Shown: piece by piece, positions 1-64,000 of the stretch | Numbering within the stretch: position 1 is the stretch's first letter | How the letters are laid out: each line of letters starts with the position of its first letter | Assembly (NCBI RefSeq): GCF_018446385.1 | Contig: NC_056002.1 | Span: forward strand, 38,701,671 to 38,765,670 | Direction: 5' to 3' | DNA from: Zingiber officinale | Lineage: Eukaryota > Streptophyta > Magnoliopsida > Zingiberales > Zingiberaceae | Length of the DNA: 64,000 bases | The notes under the pieces: model-generated | Told to the model about the DNA's origin: nothing | The model's input: the letters and a program-made list of their open reading frames with translations, nothing else | Database searches by the model: none | Translations under genes and position numbers: made by a program

Positions 1-1560
1 CCAATTTGTTGCAGGCTTGCGGCTTCCCCTTCATCCCTTCATCCCTTCATCCCTTCATCCCTTCATCCTAGATGTTTGTAAATACTTCGGTTTATCCCTT
101 TTCCAGCTAGTCCCAAATTCCTTTCGCCTTTTGTGCGGGGTAATCATCCTATTCCGCTTACATCGCATCCCCTTGACCCCTTCAATTTTCTACTTTTTTT
201 ATTACCCAAAGCTTTCCGATCAGCCAGACACCTTCCTCTTGCAAGCCCGACCGGGCCTAGTCTTTTTTGACAAGATGTCTTCTTCTAATAAGCATTGGAG
301 AGAATACTTCTTTTTTGTTCACTTCCCCGATCGACCCTCCTTCCAAACCACTTGGCAACTTTCGCTGGGGCCTCAACCTTCACTGCCCCGCTACAAGAAC
401 ACTCCTGCCTACTTGCTTGCTGCCTCCATGCTAGCTGGCCAGAAGTTCAACATTCACAAGTTGCTGGAGGAAGGAGTCTTGACACTCTTTGGCCTTAGTC
501 CGATCATCCCAGATGAGCCGGTCAACTTAGGTACACAATTCATTTACCTCTTTTCTCTCTATCTAACTGATTTCTTTCTTTATTTTGCAGCCAACATCAT
601 GATGAGGGCGCGCTTGGTCGGGCAATCAAAGCTTACCACTACCGATGTTGACAAGATAGTGGTCGAAGTTTTGGCCGAGCGAGGGTTTCAGCCAGACGAT
701 CTCCCAGAACCGATACCTTCCGATTGCGAGCCCTCTTATGGAGCTAGCTGATCGGCCGGAAGCCAGACGACACCAATTTGATCCTGCCCTGCAGTTGAGT
801 AGATGGCCACCGGGGAACAACGTTGAGGTGGTTCTTCGTCTACACTGATGCTCCCTCGCTCCTACAACCACAAGTCGTTAGTGCCAAGCCGGGAGGGGGT
901 TCCCGGCGACGGCCTTCCGACGCTCAAGTCACACACCGGCAAGGGAAGAAAACAGAGGCAGCAAAGAAGAAGCAAATAGTGGTTCCAGAGGGCGTATGCG
1001 CGTACCTCCACGGATGGTTGCTTCCCTCCTTATGTAGAGCTTCGACGGGTTGACTACACACTTCCCGGGCATATGCACATCCCCAAAATTTCCCCAAAAG
1101 CTAACATCAAGAAAGGATCCCTGATATCTTACCATAACGGGGTGAACGCATCTCTGCTAAGGCGGCGGAATCTTCTTCCGTATGATCTTCTGTCCATCCG
1201 CGCCGCCCAAAAGGATGCTGGCACGTATTCCCCATCTTATTTGTCGGCTGTTAGTCTGATTGGACTTCCCTTGATCGATCCGACCGGCCAACTCTTTGAC
1301 CTCATACGAGTATATCCAGACCGATCGACATGAGTGCCCCTGGTCTCGGTGCGTTGTAGACTCAGCCAACCCTTTTTGAACTTTGCCGGCCGATTGGGTT
1401 GTAGGCTTGGCCCACCTTCTCCGAACTCTCTCGGCCGATCGGATTGTAGGGACTTCGGCTCGGCTAGTCTCTTAGTTGATCATCTCTTGACTTTGACGAC
1501 CACCCAAGTGTTGAACTTCCTTGGAGATGGGCCCTCCTGGGTTATCACTGGATCAGTATG
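1..1560 (+). mobile_element. Gypsy-type retrotransposon gag relic (partial)
   Basis: An open frame at 17-751 encodes a protein whose middle part (about residues 85-165) contains MSSSNKHWREYFFFV, a Trp/Pro-rich stretch, then RYKNTPAYLLAASMLAGQKF and LLEEGVLTLFGLSPI. This pattern is familiar from the N-terminal gag-like domain of plant Gypsy-type elements annotated as 'putative gypsy type transposon'. The start is uncertain: the first residues are translated from a short tandem repeat of CCCTTCAT near position 30, which is unlikely to be coding. The frame closes at 751. The sequence to about 1560 keeps the same moderate GC but has no further recognisable domain, so the element is truncated or decayed, and it may run off the left edge. 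Family assignment is by recalled motif pattern only. Confidence 0.5.
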
Positions 1561-1947
1561 TAATTCAACATCTTTTACCATATGAACAAACTCCCAATTA
1601 GTCTATTTGGACTTCCATTACTAAGACTTCAGTTCCCAACTAATCTATCTAAATTTCCATTGACAAGACCTTAACTTCTTTCTTGAACTTTCACATAGTT
1701 TTCAATTAGGTCTTCCATCCATTTTTTAACTAGGTCTTCCACCATCTGATTCACAACAACCAGATTATCTAGTCCTATTAGGATTTTCATTATCTAATTA
1801 ATCTAGGTATTGATCATTCCCTAGTTCCCAATAAAATCTTTGTATCAGGTTATGTTATTTGAACCTATAAATTTAACAATCTTGCTTGATCACAATCAAA
1901 TCTAACTTTAAACTTAATCCGTTAAAATATTGGTTTGTTGTGTACTC
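1561..1947. other. AT-rich intergenic, nothing recognised
   Basis: I see no coding potential, RNA gene or clear repeat structure here. Short phrases such as 'aactaggtcttcca' recur, suggesting a decayed low-complexity or TE-derived stretch. Confidence 0.4.
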
Positions 1948-2200
1948 CAGCACCAACATCTGCAACTTTGTTATACGATATAATATCAAGAGAAAATTTA
2001 GACACCAGCATACTCTTGAAGAGCTCAAAAAAGAAAAGTGAAATTATTCATTTCAATGGCACGTGCCAGAAGAAGGTTATAGGAATTCAGAACCAGCTTG
2101 GTGTCTCCATTAGGTACATGTCTTAGTAGATGAGCAGCACCTGGAAGATGACTTGATTTACTGAGATTCTCAATATATTCGATGCAAATTTTTTTCCCTG
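1948..2200. repeat. Dispersed duplicate, copy 1 (empty site)
   Basis: About 240 bp here is closely matched by 11835-11963 joined to 12516-12640. Shared landmarks, in order, are 'actttgttatacgatataatat', 'gtgaaattattcatttcaa', 'agaagaaggttatagg', 'agcttg(g/a)tgtctccatta' and 'gatgagcagca'. This copy is uninterrupted and shows the pre-insertion site TAGGAAT at 2080-2086, where copy 2 carries a 552-bp insertion. No protein is evident; it is probably part of an unrecognised older repeat. Confidence 0.7.
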
Positions 2201-4780
2201 AAATTGTTTCATCTTTTTTTTTTCTTTTTTTTTTTAATCCAAATATAGAGCTCATCAAATCGACGACCACCTGTATGAAAATACTCTAGGGTAAATTCAA
2301 AAAACACTCACATCAAACACTCATTGTTGGACGTTCACGGTTCATAATCCCACAGTAAGCAAATACTTTCCGATGTGATGCTCTTATTTGTCGCCAATGT
2401 CTTACTACTACACTGTGCAAATTTTTTAAATTTATTTGACTAATTCTAATTCTGAAAATGATTGATCTAACCCAACAAAAAATTTATATTAACTATTAAA
2501 TCAGAAAGTACATATGGATACTGATGAATAATCCCACATTATAAATTTTTCAAACTTCCCATATGTAATATACACTAGGTAAAATTTAAACTCTCCTTGG
2601 CTAAGGAGTTTATCTCACCTCATAGCGCCCTAAAGCCTCCAATCCTTAATTATATTAAGATGAATCAGATAAAACATCATGAACAAGTGAGGGTACAAGC
2701 GTGCATCATTGCCAATATCAATCAAACAAAAAACAAAAATATAGCTTACACAATATTTAAAAATCGACCTCCAAAATCAACTCAAAATTAGTTGATATTT
2801 ATCAATGTACATAGTCAATATAATTATAGAAAATTTTCACATCAATTAATACAACTAATGATGCTTCCAAGTTTTCCATCCTATCTGGGTTTTACTGAGG
2901 TCATATAGAAAAAAAAATCTCACTTCCACACCACTTGAAAATGTTTATTTGCTACCCAAATCAAGTTTTAAGTATCATATTGTTTACCTTTTCCCTCACA
3001 ATTTCTCTAACTAACTAGATGGGTTTTGAATGTCGACTCTTTAAAACTGCAAAAAACGAATCGATTAAAAATAGTTAATTCGGTTGGTACAAAATTAAAT
3101 AATTTTCTTAAAAAATAAAAAATATTAAGATTTTTAAATAAAAACTTAATCAATTTAATGCAAAAATTTAAAATCTTAAGGTATTATTATTTATTATTTA
3201 ATGAAAACATTAGTTGGTTTAGTTTTTTTAATCAATTTTTAAAATTCAAATTTTAAAATTGAAATCTGATTTAATCAAAATAATTAATATTTTTAAAATA
3301 AATAAATTGATCATATTGAATTAGTTCCGGTCAGTTATTTTAACTGAAATTTTACTCACCACTCACCATTATCATACGGTAGAATCTTTCCACATTCAAA
3401 GCATAAGAAAACCACAAGTGAGAATAGGGAAGAAAACTTCAGAAGATTATAAGTGTTTCAACTAACTAGAAAATGAATCATCTATTAACTAGATATGTTC
3501 AGTATAAGGGACACAAAGGTTCATCTAACTAATAAACAAAGTAATTTAAGCCTAATTCTTCACAACAAAGATAAATTTTGTTCTTAATTATTATAAAATA
3601 TTAGTAGGTAAACCATTAAGATAGGCATAAATATGAATGAGATTTAAAATTCATTTAGGTGAATCAAGATAGAGGTTCCTATAGTGAATAGAGATGAGTA
3701 ATCAGACTCAAAATCAAAATAACTGAATCGATTAAATCAACCAACCCATCCTTCAAATAAAAATAGAAGAAATTAAATCAAACTATTATGTTGGTTTTCA
3801 CTAATTTTCAAGAATCAACATCATCATCAGTAGTGTTGTATTTTTGAAAATCAATTTCACAGTAGTACAACTTTAGTTTGATAATATCGATTTATTCGGT
3901 TTAATTGAATGAGTAGTTTTAAAATTGAATTGAATTCTTCAAATAAATATTTTTTAATAAAATTTGAAAATAATTAAAAAATTCGATCATTTAATTAATT
4001 AATTCAATTTTTTAATATTGATACATAGTATTATCTTAATGGCTAACAAATAAAAAAAAATGAAAATGAGGTTATTTCGGCTACCATAAAAATTAATATA
4101 ATATTTTGTTCTTGGTAGAAGAGAAAATTATTACGGGGAATTGAAAAAAAACTTTTGTTAACAAATTTAATGATAAGTTGTAGAAACATAAAAATAAATT
4201 TTCTAGTTGGCAATGCAAACATAAAAAAAACAAATAAACAAGAACTAGCACAGAAAATAAAGATTGTATTTGGTTAAAATCGAACTTAATTAAAAATTAA
4301 AATTCTAAAATAAATAAATAAATTAAAATTTTAAATTTGATCAATTCAATTAATTTATTCAATTTAATTAAACTTTTACTCACCCCTAATCCTCAAATCG
4401 AGCGATCAAATATGAAATAAATACACGATAGGTGAAGATGTCTAGTGCAAGATCATCGCTGTCAGTGTCCACCATAGTTAAGATTAGAGGTGAGCATGTG
4501 TTCAATTAAACTGAACAAATCGATTGAACCAACTAAATTTAAACATTTGGTTATATTATTTCATAATTTTGAATTTTTTTCCTAAAATATTTGATTGTAT
4601 CAGTTAATTCTATTCGGTTCCAATTTTAAAATCTCTTATTCAATTAAACTGAATAAATTGAAATATAAAAATTAATTCATAAATTCCTAAGTAAACGTCT
4701 ATCAATCCCTAATTAATTGATAAATCTCCTATAAATCTATTTTTTTAGGTTAATTTAATTTTTTTAACTGAATTAATAGG
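2201..4780. other. AT-rich intergenic sequence
   Basis: This is very AT-rich DNA with scattered poly-A and poly-T runs. Phrases of the kind 'aattcggtttaattgaa' and 'gatcaattcaattaattta' recur around 3060-3360, 3700-4020 and 4270-4390. They suggest related, heavily decayed non-coding repeats. No open frame has recognisable content. Confidence 0.5.
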
Positions 4781-4784
4781 TGAT

Positions 4785-5600
4785 CAAAGTGAACTAGGAT
4801 GGTTACACGAATAGAAGTGCTATAAATAAGACCGTTACAAATTAGAGTAAAAAATAATAATATATAAAAAATAAACTAAAATTTATTTTTAAAAAGTAAT
4901 TTTTAAAAATATATATATTTATAAAAAAATACAAATTATTAAGCCTCTGTTTATTTGAGAGAATGTAAATAAAAATTATGAAAAGATGAACTAAGACAAA
5001 TATTTTAATGAATTGATTTACTTTATAAAAAAAGATAAAATATTCTTCAAATTTAAAATTTTAGTTTAGTTATTTTAAAATTTCAATTTTTTTTAAAAAT
5101 TAATTATATAGATTAATTTGATTCAATTTCGATTTTTAAATCTCATATTCAATTAAATTAAATAAACTAAAATAAAAAACTAATAATTAAATTCTTAAAT
5201 AAATGAACCTATAAATCCTTAAATTAAATCTCTTGTGATTCTATGTTTTTTACTTAATTCAGTTTTCAATTAAATTTATTAATATTTTATTGATTCGATT
5301 TATTTTACTTTTATTGAAAATTCTATCGACTTTGTTAGTTTGAAAACTTTAATGGATTTAGTTTTGATTGATCAATTTAATTTTAATCAAATATTCACTT
5401 AGTTAAGAGATTAAGAGGTGGCACGCAAAGCTGAACGAACGAGTGTGATAAATAGGACCTGTTAGGATTCAGGGTAAAATAATAATAAATAAGCTAAAAT
5501 TTATTAGAAAACAAGTAATATTTTTGTAAAAAAAAATATTATTTTTATAAAAATACAAGATTATTCAGCCTCTAATAAAAAATAAAAAAAACTCTGCCAT
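4785..5600. repeat. Imperfect direct duplication in AT-rich DNA
   Basis: Segments at about 4790-4945 and 5415-5575 share an ordered set of phrases: '(g)tgataaataggacc' or 'gctataaataagacc', 'ataataataaataagctaaaatttatt', 'aatacaa(g)attatt(a/c)agcctct'. This indicates a diverged duplication about 620 bp apart. Neither copy has an open frame of interest. Confidence 0.5.
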
Positions 5601-6800
5601 AAATTAACTCCACATAGTCCTAAGTCTGGATAAATAGGTAGATTGATGAATTTTTAAATTTGTTCACACATTATGTTTTTTATATTTTTTTTTCCAACGC
5701 TGCAGTAGCAGGAGATGACATTGCACTTAAGGTCGCTTAGAGAGGCCGGCGAGGATGGACTCACCACGGGCAACATATGCCACCTATGACACTTCCTCTT
5801 GTCAGAAATCGGCATTAACTTGATCTCCATGCTCATCACTCCATGTGGACGCTCGCCTCCTCTTATTGATCCCATCTCCACTGTCGTAGTCTCCTCTACT
5901 TCCACCCCATCCTCATTGTAGTCTCCTCCCCATAATTATAGAAGCAAGTCCGACTTAAAACACAGGTTAAGACCTATACTTAGGGTCCTAATAAAATTAA
6001 AATATACTATTATTAAACAAAATTAAATATATTTAATAACTAAAATTTACCATTTGACATAATAGTTGTTGATGCCTCTATTTGGTGCATGACTATTCAA
6101 TTTTCGCTCTAACACAACAGTAGTCCTCATTTATCCATTACAATGGTAATTTTAATTAATTCTATATTATTTATAATTATTATATTCTTCTATAATTCTA
6201 CCTAAAGTTACCACCACTGAAAATATATCAGGATAATAATGAAAATTTTTTAAATTTAATTTAAATGATAATAGAATTTGATCTATAAAGTAAAAGCATC
6301 TTAAATTCGGGCTTGTTTTTTTTTTTAATGATTATAGAGAAAATGGATTGTTATGATTTTTATCAAAGAGATTTTAAATAAAATTAATATAGAACTAACA
6401 TTTTGTGAAAAACTTGTAATTAGAAGAAATAAACAATTTAATGAGAATAAAATTAATGAGGCAAAATTTTTAAAAAAAGAATAGTTTAAAAATAATAAAT
6501 TTAATTATATTAGTGACCATATTATTTGGTCACTTTAAAATAGATTTGATCAATTTAAAGTATACGAAGACATTTTTAATTTTTTATATAACTTATAAAA
6601 ATTAAAATTGCTTGATGAGGATTTTTTAAAAATAAAATGTTTAAATCTCAAAAACATTTTAACATATGACATGTTATCATAAGATTTAGATTTACTTTTA
6701 GAATTAAAAATTTTAAAATAAATAATAAATTCAGAATTAAAAATCACATTTGAGATATTCAACATTATAAAAAAAAATTATACCTATTATTCTAACTTCA
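5601..6800. other. AT-rich intergenic with a small GC-richer island
   Basis: About 5690-5930 is distinctly GC-richer than its surroundings and is open on the minus strand for 83 codons. The conceptual protein has no recognisable motif, and I do not call a gene. The rest is AT-rich and featureless. Confidence 0.4.
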
Positions 6801-8579
6801 AGATAAAGAAGTTTTTTAAAAATAAAATTAATGAAATTTTAAATGCGTTGTACAATGTCTCAAAAAATATTAAATAATTAATTTTATCAATTAAAAAAAA
6901 ATTATTATCAGAATTTGAATATAAAATTTTAATTAATAATTTTATATCTCAAGACCTTAAAAAAATAAATTTTATATAAAATTATACTTTTAAATTAATA
7001 TTTTATTTAAAAAAAAATAAATATCATTATCAGTCGTCAATCCCACGTCCAAATGACAAAAGATGTGGAATTTGTTTTAAAAAAAAAAAATTATTAAAGA
7101 CCAAACTTGAGATGCCCTCGGAGAAGAAGTTAAGAATAAAATAAATTGACTGAATCACAGATGAAATAGTAAACGTGGGAAACTATTAAAATTTTTAATA
7201 TATCTCAAGTATATCATACAGAAATGTACCGAATTATATTAAAAATCTAATATATTAAAAATTTTAATATAATATTATATCATATTAAATAATTTAATAA
7301 TTTGATATTCGGTATATCATATCAATACTAGAATTTGAATATAAATGATATAAAATTTATATCTTATCAAAAATCAATATAACAAAATTTTAATAAATAT
7401 TTGATAGATAAAGAAGTTTTTTAAAAATAAAATTAATGAAATTTTATATGAGTTCGACAATGTCTCAAAAAATATTAAATAATTAATTTTATCAATTAAA
7501 AAAAATTATTATCAGAATTTGAATATAAAATTTTAATTAATAATTTTATATCTAAGACCTAAAAAAATAAATTTTATATAAAATTATACTTTTAAATTAA
7601 TATTTTATTAAAAAAATAAATCTATCATTATCAGCCGTCAATCCCACGTCCAAATGACAAAAATGTGGAATTTGTTTTAAAAAAAAAATTATTAAAGACG
7701 TACATTGAAAACTTGAGATGCCCTCGGAGAAGAAGTTAAAAATAAAATAAAATGACTGAATCACAGATGAAATGGTAAAATATCTATATCATACAGAAAT
7801 GTATCGAGTTATATTAAAAATCTAATATATTAAAAATTTTAATATAATATTATACCATATTAAATAATTTAAATAATTTGATATTCGATATATCGTATCA
7901 ATATTAGAATTTTAATATAAACGGTATAAAATTTATATCTTATCGAAAATCAATATAACAAAATTTTAATAAATATTTTATAGATAAAGAAGTTTTTGAA
8001 AAATAAAATTAATGAAATTTTATATGCGTTTGACAATGTCTCAAAAAATATTAAATAATTAATTTTATCAATTAAAAAAAATTATTATCAGAATTTGAAT
8101 ATAAAATTTTAATTAATAATTTTATATCTGAAGACCTAAAAAAATAAATTTTATATAAAATTATACTTTTAAATTAATATTTTATTAAAAAAATAAATCT
8201 ATCATTATCCGCCGTCAGTCCCACATCCAAATGATAAAAGATTAGGAATTTGTTTTAAAAAAAAAAAAATATTAAAGACCTACCATTGAAAACTTGAGAT
8301 GCCCGGAGAAGAAGTTAAAAATAAAATAACTGAATCAAATGGTAAACGTGGGAAAATATTACATTTTTTAATATATCTCAAGTATATCATACAAAAATGT
8401 ATCGAGTTATATTAAAAATCTAATATATTAAAAATTTTAATATAATATTATACCATATTTAAATAATTTAATAATTTGATATTCGGTATATCGTATCAAT
8501 ACTAGAATTTGAATATAAACGGTATAAAATTTATATCTTATCAAAAATCAATATAACAAAATTTTAATAAATATTTGAT
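6801..8579. repeat. Three tandem copies of a ~590-bp non-coding unit
   Basis: Units begin at about 6801, 7405 and 7982 with 'gataaagaagttttt(t/g)aaaaataaa'. Each then runs through the same ordered landmarks: 'caatgtctcaaaaaatatt', 'ttatcagaatttgaatataaa', 'ccac(g/a)tccaaatga', 'aacttgagatgccc', 'gaagaagttaa(a/g)aataaa', 'tatcgagttatattaaaaat' and 'gatattcg(g/a)tatatc'. Copies differ by small indels and substitutions. Unit 2 lacks part of the segment after 'aaatggtaaa' that units 1 and 3 keep. A more decayed relative of the unit's end is visible at about 8985-9260. The unit is AT-rich without an open frame, so it is a local satellite-like triplication. Confidence 0.85.
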
Positions 8580-11500
8580 TTAACTATTTTATTATTTTAG
8601 TTGTCTCTCAAAAGTTCTGTTTTTTTACTATCAATAGACAAGATTAACAATAAAAGAAAGTTAAAATGGAAAAAAAAATCTTAAATAAAAGAAAAGAAAA
8701 AAAAATCACTAGAAAAAAAAGAGAAACATAAAAAACTAAAAGAGAAAATATACTATACGACTCCACACGAGTTAATGATATAATATCCCCACTGGGTCAA
8801 TCGTGAAATACCATTGCATAGGCCACTGATATATTATTTTATAATAAATAAAAAATAAAAAAATATTGAAAAACTTACCATATGAAATCTTTTCCTCAAT
8901 TATTAAATTCATTTCTAAAATAAAGGACGCATATTATCACACAAAATGTATGACTAGACCTGAAAAAATTCTTATAATATATTTAAAAGTGAAGGAAAAA
9001 AATATTAAAATTTTTGATATATAGGATATTGAAATATATTAATTTATTTTTAAAATTTAATATATTAAAAATTTTAGTAAGTTATTAATATATAATTTAA
9101 TAGTTTAATATTCAATATATTATATCAATATCAAAATTTAAATGTAATCGATATAGAATTTACACCATATCAAAACTTGATTTACCGAATTTTTGATACA
9201 TAAAATTTCAATTGATATTTGATTTATCTATTTTATCATTTTCGGTTGTCTCACATAAGTCCTTTGTTTTTTTTACTACAAATATACAAGATTATCAACT
9301 TGATTTAACATTAACATGAGGTGTTTTTTAACTTCGAGGTGAAAAAAAATTATAAATTCTTAAAAGAATAAAAAGCATCACTAAGAAAACACAAAAGTGA
9401 AAAAAAAAAATTAAACTTCAATATATCAGTGACATAATATGAGAGCTCTGGACCGTACTTTACAATTGAATAAATCACTATACTGATTGATTAATTTATA
9501 TGTATCATATCTGTTAAATAAATATGATCCATTTAAATTATATAATATGACACTAAATATCTATTATTTTATAATAAATAAATAATCAAAAAAGGAAAAA
9601 TAAATATTGAAAAACTTACCATATGAAAATGTTTACTTAATTCTTAAATCCATCTTCTCAAATAAAGGAGGCATAAGAGAAACACTCAAGTAGTTCTAGA
9701 ACTCAAGTAGTTCTAGTACCATCCTAAATCAAGCCTGTATGACTAGATTCGACAAAGGTCTTGCAACAAATTTAAAAGAGAAATTAATAGGCATGCGTTG
9801 GTCTCAAGAGTAACAAAATGTGAAAATGTAGAAAAATTGTCAGACAAATTGAAAAACGAGCCAACAAAAAAAAACACAAAAAGTTCCTGAACCTTCTGAT
9901 GAAATGACACTAACGTTGAAAAAACTATTAAAAATTTCTGTATATCGAATATCTCGTAATAAAATATATTAAATTATATAAAAATCTGATATTTCGATGG
10001 ATATGGATATGTAATTTAATAGTTGGATATTCAATATATCATACCGATCGATACTGATATTTGAATACAAATAATATGAAATTAAAAAAAATAAGTATAC
10101 CAATTAAGCTCCTGAAGGTTTACATTAGCAGCAAGGAAATAATTTTCTAGTTTATATCTAAAATTTGGAAATGATGATTCTCATCCTATGAGAAAGAGTG
10201 CATATCAGGAACCCTTCACAGATATGAAAGGTTATCCTTGACACATATGAAAGGTTATCATCTGATCAAACTATAATTATGTGATATATTCTTTTGAACC
10301 CTTGGAACAAGTAATCAGGTTAAGCCTATTGGAGAAAAGAGAAGTAGAGAGAACCAAAACTTATTTTATTAGACTGACTATAACAAGACAGAGACAAATA
10401 TTATGATGTATGACCAAGAGGACTCAATCTTTCGGTAGGCATAATTTTGGATTTGGAATTTGCAATCAGGCTTTGTTAATGTTCACTCATGTAGAATTAA
10501 AAAATTTACATTTATTATGAAAAATCTATAACCGTCAAGTTTCAGACCCAAAATCAAGCGTTTATGCACTTTTTGAGGATTCAAACTTCTTTTTTATTAT
10601 TTTTAGTAATTTTTATTTTATGTTAATTAAGGTATTTTTGTATATATGGTATTTATGCGTTATGAGTTGTATATGTAAGTATCATGTTTTGATAATTTTC
10701 TTCTGTTATGAGTTTTTTGTTTTTTGTATAAAATTTTTTTCCTCGCTTTACAAGATAAAAATCGAGATATGTATATTAAGAATTCTTTTCGTGTATATAA
10801 ACACCTATTTAGATGTTTGAGAAATTATCCTTTATTATTAACAAAGTTTTTCTTTGTTTTTTTTTGCAAACGATGGACGGAGTTTATGGTACCAAGAAAG
10901 GGGTGGCTTGCCCACTTTTGACAGCTTGACTTGATCTAAAATTATAATCGAAGTAGGAAGATGAATCTAAAGGAGATTATAATTAATTTTGATTGGATTT
11001 TAATCACGATCTAATATACAAATTATGAAAGGAACTAGAGATATGAACCAGAAAATATGACCTCTTTTCGTGAGGCGTGGGTTGAAAAACAGAAAGGACT
11101 TTAGACGGGAAAAAATCCCTAGAAAAGGAAAAATTGGGAGAAGAATAAAAAAGAAATAGCAATGAAAAAAAAAACTATTGGCGGCAATGATAATGCATCA
11201 CTACTATTAGTCATGCGAGTAAAAGTTCATAAAAACTCTTGCAAGGAGCTAGTCCAAGCAAGGGCTTAAGCTTAAGAAAATGTAACCGTGTCCATTTTTA
11301 AATGAAGATTCTTCAACACTTCAAATATCATCGAGCTTTTGTCAATCATTCCAAATTTAGCAACTACATAGAGGATCCCATTATGTTTTTAACAATGTTT
11401 TTAACAATGGTGTAACGATAAAGATATCTAAGTTGTCATTAGGTATGTTAACTAGGTTTATCACTATTATATTTTTAATGGCACAATCTATGCCACTTGT

Positions 11501-11834
11501 TAGGTTCGACCATAAATCTTTGATGAAGTTGAGTACCACATCTGAATTAGACACCTTAGCCTTTACGATTTTATTATAAGGAAAAAATGATAAACTCAAT
11601 TAGTCTCATTGACTAATCTTGGATGACCAATCCAGCTCTACGAAATTTTTTCACTGGTCATCAGAATAAATCGGAAAGTGAGCGTGACGGGGAGCCTAGA
11701 AGCGTAGTATCCATTGATTACACATCCCATTTGAAGAAAACATTTCTACAAATATGTTATAGCTGGGAATCGAAACATGAATATCTGAATGATAATCTAG
11801 ATATTCTATCATAATACTATAGCCCTAAGACCTC
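8580..11834. other. AT-rich intergenic; no gene recognised
   Basis: This stretch holds a degenerate relative of the upstream tandem unit (8985-9260), a short tandem duplication of 'gaactcaagtagttcta' near 9690-9715, and otherwise anonymous AT-rich sequence. Short open frames at 10620-10921 and 11381-11814 are low complexity or lack any recognisable motif. The segment 11620-11830 is slightly GC-richer but I cannot assign it. Confidence 0.4.
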
Positions 11835-12660
11835 TACAACTTTGTCATACGATATAATATGAGAAAGTAATTTAGATATCAGTCAGGATACTCTTGAACA
11901 GCTCAGGGAAAAGAGTGAAATTATCCATTTCAACGACACTTGTCAGAAGAAGGTTATAGGTATAACAGGGGCGTAGCTATATAAGGTTCAGGAGGTGCGG
12001 TCGCACCCCTTGGAATTCAAGGAAAACATTAATACGGTGGGGAAAAAATAACAAAAAAAAATGTATAATCATAAATTTTAAAACTTTCTCGTCTTTTTAG
12101 CAAAAAATTCCAATTAACACCCTTTCAACCTAACTCATTTCCCTCTTTTTCCAAGTCAATTTTTTTCTTTATCCGTTTTTCTTCTTCTTTCTCTAATCCC
12201 GAACTTTTATTTTCCTCTCTAATTTTACCCACAAAATCTTTTGCGACATGTCGCTACCGTAATAGCCCAAGTCACTATCGTCGGACACCGATTGCTACCA
12301 TTGTCTCTGTCATTTGTTGTATGGTCATTGTCTTCATTTGGCTAACGTCGTCGTTTCGCCAATGCTCCATAAAAAATCACCTTTTAATTAAGGTGAAATT
12401 TACTTAATTGATTTCTTTCGCTTAGCCGACACCGTTGTTTGCTGCCAGCATCACCGTCATCGTTCATCGACTCCGTCGCTTTGCCCCTCCTGAGTGAAAA
12501 TCCTAGCTACGCCACTAGGTATTCAGACCCAGCTTGATGTCTCCATTATGCAGATGTCTTAATAGATGAGCAGCAGTTGGAAGATGGTGGCGTGATCTAC
12601 TGAAATTCTCGATATACTCTATGTAAATAAATTTTCTTCACTGAAATTATCTCATCCTTC
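11835..12660. repeat. Dispersed duplicate, copy 2 (interrupted by a MITE)
   Basis: This is the second copy of the sequence at 1948-2200, split into 11835-11963 and 12516-12640 by a 552-bp insertion. The split falls exactly where the uninterrupted copy reads TAGGAAT, which fixes the insertion boundaries and gives the TSD. Confidence 0.7.
11964..12515. mobile_element. hAT-like non-autonomous element (MITE), 552 bp
   Basis: The insertion is flanked by TAGGTAT at 11957-11963 and 12516-12522; one base further out the copies read A and C. The unoccupied paralogous site at 2080-2086 reads TAGGAAT. The ends are imperfect inverted repeats: GGGGCGTAGCTA near the left end and TAGCTACGCCAC at the right end. 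The 7-8 bp duplication and the short termini fit a hAT-type MITE. The inside is open in no frame. A central GC-richer part with ACCGTCGT/CCATTGTC-like phrases is not recognisable as captured coding sequence. Confidence 0.65.
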
Positions 12661-13198
12661 TTCCTCTTCAGAAAGGACTCTATCATGATAGAATGTGCTC
12701 AAGTCCTTAATTATATTATAGGAAAACATTTATACCAATGAGTCGAGCCGAGCCTAATTTTGTGATGTTTAAACTTATTTGATAAAATAATTGAGCCAAG
12801 TTAAGTTGAATCTAAAAATAATCTAAAATAAATTAAGCTGTTGAAATGATTATTCAAACTTGAATGCTTGACTTGGTTTCTTTTTAATGAGCTTGAGTTT
12901 GACTTAAACTTAATTCGTTTAGATTCTATCGAGTTCTTAATTCAAGTTTGTGTGAACTTTTACATTCTAAATTTATTTGATTGGTTATTGAACTCAATAA
13001 TTCAAACTTGTTTGCTCATTTTGAAAGTTTCTTTAATTATTTAGCATATTAATAAGAGTTTTATTGATAAATATGAACATTAATAAATTAAACACGTATA
13101 TAAATATGAACATTCATAAACATTGTTCACAAATATTATTCATGAACATTAATAAATTAAACACGTATATATTCAAGCATATTCATTTAATTTAATAG
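12661..13198. other. AT-rich flank with a short tandem duplication
   Basis: About 12740-13010 is rich in 'gagcc(g/a)ag' and 'cttgagtttga' phrases like a common decayed plant repeat. About 13065-13180 contains two near-identical segments ending 'aattaaacacgtatat'. No coding content is visible. Confidence 0.4.
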
Positions 13199-13762
13199 TG
13201 TTGGGATTTAATCAAAGTCTCATATTGGAAAGATTTTAAAAAAAAATCATGGGTTTAAAAGGATATATGATATCTCCATTGACATGAGGTCTTTTGAGTA
13301 GAACCTAAGAGCAAAGCCATGAGGGCAGACCCGACCCCGGGCCGGGTCTGGCCTGGACCCGACCCAGGCCCGTAATCGGGTCAACAGGTCAGTTGCTCAT
13401 TGACCCAATTCATCGGGTCGAACCGGAACCAGCCCTACAAGTTGTCGAGCCGGTTCTGGTTCCTTTGGTGAAAACCCGGTGGACCGTCGGTTAATCGCCG
13501 GTTCAACCAATTTTTTTTTTATGATTTGAACCGTCGGTTCCTAGCCGTTGGGGAGGGTGGGGAGGGGGGGGGGGATTTGGGTATTTTTCTCAACGATTAG
13601 GATCATTTGATCATTTTTTTATCAATGACTATGATTTAGCATCCGTTACTATCCAAACTCTATAAATAGAGAGCTCATTTCATCATTTTCATATACATCT
13701 TCTCTACTCTTAATCTCAATTTCGTATTCTCTATACGCTTTCGTTTCCAAGTTTCAATTACA

Positions 13763-15857
13763 ATGGAAGAAGGCCGTGGAGGTGCATCATCTCGAGCTCC
13801 GAAGGAAAAGGAAATAATAAATTTGCGGGAGGATGACCCCAACATTTAATCCATTGATGATGAGATCAAGTACATTCCAAATCCGACACCCGAAACACAT
13901 GAAAGTACCGATGCAATTACCTTTAGGGTGCGTTTGGTTCAAGTCATCATGTATAACCTTGGTTGTGTGATTACCAGGTAATCACATAACCAAGGTTATA
14001 GAGAATAAAACATAACCAAATGTTGTTTGGTTCAACTTAGGTAATGCAACAAAAACTTGTTTGTTTGAAGGTTTTAATGAATACCCTAGTTTAATATTTT
14101 ACCGTATTACCCTCAGTTACAAAACCAACTATACATAATATTATTATTATTATTATTTATTATTATTATTATTATTACTTATTTATTTTTAATGTTTTTT
14201 TACTTTTCTTTTTCCTCTATATTTTTTTACGTTTTTTATGTGTTTTTTTTATTTTTTAATGTTTTTATATTTTTATATTATTTATATTTATATTTTTTTA
14301 TTTTTTTACATTTTTTAACTTTTAATTTTTATTTATTTATTTATTTTATTTTTATTTTTATTTTTATTTTTATAATTTTTTTAAATTTTTTAAAATTTTT
14401 AAAAATTTTTAATTTTTTATAAATTTTTTAAACATTTTTAAAATTTTATTTTTTTTAAATTTTTTATTTTTTTATTTTTTAAAATTATTTATTTTAAAAA
14501 AATTAAAATTTTAAATTTTTTAAAACATTTTTTTATTTTTTTTACATTTTTTAATATTTTTTTACATTTTTTTTTCTTTTTTTCATGTTTTTTCTTATTG
14601 AAGGATATTTTTGGTAAAAAAAAATCGTTAACCCCGGAATCAACAAAAACCTTAGTTTTCTGAGGTTTTCCGATTCCGGGCTGCATGACCCTTTTGCTGA
14701 CATGTCGGGCATGGAACATTACTTGGAAATCATCGAATACCTAAACCAAACAAGGTTTTTGTTAATAACCTTGGATGGATAATCAAGGTTATCAAGAATA
14801 ACCCCGAACCAAACACACCCTTAAGGTTCAGGAACTTCCTCCTCTAAAGTCTTCTATTTTTACTAAACATTTTGAGAATGTCACTCTTCCGTCGGGAGAA
14901 ATGCGTGCAACATGTAAGCATTGCAATGCTTCCTACAAATTTCAAGTCGGCGGCGGCTATGGGTCGTTGAAACAACATGTAGAAATGAAACACTTGACAG
15001 AATATGGACTTCACCGTTCTCAAACACAATTATCAAGATTTTCTTCAACTAACGGTAGTACTGATTTCGATTTATTTTTATATTCGGATAATAAATTAAG
15101 AAAATCATTAGCTAAATTTGTTTCCGCAAAACATCTTTCTTTTAGTTTTGGATCTAAATGCACATTTGAAAATTTTTGTATAAAATCTCTTAATCCATAT
15201 GTTAAACGTGTTCCTAGGACTACACTTACTTGTACAATTAAAAAATTAGTAAAACAAGGAAAAAAGAATTTAATTGATGAATTTAGTAAATTAGATAATA
15301 AAATTTCTTTATGTTCCGATATTTGGAGTGATCATTGGCAAACACATTCGTATATGAGTGTGACTTGCCATTGGATCGATAACTCTTGGAACCTACAAAA
15401 AAGATTATTAGTTTATAGAGTTTTTGATAAATCAAATAATGCTCATAACATCGCACAATTATTATTTTTTACTTTTAGAAGAATATGACTTAACTCATAC
15501 AATATTTTTAATATCATTATAGAATGCTAGTTCCAATACTTGTTTGTCAACCTATTATTGGCGGTTTATTTTTTCATATTCATTGTGTATGTCAGTTTTA
15601 AATTTATGTGTTCAAGATAGATTAATAATTTTAGAAAGTTATATTAAACCAATTAGAATTGTAAATTCTTATTTATGGTCTCATCCATCTATAATGAAAA
15701 AATAGGGTAGGTTTTGTAAAACTAATGGAATGAGACCTAAAAATTTTCCACGTGGTGTACTAACACATTGGAATTTAACATACCAATTATTACAAGATTA
15801 ATTTCAATATAAAGAATTATTATGTTATTTTTTGCACAAAATACTAATACTAATATA
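13763..15857 (+). pseudogene. hAT transposase, 5' part (BED zinc finger), broken
   Basis: The likely start is the ATG at 13763, followed by a short Gly/Ser- and charge-rich leader that hits a stop at about 13848. The frame is then cut by the MITE at 13926-14820. The open part at 14901-15488 encodes a BED-type zinc finger: ATCKHCNASYKF supplies the Cys pair and LKQHVEMKH supplies the His pair, within the first 35 residues. It continues with hAT-core phrases such as ISLCSDIWSDHWQTHSYMSV (about residues 145-165). The frame breaks after 15488, and a further homologous part runs to the LTR insertion at 15858. The gene once encoded a DNA-binding hAT transposase and is now inactivated by nonsense, frameshift and two insertions. 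Confidence 0.8.
13926..14820. mobile_element. PIF/Harbinger Tourist-like MITE, ~895 bp
   Basis: The ends are GGGTGCGTTTGGTT at 13926 and AACCAAACACACCC at 14807-14820, which are inverted repeats with one mismatch. They are flanked by TTA on both sides (13923-13925 and 14821-14823), the diagnostic target of PIF/Harbinger elements. A second inverted pair lies inside each end: 'ataaccttggttgtgtgattacc' near the left and 'ggataatcaaggttatcaagaat' near the right. The middle is a long T-rich run (about 14140-14590) without coding sequence. It inserted in the hAT transposase reading frame. Confidence 0.92.
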
Positions 15858-17094
15858 TGTTGGATCGAAAGCGCTAGAGGAGGGGGGGGGGTGAATAGCG
15901 CTTGTGGCTTTCACTCGTTTCGGATTCGTAAAACTCGAGAAATGACGCAGCGGAAATAAAATAATCACACAGAAAGACACAATGAGTTACTTGGTTTGGA
16001 GCCTGTGGCGACTCCTACTCCAAGGCCCGCGATCGTTGATCACTTTCGGTGGGCAACAACTATAATATCGTAAATTAGTACAACTTTGAAGTACACTATT
16101 AAAACTGGAATACAAATTATACCGACTAAGAAAATCACTATCTTGAAGCTTCGAGTCGTCGGGGTCTTGCCGTGGCTCAGCCAGATCGTCTTGTTAGCAG
16201 CACACAGGAGAAGGAGCTCTAGAGAATTGATTGTTGAAGTGCTGCCTCGACAACCCCTTTTATATACTGCTGAGGGCGCCTCCAAGCATGTACGAGGTGC
16301 CTCTAGGCTGCCCGAGTCGCACGTGTGGATCAGCACAGAACTGGTCGCACTTATCTGCTTTAAGGCGCCTCCAAGCCTCTTCAAGGCGCCTTCAAGCCTT
16401 GGTCCAAGGCGCCTCCAGCACTGCTTCGCAGCCAGCTCCCGCTTTGCACCTGAGGCGCCTCCAAGCTCTATGGAGGTGCCTCGGACACTGTTCATCGGAG
16501 GCTTAAGGTTGGTTTTTTGTTCCTGCAAGATGCGTTAGTCCCAAAACAACAGCATACCATGCAAGACAATGTTAGCACACATAAAATATAGTAGAAACAG
16601 TAATTGACAGTCTCCGAACTGTCCGGGTCTGACTTCAGATTTCCGACCGGAAACCCTAGGTCGACCCGACGCTTACTGTTCCTTCTGCGGGGAACGCGTC
16701 CTCACTTACTCCACTCAGGAGAGTTACCTGATGTCAGTCCGGTTCTCCAGACCGACTGGACTTTCTGTCTAGGGTTACCACCCCCTAGGACCTAGGGTTA
16801 CCACCCCCTAAGGTTTTTCTCCACCTAGGGTTACCACCCCCTAGGACCTAAGGTTACCCCCCTTAGGATTTTCACCACATAGGGTTACCACCCCTTATGG
16901 TTTTCAACCACCTATGGTTACCACCTCCTAGGACCTACGGTTACCACCCCTTAGGGTTTTTCACCTGTCTAACCGCAGTTAGGACTTTCCTGCAATCTCA
17001 TTTAAGCACATTAGATAACAAGGAACCTTAACTTTGAATCCCTTTGTCATTATCAAAACTTAGGTTCGATCGTCGGATGCTTCTCTCACTAACA
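15858..17094 (-). repeat. LTR of Copia element 1 (3' LTR)
   Basis: This 1.24 kb LTR lies left on the plus strand but is the 3' LTR of the minus-oriented element. It contains a run of AGGCGCCT-type palindromes (16263-16505) and a tandem array of CCTAGGGTTACCACCCCCTAGG-like hairpins (about 16765-16965). Several substitutions and small indels separate it from its partner at 23460, so the insertion is not brand-new. Confidence 0.92.
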
Positions 17095-18949
17095 ATCTCC
17101 CTCTTTTTGATTATGACAACAAAGATTCAAAGTTAAGTAAAACAAGATGCACAATATCAAGATAAGCAACCTATAACCAATGCACGCATGATTTAAGCTA
17201 AAAACATCGTGTATAAGACCCCCCCCCCCCTTAATGAGAGTTCTGTTTTTCTTATCAGTTAATTCAAATTAGTATACTTAATTTGAATTTGTCCTACACT
17301 TAATTTGAATTTGTCCTACTCTCTCCCTTTGCCATATATCAAAAAAACTTTTGTAGAAAGAAGGGGACAAGTTGAAAGGTCTAAGTTCTTAAAACCAATA
17401 AATTATGTTTTCAACCAAGCAATATTTCTAGTAGGTTTTACTTTAAAATTACCTTAGTTTTGAAGAACTTAGCCAAAATATGGGCAAAGGTAGGTTAAAT
17501 TTTAAAACGATTTTCAAAAGGAAAGTTTCGAAAATAGTAGGCTAAGTTTGCAAAAGAGAAATTTTTGAAAGGCTTTGTTGAAGAAATATTTCGTTAAAAT
17601 TTTTTAAAGCCTTTAAAACCATTAATTTTGAATAGCCTTTATTAATTAGTTTAAAAGCTCTTTAAAAAATTGGGTTAATTGGAGACCTTAATTTTTGAAA
17701 TACAGTTCAAAGAGTGTTTTGATATGATTTAGTTATTTTTGATCAAGCTAATAGAAGTCAGAAAAGAAAATTTTTAAGAGGTTTGAAAATCCTTAAAGGC
17801 AAGGGAGGAGCAGTAAGGTTAAAACCCTAATGTCCAAGCATGAGTTTGAAAATTAATCAATTACCTTTAGCAGGGTATCAGAGCCTTAAAGTGCAAGCTG
17901 AGTTAATTTGAAATTTTAATATCCTTAACCAACTGTCTAATCTTTAGCTACTAGCTGAATACCTAGAGAGCACCAGTTTTCACTTGGTTAGTCAAGTTAA
18001 GTTAGAAATCCAGTTAGATTTGACTAGGGCTGGATCATTTAACTTGATTAATATAGAGTTAGTTTTTAACGCCCAGACTCACTATAATGCACAGATATAA
18101 GCATTCTGGAGTTCAGGCTGTACCCTATGCATCTCACGCCGTTCTAAGTTTCTTTCAAACACAAACAAGTTTTGCCTAGTGTGTTTGTGAGATGTTCTGG
18201 CTAAAGCTAGGGGAGCATGATATCTAAGGGGAAGATTCTAGGCTAAGTCCAAATTTTGAAGGACTAATAAGATTGGGATTTTGAAAACATTATTTTTCCT
18301 AGAATTTTAAAAGATAATTTTAAGATTAGGCAATTTTTGAAAAAAAATTTTAAAGTTAGATGTAGGAAAGTTGTTTGAAAATCAATATCTAGTCTACCAC
18401 ACATATCAAGCAAAATAGAAGACCATAAATGACTGGTATACAGAAATAAGCAGAGTAACTGACTTCTTCTAAGCATAAGTACAACTAGACGAGGAAATAA
18501 AAGTGTCTGTGTCCAACATCCAAGATACAATGCATGATATGAGAGCGTCAAAGAGTAGGGTCATCAGTTGGAGGGTCGTAAGCTGGAGGTGGCGCAAGGG
18601 GCTGCTCGGGTGCAGGCTATCCCTGGCGACGTATCTCACTCCGGAGAGAAGCGAATCCGGTAGCTATCTCGGATCGTAGGGATCAGAGGAAGCGATGGCT
18701 ATCTAGAACAGCCTATCGCGTCTAAATAGACTGAACCTCGAGACGAGCGAGTCTGTCCTCGACGGAAAGTGGTGCCGAAGTCAAAGGTCCGGCTGAAGTG
18801 GAAGGTCCGGCGGAGGTGGAAGGTAATGGATCTCCGAAAAACTCCTCGGCTAAGAAGTTGGGCCACTCTTCTCCCTCGCCCGGGACAATGTCGGGCGGTG
18901 CATCCTCGGCCTCTGGATCAATCGGAGTAGCGGCTGGCTGTGGTCGGCC

Positions 18950-19906
18950 CTTTCAGGCTAGAATCCCCTCAGCGGTGACCTCTATACTGGCTAACCGAAG
19001 ACTACGCTGCCCTAACTCGTCGTAAGATGTAAGCGGGATAAGTGTCCCTATGACTGTGTCTATCCTAAAGGTCGAACAGATCTGCGTCAAGATATGACAG
19101 TAGGGCATGTGGACTACTCCAGATGTGACTATACTAGATGCATGTATAATGTTCTGGAACATATGTAGTGCAATATCTATATCTAAACGCTGACTCAAGG
19201 CGTACAGAAAGAATGAGTGAGAGGATCGCATCTTCGGGACGTCCTGAGATGTGATCGGCAAAATGCATGCTGTCAGGACTCTGTATATAACGTAGTCCTG
19301 AACCCTAAGAATAGTGGACCTGAACTCAGTCAGGCCGAATGGTCTCTCCTCCTCGAAAAAATACATATAGATGGTGTCTAATGTGATATGCGAATAGGGA
19401 TCACCAAATGGTAGATCTCTACTCGGGTAGCATAGGAATGCACATGTAGACTCCCTAAGCTCTAAACTAGTGCGAATCAGGGAGGGAGTAAACTGGAAGT
19501 CTGTTCCACCAACTCTGGTGGAATACGTACTATTATAAACCTTCTCGAGGTTGTGATAGAACTGTGCACACAAATCCTGGTTTACTGTATTGTTGCAGTA
19601 AACTAGTTTCCCTAACTGATAGTGTTCTATCATCTGGATTGCGGGGTGACAGAACTGGCAAAAATGACCTACCTACGTACCTAGGTTTAATAGATTCAAA
19701 TATAAATCTAGCAAAGTCTACCCTATGCCGCTCTGAGGGGAATCTAGGATCTGTAGATGGGGTCCTAGCCGGTGTAGGATCAGCATGTCGGCGTTTTCTG
19801 ATTTATGCAACATATAACTAGAAAAAATGCAGAACAATAACATATAAGGACAATAGGATGGTTTAAGGTGTACCTAGGAGGCATTGGAGGATGATTGAAG
19901 GAGTTT
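18950..19906 (-). pseudogene. Retrotransposon ORF2, 'putative plant transposon protein'-like
   Basis: An open frame at 18953-19633 contains LCAQFYHNLEKVY, TRVGGTDFQFTPSLIRTSLEL and, further on, VLTACILPITSQDVPKMRSSHSFFLYAL. This matches the pattern of the 'putative plant transposon protein' domain often encoded as an extra ORF in plant LTR elements; it is recalled, not searched. An N-terminal part continues upstream in another frame (RRHADPTPARTPSTDPRFPS, about 19740-19790), so there is at least one frameshift near 19640-19670. A possible intron 19802-19888 would join it to a short MPPR-coding start at about 19888. The protein's function is unknown. It lies downstream of gag in the element's own orientation. 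Confidence 0.55.
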
Positions 19907-20024
19907 GGACAAGTTGAAGGCACTTTAGAGGGGAGAAATCGCCGGATTTGGAGAGAAAATCGCATGGAAAAACTTGAGTCGTGAACGAACAGAAAGTGTT
20001 CTATTCGTTTATGAAATTAGGGAT

Positions 20025-20175
20025 TTAAGGCGCCTTAGACGATGCTTAAGGTGCCTTAAGTAGACTGTTGGAGGCGCCTCGGAGATCATCCGAGGCGCCT
20101 TTAGTTGAGGCGGCGAGAGATTTCCCGCCGTGATTGAGGGTGCCTCCCTCGTGTGGGAGGCGCCTCCGACTCGCG
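20025..20175. repeat. Internal cluster of GGCGCC palindromes, Copia 1
   Basis: Repeated words AAGGCGCCTTAG, GAGGCGCCTCGGAG and CGAGGCGCCTTTAG occur here. They are the same palindrome family found in both LTRs of this element, but this cluster is internal, just upstream of ORF2 in the element's direction. Confidence 0.75.
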
Positions 20176-20184
20176 CCTATGTGT

Positions 20185-20870
20185 CTAACAGATATTTTTT
20201 AATTAAATTTTAAAAAATATTAAGTTAATTTAATTTTGAAAAAGATATTAAGTTAATTAAATTTTAAAAAAATATTAAGTTAATTAAATTTGAGAAATAT
20301 TTAAGGTAATTGAATTTGAAGAATATTTAAGTTAATTGATTAAAGTTAATTGAATTTTGAAAAATGTTTACGTTAATTGAATTTGAAAAATATTTAAGTT
20401 AATTAAATTTGAAAAATATTTAAGTTTAATTGAATTTGAAAAATATTTAAGTTAATTAATTAAAGTTAATTGAATTTTAAAAAATATTTACGTTAATTGA
20501 ATTTGAAAATATTTAAATTAATTAAATTTGAAAAATATTTAAGTTAATTGAATTTTAAAAATATTGAAGTTAATTGATTTTTTAAAAAATATTAAAGTTA
20601 ATTGAATTTGAAAAATATTTAAGTTAAATTAAATTTGAAAAATATTGAAGTTAATTGATTTTGAAAAATATTTAAGTTAATTGAATTTTAAAAATATTGA
20701 AGTTAATTGATTTTTGAAAAATATTAAAGTTAATTGAATTTGAAAAATATTGAATTTAATTTGAATTTGAAAAATATTGAAGTTAATTGATTTTTGAAAA
20801 ATATTAAAGTTAATTGAATTTGAAAAATATTTAAGTTAATTAAATTTGAAGAATATTGAAGTTAATTTTA
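20185..20870. repeat. AT-rich minisatellite, ~26-bp unit
   Basis: Roughly 25 imperfect copies of a unit close to AAGTTAATTGAATTTGAAAA plus ATATTT fill this segment of the Copia 1 interior, with unit lengths of about 25-30 bp. It sits where the pol region would be expected, between gag and ORF2. Confidence 0.85.
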
Positions 20871-21578
20871 TTTAAATTTTAACATGATTTTTAAATAATT
20901 TTTAGAGTGATTTAAATAATTTTTCAAATAACGTGATTAATTTTAATCCTTAGTTATCTCACCCGATTTAGATTTTTCAATCAAGTGATCCTATAATTTT
21001 GTGAGATGAATTAGTTTTATTATAGGGTTTGGTTTAACTTTGTATTAGATTCAGGTTTAGCTTTGGGCTCAACAAATGGACATTCTTTGGATAAACTTCT
21101 GGGCTTTGGTGAGTCACTTGGACATCATTAAAGTAACCATGCCTTCGAGATTTTCCAAATAGTCCTATCCACTGAACTTAGTACAAAACCTTGGTCTAAC
21201 TAGTTAGGATCCATAAAGGGTAGTTTCGGTCAATTTTACTTAGCCAAATGCACCAGGTCGAAGCCATATCTTCCTAGACATGCATAGACTAAGCTTCCCT
21301 AATGTACTATCATCCAATACTTCACCAGTACTGTGGGTCAAGTTAAACTTAGCTCTTTTTATTCTAGCCCTAATTACCCTACCGGGTAGGTCGCGTTCGG
21401 TTACCCTGTCGGGTAGATTTCTTTTGGAGGTGCCAGCTATTTTGGAGCCTCTCTTTATTTTCCATTATAACTTTTATTTAACTTACAGTTTGAATTATAT
21501 TCCCCTTTATTTATTAGGATGGTTTTTATTTATTTATTATTTATTTATTTGTTAAGATTATTTTTATTTATTTATTAA

Positions 21579-23231
21579 TTAAAATAATTTTTCTTTTTGC
21601 TCCCATGGATCATAGCCTCGATAAGATTTTTCAAGGTAATGTACTTGATCCTTGGGGACCCAATATTTACCAAGTCCAACTTGATTGACCAAGTTGGACT
21701 TGGGTACCCATGCTTGGACTAGTTTACTATTTGGTCTATTGACTAAGGATAGATAGAATCTATATTTCTTTTTGGATTTAAATCCTAATCCAGTTCTATT
21801 GTAAACGCCTCTTTGAGTCCTAAGAATTAGGTCAAGGTTCTTGGACCCCAAAGAAAACCGTTCTAGGGTCTTCTCTAAATCCTTGACCTGAGTTTTCAGA
21901 CTAGAATTTTCTTCCTCAAGCTTTTGGACTTGAGTTGAATTTCCAGTCTGAACTGGGTCAGGCAAGGTTATGGGGTTAGTCGCTTCTTTAAGGGAAGTTA
22001 CTTCCTTTAGAAGTGACTTGATTCGAACTTTGGACTTAGCTACTTTATGCATTAAATAATTGATTAAACTGTATAAACAACATTTACTTACAGAGGGGTT
22101 TGGCCCATCGGAAACGGATGCGGATCCATGGCTTCTCTCAAACTCGGCTTCCGATTCGTCCTTACTTTTGGTGTAGTCCCGGGCTGTCAATGCGAAGAGG
22201 CTTGCCTGCTCGACTTCTTCGTCGTCGGATTCCTCAGAAGAAGATTCGTCCCAAGTGGCCTTCAGAGCCTTCTTCCTTCTTGGTTTCTTTGGATCCTTTT
22301 GGTTCGGGCAGTTCGCCTTGATGTGCCCCTTCTGATTGCACCCGTAGCAAGTCACCTCGAATTTGACCTTTAAGCTTGATTGAGCTTCTTTGGTCTGGAT
22401 AACCCTTTTGACATCCTTTTTGTTGAAGTCCTTCTTTTTGTAGAGTTTTTTCATCAGGTTGACGAATTCGCTTGTGAGCCCGTCGTCGTCTTCCGAATCT
22501 TGTTCCTCTTCTGATTCTTGTTCGGTTCTATGTTTTGATTTTGACTCGCGTGTTCTTCCTGTACCTGTAATCAAAGCCAACTCTTTCTCGGCCGGACGTG
22601 AGTTAGTCTGTTCATAAAGCTCAAACTCAGAAAACAACTCATTTAATTTAATAATAGAGAGATCCTTAGAAACCTTGTAGGCATCTACCATGGATGCCCA
22701 CAAGGTGTTCCTCGGAAAGCCGTTTAAGGAGTACCTTATGATGTCCCGGTTATCTACCTTTTGTCCGATCGCATGGAGTCCATTTAGTAGTTTTTGAATT
22801 CGGGCGTGGAGTTGGCTAGCCGTCTCACCTTCCTGCATTTTAAAGTTATACAATTTATTAAATAACAAATCTCGCTTACTTACTTTGGTATCGGAGGTCC
22901 CTTCGTGAAGCTCGATCAGCTTCTTCCATAGCTCCTTGGCGCTCGAGAATGGACCGACGTGGTTTAGCTCCTCCTTTGTTAGTCTGCACTGGAGGGTACA
23001 AGTTGCTCTGGTATTTGCCTCCACCTTCTTGATTAATGCTGGTTCCCAGTCCTCGCAGGGTGTAGGTTTACCGTCTTTATCAGTTGGTACTTCTAATCCA
23101 ATCTTGACGATCATCCACGTCTCGAACTGGATTTTCAGGAAGTTCTCCATTCTGCCCTTCCAGTAACCGAAGTCTTCTCCGGTGTTATAACCCTCTTCTT
23201 GGGCGATTGATGCCTTGCACGACAAAAACAA
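21579..23231 (-). CDS. Copia gag (UBN2-type) with CCHC zinc knuckle
   Basis: The 550-residue frame encodes the capsid/nucleocapsid protein of Copia element 1. The N-terminal half has the UBN2-type gag pattern: FGYWKGRMENFL near residue 21, AKELWKKLIELHEG near 100, LYNFKMQEGETASQLHARI near 125, and LNGFPRNTLWASMV near 170. An acidic stretch follows, then a zinc knuckle CYGCNQKGHIKANC (C-x2-C-x4-H-x4-C, about residues 294-308), then a coiled-coil-like Lys/Glu/Leu region (about 385-460). The first ATG is not certain, since the frame could open slightly upstream. The frame ends with no protease or pol following, so particles could only be made with proteins supplied in trans. Intact length suggests it was under constraint until recently. 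Confidence 0.88.
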   Translation of the reverse strand: MFLSCKASIAQEEGYNTGEDFGYWKGRMENFLKIQFETWMIVKIGLEVPTDKDGKPTPCEDWEPALIKKVEANTRATCTLQCRLTKEELNHVGPFSSAKELWKKLIELHEGTSDTKVSKRDLLFNKLYNFKMQEGETASQLHARIQKLLNGLHAIGQKVDNRDIIRYSLNGFPRNTLWASMVDAYKVSKDLSIIKLNELFSEFELYEQTNSRPAEKELALITGTGRTRESKSKHRTEQESEEEQDSEDDDGLTSEFVNLMKKLYKKKDFNKKDVKRVIQTKEAQSSLKVKFEVTCYGCNQKGHIKANCPNQKDPKKPRRKKALKATWDESSSEESDDEEVEQASLFALTARDYTKSKDESEAEFERSHGSASVSDGPNPSVSKCCLYSLINYLMHKVAKSKVRIKSLLKEVTSLKEATNPITLPDPVQTGNSTQVQKLEEENSSLKTQVKDLEKTLERFSLGSKNLDLILRTQRGVYNRTGLGFKSKKKYRFYLSLVNRPNSKLVQAWVPKSNLVNQVGLGKYWVPKDQVHYLEKSYRGYDPWEQKEKLF

Positions 23232-23440
23232 TAAAATCTATTCCAAGACTTGGTCTTGGATTAGTAGTGCGGGAATAAAAAAAAAAATAAACTCGAATGG
23301 TGTTGCACCAGCTTCGAGCAAAACCAATTCAAGCGAGAAATAGATCGAAATATAGTAATTATACTAATTTCGGTCGACTCCGAAAAACTAAAAATACCAT
23401 GAAAAAATTGCTTAATTGGTGGTTGCACCAAATAGAAGCG

Positions 23441-23457
23441 ACCTCGTTCTGATACCA
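23441..23457 (-). other. Primer-binding site of Copia 1 (tRNA-iMet)
   Basis: The minus strand reads TGGTATCAGAACGAGGT three bases inside the 5' LTR. It matches the common plant Copia site TGGTATCAGAGC with one substitution, which sets the element's orientation. Confidence 0.9.
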
Positions 23458-23459
23458 AT

Positions 23460-24738
23460 TGTTGGATCGAAAGCGCTAGAGGGGGGAGGGGGGGGTGAAT
23501 AGCGCTCGTGGCTTTCACTCGTTTCGGATTCGTAAAACTCGAGTAATGATGCAGCGGAAATAAAATAATCACACAGAGAGACACAATGAGTTACTTGGTT
23601 CGGAGTCTGTGGCGACTCCTACTCCAAGGCCCGCGATCGTTGATCGCTTTCTGTGGGCAACAACTATAATATCGTAAATGAGAGTACAACTTTTAAGTAC
23701 AATATTAAAACTGGAATATAGATTATACTGACGAAGAAAATCACTATCTTGAAGCTTCGAGTCGTCGGGGTCTTGTCGTGGCTCAACCGGATCGTCTTAT
23801 TAGCAGCACACAGGAGAAGGATCTCTAGAGAATTGATTGTTGAAGTGCTGCCTCGACAACCCATTTTATATACTGCTGAGGGCGCCTCCAAACATGTCCG
23901 AGGCGCCTCCAGGCTGCCCGAGTCACACGCGTGGATCAACACAGAACTGGTCACACTTATCTGGTCGCACTTATCTGCTTTAAGGCGCCTCCAAGCCTCT
24001 TCAAGGCGCCTTCAAGCCTTGGTCCAAGGCGCCTCCAAGACTGCTTCACAGCCAGCTCCCGCTTTGCACCCGAGGCACCTCCAAGCTCCATGGAGGCGCC
24101 TCAGACACTGTTCATCCGAGGCTTAAGGTTGGTTTTTTGTCCTTGCAAGATGCGTCAGTCCCAAAACAACAGCATACCTTGCAAGACAATGTTAGCACAC
24201 ATAAAATATAGTAGAAACAGTAATTGACAGTCTCCGGACTGTCCGGGTCTGACTTCAGATTTCCGACCGGAAACCCTAGGTCGACTCGACGCCTACTGTT
24301 CCCTCTGCGGGAAACGCGTCCTCACCTACTCTACTCAAGAGAGTTACCTGATGCCAGTCCGGTCCTCCAGACCGACTGGACTTTCTGCCTAGGGTTATCA
24401 CCCCCTAGGACCTAGGGTTACCGCCCCCTAGGGTTTTTCTCCACCTAGGGTTACCACCCCCTAGGACCTAATGTTACCCCCCCTTAGGATTTTCACCACC
24501 TAGGGTTACCACCCCCTAGGACCTAAGGTTACCGCCCCTTAGGGTTTTCTACCACCTAGGGTTACGACCCCCTAGGACCTAGGGTTACCACCCCCTAGGG
24601 TTTTTCACCTGCCTAACAGCAGTTAGGACTTTCCTGCAATCTCATTTAAGCACATTAGATAACAAGGAACCTTAACTTTGAATCCCTTTACCATTATCAA
24701 AACTTAGATTCGATCGTCGGATGCTTCTCGCACCAACA
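23460..24738 (-). repeat. LTR of Copia element 1 (5' LTR)
   Basis: This 1.28 kb partner of 15858-17094 contains the GAGGCGCCTC palindrome cluster at 23879-24125. It also has eight or so CCTAGGG...CCCTAGG hairpin units at about 24390-24602, more than the other copy keeps cleanly. It terminates CACCAACA at 24738. Confidence 0.92.
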
Positions 24739-24743
24739 ATATA

Positions 24744-25083
24744 TATTTATTTTCACAACAATAGAATATTTGTAATAGTATTTGTGAAATTTTAAAAGTA
24801 TTTAATGATGCAATCGAACAACTTTCCGATATTTATTATCCCACTGCTCAATTAGTTTTAGAAAATTTTTCTAATACAGTATTAGTTTTAAATGAATATA
24901 TTAATAATGAATCTTTATCTCCTTGTATCTTAATTATGAAAACTAAATATGAAAATTATTTTTATTTTATTCCTGAAATTTATTTAATTGCATTTGCTTT
25001 AGATCCTAAATTTAAATGAGAAGTTTTACAAGAAATGTTAACTTTATATTATGACATTTTAATTCCAATTAAAGATGATTCTT

Positions 25084-25114
<31 letters not shown>

Positions 25115-25680
25115 TCTAGTTAATATTATATATAATGTTAGAATTTATCTATATGATATTTATAATCAATATTATGTAAAATATGGAACACAAATTAATA
25201 TTTCTGAAATACAACAAACTATTAGTAGTAATTTAAAATTTACAAAAGCACAACTTTTATTAAAAGAACGAACAAAACATCCACGAGGATCCTCAATTTC
25301 CACACAGGAACTTGAAAATTATTTTACGACTTCTTTTGATTTTAATGAAGCAGATAGCGAAAATTTCGATATCTTAAAGTGGTGGTCACAGAAGACTCAA
25401 AGCTTTCCCATCTTCTTCGTGATCACCAAAGAAATTTTAGCTTGTTCAGTGTCAACTGTTGCTGTGGAGAAAACGTTTAGTGTCAGCAGTAACATATTAG
25501 ATAAACAACGATCAACTTTGTCTCCCGACTCATTGGAAGCCTAAGCATTACTGGACAATTGGACTAGAACGGAGAAAAGAATCCAAGGAATGCAACTTTC
25601 AGATGACGAAATTAAAGATTTTGATATTGAAGGAATAAATATGACAGGAATGAGAAATGGAAGTGAGTGACAATGTAAAG
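24744..25680 (+). pseudogene. hAT transposase, 3' part (hATC dimerisation domain)
   Basis: This is the downstream half of the transposase cut at 15857. An early part (24744-25018) is homologous but ends in a stop. The open part 25035-25544 carries a poly-Ser run encoded by (TTC)n at 25080-25112, then ILKWWSQKTQSFPIFFVITK and VSTVAVEKTFSVSSNILDKQ, which is the hAT C-terminal dimerisation domain with its conserved WW and S-A-F-like core. A TAA directly after SLEA is a probable CAA-to-TAA nonsense change, because the frame continues with ALLDNWTRTEKRI. The copy is dead. Confidence 0.85.
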
Positions 25681-26059
25681 GATAAAAATGTAAAGAACTA
25701 CGTGGGCTTTGATTCCCCTATACTCTAAGGGATACATAGGCAACTTAAATAAGTGCAAGCCCTTTTTCTACAATAAATTTTTAATTTTAATTTTTAATTT
25801 TTAATTTTTTAACATAATAATCTTGAACCGTGGTGAACCGTGAACCGTAATCATCTTGGGTGGTTAAGGTTAAGGGTCGACCTACCTAGAACCGTCAAAC
25901 CGGCGGTTTCGAACCGTTGAACCATCGGTTTCGAACCGTTGAACCATCGGTTTCAAACCGTGGTTAGGTCTACAAGAGGGCCTAGGCCTAAAGTGGACAA
26001 TATCATGTCATTGTGAAGATATATAAATATCTTTCAACAATAACAAATGATATCAAAGT

Positions 26060-26560
26060 CATGATCCAGACAAGATGTCATATGGGGTGGCCTTGAATGA
26101 AGTTGAGGGTAGACCTGAACTAGGTCAGGGTGTCCGAATGCTCGTTGGGAGGCCCGAACTAGGTCAGGGTGACCGGACGCGGATGCTCGCAGGGAGGCCT
26201 CGGAGCAAGTCAGGGTGACCGAATGCTCGTGGGGAGACAAGGAGCAGGTCAAAAGTGACAGGACGCGGATACTTGCAAGGAGACCCAGAACAAGTAAAGG
26301 TGATCGGATACTGGCAGAAAGGCCCCGGAGCAGATCAGGGTGACCAGATATTCGTGGGGAGGCTCGGAGTAGGTCAGGGTGATCGGATGTTCGCGGGGAG
26401 ACTCAGATCAGGTCAAGAGTGATCGGACGCAGATGCCTACGGGGAGACCCGGAACATGTCAGAGTGACCGGATGCTCATGAGAAGGTCCGAAGCAGGTCA
26501 AGAGTGACCGGATACTTACAAGGAGGTCCGGACCATGAGAATAATTGTGCTTCTTCGTTT
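26060..26560. repeat. TRIM internal tandem array, ~50-bp units
   Basis: About nine or ten imperfect units carry GGTCAGGGTGACCGGATGCTCG-like cores separated by 'gggagg(c/t)ccggagca'. The core GGTCA-n-TGACC is itself an inverted repeat. In several units the flanking words also pair, for example GAGCA before and TGCTC after at about 26201-26229. No coding content is visible. Confidence 0.75.
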
Positions 26561-26762
26561 GAGAAGAAGATTGTTGAGATTCAATCAAAGTCTCATATTG
26601 GAAAGATTTAGAAAAAATAATGAGTTTAAAAGGATGTATGATATCTTTATTGATATGAGACATTTTGAATAGAGCCCAAGAATAAAGTCATGAAGGTCTA
26701 TACTCAAAATAGATAAATATTATCTAATGAAGATATATAGATATCCTTTTATATAATAATAT

Positions 26763-27140
26763 ATTGTTGAAACTTATTCATTTAATTAATTTTCATATAT
26801 TAAATGAATATAAATACGCTTTCATCAGGATAAATATCAAACCATATTGTCCCGAGATCTTCCTCTGATGTTTTATTTACGGTGAGATGTTGATTGAAGA
26901 AGAAAAGAGATATAGGATAGGGGGAAAATTACAAGGGAAAATGAAACGCTTAGAAAAGAGGGAAAAAGGTAAGGGGAAAAAAAACCAGTACACTACAGTG
27001 AATTTGCAACGGCTACAACGGCTAGAGGTCGCAGCCTCAAGCAAAGTCACCCGCAAGCGAGGCAGCTTGTAGGCACCATGATTGACCTCCTGGCCGCAAG
27101 CTGCCTCGCTCACGTCCATGAATGAACTCGCTCATGAAAC
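26763..27140. other. Intergenic, unassigned
   Basis: There is no recognised gene. The part 27040-27125 (AAGCGAGGCAGCTTGTAGGC... GGCCGCAAGCTGCCTCGCTC) is an inverted-repeat-rich, GC-richer segment. It resembles 27396-27480 on the far side of the SINE, so the target was already a diverged tandem duplication. Confidence 0.45.
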
Positions 27141-27159
27141 CTAGTGGCGGTGAATTCAC

Positions 27160-27377
27160 TGGACAAAAGGCGATAACGTTCGCCCCCAGCGTACCCGTGG
27201 ACCTTGCCCAAGGCGATCACGAGGGAAGTTAATCACGGTAGCCGAAGGGGTTAAGGGCGCAGTGGACTGAGGGACACGGGGATAAGAGATTTACGCCCTT
27301 GCTACCGCCACGATTCGAACCCACGTTCTCATTGGACAAACTTCTACACCCCAACCACTTCGGATAACCCCGTGGAA
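27160..27377 (-). mobile_element. tRNA-derived SINE, minus strand
   Basis: The 218-bp body is flanked by long imperfect direct repeats that begin CTAGTGGCGGT and end TTCAC (27141-27159 and 27378-27396; 19 bp, two mismatches). On the minus strand, a pol III B-box-like word GGGTTCGAATC follows an A-box-like region within the first 80 bases, and the tail is less ordered. This is the expected architecture of a plant tRNA-derived SINE. Family name not assigned. Confidence 0.8.
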
Positions 27378-27396
27378 CTAGTGGCGGTAACTTCAC

Positions 27397-28454
27397 GTCT
27401 ACGTGGTTGCTTGAGGGCGCTGTGATCGACTTCACGGCCGCAAGCAACCTCACTCACAACCATGAGAAACCTCACAGAGGTTACTAGTGACCTCAAATCG
27501 CTCTAAGAGATTCAAACTAGCAAGGCAACAGATAGACAAGGAAAGGAAAATTTATTCCACTTAATTTTCAATCCGTCTATTATTTTATAATGAATATTTT
27601 ACAATAGAAAGATAGATAATAAAAGGCTAAGCCTATTGTCAGTTGGTTCAGGAATAAAAAAGAAGCAATAATTTGTTCACAGGCAGCGACATCGACATTT
27701 TTTTTTACCTTAAGTGGCGACAAGACAACACAACACCAAAGGATGATAAAATAGAGGCTCAAGTCGAGCATAACTCTTTCTAATGGAGATAATGACAAAA
27801 TACAATTAAACTACCAGTAACGATAACTCAAGTGCATAAAAACCCAAAATCAAGGGCTTACGTCGAAGGAAAATAATGCATCACATGGTCAACAACCCAT
27901 AATACCCTCTCTGCAGAGATGTAAGGCATTTTAAGCGCGTTAAAATTATTTTTAAAAGTAGCTAAGCATCAAAGCATTTTAAATATGCTCTATTTTATAT
28001 AGCTTTGCAAACTTAATATACTTACCATTTGTAATAATAAGTAAAAACACTGGTCACATAAAACAGACAAATCAAACTGGTTTAATGTTTCACGTCAAAG
28101 CTGCCAATAAAATGATAATGAAGGAAGCAAGTTTACAAGAGTCGATACAGGGAAAAAACCAGAACCCAAACAGTTCAATTAATGGATTGGAACATACCAA
28201 AACACACCAGTCTGTTTGCAACATAACGATTACTATCGAACCTAATACGCCTTCGAAGGTACACGCCACGTTGCTGGATAGGAAAGCTGGGAGTCGAGAT
28301 CAATGCATGATGCATCATTGTAGTGAATGCAACAGAACCTACCAAATGTTCCAAGTACAATAACACAAATTTAAAAGGTACTGCTGACAGAAAGGAAACC
28401 TAAACTTATATCGTAGGAAGGAAAAGAAGTAAAACTTACTCATCAAATCCAGTA
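27397..28454. other. Downstream region of U1-70K, probably including its 3' UTR
   Basis: 27397-27480 is the second half of the duplication described at 26763-27140. About 27480-28000 is featureless. 28000-28454 directly follows the U1-70K stop codon on the minus strand and is the likely 3' UTR, but I cannot fix a polyadenylation site. Short open frames here have no recognisable motifs. Confidence 0.4.
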
Positions 28455-31400
28455 TTAAGCTTGTCGCTCCCTGGACAGGGACCTACCGGAAGGATGGTAT
28501 CCATAATCATCTCCTACTGCCTCACCCTCCTCACGTTGATCTGCATCTGCATACCCATATTGATTTTGATAATAATCAGGCTGACGCTGATCGTAAGACC
28601 CATGTTCATAATAATCCATTTCATGTCGCTTTGACCTCTCAATGTGTTCCACAGGCTTAACTGGTGGAGGATGATCATACTGTTTCTGACCCTGGGACTC
28701 ATCATACTGATTGTAGTCGCGTTCATGCTCCGGATTTCGTAGTCCATCATACCATTCTTGCCCATTTCCATGCTCAATATTTCTGTCTCTTGCGCCAGAC
28801 CTCTCCCTGCCATGCTTTGACTCATTACCATATTCAGAATCCTTGTCATGAAAATAACCGCGTTCTCTTTCATAACCGGCTTGATCATAGTCCCTTTCTC
28901 GCTCCCGGTCTCTATCACGTGGACGATCACGTTCGCGCTCACGGTCATAATCACGACCACGGTCCCTTTCCCTCTCTTTGCCACGAGCTCGATCACGGTC
29001 TCGACCACGATCTCTCTCCCTCTCTCTCTCTTTATCCTTTTCCTTGTCTCTCTCTCTTTCTCTGTTTCTATCTCGATCCTTTTGATGGTGGTGCCTGTCC
29101 TCTCTCGGCTCCCGGGTCCTTTCATGGGAACGTTCATGAGGTCTGTCATCTCTCTCACGATCCCGCCCCCGATCTCGAGATTTCTCCCTGCCAAGGTTAG
29201 TTAAAATACTGATGATGTTCTACAAAATTAATTCACTTAAAATTCCACCAACTTTTCTGGAAAATGAAAAGGTTGTCATACTGATCCAGATAACGATCAT
29301 ACCTTGCCCTTGGCTCCTCTGATCTAGAATGATCTGAAGTAAGTTGTTGCTGCTCCCTGGTTGAAGTGTAAATCCATTTATAGGGAGGAGACTGATTATT
29401 AATAATGCAAGATAACATATTCGACATGAAGTAAAGTGTATCAAGTTGTCATCGAACTATGGAGATACAAGAAAGACTGGAAAAAACACAAAGTGATAGG
29501 CTTTTCAATGGAACTTTAGTAAATTATATCCAATGCACAAGAAACAGAACTGGTAAAGTATCTCCAGTGCATGAGCTACCGAACAGCCTTTAAGAAATTC
29601 ATAGTTGCAAGACTCAAACATCACCAATTGTAGGTTCCAAAGCAAGTAAAAGAAAACCAGCATGTATCCATTGTTACTGACTTTCTGACCATATTGCACA
29701 AAAAAAATATATGATTAAAACTCAACCTTGATCATTAAACTTTGCTAGTCCCACCTGTTAGAGAGATCCAAGTAAAATTATGTGGTTAAAGAAAATCCAA
29801 AAGAAACAACCACAACTTTCCCTTAAAAAAGAGCTTCACGATGTGGGATAGAGTTTCAAAGGCTCAAGAAGATGAGCTCCGAAACATTCCACAACAGCCG
29901 TAATACTCAAGCAATTCTAGCAGAGTATGTATAATATATGCTTGCTAATTGTTCTTTGCAAAGACAATAATCAATAAAAATTAACCAGCATATTTTCCAA
30001 TTAAGGGGATCTGTATTTATTGAGAAAATCTATGAATGTACAAAAATAAGAAATTACATCATTACCTGCCGGAATGCTTCTGGGCCAATTCTTCACCTCC
30101 AGTCCTGGTTGTACCAAGTCCACCACCCAATCTTCGAGGCCTCCAATTTGGCACAGTTCTTCCACGCTCAACATCAACAAGAACTCGTCTATTATCGAGT
30201 TTCCTTCCATCAGCTTGCTTGTATGCGGCTGAATGATGCACAAACAATGTCACAAACATCATAAGTTGCAAATCTGACTTTCAAATGGACAGTATTTATT
30301 TCAGTACATACATTTCATGTCACGTGTATGCACATATTCAATGAACGCGTATCCTCTTGGTTTATTTGTTTCCTTATCTGTAACCAAACGTACCTGACAA
30401 AGCAACATTATCATAAAGCAAAATATCCTCAAGTGGCACAGAAATATCTGACTATTTTTGCATATTCTCAATGGCACGACAAATAGGCACCTATGCCCTC
30501 AATAGCCGTGCTCACCTTAACAGGTGTACAGGTTCACCATGCCAGATTGAGTTGACAGAGCAGAAAACCAACGTATGTTCCAGAAGAATTAAATACTTTT
30601 TCACCCCCTTACCAGGGTATATTAAGAATAACAATAAAATTGGAAATGTCCAAGTAGGGTACGCCAGAAACCTTCTGAAACCAAAAACCCTCTGAAGGAT
30701 GAAAACATTTTCCAATTATCCATTTAAATTTGTTGAGAATGCATTCTTCATTAGAATCACCACCAATGCTCAGTTGTATTGCATTAAAAATCCAAGGGAA
30801 AATTAGAAAAGTTTTAATCCCTTCACGAGGTACCTTGATTTATTACCTGATTACCTTTGTCGACCCAAGGATAAGGCAGAATGACTGTAGTGAGTAGCAA
30901 CTATATTGAGTTATTGACCAAAAAGGAAATTTAAGAGTGCCCATTGTAAACATTCTGAGTTGAAGAATCTGAATCTTTCTCACCGCAAGTATTTATTCCT
31001 TTGAAACCAACCAAATGCACCACAAACCTATACGCAACTAAAGAAATACCTGTGCTACTCACAAAGTCTTCACAAAGCAAGATCTTCTGGCTTCTCTAAA
31101 AGGCAGTAATCAAAAACCCAATATATCAAAGAACTCATTGCACCACCTATGGCTAGTATACCTGTCATAGCCCCTATACTTGGCTGTGCACAAAGCTTCT
31201 AACTTTGTCTCATTATTAAGAGATTTTTCAACTGGCAATAAAGTTTGGAGCAAGAGCAGAGTGGCATGAATATATCGTAGAAAATAACTTAAATATAGTA
31301 CCTGATGTCCCAGCAAAGTTAATGTGAAAGAATGTTTCATGGCCACCTTTTTGTAGCTAGGACAGTAGAGGAGTCTCAAAACACCCAATATATATAATAT

Positions 31401-34400
31401 CCATGACATCCAACCACCCAACTTACCCAAGCTTCACCAAAGTAATAAAGAAAAAATTCCCCAGTCACAACCCCTCCCTTTGTTTGGATGCAAAGCAAAA
31501 AAAATGGAAATTGTTTTGTTGATGTCTTTTTGTTCACAAAAGAAAAACATAAAATCTGGTCAGGCTGCACGAAGCAAAATAGTTGCATGACCAACCTACA
31601 GATAATACACACTGTGACAAAAATATGTTTCCAAAAAATCCTTGGCACCTATCCTAATATAACGAAAAACCAACCATGAGTTCCAAAAGTATATGTTTCT
31701 CTTGGTTACCTAGGACCAATGAAAATTCGGATAAACATGCAGTAGATTGATATTTGTATGATGATTTACAAAAACAGCTGGGCTAGAACATACTTTTAGT
31801 GCCTGATTTGAAATAAATTCTTACCCATGTTAAGAGCAATAGCACAAGCTCCTCACAATAGAAGTCATGCATACTTACCCTCTTAATTGGTCCATAAGTT
31901 TCAAACTCCCTCTTGATCCGGTGTTCAGTTGTTTCATAGTTCTGCACAAGAATATTGGGCATTGTCAGGTGAATAAATATCTCTTAAAAAAACAAACCCC
32001 AAAATGCAGGAATCATACAAGCCTGGCAACAAAAAGTGTCTTGTATGGATCACCGGTAGCATTTGGATCTTTAGATGGATCATCTGTAAGAAAATATTAA
32101 TGATTTTCAGCACAATTAATGCTCGATGAGATCAAGCCAGAGTTTTTCAGCACATTCTTATAGATCCAAATCAATTACATTTTTCCAAGCTTTCAGCAAC
32201 CTGTCTTGCACCCTCTTCAAGGCGTACTTGTCGAATTCTAGCTCTTCTTTGGACCTAAAACCAAATAAATAGAATGCAGAATGATATACATAAGAAACAC
32301 TAGGTGACAGAAAATACAATGTATGTTTGATGAATATGAAAGTGGGTGAAATCCATAAAATGGTTAACAAAAAGGACCAACATTTAAAGATCATGGCAAC
32401 CTAACAATAGTGGGTATTAAAAGACCATGACAATATGTGCTGGTACACAGTGTGTAGACTAAATGATTTCATGGCATCCTACTAGAACAGAAAACAAACA
32501 AGCAAATTCAGACTACATACAATTCAGCTTAAGCGACACAATGTAGCATATGTGTATGTATAGAGAACAAGATTTAGTATATTATTCCATGTAGAGTATC
32601 AATCTCTATTGAGAGAGTACATTTACTTTAGAAACCGTACCATGCTAACACTCAACAAACATTGAAGCATGCCAACATGAATGTGAATGAATTTTATTCT
32701 TTTCAGCTCTCTCCAGTTTGCTTCTTTACTTCCAAACTAGATTATAGCAGCTAGACAATCAATTTTATCAAAATCTCAGAGAAATATTTTATAATTAATA
32801 CTATTTCATATTAAGTTATAATTGATAAATATATTAAGATTAATCTCATTAATTAATATGAATTTATAACTAATAGCATTAATATAGGTATATATAAATA
32901 TGATGTTCGAAATAATTAATATCAATATAAAGCATTATAATTACACTAATATCAATTAACTAAAATTAGATGTTAGCTAAATTTAATATTAAAGTTAATT
33001 ATTGACAAAAATTAATTAATAATTTATATATCAATATTAATCTGTTTAATAAATATAAAATTATTAAGCTATAAGCTTTATTATAAATTATGTTAACAAT
33101 TAATGAAAATTTATTAACAAATTACAAACTATTAACAATTTATAAGTTATATGCTATTAACTAACATTACATGTTTAACTTATTCTAAACTGGTTTTTAA
33201 AAAACTTTTAAAAAATATTATTAACTGTTAACAATTTATCCTTACATTATAGTTATTCACTTATAATAAATTGACAAGTTATAGAAAAACACTAACTTAA
33301 TATTTTAAGGGCTGCTTAACTACTCAACCTCGACACTGGACCCCCACCCCATAATATTTCAGGGGTCTGCTTAACTGCTCAACCTCGACACCCCACCCCC
33401 ACCCCACCACCACCCCTGTGATCTTGAGATATCCACATAGGTCCTCTTGAGACAGTCTAGTGACTAGCACATAAAATGCTGCCAAATTGAGGTCTGGAGT
33501 TCAAATCTCAGCATAGTTGAGAAAAATGTCTCCCTTATGCGTCGGTCACTATTCCAAGGGCTAGTAGCCACCCGTGATTTATCTTCTCCGAGTTAGCCTA
33601 CGGACAGATTGGCAGGGCGCTGGGGGCGAGCACGCCTTTTGCCAACTTGAGATATCCACACAAACCAACTCTCCTAGAAGAAGGGTGACGGGGAAGAATT
33701 GCATCCCAACCTCTCCACTCTTCATCCAAACCTCACTAATATCATGTATGGGTCTCTCTCTCTCTCTTTATCTCAGTTGGTATCAAATGACACGGGTCCA
33801 TCCTGACTCGTATCACCATGTTTAAGGCAGCACTGTTATTGCTCACAGTGCGGGCACTAAGTTGACCAATGGAACAAGAAGTTTTGTCTGTGCCAATTGA
33901 AACAGCATGTTATTTTAATCAACAGCAAAGACACAGTCAAAAAAAATCCCAATGGATTGGTAATTTAAATCAGTTTTCAAGAGAACAATCAATACAAGTA
34001 AAGATGATTTCCATCTACAGTTGATCGTGAAGAAAAATGGAAAGAGATGCAAGTTTCTTAACACTTGCCAATAAGCATAACAACCTATTGAAAAAACTTC
34101 AAAACTGATATAGAGATTTATTTATCTTATTTAAGAATCTTAATATAACAGAAGAACATCTATCATAATCACAATCCAATTCCTCATTATCACACTTGTT
34201 ACTCTTATAATCTGAATTAGATTATACCTCATGAATTTCTATTAATACAAAGGTATAAGTGACTTTGGAATTCTTCCTCAATTAACTTTCCATAAGCTGT
34301 AAAGGTTACATTATGATGCAGAAACTCAACCCAACCAAGCAGTTAGACCAGGAAAACCATCAGCTAGACCGCTAGGAGCAGCCATTTGTTCAAGTTATTA

Positions 34401-35404
34401 AATTGTTTCTATCTAAAACAGATAATGGCCTGATTAGCCTTCAAAACTGGCCAATCTGACCACATGTGAATTAGTTTGTATAGTTAAAATTTTGATATGC
34501 AGATTTATTTATTTTAATTCTCTAATTTTTGGTTTTGTTATGATATTTGTATTGCACAGGATCCTAAGATACTACATAGTCAAGAATTAATTTTTCCCAA
34601 AATTGTGAAACTACTATAGAAATTAACAAAATACATATCTAACCCGAGTTTCACCCTCAACTATTGGCGGAGCATATTCAGGATCAGTTGGTTCAGCAAA
34701 ATGGCTAACAAATTGTGCCATCCCTTCAGAAAAAAACAGAAGATTAATTTCAGTGAATTCTATTGGTCAAAACCATACAAAAAATAAACCAAAACTAATA
34801 AAAATACAATACCAGTGTAGGGAGGGCATTTCCTTTTCTCTGGAGGAGGTTTATACTCCAACGGCAGACGTGGCTCAAAAAGCTTCAATAGATTAGCAGT
34901 AAGGCCAGTTGGATGGCTTTGCCCAATCTGTATAGAGGAAAAGGTATAAAAACAAGCCTATTAAACCTTAAAAAAACAACATATTCTACAGAAACAAGTA
35001 AACCAGATTAAATGAGATAAACAATAAGTGTTTATCAGGAAGAAAAACAAGAGCAACCATCGTGTATGAATGTAAACACCAGAACCAAATTGACTTTTTC
35101 TATGATTGAATCTAAACCAACTAGCAAACCATACAGCAGATCCACCCTCGAAAAATCATGCATAATAAAAGAGATCTACAGCTAGTGCCGGAATCGAAGA
35201 AGGATAAAACTAAACCCTAAAAGGATCGTGGGCGATCAACCTAAAACGACCAAATCGAAAACAGTGCAGGATCGATCAAAGCAAGAAAACGGAAAGAAGG
35301 TACTCGGGAATTACAAGCTTCAACTGGAGGACGTTGGCTCGATTCTGGGCTTTGGTGCGGGCCTGGGGGTTGTTGCGATTCAGGGGGTCGTTGAAGTCTC
35401 CCAT
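28455..35404 (-). CDS. U1-70K: U1 small nuclear ribonucleoprotein 70 kDa (U1-70K), 10 coding exons
   Basis: U1-70K binds stem-loop I of U1 snRNA and links the U1 snRNP to SR proteins at 5' splice sites in the nucleus. Exons by reading frame and GT-AG borders: 35315-35404, 34813-34927, 34644-34723, 32179-32254, 32019-32083, 31879-31941, 30312-30393, 30066-30228, 29303-29356, 28455-29187. They total 1521 nt, 506 aa, in frame throughout. The N-terminus has the conserved RANVLQLKL and [19 protein letters not shown]. The RRM spans about residues 134-215, with RNP2 LFVARL (137-142) and RNP1 RGYAFIEY (176-183), then [20 protein letters not shown]. The last exon encodes the Arg/Asp/Glu/Ser-rich tail (264-506), which recruits SR proteins. 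The match to plant U1-70K is strong. The start is the ATG at 35404, giving MGDFNDP. Length is typical. Introns 3 (2.4 kb) and 6 (1.5 kb) are long. Confidence 0.95.
30394..31878 (-). other. U1-70K intron 6, long intron inside the RRM
   Basis: This 1485-bp intron splits the RRM between the segment ending GPIKR and that starting VRLVTD, with donor GTAAGT and acceptor CAG. In Arabidopsis, from memory of the literature, the sixth intron of U1-70K is unusually long and is alternatively retained, giving a truncated protein. The same ordinal intron is long here. No repeat or structural RNA is obvious in it. Confidence 0.75.
33310..33420. repeat. Short tandem duplication with C-rich tract
   Basis: 'ctgcttaact(a/g)ctcaacctcgacac' occurs twice, about 60 bp apart, each copy followed by a CCCCACCCCA-type run. 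It lies in U1-70K intron 3 just upstream of the SINE target. Confidence 0.7.
33438..33645 (+). mobile_element. tRNA-derived SINE in U1-70K intron 3
   Basis: The 208-bp body lies between perfect 15-bp direct repeats CTTGAGATATCCACA (33423-33437 and 33646-33660). A-box-like TAGTGACTAGCACATAAAAT and B-box-like GGAGTTCAAATCTC lie within the first 75 bases of the plus strand. A conserved-looking body follows with CTAGTAGCCACCCGTGATTT and GGCGCTGGGGGCGAG, resembling plant Au-type SINEs as recalled. It is antisense to U1-70K and far from splice sites. The perfect TSD argues for a fairly young insertion. Confidence 0.9.
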
Positions 35405-36315
35405 CCTCCTCGAGTCCGGAAGCCAACACGCCAAGAAGAGGAATCGATCGCTTTACCTCAAAGACGGAGAAGACAAGATCGAGCGTCTCCCCTCGCCTCG
35501 CGGCGGTCCTTCGTTCTCCTTTCGGCGTGCGAGGGTCGGAATGAAGAATAAATATTAAATAGTAGGGGTTGTGTTGCGATCCGAGATGGCTTTTTTTTCA
35601 AATAAATCCAAATGTTTTTACCGTTTACAGATCGATTCCTAAATTTTAAACATATTTCAGCAATATCTTTTTCTCTCTTTTTTTTTTCTCAAATTTGGAA
35701 CAACTTTTTGTTAAATATTTGTCAAATTTTTAATATGGTTTATTTTAAGGCAATATTGTTTAGTTATCAATTCAATTAATGAAATTTAAAGTAAATTTTG
35801 ACTTATAACCCAACTAAATTTAAGCTCATTTGTATTGAACGGTGGTCCACCATCGATCCCAAATTAGGTAGTCACTTAACTAATTTAGTTCATCTCTTCC
35901 TTTCTCCTCCCCCTTCTCTCCTTTTCTCTTCATTTTTCTTCCTTTATTAAATCTTTATAGCGTTCTAGAGATATATAGAAGAGGTGGTGCTTGTCGCACC
36001 ATCTCTTCCATGTCCCTTTCTCCTTAATTAGTTTAACAAGAAATTTAACTATATACGATTGTACCATTTTAGGGTAAGTTACTTTCGTTTTCTTCTTTCT
36101 TTCTTGTTTTTCTTTTTCTTAATTCTTTCTTGTTAGAACTTGATTTCTTACATTTTGATAAGAAGTAATTATAATAGAGTTTTGGATCATTGCATGGAGG
36201 TTTTTGCAGGGGATAATGCTTCACGTACGTATACACAACATTATGGAAAGGAGAAGTTGTGTAGAAGGGTGGGTTGTTGAAAATTTTTAGATTTTGAATT
36301 TCACCTCTAGGAAAA
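35405..36315. promoter_or_regulatory. Shared intergenic region between U1-70K and the PERK gene
   Basis: The two genes diverge here, with 911 bp between start codons. About 35405-35550 is GC-richer and reads as the U1-70K 5' leader. The centre (35580-35880) is AT-rich. The PERK side has long C/T tracts (35885-35945 and 36090-36130) that are typical of plant 5' leaders. I could not pick a convincing TATA box for either gene, so no individual promoter elements are claimed. Confidence 0.5.
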
Positions 36316-38707
36316 ATGTCTTCAGTTCCGTCGCCGGAGAACAATTCGACTTCCTCATCAACGAGTTCAAAGTCCTCGCCTATGGTGGCCGCTCCAAATG
36401 ATACTCATTCCTCTGCGTCCTCCTCATTAGAACAAGATGTCGATCCTTCTAATTCAATTTCCGCTGGACATGTTCTATCTAAAGCGACAGCCCCATTGAA
36501 GCCGCTAACCAACTCCACTCAACATGCTCAATCTAATGCGAATTTGCCAACGATCATAGGAGTTGTGGCGGGAGTTGGACTAGTTTTCATGTTCTTGGTC
36601 TTGGTGTGCATTTGTTGCGTCAAGAAGAACAACAACAAGAAGAAGAAGAGGCTCCACGACTCTATGAAATACTACGCGGATGGTTCATTCAAAGGTGATG
36701 TTATCGAATCCTTATCTAAACAAACCCAATTAAGCATTAAAACTTACCCCCTTAGAATTAATTATTCAAAGTGTTGTAAGCTTTAGACTTCGTTCTATAA
36801 GATGCATGCTTGATTGTAGATAGTGGCTTTTATGCTTCATCACTTCCCAAGTGGCACACCGGAGACCATGCCGGCGCAATGCATGGAGGAGGGTGGCATC
36901 CTCAATTGCCTCCGACTAATGATGACGATGTGAGTGTGGTCTTTTCGGGACCTCATGGTCCTCCGCCATTGCCACCTCCTTCTCCGGTCGTCGCCCTTGC
37001 TTTAAATGACAGCACCTTCACATATGAAGAGCTTGTAGCCGCCACAAGCGGCTTCTCCCCTTCCAATCTCTTAGGACAAGGAGGGTTTGGGTACGTCCAC
37101 AAAGGGGTGCTACCCAACGGGAAGGAGATCGCCGTGAAGCAACTCAAGTCAGGGAGTGGACAAGGGGAGAGGGAGTTCCACGCCGAAGTCGACATCATTA
37201 GTCGGGTTCACCATCGCCACCTCGTGTCTCTCGTCGGCTATTGCATTTCCGGAGCACAAAGAATGTTGGTCTATGAATTCGTTCCTAACAAAACTCTCGA
37301 ATACCACCTTCATGGTAAACACCAAGACTCCAAAAGAAAGCTAAGTAACTCTTTTTGTTTTTTGATGCTAAGCCTTATATATAAATTCATTGATGTAGGG
37401 AAGGGACTTCCGGTGATGGATTGGTCAAGAAGGCTCAAAATTGCATTAGGATCAGCTAAAGGCCTTGCCTACTTGCATGAGGACTGTGAGTATGAAAAAT
37501 ATACACGAAATCATCGTCATATCTAACTCGTCGTCTAAGTCAATGATCGTCATGAAATGAAGGCCATCCTCGGATCATTCATCGGGATATCAAGTCGGCA
37601 AACATTCTTATCGACCTCAAATTTGAAGCAATGGTATGGAAGCTCAATGAATGCCATCTTTAATTTCAATTCTCTCGACTTGATTGAATATGTTGAGCAA
37701 ATCATGATTAGTAATGTAATGTATATTTAGGTGGCCGATTTTGGATTGGCTAAGCTCTCGTTGGATAATCACACTCATGTTTCGACAAGAGTGATGGGAA
37801 CCTTTGGGTAAGCAAGATGGCACACTACATGTTTAGCTTGAAATGTGTTTCGATACGCGTAATCTTCTTCTTTTCTTTCCTCAATGAGTAGGTATTTGGC
37901 ACCCGAATATGCATCGAGCGGGAAGTTAACCGTGAAATCTGATGTGTTCTCATATGGGGTGATGCTACTTGAGATCATAACGGGAAGAAGACCCGTCGAC
38001 ACTCATTCATTCATGGACGATAGCCTAGTAGATTGGGTAAGTTTGTCGCAACTTAAATCTCCGTTTCATTAACTGTGCATAAGTCAAGATCAATTGTCTT
38101 ACTATTTTCGTGCCATGTGTATCGAAATATAACATCAGGCAAGGCCAATTTTGTCACGGGCATTGGCCGATGGAGACTACGATGAATTAGCCGATCCGCG
38201 CTTGAATGGCAACTACGATCCTGTGGAAATGGCACGCATGGTGGCGTGTGCCGCCGCTAGCATTCGCCATTCAGCCAAGAAGCGTCCCAAAATGAGTCAG
38301 GTGCGATTTCACATTTTGCTCCTGAATTTCGATGTATTGGTCTCGTGCATTGTAGTGCAAGCTCGCTCGGAGTCTAACTCTTGTATCGTAAATGATTATA
38401 GATCGTGAGCGCACTGGAAGGTGCTGTATCACTTGAAGACTTGAATGAGGGGGTGAGGCCAGGCCAAAGCATGATGTTCAGCTCGGGCTCAGACTATGAG
38501 ACTAGCTCATACAACTCGAGCATGAACCGCATTCGGAAAGTCGTGTTGATTCCTGAGTACACCGATGAATACAGTGGACCAATTTCGGAGTACGAACCCA
38601 CCCTTCCTTCTCCATCGAACAATGATGTCTACTCCGATGATGATGGTGATGATGATGATTTGGATCGCATTGGAAACCAAAGGCACGGACCTCATTCAAC
38701 GCTATGA
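36316..38707 (+). CDS. PERK-like proline-rich receptor protein kinase, 8 coding exons
   Basis: This is a membrane Ser/Thr receptor kinase of the PERK family, likely acting at the plasma membrane/cell wall. Exons: 36316-36694, 36820-37314, 37399-37485, 37563-37633, 37731-37807, 37892-38036, 38139-38300, 38402-38707 (1722 nt, 573 aa, all GT-AG and in frame). There is a short Ser/Thr-rich ectodomain (1-76), a membrane segment about 79-101 ([20 protein letters not shown]) and a basic stop-transfer ([10 protein letters not shown]). A Gly/Pro-rich juxtamembrane part includes PPPLPPPSP. The kinase domain starts about 192: GQGGFG (212-217), Lys233, Glu249, HRD (327-329), DFG (347-349), APE (373-375), so all catalytic residues are present. 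RD-type. The acidic C-terminus has an Asp run near 555. The ectodomain lacks the long Pro repeats of classical PERKs and no signal peptide is evident, as is common in PERKs. Confidence 0.92.
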
Positions 38708-39895
38708 AGGGGCACTTCGAAGTGAGTTCGGGTTCTATTTTGAGGAGAATGCTTCCTTGTGTTCGTCTTTGAGCTAGGCAAGCATATCATCAAGCTTTAG
38801 GTCCATCAGTCGTCTGCTTATTGATCAACATCTATATTATTTACTTGCAAAAAGCAGGAAGAAAGGGATTGGAGATTGACGGCTTTTTTTTTCTTCATTT
38901 TTTTTCCCCTCCGGATTGAGAATTGAGTATATAATATGCTATGATTTCATTTATTGATAAGATTTTGATGAATCATAATTTTTACATAAATAAATCAGAG
39001 TCATAATTTTTTTCTTTTTCACATTAGTGTCGTATCTTTCTTATCCACAAAAGGATAGAACCGTTAAGAAAGAACACATCATAAGTATGCCTTACTAGTT
39101 TTGCTTTCTTCTACTTCCATTCGGTGAGAATCTTATCCAACTAACCTCTTTTACTTCACCCTTTTTTTTTTTTTTTTTTTTTTTTTCTTTCTTTCTTTCT
39201 TTCTTTCTTTACCGATATGACAAAAGGATCCCCACAAGGTATATCTAAACTAGCTCAATTCGCACGTCGCAACATAGCACTTGCTCATTTTCGACTTTGC
39301 AACCTCTTGCTCTCATTATCAAATTGTGTTCAACTAAATTAAAACTAAACTGTCTCCTACTTGCATCATTCTTCATTTAACTTTGAAAAATCTAACAAAA
39401 ACATTATGACAAACAAATAAAGTTGATAGAAAAAACAAAGAGACGAAAATAATTCGAAATTTGATATGATATAAGTTACACATCACAAGTTAGGCAACAC
39501 GATAATTACAAAAGAGTTTACCTTTGAGTTTGATTCATTCATCATTATCTCTGAAAGGAGGCATGGAGAAGATAAAACCATAAGCTATGTTGTAGGAATT
39601 GTTGAGACCTTTTTCTAAAAGCATGAAAGGGACTTAAACTAAAGGTTGTTTAATTAACAAGGTAACCACGCAAGCATTGAATTTCATATTGAACAAGTCG
39701 TCCTTACTTATCCGAAGTTCCTATCGATGAAATATATGTATAATTATTGATAAGAAACAAGAAGTAGAGTCACAAGTAACTTTGTATACCAAGATAAGAC
39801 ATTTACTTTGGAAAGGGAAAAAAACTAAGATTTTGCGTGTTGTTAACGAGAAATAAAATGGAACGAAAGCTTAACGAAGTATGTTTTGCAATGCT
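38708..39895. other. 3' region of the PERK gene and intergenic DNA
   Basis: 38708-39000 is the probable 3' UTR. A simple-sequence run T(n)(CTTT)n occupies about 39161-39210. The remainder to about 39895 has no recognised gene or repeat. Confidence 0.45.
39161..39210. repeat. Poly-T/(CTTT)n microsatellite
   Basis: About 25 T residues are followed directly by six tandem CTTT units. Confidence 0.95.
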
Positions 39896-39899
39896 TGAT

Positions 39900-42800
39900 G
39901 TGTATACGATAAAATAGTCCATAATTTGTGGCATGTGATATGGAGCCCTAAAGTAGATGAGCTTTGAACCTAATTTCTTGAAAATGCTTTTAAAGGGATC
40001 TTAAGTGCCTTTAGAGGGGTCGTAAATTATATATATATAAACATCCAAGGACTAGTGTCCAGGGCTGAAACTGTTTTACAATCCCAAGTGGAATTAAAAA
40101 TATTTAAATATTTTGAAAATCATACCACAATAATAATCAAATCTTATCTTACTGAGCATGTTGACTATATAAATCATTTCAAGTTATTGAACTTTATTCC
40201 CTATTATATCATTATATATACTTAAATAAATTTTATCTTATTTTATTATTACTAAGTTTTTTTTATCTTTCTATTCCTCGTTTGATGTGCATATTTGTTA
40301 TAGTTTCGCATTGTCTAATTAGAACATTTATTAGTCGTTTAAGTTCATGTCCATATCAACTTAAATGCGTCTTTCAGAGTTTTTCCTCAATAGATGCAAC
40401 TCTGACTTTCTCCATAATGCTTTCATTTCTTATTCTGTCCATTTTCGTATATCCAGACATGAACCCAAATTAATTGTTTGAGAAGATGTATAACTTTTAT
40501 TGTTGACTTTCCAGATATGAATCCAAATTAACTTTTGGCAACTATACGTGATCTCCCTCCTTAATCTTTTTTTCTATTACTCTTTCTTAAAGTTTCATGG
40601 TATGACTCATTAGTTTAATATCCCTATAATTTATACAATTTTGTATGTCTCTCTTATTTTTATATAAGGGAACTAGATACTTACCTGCCTTTGATCAGAC
40701 ATTTTTTTAGTTTTTAATATCATATTAAATAGCTTTATAAGTCATTTAATACCTTATTTCTCTAAGCACTTTTATACCTCTATCAAAATATCATTTGGTC
40801 CAATAGTTTTTTCATTGTACATCTCATTTAAAGTTTGTTACGTTCTACTTCTAAAGTTTGAATTCTATAATAAAAAAATTAAATTTTTATACTTATTTGA
40901 CTTACTTAAATTATCTAAGTTAAGTTGGTTACCCAACTCTTCATTAAAAAGTTGCTGAAAATATCTTTTTCACTACTCTTTTATTTTTCCATCGTTTACT
41001 AGAACCCTATTGCATTAATCTTTAATATATTTTATTTGAATAAAATCTCTTATATTCAATTCTCTCACTTTAGTTATTTTATAAATGTCTCTTTCCCCTT
41101 CTTTTGTATTTAATTTATGATATAATCGCTTAAAAATTTCATTCTTTACTTCAATCACTACTTTCTTGACCTTTTTCTTGGCTATTATATATTTTTTAAG
41201 TTTTCCTTATTCTTATGAATAATTAATTCCTTATAAGCTGTTCATTTTCGTTCACTTTATCTTGTACTTTCTCATTCCACCATCAAGATTTCTTACTTAG
41301 TGGTATTGCTCCTTTGATTAACCGAGTACGCTCTTAGCTACTATTTTTAACTTTGATATCATCTTATCTCATGTCATATTATAGTCATTGTATATTTCAC
41401 CTAACGCTTGTACTTTTACCTTCTCTTTAATTATAATTTATTTTCCATCCTTTAACTTTCACCACTTAATTCTAGGAGTTATATATATTTTTCTTCTTTT
41501 GATACTATACTTGAAGTGTATATACAACACTATTAACTTATGTTGGATAGTTAATGTTGGAGCAATTCTAATGATCTGTGCAATCATGTATTTTGATATT
41601 TGGGCAAAGGGTTTAAGTTAGATTTACCCTTGTACTTGATATGTGTATGTGCAGGTTTGCAGGATACACATATGACTCAGCTTGATGGCTTCGGGTCCGA
41701 TGAAGGATAGAACATTCGAGGGATCGTGGACAAGGCATCAAGGACAAGGGCCGAGGGAAGTGACTTCGACGTATACGCGAAGGATGACATTGGGACAAGC
41801 CGCGGGCTTGGATGCATCCGAGGGACGAGAGCCAAAGGAAGTAAGCTTGAAGACAAGAGGCCAAGGCTGCAAAGAAGAGTCAAGTGAGTCGTGAGGATCC
41901 AAGTGCTGAGAGAAATGTACTCGGGAAGAGGAACCATAGGTTTAGGGTTGTATCAGTCGATTAGCAATCGAGCTGGAGAGAATAGAATGTTTTTGTTCTC
42001 TCAACTAAAGTGAAGCAGTCGACTGTTCTTAGCACCAGTCGGCTGATATCGAGTCGTTGGAGCTATAACGGTCAAATTCCACAAAGGATCAGTCGACTGG
42101 TAACGGTAGTTTCAGCTTGACTGTTTTCCCGAGCTTTATATAATGGAGCTTATGGTGACTGGCTTTGGTTGACGAAATTGGACTTGGTTAAAGTCTAATT
42201 AGAGGCTCCAAGCCTACGTTGCAATCTGTGTGTTCTTGGTTGAGTTGTGGTAAGGTTTCTCCACCAACAAGGAGGATTGTGCTAGCCGAAGTTTTCGGGG
42301 ACTAATTCACCGATGGATAGGGATCGCCCACCTTACGAACAGCTGTGGAGTAAGAGTCCTAATCTCCGAACCACGTAAATCAACGTGTTGTGGTTTGCAT
42401 TTCCCTTTTTTAGTTTAAGTTTCTACTTGCTTTGTTTGTATTTTCGCTTGCGCACAAACATTGTAGAAAGAAGCGATTAATTGGAGGCAACGTCTATTCA
42501 ACCCCCCTTCTAGCGGGTCATACGATCCTTAACAGTTAAGTTTCTCTAGGAATGACTTTGTGATTTTTACAAATCTTTCTATCCCTTTTCTTAACCATAA
42601 GAAAGTGAATTTATAATTTATTATTCCTATTTTTGACCGTGATCAATATTCTACTCTTTTTAAAAAAGAAATATATTAGCTAATATAATATCATATGCTA
42701 TCACAAATTCCAACATAGTTTTTCCTTTTTTATTTCTTATTCCAAACTCAAAATCTCATGTATTCTCTCATATTCCTTATTTTTCACTTCGACATGCGCA

Positions 42801-43200
42801 TTTAGATCACCTCATATTAAAATTATTTTATTTAATGAAATATTTTATAATACTTTATCTAGATCATCCAAAATCTTGATTTGGTAGTTTCATCTAATCA
42901 TACTTGAGATACATATATACTAATTATGATCATAGTTTCTTTCATCACTATTATTTTAAGAACTATAATTCTATCTCATTTTCTAACTACTCCTATAATT
43001 CATCTTATAATGAACTATCGACAACAATACTTATTTCATTTCTTATTTTATTCTTTTATGTGTATCATAACTTAAAACCCGAATTCTCTATTATCTTTGT
43101 CTTCTCACTTACCCTTTTAACTTTTGTATATACAAAATAATTATTCTCCTAATCATTGCATCTACTACCTCTATTGATTTAACAGTGAGAGTTCTTTAGA
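39900..43200 (-). mobile_element. LINE (L1-type) relic, minus strand, degenerate
   Basis: Read on the minus strand, conceptual translation gives LINE ORF2 landmarks in order. The endonuclease end includes a GKVKNRNG-like phrase and a YAPQV-type segment in 42540-43140, with heavy decay. Reverse transcriptase follows: GPNDILIEV (about 40800), LVPLYKNKRDIQNCINYRDI and KLMSHTMKL (about 40580-40690), and N-x-FGFM (about 40460). The C-terminal DRIRNESIMEKVRVASIEEK comes next (about 40380-40440). FGFM runs directly into DRIRN, so the catalytic FADD part is deleted. Multiple stops and shifts are present. A solo LTR interrupts it at 41555-42534. Outer limits are uncertain. Confidence 0.75.
41555..42534. 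mobile_element. Solo LTR of a Copia-type element, 980 bp
   Basis: It begins TGTTGGAGCAATTCTAATGA and ends CGATCCTTAACA. A perfect 5-bp TSD, GTTAA, occurs at 41550-41554 and 42535-42539. The sequence before the end, 'attcaaccccccttctagc', closely resembles the end of the Copia 2 LTR ('attcacccccccttctagc'), which sets the plus orientation and family relationship. It holds two perfect copies of the palindrome CAGTCGACTG (42016-42025 and 42090-42099) and near-copies. No internal region remains, consistent with LTR-LTR recombination. Confidence 0.93.
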
Positions 43201-43577
43201 CTATTAATTTTTTTATAATATTTATTCTTATCTAACCTATGATGTGAGATCTCTTCCTATTAAATACGACATCCAAGTTCTAATGAAGATGTAGTGATCT
43301 TATCGATATGTTATAATCGGACCCTACAATGTAAACTTTTATTTATTTAGCACTACACCCAATTTTAAAAATGTAGTGATCCTTACCAAGACATTACAGT
43401 CAGACTATACAATACATTCCTTTCGAAAAAATAATATAACATTAACATAATAATTTAATAAATTTATTTATTTATTTATTGAGCATTTACTTAAATTTTA
43501 ATATTGATTGACAATCCTAATACAACCATCTACTTTTATCCGAAGACAAGTGATTGAAAGAAATTTATTTTGAAAAT
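43141..43577. other. AT-rich flank between LINE relic and LARD
   Basis: No gene is seen. The phrases 'aagatgtagtgatct(t)at' and 'acattacagtc(a/g)gac' recur in two diverged copies (about 43285-43335 and 43370-43420), a short tandem duplication. Confidence 0.45.
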
Positions 43578-43582
43578 CATAC

Positions 43583-45246
43583 TGATCCTGTCCGGAAACT
43601 GAGTTAGATGGACCGCCGAGTGAGGTGGATGAAATGTTGACCGAATTGCGATGTCCCGAAGGAGGGGTATGCTGAGATGGTTTCTATGTTGACTAAGTCT
43701 TCAAAAGTCCTCTGGTCAACGCTACTTATAGCCAGCGACCAGGTTACCCCGGTCCCTGGTACCCCGATGCTCGAGATAGATCCAATGAATGTATAAGTAA
43801 CAGACTAATACTAGAATAATCAAATGCATGGGGAGTGAGTACGGAAACATATCCTGGCCCAGGGGCGCCCTTGGATGGGGCGTTGCTCGAGTTGTCGTGA
43901 CCCGGAAGAGTAGATGACTCTGAGCCAGATGAAGAGCTGGATCCGATGAAGCGGAGTCGGACGCGTCATGGAGCCGGAAGTGGCGGTACGAAACTAGATG
44001 CGACCTCGGCAAGTAGGCCGGGATAAGACATCGGCACGCAGACCAGGATACGTAGGCCGAAATAATATCTCGGCACAGAGACCGGGAAATAACAACAACA
44101 AGAAGGCTAGATACAAAGCACATAGCCCGAAATACAATCGCGGCTCGAAGGCCGGAATACAACAATGGCTCGATGGACGAAACACAACGACGGTCCGATC
44201 GGAGCACAATGGTAGCGAGGGCTCGGGGGCCCGATGGCGTATACAATATGGATGACCAGAGGTGGCCTACGATGAGGAGGCAAGAGAGGTGGTGGGTCGT
44301 CGCCGTTGAGGCTATGCAAGGGCGGAAAAGGCAGTGCTTGGATGCTGACGACCCTGAAAGTGGCGACCATGTGAAGCGGCTGTGGACGCCGACGCACCAA
44401 TGGAGAGGGAGACCTCGCGTATGGCAACGGCTCGACCCGTAGTGAGGCTGAGAGGCCTGCTAGCGTCGGTAGCCAGAGCAATGTGAGGAGGAAGAAAAGG
44501 GGGTGGCACTGCTTGGCGAGGGTGGCAGCGAGCGTGCCAAGGGAAGGCTGTGCTCTTGACGCTGGAGAGGGCCGGTGGCGATCGCGGGAAGCTGTGGCAC
44601 GTGGAAGCTTCCGGCGAAAGAGAGATGCAGCGCATGGAGGTTGTCGGCGAAGGGGAGATGCGACGCGTGGAGGCTGTCGGCGAAGGGCGCTGTAGCGCGT
44701 GGGCGTCAGCATGATAAAGGGGAGACGACAGTGCGTGTTTGCCAGTGGAGGCGTGAATCCGATATCATTGTCGCAAGGAAGGAGGGAGGCAACTCGGAGG
44801 TGGTCGTCACTGGCGGTCGTCGTTCGAGGATGGCTGTGAGAGAGGGAGACGAAGCATCTTTCCTGGTTTGTGGTGGCGGCTAGAGTTCTTGCAGGCGAGA
44901 GGGGAGGGAGAGAGTAAAGGTAGAGGGCGGTGGCTCGCTGGCGATGATAGTGGCGGTGTCCTCCCCTCTTCGCGCGACGACGGCGTGAGAAAAGTAGAGC
45001 AGAGACTTAGGGAGAGAGACAGAGGAGAGGAAAGAGGACAGGCGGTGGTCGGTGTCTTCATGAAGGTGGTGGTGAGAGAGAGGGAGAAGAACCCTTCTTC
45101 TCTGTTGGTGGCAACGAGAACCCCACGAAGAAGCCAGAAAACTCCCCCCTTCTTCCCTCCTAAAAAGCCCTAATAGTATAATGACCTCCTTGCCCCTCCC
45201 TTTCTCCCCAATTCCTCCTATGCCCCCATGGGCTATATCCATATCA
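43583..45246 (-). repeat. LARD LTR (left on plus strand)
   Basis: The 1.66 kb LTR matches 48920-49361 joined to 56613-57774. Its GC-rich half (about 44200-45150) opens several overlapping frames of up to about 200 codons on both strands, but they are Arg/Pro/Ser-rich and not shared as intact frames by the two LTRs. I regard them as composition artefacts. Confidence 0.92.
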
Positions 45247-45439
45247 CAAACCTCCCCTTCAAGTCTAGTCGAAGAAGGCAAAAGTCCGACTGACTAGACT
45301 GAACCCAACGTAAAGCAAGATTACTTCTGAATACAAAGTCAGATCGTTGGGCATGTCTCATAACGTCAAACGACGAACAGCGAGAGCCGAGAGATCGAGC
45401 GATATCGAGTGGGTGATCAAATGAATGCTGATTCAAGCG

Positions 45440-46660
45440 ACTGAACAAAAAGACCATGCACCAGTGATGCCGAGTGCATGAGCGAGAAAATATTGACCGA
45501 TAAATTGGGAGAACGTCGATCGAGTAGCCATAGGGATGTCAAGCGATACAAATTAGTGATCGAGCGAACAACTAGGCGAGCGGCTGATGCAGAGCGATTG
45601 ATCAGGATAATGTCGCGTGGGCGAATGCCGAACGATCGAATGTCAAACGGGCGAATGCCGAATGGGAGAATATCGAACTGACGAACGTCGAGCGACAAAT
45701 ATTGAACCGATGCCAAGCAGGCGATCGAGCGAATGTCGATCGGGCGATAAAGCGAATGTTGAGCGAGCGACCTAAAAAATGTTAAGTGGTACAAAGCAAA
45801 TGACCAAGCAGTGCCGAGAACACAATCGAGAAAATATTGATCGGAAAATCGGGCGAATGCTGAGCGAAGAATACCGAGTGGTGAATGTCGATCGGTCGCT
45901 CGAAGTAATCTCGATCAGGAGAATGTCGAATGAAGAATGCCGAGCGTCCAATGTTGAGCGATTAATGTCGATCGATCGCTCGGGGTAAGCTCGGGCGGGT
46001 GAATGTTGAGAAAAAAATACCAAAGTGACGAATATGTATCGATCGCTCGAAGTAATCTCGATCGAGACAATGCCGAGCGAAGAATGCCAAAGTGACGAAT
46101 GTGTATCGGTCACTCGAAGTAATCTCGATCGGGAGAATGTTGAGCGAAGAATGCCGAACATCAAATGCCGAGCGGCTAATGCTGATCGGTCGCTCCGGGT
46201 AAGCTCGAGCGGCCGAATGTCGAGCGAAAAATGGCAAGCGGCGGATGTCTATCGGTCACTTGAAGTAATCTAGATTGGGATAATGCCGAGCGAAGAATAT
46301 CGAGCGTCGAATGTCGATCGGCTAATGTCGACCGATCGTTCGGGGTAATCTTGGGCGGGCGAATGCCGAGCGGCAAATGCCAAGTGGCGGATGTCTATCA
46401 GTTACTCGAAGTAATCTCGATCGGGATAATGCCGAGCGTCGAATGTCGATCGGCTATTGCCGACCGATCGCTCGGGATAAGCTTGGGCGGGTGAATGTCG
46501 AGCGACAAATGCCAAGCGACGGATGTCTATTGGTCACTCGAAGTAATCTCGATCGGGAGAATGCCGAGCGAAGAAAGCCGAGCGTCGAATGCCGAGCGGC
46601 TAATGCCGATCGATCGCTCGGGGTAAGTTCGGGCGGACGATAAGCAAAAAATGACTTCCC
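45440..46660. repeat. LARD internal tandem array A
   Basis: Units of roughly 130-150 bp, with smaller internal repeats, are built on GCCGAGCG(A/T)(A/C)GAATG and CGCTCGAAGTAATCTCGATC. The landmark CTCGAAGTAATCTCGATC occurs near 45898, 46044, 46113, 46392 and 46537. The array is non-coding; open frames are repeat translations. Confidence 0.8.
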
Positions 46661-46849
46661 GAACTGGATAGTATACCAAACGGCTTATGCCGAGCGAAAT
46701 AATCAGGCTGAGTGATATAACTTGTGATTTTCATAATAACTTCATGGACTGAATGACATACCGGACGGCTTACACCGAGCGGAATAATCGAGCCAGGGGT
46801 AATATAAGTGTTTTGATGATAATCTTCTGATATTTAATTGAAAGTTTAA

Positions 46850-48535
46850 AGTCTTCAGTCGCCCCTTAAGATTGCTGATCGACTAATGCTGAGTGGAGGA
46901 AGCATGCTCGAAAGTTTATAGTCGCTGCTCGACTGTTAGAAGTTTAAAGTCTCCGATTCCCCTTAAGGAAGCCAGGTCGGTCACTTCTTAAGGTCGCCGA
47001 TCGATTAGTGTTGAGCGGAGGAAGTACGCTCGAAAGTTTATAGTCGCTGCTCGACTATTAGGTGTTTAAAGTCTCCGGTTCCCTCTAAGGAAGCTAGGCC
47101 GGTCACTCCTTAAGGTCCCTGATCGACTAGTGTTGAGCGGAGGAAGCACACTCGAAAGTTTATAGTTGCTGCTCGACTGTTAAAGGTTTAAAGTCTCCGG
47201 TTCCCCCTAAGGATGCCAGGCCAGTCACTCCTTAAGGTCCACGATCGACTAGTGCTGAGCGGAGGAAGCACGCTCGAAAGTTTATAGTCGTTGCTCGACT
47301 GTTAGGGGTTTAAAGTCTTTGGTTCCCCTTAAGGAAGTCAGGCCGGTCACTTCTTAAGGTCCCCAATCGACTAGTGCTGAGCGGAGGAAGTACGCTCGAA
47401 AGTTTATAGTCGCTGCTCGACTGTTAGGGGTTTAAAGTCTCCGGTTCCCCCAAAGGAAGCCAGACCGATCACTCCTTAAGGTCCTAGATCGACTAGTGCT
47501 GAGCGGAGGAAGCACACTCAAAAGTTTATAGTCACTGCATCACTATTAGGAGTTTAAAGTCTCCGGTTCTCCTTAAGGAAGTCAGGCTGATCACTTCTTA
47601 AGGTTCCCGATCGACTAGTGTTGAGCGAATGAAGCATGCTCGAAAGTTTATAGTCGCTGCTCGACTGTTAGGGGTTTAAAGTCTCCGGTTCCCTCTAAGG
47701 AAGTTAGGCCAATCACTCTTTAAGGTCCCCGATCGACTAGTGCTGAGAGGAGGAAGCATGCTCGAATGTTTATAGTCGCTGCTCGACTATTAGGGGTTTA
47801 AAGTCTCCGGTTCCCCCTAAGGAAGCCAGGCCGGTCACTCCTTAACGTCCTCGATCGACTAGTGCTGAGCGGAGGAAGCACACTTGAAAGTTTATAGTCG
47901 TTGCTCAATTGTTAGGGGTTTAAAGTCTCCGGTTCCCCCTAAGGAAGTCAGGGCGATCACTCCTTAAAGTCCCCGATCGACTAGTGTTGAGCAGAGGAAG
48001 CACACTCGAAAGTTTATAGTTGTTGCTCGACTGTTAGGGGTTTAAAGTCTCCGGTTCTCCTAGAGGAAGCCAGGTCCGTCACTCCTTAAGGTCCTCGATC
48101 GACCAGTGCTGAGCGGAGGAAGCATGCTCGAAATTTTATAGTCGCTGCTCGACTGTTAGGGGTTTAAAGTCTCCGGTTCCCCTAAGGAAGTCAGACCGGT
48201 CACTTCTTAAGGTCCCCGATCGACTAGTGCTGAGCGGAGGAAGCACGCTCGAACGTTTATAGTTGCTGCTCGACTGTTAGGGGTTTAAAGTTTTCGGTTC
48301 CTCCTAAGGAAGCCAGGCTGATCACTCCTTAAGGTCCCCGATCGACTAATGCTGAGCGGAGGAAACACGCTTGAAAGTTTATAGTCACTGCTCGACTGTT
48401 AGGGGTTTAAAGTCTTCGGTTCCCCTTAAGGAAGCTAGGCCGGTCTCTCCTTAAGGTTCCCGATCGAGTAGTGCTGAGCGGAGGAAGCACACTCTAAAGT
48501 TTATAGTCGCTGCTCGACTGTTTATGCTGAAGTTT
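46850..48535. repeat. LARD internal tandem array B, ~122-bp unit
   Basis: About 13-14 copies of a 122-bp unit contain GATCGACTAGTGCTGAGCGG, CGAAAGTTTATAGTCGCTGC, GGGGTTTAAAGTCTCCGGTT and CACTCCTTAAGGTCCCCGAT. Spacing measured at CGGAGGAAG near 46895, 47017 and 47139 is 122 bp. Copies differ by point changes, and the array is continuous. Confidence 0.92.
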
Positions 48536-49499
48536 AAAGCCGTTACTTGGCTATTTTAAGTTTAAAGTTGACGTTCGACTATTTTAAATTTAAAGTCGAC
48601 GTTCGACTGCTAGCCTATGATCAGAGAGCTAAGTCCCAGGACCCTGATCAGGGAGATGTACTGCTAGTCTCTACTCGGGGAGTTGTACCCTTAGTGCCTG
48701 ATTGGGGGGTTGTACTAAATCTTATGACTAAAAGAGAACATATAATGGAAAATTGACCTGTTGACTAACCGCGGATTTGACTCAGTGCTTCTACTCCCGA
48801 ATCCCCGTGGAGTGAGGGGAATCGAAATCCACCGGGGTCATGATGATGATATAGTTTTCCGGCGTCGTCCATCTTCACGTTCCAGATCAGGCGAGAGTTC
48901 CCATAGAGGGCGCCAAATTTGATCATGTTCGAAAACTGAGTCAAATGGACCACCGAGTAAGGTGGATGAAATGTTGATCGAATTGCGATGTCCCGAAGGG
49001 GGGTATGCTGAGATGACTTCTATGTTGACCAAGTCTTCAAAAGTCCTCTGGTTAACGCTACCTGTAATCAGCGACCAGGATACCCGAGTCCCTGGTACCC
49101 CAATGTTCGAGGCAGATCCAACGAATATATAAGTAACAGACTAATACTAGAATAATCAAATGAATGGGGAGTGAGTATGGAAACGTACCCTGGCCCAGGA
49201 GGCGTTCTCGGATGGGACAATGCTCGAGTTGTCTTGACCCGGAAGAGTAGATGACTCTGAGCTGGATGAAGAGTTGGATCCGATGAAGTGGAGCCGGACG
49301 CGTCATGGAGCCGGAAGTGGCGGCACGAAACTAGATGCGACCTCGGCATGTAGGCCGGGATTGTTGGTGCAATATCCCTCAGGTCAAGGTTGACCTGGGT
49401 GACCAAGCTGAGTCTTGGTTTGAGTTTAGATGTTTGACAATAAGAGATTGATTGAAGAAGAGTCAAGTAGGTCAAGGTTGACCGGATACTTGACATGGA

Positions 49500-49832
49500 A
49501 GTCCTGGTGAGTGAAGCCAGGCAGAAGGAAAACCCTAGTGAGTGAAGTTAGGTGTGAAAGTCCTGGTGAGTGAAGCCAGGTGAAAACCCTAGTGAGTGAA
49601 GCTAGGTGAAAGTCCTGGTGAGTGAAGCCAGGTGAAAGCCCTAGTGAGTGAAGCTAGGCAGATGGGAAGCCCTAGTGAGTGAAGCTAGGCAGAAGGAAAA
49701 CCCTAGTGAGTGAAGCTAGGTGAAAGTCCTGGTGAGTGAAGCCAGGTGAAAGCCCTAGTGAGTGAAGCTAGGCAGATGGAAAACCCTAGTGAGTGAAGCT
49801 AGGTGAAAGTCCTGGTGAGTGAAGCCAGGCAA
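49500..49832. repeat. Array of 12 short hairpins, two covarying types
   Basis: Twelve units follow one of two forms, CCTAG-tgagtgaag-CTAGG or CCTGG-tgagtgaag-CCAGG, separated by GTGAAAGT- or CAGATGGAAAA-like spacers. I count seven of the first type and five of the second here. In every unit the two arms match each other; the single exception (unit 2, TTAGG) keeps a G-T pair. Confidence 0.9.
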
Positions 49833-49840
49833 GGGAAAAT

Positions 49841-50043
49841 CCAGATGGATCAAGGATGATCGGACATCTGGTGTTGGGAAGTCCAAGTAGGTCAAAGGAT
49901 TGACTGGATACTTGGCATGAATAGAAAAGTCTAAGTGGGTCAAAGGGATTGACCAGACACTTGGTGGGAAGTCCTAGCAGGTCAAAGGAGTGACCAGATG
50001 CTAGGCATGATGTACCAACATGTCAAGGTTGACCGGATGTTGG
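49841..50043. repeat. Hairpins with unit-specific 7-bp arms
   Basis: Arm pairs: CCAGATG/CATCTGG (49841 and 49865), CCAAGTA/TACTTGG (49883 and 49909), CTAAGTG/CACTTGG (49931 and 49958, one T-G pair), CCTAGCA/TGCTAGG (49973 and 49999), CCAACAT/ATGTTGG (50015 and 50037). The intervening sequence is always close to GGTCAAAGGATTGACCGGA. A similar unit with GTCAAGTA/TACTTGAC lies at 49462-49494. Confidence 0.88.
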
Positions 50044-50853
50044 TTTGAGAGGCTTGGAACTTGGTTTTGGGCAAAAACCAAGTGTTGGATCGATCAGTGG
50101 ATCGATCCAGGCTTCTCCTAAGCGAACAGAGAGCCTCTGGATCGATCCGTGGATCGATCCAGATGTTCCAATCGATCAGTGGATCGATTGGGACGCGGCT
50201 GCTTCGCGCAATAAGCGCTGGATCGATCCGTGGATCGATCCAGGCGCTTTTCCAGAGCACAGAGGCGCTCTGGATCGATCCGTGGATCGATCCAAAGCCT
50301 CCCCGATCGATTGGGAACATTCGAATCGATCGGGATCCGACCGTTGGCGTCGATAAAGGCCGCAGGCGTTCATTTCCTTCGGCATCTCTTCACTGTTTCA
50401 TCTCAGATCTTCGCCAGCTCCTCCACAGCACTCTCAAAGCTCGTGATCGCCAGTTCTTGAAGGTTCTTGGAAGCTCTCCGAGTCAAGAGGCGGATCAAAG
50501 GCAAGAAGAGAAGCTAGGGTTAGGGTTTTCTGCATTCATTGTAAGCTTTGTGCTTGTATTTTGTTTCCCTTTCCTTCTTCTTGTACCGAGAGTCTTGTAG
50601 GGCTTCTCCGCCCTCGGTAGTTACCGAAAAGGAGTGTTTCATAGTGGAGGGTGCGTGCGTGGTGTGGATCCTTGGATTAGTCACCTCCTTTGGAGGTGGA
50701 TACCAAGTAAAATCCTAGTGTTAGCGTGGGCGTATTTGTTTCTGTATTTTCCGCTGCATATTCTTGAAGAAACAATCAACGCCAAGCAACGCCGAGCAAC
50801 GAGCACGCGAAGAGATATTCACCCCCCCTTCTAGCTACTTTTGGTCCTAACAA

Positions 50854-52764
50854 GTGGTATCAGAGCAAGGCCGCTCTTCACCGGAATCATCGCCGGAAGG
50901 GTCAAGCATAACAAGAAAAGCTAGAGGGGTGAAGAAGTTGGAGCAAATTCTTCAAGTTCAAGATTTTATCAAGCTCAACTTCAAGATGCAATTCCAAGAT
51001 GGATTTGGATTTGACACAAGGGTGGCTCCACCATATTCATCTACAAGCTTCGATTCTTGGAAATCAAGAATCGAAAATTTTCTTATGACGGAAATAGAGC
51101 AATGGTTTGCTCTTATGGAAGGCTTCAAGACTCCAACAAACTCAAAGGGCAAAGTTCTCAAGAGGAGCAAGTGGAGTCAAGAGCAAGTCCAAAGGTGCGA
51201 GGCCAATGACAAAGTGACCAAGCTTTTGGTCAATTTATTGCCAAGCACCATCCTTTGCAAAATTGGAGAATTTGAAGATGTAAAGGAACTATGGAGCAAA
51301 TTGGCCAAGCTTCATGAAGAGATCCCCTCCACTGTACAAGATCATGAAGAATCCGGAGAGGGTGACTCTTTGGAGCAAGATCAAGAGGAGGACTCCAAGG
51401 TTGAGAGATGCTCAACCTCCGAAGAAGAGGAAATCCAAGAAGCTTCATCCTCAAGGGAATGCACCGAAGGGAACAAGGAGGGAGCATACTCCTTGTTTCA
51501 TGTTCAAGATGATGAAGCCTCCACCTCTAGGATTGAGGGGGAGCAATCCTTGGTGACACCGGATCAAGAAGAAGGAGAAGCTTCTACATCCGGGTTAAGA
51601 GATGAAGAGATTGAAGAAGCTTCTACCTCCACGAGTCAAGAAAAATCAAATGGAGGAGAATCAAGATCGGATCAAGAGGAAGCTTCTACCTCTGGATCCA
51701 AAGAGAAAGATGTCACCCCTACGAGCAAAGGTATAAATATTTCAATTAAAAATAAAAATCATATTATATGCTTTGAGTGTAGGGAACATGGGCACTACAA
51801 GAGCAAGTGCCCTATATTGGCCAAGAAGAAGGGCCAAGTGGCATAAAAGGGCAAGGCGAAGCCCAAGGAGATCATCCCCAACACAAAGAAGAGCAAGGAG
51901 CATATTATATGCTTCTCTTGCAATCAAAAGGGGCATTACCGAAGTCAATGCCCCAAAGGGAAGAAGATGGTCAAGGCTCAAGGAGGCATTCGTCAAGGGG
52001 GAGCCTCCAAGGTAAAGAAGAAGGTAACATTTATTGAGCCTACCCCTTTACATTATGGTGAAAAGCATGATAGTTCTAACTTTTATCATTTTAATGCAAT
52101 TTACCATAAGAATAGAAAGCATGAGGGCTTTAAGGAAAAATATGTGGCTCTACATGCCAAAACTACCCAACCTAAGGTTAGGAAGGTAGATAGACACTTG
52201 AGCAATAACTCTAAAGATAATAGACACATGCCCAAGATCAAAAATGCTCATGGACCAAAACCTAAGGATTTAATGATAGAAAATCAAGTCTTGAGGTCAA
52301 GACTTGACAAACTAGAAAAGACCCTAAAAAGGATGGAGAATATCCTTAAAGGGCAAAATGAGCAATACCTAGGGCTAGGAGCACAAAGGTCATTCAATGG
52401 CTATAGAGGTTTAGGATACAAACCCAAAGCTAAAAAGGATGTGTCTAGTTATCATCGGGTTCCATATAGCTATGGAACAAACCCTAAGTCTAGAGGTCAA
52501 GTCAAAGATACAAGGGAAGATATCCCTAGAAGTATCTTTGCAACCAAAGTGACTAAGACTTCTAAGAAGTCTAAGAAAGTCACTAACAAGGTCACAAGGG
52601 AGGCTATCCCTAGAGTTGACCTAGAAAGTGTGACCAAGGCTTCTAAGAAGCCCAACAAGGTCAGTAGGAAGGTATCTAGGGAAGTTATCCCTAGTAAGTA
52701 CCTAGAGCATCCAAGGAGCACCAATAGGTGTTGGGTTCCTAGGAGCATCTTCTCTACCCCATAG
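50854..52764 (+). pseudogene. Copia 2 gag with an in-frame stop between two zinc knuckles
   Basis: One reading frame runs from 50854 to the stop at 52762-52764, interrupted only by TAA at 51844-51846. The N-terminal part (about residues 60-160) is UBN2-like gag: FDSWKSRIENFLMTEIEQWF, FEDVKELWSKLAKLHEE. A long Glu/Ser-rich linker follows. The first zinc knuckle CFECREHGHYKSKC lies just before the stop. The second, CFSCNQKGHYRSQC (about 51911-51952), lies after it, then a Lys-rich tail. Both are C-x2-C-x4-H-x4-C. The first codons overlap the primer site, so the true ATG may lie downstream, for example at the one encoding MQFQDG. Decay or readthrough are both possible; I favour decay. Confidence 0.85.
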
Positions 52765-55130
52765 ATGGGTTAGAGAGTGTCAACTCCGATTAGAAGGGTA
52801 GTTAACCTAACTTTGAGGAAATTGACACTCAAGGAGCATTTTCAAGGTTTTTGTTAACTTTTGAAAATGAAGTGGATCTTTGTTTACTCCTTGAAAGAGT
52901 AAAATGTGTCTAATGGTGAAAAATTGATTTTATCTTAAAATGGCACAAATTGGGAAAACCTTGAGAAATACCAAGTTGGGATTTTGGTATTCTCTTGGAA
53001 ATTTAAGGCAATACGGGCCTTAATTTAAAAGTGCTACTCTTGAGGAAAAATGGAATATGCCAACATTTGAGGACATGTTTATTTTCAATTTGCATACATT
53101 AAATCAAGGAAATTAGAAATGCCAATTTAGGCTTTGGCATTCTCTTGTAGCACTTTAGGGCAATCTAGGTTTAAGGTGTAAGTTTAGCTAAGACTTTAAT
53201 GATACTTAGATAGTTAATTTAGGTATATTTTATTTATGCTAAATCTTGCCATGATTGTTTGCCCATCATATGCCATGACATCATGTCTAGTTTTACATTC
53301 ATGTTTTATTATGAAAAATCCAAAAATACCATGTCATGACATTCATACATCATGTAGTAATAGGATATTTTCTTTTGAAAATTATTTTCTTTTGATATAT
53401 GCCATAACATAATCATGCATTAAGTTTAATTCCTTATAATTAAGGACAAATGACATTTAACGACACTTATTGACAAGTGACATCCTAGGTGGATGTCTAA
53501 TATTTCTAAAATGCCTAGATAAAATGCCTAGATAGATATGCATGATCCCTAGATTAGGGCAAAAACCAAAATCTACATCTCACAAAGACTATAAGGTGAC
53601 TTGTATGTGTTTTGTCCACAATAGATACAAGTGAGATGTTAGGATGATGAACAAAACTCAACATGTTGATTTAGTGCATTCTTTTGAGTTTTTAGGTTCA
53701 TCAAAACACATAGTTATGTGTTTTCCCATCATTGGGAAAGCTAATGTACAAGTCATGTGCATTATGCCCAAGGAACATGATGGGATATTGGTTTTGAAAA
53801 TGTTTTTAAAATGTTTTTGGAAAACTTTGGTGAAGGCTATCTTTTGATAGTAATCACCATTGAATAGTTAGACACAAACCTGAAGAAAAACACTAAAGTT
53901 TTTGCAAGTTTTCAAGTTTGTGTCAATCTTTGAAAATATGATGTATTTTCATAGAAAGCTATTTTTCCATGATTAAGTATGCCCTAAATAATGTCTACAC
54001 GAAATTTCATGATTTTTGGATTTTTGTAGAATTTTCTAGGGGTTTCTGAAGTTGACTGAAATGGAATTTCAGCAACTATCAGAGCTCCGATCGATCCATG
54101 GATCGATTGGAGTGCCCGAATCGATCCGTGGATCGATTCAGAAGGCAAGTCTCCCGCGAGCAGAAGCTCGCTGGATCGATCAGCCGATCGATCCAGGTAG
54201 TCTGAATCGATCAGTGGATCGATTCAGAAAGGTTCAATCGATTGGAACCCAACTCCAATCGATCCAAGTTGCTGATTTTGGCTGTGAAGGCTTGATTTCA
54301 GCATCTTTGAACCTCTTTAAGTCTAGGTAACCATTCCCAAACCCTAAAATACATTTGTATACATACAAAGGGTGTTTTCATGTGAAAACAAGGATGGATT
54401 GGTTAAGGAAGGCTTCATAGAAGTTTAGGTTGAGGTTGTTTCAAATTTTGAATATTTGAACCTCAAAACTTCTAAATTTAGGTTTCCTAAAGGTTTAGGA
54501 ATTCCAAGTCATTGTTGGTGCAATGACAGAAGTTACCACCATGTCTTTATGGGGAGGGACTCTTTAAAGACATGAAAAATTACTTTTCATGAACCTTGGA
54601 AGGTGGTTAACCTTCTTTAAAGAAAATGCTCATGTATGAGCTTTTGAACTTAAAATGGGGAGTGGATATCCTCATTATTTCAAGTGGGAACTCAAGTGAT
54701 TAGATAATGCTCAAGGTTGGGTATTTGTCTACATTGAGGGAGAAGTTAAGGATAAATGAAGGGTATGGGACCTTCATTATCGTGTTGATCACAACGAGTG
54801 ATGTTGTGAACAACGATGAGCAACTCTTCAGGGGGAGAGTTTCAACAAATGGATTTGTTGATGTGTACCCAAAATTGGGGCATGGGTTGATGTGTGCCCA
54901 AAGATGGGTTGATGTGTGCCAATAGGGGGAGAATGAAAGGACCTATGAATGGGTGTAAGTTAGGCTTTCATTACCTAGAGGGAGTGTGCCCTCGTAGGGG
55001 GAGAATGAAGAGCTTAATTTATATGTTCATTACCTAGTGGCATGAAGATTGAGGCTATAGGATTAGCCTAACTTACATGTGGTATTGTAAGTGTTATTGT
55101 GGTATTGTCAAACATCAAAAAGGGGGAGAT
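52765..55130 (+). other. Non-coding interior of Copia element 2
   Basis: This 2.4 kb lacks any protease, integrase, reverse transcriptase or RNase H signature. It contains a second cluster of (A/G)(A/G)TCGATCC...GGATCGAT(C/T) palindromes at 54087-54262, like the LTR cluster. The final 14 bases are the purine tract AAAAAGGGGGAGAT. Several 'gggggagaatgaa' phrases lie at 54925-55010. Confidence 0.8.
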
Positions 55131-56607
55131 TGTTGGTGCAATATCCCTCAGGTCAAGGTTGACCTGGGTGACCAAGCTGAGTCTTGGTTTGAGTTTAGAT
55201 GTTTGACAATAAGAGATTGATTGAAGAAGAGTCAAGTAGGTCAAGGTTGACCGGATACTTGACAGGGAAGTCCTGGTGAGTGAAGCCAGGCAGAAGGAAA
55301 ACCCTAGTGAGTGAAGCTAGGTGTGAAAGTCCTGGTGAGTGAAGCCAGGTGAAAACCCTAGTGAGTGAAGCTAGGTGAAAGTCTTGGTGAGTGAAGCCAG
55401 GTGAAAGCCCTAGTGAGTGAAGCTAGGCAGATGGAAAGCCCTAGTGAGTGAAGCTAGGCAGAAGGAAAACCCTAGTGAGTGAAGCTAGGTGAAAGTCCTG
55501 GTGAGTGAAGCCAGGTGAAAGCCCTAGTGAGTGAAGCTAGGCAGATGGAAAATCCTAGTGAGTGAAGCTAGGTGAAAGTCCTGGTGAGTGAAGCCAGGCA
55601 AGGGAAAATCCAGATGGATCAAGGATGATCGGACATCTGGTGTTGGGAAGTCCAAGTAGGTCAAAGGATTGACTGGATACTTGGCATGAATAGAAAAGTC
55701 TAAGTGGGTCAAAGGGATTGACCAGACACTTGGTGAGAAGTCCTAGCAGGTCAAAGGAGTGACCAGATGCTAGGCATGATGTACCAACAGGTCAAGGTTG
55801 ACCGGATGTTGGTTTGAGAGGCTTGGAACTTGGTTTTGGGCAAAAACCAAGTGTTGGATCGATCCAGGCTTCTCCTAAGCGAACAGAGAGCCTCTGGATC
55901 GATCCGTGGATCGATCCAGATGTTCCAATTGATCAGTGGATCGATTGGGACGCGGCTGCTTCGCGCGATAAGCGCGGGATCGATCCGTGGATCGATCCAG
56001 GCGCTTTTCCAGAGCACAGAGGCGCTCTGGATCGATCCGTGGATCGATCCAAAGCCTCCCCGATCGATTGGGAACATTCGAATCGATCGGGATCCGACCG
56101 TTGGCGTCGATAAAGGCCGCAGGCGTTCATTTCCTTCGGCATCTCTTCACTGTTTCATCTCAGATCTTCGCCAGCTCCTCCACAACACTCTCAAAGCTCG
56201 TGATCGCCAGTTCTTGAAGGTTCTTGGAAGCTCTCCGAGTCAAGAGGCGGATCAAAGGCAAGAAGAGAAGCTAGGGTTAGGGTTTTCTGTATTCATTGTA
56301 AGCTTTGTGCTTGTATTTTGTTTCCCTTTCCTTCTTCTTGTACCGAGAGTCTTGTAGGGCTTCTCCGCCCTCGGTAGTTACCGAAAAGGAGTGTTTCATA
56401 GTGGATGGTGCGTGCGTGGTGTGGATCCTTGGATTAGTCACCTCCTTTGGAGGTGGATACCAAGCAAAATCCTAGTGTTAGCGTGAGTGTATTTGTTTCT
56501 GTATTTTCCGCTGCATATTCTTGAAGAAACAATCAACGCCAAGCAACGCCGAGCAACGAGCACGCGAAGAGCTATTCACCCCCCTCTAGCTACTTTTGGT
56601 CCTAACA
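55131..56607 (+). repeat. 3' LTR of Copia element 2
   Basis: Near-identical to 49362-50852. It repeats the hairpin array (about 55269-55603) with independent changes. One unit reads CTTGG with CCAGG and one former CCTGG/CCCTAG spacer base differs, but arms still pair by standard or G-T pairs. It lacks 12 bp in the palindrome cluster. Confidence 0.94.
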
Positions 56608-57779
56608 GGGATAAGACATCGACACGCAGACCGGGATAAGACATCGACATGTAAGCCGAAATAAGATCTCGACACGTAGACCGAGAAATAACAACAAGAA
56701 CAAGACTAGATACAAAACACAAGTCCGAAATACAATCACGGCTCAAGGTCGGAATACAACAATGGTTCGATAGACGAAACACAGCGGCGGTCTGATCGGA
56801 ACACAATGACAGGAAGGGCTCGAGGGCCCGATAGCGTATACAATGTGGATGACCAGAGGTGGCCTACGATGAGGTGGCAAGAGAAGTAGTGGGTCGTCGT
56901 CGTTGAGGCTATGCGAGGGAGGAGAAGGTAGTGCTTGGATGCTGACGACCCTGAAAGTGGCGACCACGTGAAGCGACTGTGGACGTTGGCGCGCCAATGA
57001 AGAGGGAGACCTCGCGTATGACAGCAGCTCGACCCATAGTGAGGCTGAGAGGCCTGCTAGCGTCGGTAGCAAGAGCAACGTGAGGAGGAAGAAAAGAGAG
57101 CGACGTTGCTTGGCGAGGGTGGCAGCGAGCGGGCCAAGGGAAGGCTGAGCTCTTGACGTTGGAGAGGGCCGGTGGCGATCGCGGGAAGCTGTGGCACGTG
57201 GAAGCTGTCGGCGAAAGAGAGATGCAACGCATGGAGGCTGTCGGTGAAGGGGAGATGTGACGCGTGGAGGCTGCCGACGAAGGCCGCTGTAGCGCGTGGG
57301 CGTTTACGTGAAAAAGGAGAGACGACCGTGCATGTTTGCCAGTGGAGGCGTGAATCTGACGTCGTTGTCACGAGGAAAGAGGGAGACGACTCGGAAGTGG
57401 TTGTCGTCGACGGTCATCGTTCGAGGATGGTTGCGAGAGAGGGAGATGAAGCATCTTTTTTGGTTTGTGGTGGCGGCCGGAGTTCTTACAGTCGAGAGGG
57501 GAGGGAGAGAGTGAAGGCAAAGCGTGGTGGCTCGCCGGCGACGACAATGACGGTGTCCTCTCCTCTTCACGTGTCGACGGCATGAGAAAAGTAGAAAGAC
57601 TTAGGGAGAGAGATAGAGGAGAGGTGATGTTCGACGTCTTCGCGAAGATGGCGACTGGAGAGAAGGAGAAAAACCTTTCTTCTCTGTTGGCAACGGCGAG
57701 AAACCCACGAAGAAGCTAGAAAACTCCCTTTCTTCCCAATTCCTCCTATGCCCCCATGCTCTATATCCATATCACATAC

Positions 57780-58647
57780 AATTTTAAAAATCATTAAAAT
57801 TCATAGGAACTATCATTTTAAAAGCGAAGCCCCAAATTCATTCTCAAATATTTTTTTATATTATAAAAATCACAAAAATCATGAAATTGTTTAAAATCCT
57901 AAAGAACGAAAAAAAAATCATTAAAATTTTTTTTAAAAAAAAAGCAAAAAAATCCAAACTTAAACTTCCTAAAAAAAACTATACATGATTCTCCAAAACC
58001 GTTTAAAAAAATATTATCTGGATGTGGCACCAGGACACATCTGTGTCAGCTCATTTAAAAGAGCCTCTTTTCTCAGAAGGAAGTCTGCTGCCGATTTTAA
58101 TGCCCATAAAGCATGAAAAAAGAGCTGCCAGCCAACAAGACCAAATCCAATCAATGAAGGCAATCTAAAACAAGAAAACGAGAAAAAAAACACTAGACAA
58201 TTAATGCGATTTGACCACAAACAGACACTTGATTAGCTGATGCTTCCTGTCCACCAGAATCAATGTACCAGTCCACATGCTCCGTGCGTTTAATTGATTT
58301 TAAGTTGTGATGTTTTGATTAAGACAGCTCAATCCTCCAGAGACCTGGACGCCTGGGCTAGAGGAACAATGTAATGGACCTTGTTTATTTACCTTCATGA
58401 TGGGAATCGCATGACCTGTAGATTCTTCAAGTATCAGTCAAAGAATGATGCATAAAAAAATGAAGAATGTTTTAATGAAGAACAGTTTTTATTTTTTTTA
58501 AGAAGAAGTTTGACAAGCTTTAATCAGATGAAATCGTTGGAACAGCAAAGATAGGAAGTGAGTTAAAAAGGTTGCTCTGCTTGTTTTTTTTTTTGTTCTT
58601 ACGGAACGGATCGAGGAAATTAGAGTCAGGCATGTAATAAGTGAAAG
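57780..58647. other. Intergenic and probable 3' UTR of the zinc-ribbon gene
   Basis: 57780-58010 is A-rich. A 68-codon minus frame at 58014-58220 has a hydrophobic middle but no recognisable motif, and I do not call it. 58450-58647 follows the stop of the next gene on the minus strand and is its likely 3' UTR. Confidence 0.4.
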
Positions 58648-59368
58648 CTAGAGGGTGGTAAGCGACGAATTGAGGTCGATACGTGGTTTCTTCTGGAGCG
58701 GCGCCGGCGGCGGGGCCACCGTCAGCGGCGGAGTGACGCGCGCGTCGCATCGGGGGCACCGCGGGTTCCCCTTTGGGATCAGCACGTAGGAGAGGCATCC
58801 GGAGCACCCGGCCACCACGAGGCTCCCGCCTCTGTCTGCGGCGGCAGCCGCGGAGTCTCCGCGGTCCGGCGGCGACCCCTCGTCGCCCCGGTCAGGGAAC
58901 CGCTTGGCCGAGACCGTGGTGACCGACGAGGAGGAGGAGGAGGAGGGAGAAGCAGAAGTCGAAAGAGATCCCTCTCCGCCGTCCGACGCCGCTCCCTTCC
59001 GCCGCTCCGTCTCCCGCTCCAGCGCCTGCTTCACCTTCTCGATGGTGCACACGCTCTGCCCCCCCTGGAGCGCCTCCTCCCCCTCCCCCGCCTCCACCTC
59101 CCGCCGCGGACCCACGTCGTCGGGGACCTGGTTGAGGTCCTGCGATACGATCGACGCCACCGATCAATCCACTACCCAAAACGAGAAAATAAAAACAACA
59201 ACAAGAAGAACAGATCGACTGCGCAGAACGCACCAGGGGAGGCAGATAGTCGCCGTCGGAAGAGATCCGGAGCCGTGGATCGAGGCCTCCGGATGAGAGA
59301 TCGGGGCCGAGGAGATCGAGCGTGACTAGATGCCTCTTCGTGGCAATGGAACTGACCACAATCTCCAT
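58648..59368 (-). CDS. Zinc-ribbon/EAR-motif protein, GL2-interacting-repressor-like, 2 exons
   Basis: Exons 59234-59368 and 58648-59139 (GT-AG intron, in frame, 208 aa). The ATG at 59368 gives MEIVVSSIATKRHLVTLDLL. It has LPPLDLNQVP at the exon join, a Glu/Lys helix SVCTIEKVKQALERE (74-88), a Ser run (111-117) and an Asp/Gly/Ala-rich linker. Cys-157, 160, 173 and 176 (C-x2-C-x12-C-x2-C) lie in the pattern CxxCLxYV..NPxCPRC. The tail KKPRIDLNSSL ends at 205. The Cys pattern with 'L-x-YV' and 'P-x-CP' recalls plant GLABRA2-interacting repressor (GIR) proteins. DLN-type words are EAR motifs, which recruit TOPLESS corepressors, so a nuclear transcriptional co-repressor role is inferred. Exon 2 is very GC-rich. 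Family recognition is from memory and moderate; the gene itself is convincing. Confidence 0.82.
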
Positions 59369-59599
59369 CTCATTCAAATTTTGATTCGATCTGAAATTTC
59401 TCGAAGGAAGAAGAAGATGTATGAGAGAGAAGCAAAGGTACAGATGTGGGTTTTAATGGCGTCTCGCGGTCACAACTTTATTCAGTTTTTTTTTTTAAAT
59501 AATAATAATAATTTTCAATTTGCCCCTAGTTTTCAATGTACCTGTTTAAAAACAACCTGTACATTTCAAACTTACATTTTTACCCTTTTTCAATTATCA

Positions 59600-61750
59600 A
59601 AACAGGAGCACCTAATTTCTTAAATTGACCAAGTGTATCGTATTTTGATCATTACGAAATGATGTACTAATATATCTAATATTTTCATTTTATCCCTCCA
59701 TTATATTTGCATGCAATCTCACTCTCTCCACTTTTACAAATCTCTTTCTTCTTTTCTTCCATTAAATTTTATTCAATTAATTAATTTTTTTAAAACATCT
59801 GGACGACTGTTCATTAGGGAAGTCAAAAAAAAATAATAGAGAACATATTTACGCCCTTTATGATTTTATAAATTCATAAAATCTAAAATAATTGTAATCT
59901 AAAGCGACCTCATATTATAATTATTTTAGGTCCTATAAATATTTAAATTTATAAGGAGTCCAAATATACTATCTATTATTATTTTTAACTTTATTTTAAC
60001 TTTCTTAGGGTAGTCCAGAGGTTTTGAAAAAAAATAAAAAAAAATTCTTCTTTGTTTCTTTTTGTTGGGTCTGATATCTCTCCATATTAAGCCTAAAAAA
60101 AATTTTAAAAAAAATTTCAAAACCTTTGAACCATTACTAAGAATGCTAAATATAGTAATGAAGAGCATATTTAGATTCCTTACAATTTTAGAAATTCACA
60201 AGACTTGGAATGTTGTAATCTGAAGTCTCTAGAACGATTAGTAGGTTTCGGTCAAAACACACTGATCGAGCTAGAGATATCAGATTACAATCATTTCAGG
60301 TCCTATGAATTTCTAAAATTATAAGGAGTTCAAATATACTTTTATTATTATTTTTGATTTTCCTAGTGGACTAGAAGTTTTGGAAAAACTAAATCTCTGC
60401 TTTTTTTTTTTCCTTTTTTCATTTTGTGGCTAGCCTTGATATGAGGAGATATTAGACCCAATGTGAGTACTATAAGAGGCATGAGAAAAAAGATTTTTTT
60501 TTCCAAAACCTCTAAACCACCCCTAGTAAAGCCTAAAATAACAATGGAAAACATAAATAGACTTCTTGCAATTTTAAAAATCGACAAGACTTGAAATTAT
60601 TGTAATTTAAGGTCTCTAGGTTGATTAGTAGACTGATTGACCTACAGACTTAAATTGCAAGCATTTCAGGTTCTATGAATTTTAAAATTGTAAGGAATCC
60701 AAATATACTATTTATTGTTATTTTCGGCTTTCCTAAGGGTGGTCCGGAGGTTTGAAAAAAATAATTTTTTTTTCTTTCTGTTGGGCTTGATATGGGAGAT
60801 TTTAGGCCCAACATGGGTCTGATCTCCAATAACAAGGCTGAAAAAAATAAAAAAAAAAAGAAGATGAAAAATGAGAATTTATTTTTTTCAAAACCTTTGA
60901 ACCATCACTAGGAATGTCGAAAATAGTAATGTAGAGCATATTTAGACTCTTTACAGTTTTAGAAATTTACAGGATTTGAAATGGTTGCAATTTGAGGTCT
61001 CTAGGTCGATCAAGAGGTTTCAACCAAAATCCACTGCTCGACTTAGATATCTCATATTACAACTATTTCAGATCTTGTGGATTTCTAAAATTATAAGAAG
61101 TTCAAATATGGACTCCATTATTATTTTCGACTTTTCTAGTGATGACTTTTGAAAAAACTAAATATCTTTTTTTTTGTTGGACCCAATATGAGGAGATATC
61201 AGATCCAATATAAATCTAATCTCCCATAAGAGGCGTGAGAAAAAAATAAAAAGGAAAAAAAAAAGAATTTTTTTGTTCAAAACCACTAGATCACCATTAA
61301 GAAATTGAAAAAAGAGCATATTTGAATTTCTTACCATTTTAGAAATTCATAGGACCTTTAGGAAAGTCAAAAATTAAAAAAAAAAAAAGGAAAAAAAGAG
61401 AATTTATTTATTTATAAATCTTTAGACCATCACTAGGAAGGTCAAAAATAATAATGGAGAATATATTTGGACTCCTTACAATTTTAGAAATCTACAGAAC
61501 CTGAAATGGTTACAATATGATATTTCTAAGTCATTCAGTGATTTCGATCGAAATGTATTGATCGACCTAAAAATTTCAGATTGTAACTATTTCAGGTCAT
61601 GTAGATTTCTAAAATTTTAAGGAGTCTAAATATACTTTCCATTAGATATATTAATGCATTGTTTGGTAATTATCAAAATGTGATATATTTTTTTTGATCA
61701 ATTTAGAAAGTTAGGAGCTTCTTTTAGTAAATTGCCGAAATATAAAGGAG
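59600..61750. mobile_element. Fold-back-like element of tandem long palindromes
   Basis: About 2.1 kb upstream of the zinc-ribbon gene is bounded by inverted segments. 59603-59685 (GGAGCACCTAATTTCTTAAA ... AATATATCTAAT) matches the reverse complement of 61640-61720 (TAGATATATTAATGCATTGT ... GTTAGGAGCTTC). Inside are five palindromes with arms of up to about 68 bp. The clearest pairs 60166-60232 with 60271-60339 around a 38-bp loop; others centre near 59915, 60640, 61020 and 61560, and a half copy lies near 61350. The spacers between them are themselves palindromic around 'gatatgaggagatattaga'. No coding frame exists. A family name cannot be given. Confidence 0.75.
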
Positions 61751-62900
61751 TAAGAAAAATATTGACAATTAAAAATTTAATAAAAGTCATAACATTTTTC
61801 TTTAATAATTAAAAGAAGATTTTTTTATTATCATTTTTATTAAAAGGCGCTCTTTAAAAAAAATTAAAATAATATTTTAATTTTTTTATTTTAAAAATAC
61901 TCTTATTTAAAAAAAATTAAATTTATTTCAACTTAATTAAAATTTTTATATATAAAATTTTCTTATATTAAAATATTTGTTTATCATTTTAGTTAAAATT
62001 ATTTCAACATAATAATTATGTTGTTGAAGTTATGCTATAGGCCTATAGTAGACTAGTAGTTATTAATAATAGTCGTTATAATTATTTTAAAATATTTTTA
62101 TTAAATTTAAATAATTTTGATTAAATAAATTAAAAAAATTATTTAATATAATAATATTTTATATAAAAAAAATACTTTGTGAGAAAAAGATGATAAGGGG
62201 CGAAGTTGAGAAACGTAATTAAGAAAAATGAATGGAGTTGGGAGAAGGAGAAAAACAAGAGGACAATAAAAATAGCCAAATTGATTTTCACTACAGAATT
62301 ATAGAATTGATAAGAATCGATTTCTCATAAAATCGACGAAAATACTTTTATTTTAGTTTCTTAATTTATTCCTTTTTTAAGGTGTGGATGACAGATTTCA
62401 CTTTTGCCCAATTAATACTCACACAGTTTTTAAAATTTTTTTTTACAAATGATACATATATTTTTATCAAATAATAATTTATATTTTTTAATATATATTT
62501 GTTTAAAAGCAAAAATACTCTTGTTTTATTAGAATCGATGAAGGTTTTTTAAAAATTTATTATAAAAAAGACGTTACATGTCAATATATTTTTATTTTTA
62601 AAACTATTTTTATAGCAATTATAAATTTATAACTATTACAACGACATTTCAATTCTGATTATAGTAGTTATGAATCAATTATAATTCATAACAATATGTA
62701 CATTTCATTTTTAATCAATATTGATCATATTATATTATAACAATACTTCATCTCATCAATAATACTACAATAGTTACCGATCATAAATATTACAATATAA
62801 ATAATTTATTTATGATAAATATTAATTAATATTATATTATAACAACTATGAGATTATAACTACTATAATATAATTAGCTAGCAACTATAAAATCATACTT
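61751..62900. other. AT-rich intergenic sequence
   Basis: Strongly AT-rich, with recurring 'ataattataac' and 'attataacaa' phrases near 62600-62900. No gene or defined element is seen. Confidence 0.45.
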
Positions 62901-64000
62901 ATTAGGAACATAATCAATGGGACACGCAACTAAATGATGCTGAGCTCTTGTGCTGCCTGTTGCGAGCGCTTCCTGATTTACCTTGGTAGTCGGTGGGAAA
63001 CTTCCATGGGGCCAGACCGATCACCCCAGGCTCGACGTTACCCAACCTGATTAATTATTATTTTTTATTATGAACATAACCAAGTCGATTCCGAGACCAT
63101 GGGGCATCTCATAATTTTTTTGAGAGCATAAATAATGGGTTGTTGATTTTCTAACTGCATGAATTAAAATAAATTAAAACATGAATTAAAATGAATTAAA
63201 AACTTACAGCGATCTCCTGTAGATCTGTAATCGGCGATAGCTGAATGTAATTTTAGAACTTGCTGAACTTGTTGTCAGAAGAGCGATCATAAAGTCGAAA
63301 AGCTCTCCACAATTCCACGAACCAAATCCTACCGTCTCGGATGTTTTCCTTCCTCTCTCTTTCTCTACAACCTTTGTTGTCGCTCTCGTTGAATGATCCT
63401 TGGATGCACCCTTTATAAAGGGAAATAACCCCAAGGGCATAATGGACATTTTCTATTAAGAGTAGTGGGCAACGTGGTCATGTTCCCATGCTCTCATTTC
63501 CTACATCTCCTACTCATCCAAGGTAAGTCACTAAGACTAGTTCATTCAGGTTAGTCACTAAGACCAGTTAGTCACAAAAACTAAATAAGTCACATAGACT
63601 ATTTGAAAGTTTAGTCACATAGACCATATTAGAATATCCAATCCATACTTAGAGAAAATGGTTTATGCGACAGCAAACACACTGAGTGATAGTTGCTAAG
63701 AAAATTGTTACGCCTTACATAGTCGCTCTCTCAGCGATCAATGCTAACAAAGTTGTTACACTTTATTTAGCCGCTCAAATAAATTAGAGACACTCTACAT
63801 GACACACAGCCTTTTTCCTGGTGGCACATAGCTTTTATCTAGGATCCATCCAATCTCCAGTGGCACACAACCATTATCTTGGAGATATCCATGTCTTACT
63901 ATTTACCCAGATTAAATAATTTTCATTTATATCAATATGAACATCTCTAATCCATTATAATGATCATTATGTCAAGAGCATGTTCCATATCCAATATTCA
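62901..64000. other. GC-richer terminal stretch, probable TE fragment
   Basis: The base composition changes sharply at about 62920. An 81-codon minus frame at 63204-63449 has no recognised motif. Short repeats TTAGTCAC(T/A)-(A)AGAC occur several times between 63523 and 63630, and 'gttgttac(a/g)c' and 'tggcacaca' phrases recur at 63690-63880. This looks like the repeat-rich part of an LTR or UTR cut by the window edge, but I cannot assign it. Confidence 0.35.

Follow-up and report, generated by a model that had tools for sequence, protein, structure and literature searches.

How do the palindromes of Sirevirus promoters stay palindromic while their sequence changes? An array of hairpins in the genome of ginger (Zingiber officinale) makes this question countable: tens of thousands of its unit cores lie in one genome, and RNA selection, DNA selection and copying between arms predict different counts, while covariation within a repeat family alone does not establish that an RNA structure is selected. 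The array is part of the 64,000-nucleotide window, by which we mean the whole stretch of DNA that was analysed, and every hairpin named in a first-pass annotation of that window was found at its position. The LTR begins at 49362 (TGTTGG) and not, as had been proposed, at 49380, where the first palindrome CAGGTCAAGGTTGACCTG is located (49380-49397; all array features are on the plus strand). It is followed by the long hairpin H1 (49462-49494; arms GTCAAGTA/TACTTGAC, inner palindrome GGTCAAGGTTGACC, GGA bulge), twelve short hairpins of two arm types round TGAGTGAAG (49503-49829), and the long hairpins H14 (49841-49871; CCAGATG/CATCTGG, inner GATCA/TGATC, variable among family copies), H15 (49883-49915; CCAAGTA/TACTTGG), H16 (49931-49964; CTAAGTG/CACTTGG), H17 (49973-50005; CCTAGCA/TGCTAGG) and H18 (50014-50044; ACCAACAT/ATGTTGGT, in the 3' LTR ACCAACA-GG...TGTTGGT). 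The last five, with their private arms, had been described as each paired, which holds save for one T.G pair in H16. The form CCTRG-TGAGTGAAG-CYAGG, ascribed to all the short units, is present in eleven of the twelve, the one at 49534-49552 ending in TTAGG; their types CCTAG..CTAGG (7/12) and CCTGG..CCAGG (5/12) are arranged in higher-order repeats. Each long unit combines an outer arm of 7-8 bp with an inner stem of 5-6 bp, and on its 3' side a GGA/AGA bulge is conserved. The inner stem is GGTCAA..TTGACC, except for GATCA..TGATC in H14, itself a two-sided change. What had been taken for a conserved loop is mostly this second stem, itself a palindrome, followed by the bulge.

The long-unit arms differ yet mostly stay complementary, as had been claimed; this held both in the window and in the genome sample described below, so that simple tandem-repeat decay does not account for it. 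In the six long units of the window, 41 of 42 outer arm positions are Watson-Crick pairs and one is T.G, and the true assignment of right to left arms is the only one of 720 to reach such pairing. A covariation count over seven rows, few in number, from one element and related by duplication, gave 98.8% paired cells, with 6 of the 8 outer pairs changed on both sides. The covariation score was 0.509 compared with 0.241 ± 0.040 for shuffled controls (0/500 as high) and at most 0.124 for the slid control, which is biased in favour of covariation because the structure was read off the same sequences. One of five covariation measures, further pair types, was not above shuffles (10 vs 11.1). We regard the arm covariation of the long units as very probably real. 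Five perfect stems of at least 7 bp occur in 49362-50060 (mean 0.48, maximum 3 in 300 Markov sequences), and RNA folding of the array gave a z of -6.0, with 0/20 shuffles as good. The short 5-bp units provide no stem of at least 8 bp, their case being one of repetition. A third, decayed array at 26117-26510 has units of the form arm-GGTCAgggTGACC-GGA-arm with GAGCA/TGCTC arms; its own-partner pairing was 26/54, against a permutation mean of 30.1, and it lent the covariation no further support.

The array occupies the U3 of the 5' LTR of element A (49362-56607, plus strand), an apparently gag-only, pol-less Ty1/copia LTR retrotransposon. Its 5' LTR (49362-50852, TGTTGG...CCTAACA) is 97.9% identical to the 3' LTR (55131-56607), which carries the same array at 55149-55812; between the two there are 17 substitutions and 15 gap columns. 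The LTR ends and a 5-bp target site duplication, GGGAT, on both flanks (49357-49361 and 56608-56612) were read from the sequence. The host site is itself a repeat, with flanking pieces at 48920-49361 and 56651-57737 and a further copy at 43583-45157. Upstream of the element, 13.5 copies of a 122-bp tandem repeat with 87% matches fill 46877-48522.

The sequence landmarks of element A identify the array, with very little doubt, as the palindrome-rich U3 cis-region of a Sirevirus (Ty1/copia) LTR. For the comparison we took the landmark list from the excerpted text of Bousios et al. 2010 (PMC2829016). The primer binding site (50853-50866, plus strand), an intervening AGTGG followed by TATCAGAGC, fits the Sirevirus 5' junction (ATTGG or AGTGG plus TATCAGAGC). 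The multiple polypurine tracts of Sireviruses are present, as four copies of AGGGGGAG in the linker (at 54830, 54924, 54996 and 55121, within 54830-55128 on the plus strand), the last of them 10 bp before the 3' LTR; two more such octamers lie inside gag at 51536 and 51996. The att site AT/TG is found at the 3' LTR (AGGGGGAG-AT-TGTTGG), and an inverted repeat of 14 bp, TATTGTCAAACATC, surrounds the junction of polypurine tract and 3' LTR (left arm 55103-55116), with four bases between arm and octamer whereas the excerpted description has them bordering. A polyC-rich integrase signal, TTCACCCCCCC, ends the LTR, its C run starting at 50822. In place of the mid-LTR TATA box that follows the CpG island, element A has only a weak TATA-like GATAAAGG at 50352, compared with TATATAA in the LTR of element B, a second element in the window. 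Directly upstream of GATAAAGG lies a CpG-rich, repeated-motif-like cluster of GATCGATC palindromes (50086-50334, plus strand), and a second such cluster is found in the linker (54089-54263, plus strand). The excerpted PMC2829016 reports linker clusters solely for envelope-bearing members. A second copy of the nonamer TATCAGAGC (54077-54085) immediately precedes the linker cluster.

The first-pass annotation had seen in the array a candidate for an undescribed system. Palindromic repeated motifs (RM) upstream of the promoter are, however, a described hallmark of Sirevirus LTRs, and the array is therefore a variant of a known, palindrome-rich kind of promoter. According to the excerpted text of PMC2829016, RM boxes are high-copy and dyad-symmetric, lie in CpG islands that precede the promoter within the upstream half of the LTR, share a single consensus in each element (identity among copies 66.5-100%, mostly >85%) and contain a CGG-CCG core in all but Tnd-1; promoter action is suggested for them. 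The 5' LTR of element A contains 19 hairpin units that are likewise palindromic, present in at least eight copies and upstream of the promoter. As in that account, symmetry is kept while sequence differs between elements, and there is an additional cluster in the linker. Unlike the RM described there, units within one LTR carry different matching arms, a left CGG is present in none of the long units of the window (a right CCG in H1 and H18 only), and the array lies outside a CpG island, being nearly CpG-free (observed/expected 0-0.12 in windows starting 49362-49862). An RM-like CpG island adjoins it (GATCGATC, like the ACAATCGATTGT of Tnd-1; 1.20-1.48 in windows starting 50062-50262). In maize Sireviruses the cis-region is described as a palindrome-rich hotspot of small RNAs that evolves rapidly and forms hairpins (Bousios et al. 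2016, via PMC10760457 and PMC5311732), and the array shares its place, hairpin formation and fast evolution; the excerpted texts of these two sources do not mention the arm-by-arm covariation that is present in element A. Unit-to-unit arm covariation in an LTR array was not found in the literature at the level of titles and abstract openings, and we make no claim of its absence. The best Rfam match scored 32.7 bits, against a gathering threshold of 61.

Element A is non-autonomous and gag-only, and the plant family to which it belongs is hugely amplified. Its 4.3-kb interior contains a gag remnant on the plus strand (50914-52764, start codon not fixed) that includes the gag N-terminus, two CCHC knuckles and a coiled coil and lacks most of the capsid middle; an in-frame stop (51844-51846) splits it into two ORFs. 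Pfam returned Retrotran_gag_2 below cut-off for gag (E 0.005) and a CCHC knuckle above cut-off for the second ORF (E 0.00012). No pol domain was found in the five internal forward ORFs scanned, and the remaining internal forward ORFs are shorter than 100 aa. Element B (15858-24740, minus strand) is a second gag-only, Sirevirus-like element, with LTRs differing by 72 substitutions; its gag is a clear copia gag (E 5e-15), to which BLASTP aligned the start of the element A gag with 38% identity over 90 aa, the knuckles and coiled coil also being similar. A protein search returned one public relative, P0001, a 210-aa piece on a 1,056-base contig with a similarly shortened layout (47% over 81 aa and 52% over 77 aa). 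Searches of viral contigs gave nothing useful, and a genome-contig search gave four prokaryote matches, at about chance level, that we did not use. Large retrotransposon derivatives (LARDs) and TR-GAG elements are non-autonomous LTR elements with gag only or without coding capacity, and a conserved structured internal RNA has been reported for LARDs, which are gypsy-related. Element A is also non-autonomous and gag-only but carries Sirevirus landmarks.

We searched the 3.09 Gb assembly (211 contigs) for further copies of the array. Thirty LTR copies (L005-L034), 88-100% identical and including the window's own two, were aligned; 40 of 7,936 candidates had been scored, and L001-L004 were left out of all counts. 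The alignment of family copies that had been proposed as a check was informative at unit H14, the arms of the other units hardly varying. By eye, H14 has perfect 7-bp arms in 17 of 30 copies and a 5-bp version in L021, L024, L026 and L029; in L031 and L032 its arms form direct rather than inverted repeats and are unpaired, and in the remaining copies they are altered or not resolved. L028 differs from the four copies with the 5-bp version at four adjacent bases, a difference that creates the 5-bp pairing. Such a cluster is what a template switch would give, and it makes one candidate event, the change being unpolarised. In L027 the inner palindrome of H14 is deleted and the outer parts are joined.

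The unit core GGTCAAN{0,6}TTGACCGGA occurs 57,538 times in the genome, compared with 3 occurrences of the reversed control pattern. Units were picked by position and not by arm sequence, using the 30 leading places of contig C1 and 40 stretches at further listed places; in the resulting 70 partly overlapping loci, duplicates of the same 100-nt context were removed. Among 281 long units, 158 have perfect outer arms of at least 7 bp, with 10 arm sequences among them. Own Watson-Crick pairing of the 92 distinct long arm pairs was 0.705 vs 0.449 when permuted (maximum 0.526 of 2000); that of the 76 distinct short arm pairs, from 336 short units in 59 loci, was 0.629 vs 0.539 (maximum 0.600). The recurring matched states are CCAAGTA/TACTTGG (37), CCAAGTG/CACTTGG (25) and TCAAGTA/TACTTGA (24), and more rarely CCTAGCA (9), CTTAGCA (5) and CTAAGTG/CACTTAG (5); since copies are not independent, these tallies count states and not events. 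Several matched types are one pair apart (CCAAGTA-CCAAGTG, CCAAGTA-TCAAGTA, CCAAGTG-CTAAGTG, CCTAGCA-CTTAGCA, ACCAACA-ACCAATA and CCAGATG-CCAGGTG), and every such close step from one matched state to another is a transition. Arms are mostly matched in the lineages that spread.

Hairpins are also in excess in the body of the element, counted as perfect stems of at least 8 bp with loops of 3-50 and at least 3 G/C. There were 9 in gag (4.7 per kb; 1.44 expected) and 11 in the linker with the GATCGATC cluster excluded (5.0 per kb; 0.98 expected), compared with 3 vs 1.26 in the left flank (1.1 per kb), 7 vs 5.9 in the gene region and 0 vs 0.34 in R-U5; the right flank, with 6 vs 1.75 (1.8 per kb), is not free of excess. 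In gag plus linker the excess peaks at short spacing (13 vs 1.1 for loops of 3-10) and has disappeared beyond 100 bases; an excess of direct repeats is also present, smaller at short spacing (4 vs 1.1). Some of the spacing and G.T/A.C counts likewise leave out the GATCGATC linker cluster. Element B showed a weaker excess (gag 3 vs 0.74; other internal parts 9 vs 1.43), and its gag hairpins were not significant by another threshold. Protein sequence or codon use was rejected as the main cause of the gag hairpins: 10 and 8 were observed against synonymous-shuffle means of 2.3 and 2.5 (maximum 6 and 7 of 200; repeat test 0/200). Both zinc knuckles are encoded in perfect hairpins (51790-51812 and 51930-51954), with one free third-position pair that differs between them (C-G vs T-A); we do not count these hairpins as selected, as the GH..CP protein motif itself forces four pairs.

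Further gag copies were compared without the window's own locus (L005) and, for pair changes and shared places, without L006 (linker); pair-change, variant and shared-place counts omit alignments of <86% identity or <150 bases. Each of the 19 copies (of 22) that reach 1,300 bases has 5-11 stems of at least 8 bp (at least 2 G/C), vs 0.9-2.2. Four places are common to 20-22 of the 22 copies, so the gag hairpins are old. Across the 22 copies, paired cells showed 169 one-sided and 6 two-sided changes; with one-sided changes dominating, there was no sign of ongoing correction in these stems. We had taken fewer substitutions at paired gag sites (3.6% vs 6.9%) and the third-codon-position shared variants (13/84 vs 108/411) as proof of selection and withdrew both; low substitution at paired sites does not prove selection, because defining the hairpins on the window copy is by itself enough to bias it downward. 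Past template switching is the leading, tentative idea for the hairpin excess of the element body, gag included. A plant mobile-domain ORF at 18953-19633 (minus strand; Transposase_32, below cut-off) has a hairpin excess of its own, 5 vs 0.8 in synonymous shuffles.

The first-pass annotation had proposed that either maintained structure or a copying process keeps the arms matched. Copying is a serious candidate, and RNA selection is the option we favour least, although the smaller of our samples leans towards it. Selection on plus-strand RNA would act on the 3' U3 of the genomic transcript, for packaging, stability or evasion of processing, with stepwise compensation through G.U pairs, and would thus be expected to leave more G.U than A.C among the states that spread. 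At the innermost CCAAGTR pair, the one pair so examined, exact patterns counted genome-wide for the two mismatched states gave the opposite, 2,466 copies of A.C and 348 of G.T; the C1 sample contained A-T 9, G-C 20 and neither G.T nor A.C. Among the first 100 matches listed per state, 29 pairs of A.C places and 5 pairs of G.T places were seen by eye to lie 5-6 kb apart on one strand. Because A.C places are more often spaced like the two LTRs of one element, A.C appears amplified and G.T mostly private, and the spread of the unmatched A.C state indicates that matching is not strictly required even at the DNA level. The perfect stems in the interiors of elements A and B (34 vs 5.1 expected) show no G.T excess over A.C and are strand-symmetric in this respect (G.T 6 vs 2.1; A.C 8 vs 2.4). 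The minus strand folds as well as the plus, z averaging -1.9 to -3.1 over element parts on both strands and about 0 in the gene region, and in the predicted RNA fold of the array a number of short units pair with other units instead of within themselves.

On the other side, arms covary in window and genome sample, the array folds far better than shuffles, and H16 of the window is the T.G state between the matched CCAAGTG and CTAAGTG types of the genome sample. Distinct one-mismatch types with at least three copies in the C1 sample lean towards G.U (4 vs 0 A.C for long units, 6 vs 3 for short, 10 vs 3 together), a lean that speaks against a DNA-level reading; the rarer types are G.U 13 and A.C 17. 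For the long-unit mismatch table alone, arm pairs with <5/7 Watson-Crick positions (22/92) were omitted. Shared variants at paired gag sites likewise favour RNA selection (G.U 12, A.C 6, other 10). Weighing these counts, we consider it likely that the matched arms are not mainly due to selection on plus-strand RNA, and that rival itself unlikely.

The motif TTGACY corresponds to WRKY-type W-boxes. Selection on protein-binding palindromes alone would preserve inverted pairs of such boxes, the outer arms hitchhiking from the origin of each unit. TTGACY/RGTCAA reaches 15.8 per kb in the array compared with 1.66 in the window, and regulatory boxes of retrotransposons are said often to be dyad-symmetric (PMC2829016, excerpted text). 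This rival leaves unexplained why outer arms vary yet match; moreover, W-boxes are missing from the arms and loop of the short units and from the whole 5' LTR of element B, which makes such selection a distinctly unlikely sole cause. Least probable of all is an absence of any maintenance, each matched type having arisen once and been amplified whole with parallel C-to-T decay on both strands mimicking compensation: such an origin, raised in the first-pass annotation as a ground for refutation, does apply to the twelve short units (CCTAG/CTAGG and CCTGG/CCAGG, two types accounting for 101 and 98 of the 336 in the genome sample), and all close steps are transitions and the arms of inserted copies decay singly, but at least six one-pair steps connect matched states (states, not proven events) and independent decay would make mismatched states commoner than the 158/281 perfect long units allow.

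We therefore favour, with a probability of roughly 0.6, a reading as DNA-level promoter palindromes that active lineages keep matched in their arms, perhaps through a combination of template-switch copying and selection. Within an LTR, units would multiply through tandem duplication, and a few lineages would spread them further by retrotransposition. Active lineages would mostly keep the DNA dyad-symmetric, as paired half-sites, whatever the sequence of the arms. After a mutation in one arm, its partner may come to match it, most simply through a template switch, in replication or reverse transcription, that copies arm onto arm; lineages with matched arms would spread in turn, probably owing to a putative role of the palindromes in the promoter. 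An origin and upkeep of hairpins by template switching is described in the excerpted text of Monttinen and Loytynoja 2022 (PMC8794818), for microRNA and rRNA genes and not for retrotransposons; it predicts stems that are perfect, and compensatory changes that alter several bases at once. That it was the main source of the matched arms is an inferred step to which we give slightly less than even odds. Stepwise compensation or parallel C-to-T decay could also give the all-transition steps, which counts against the DNA-palindrome reading. The LTR pairs of elements A and B ruled out repair of the arms by host DNA replication after insertion. In element A the two LTRs differ in single arms and without compensation; in element B, where one LTR has 6/7 units with full pairing and the other 3/7, the differences are again single and uncompensated. 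A broader and rather doubtful extension is that replication of the retrotransposon lineage perfects short imperfect inverted repeats genome-long, the U3 arrays being the amplified, visible part. If so, the same process would have filled gag and linker with perfect hairpins, and the symmetric boxes of Sirevirus promoters would come from retrotransposition itself, acting as a maker of palindromes.

The U3 of element B contains at least seven CCTAG-gggtggtaac-CTAGG hairpins, including an A-T/G-C compensated pair, together with the TATATAA box and GGCGCC palindromes, and its gag coding frame holds a perfect 14-bp stem with a 6-base loop (21670-21703, minus strand). Elsewhere in the window, a hAT dimerisation domain is located at 25035-25544 and a protein-kinase ORF at 36810-37526.
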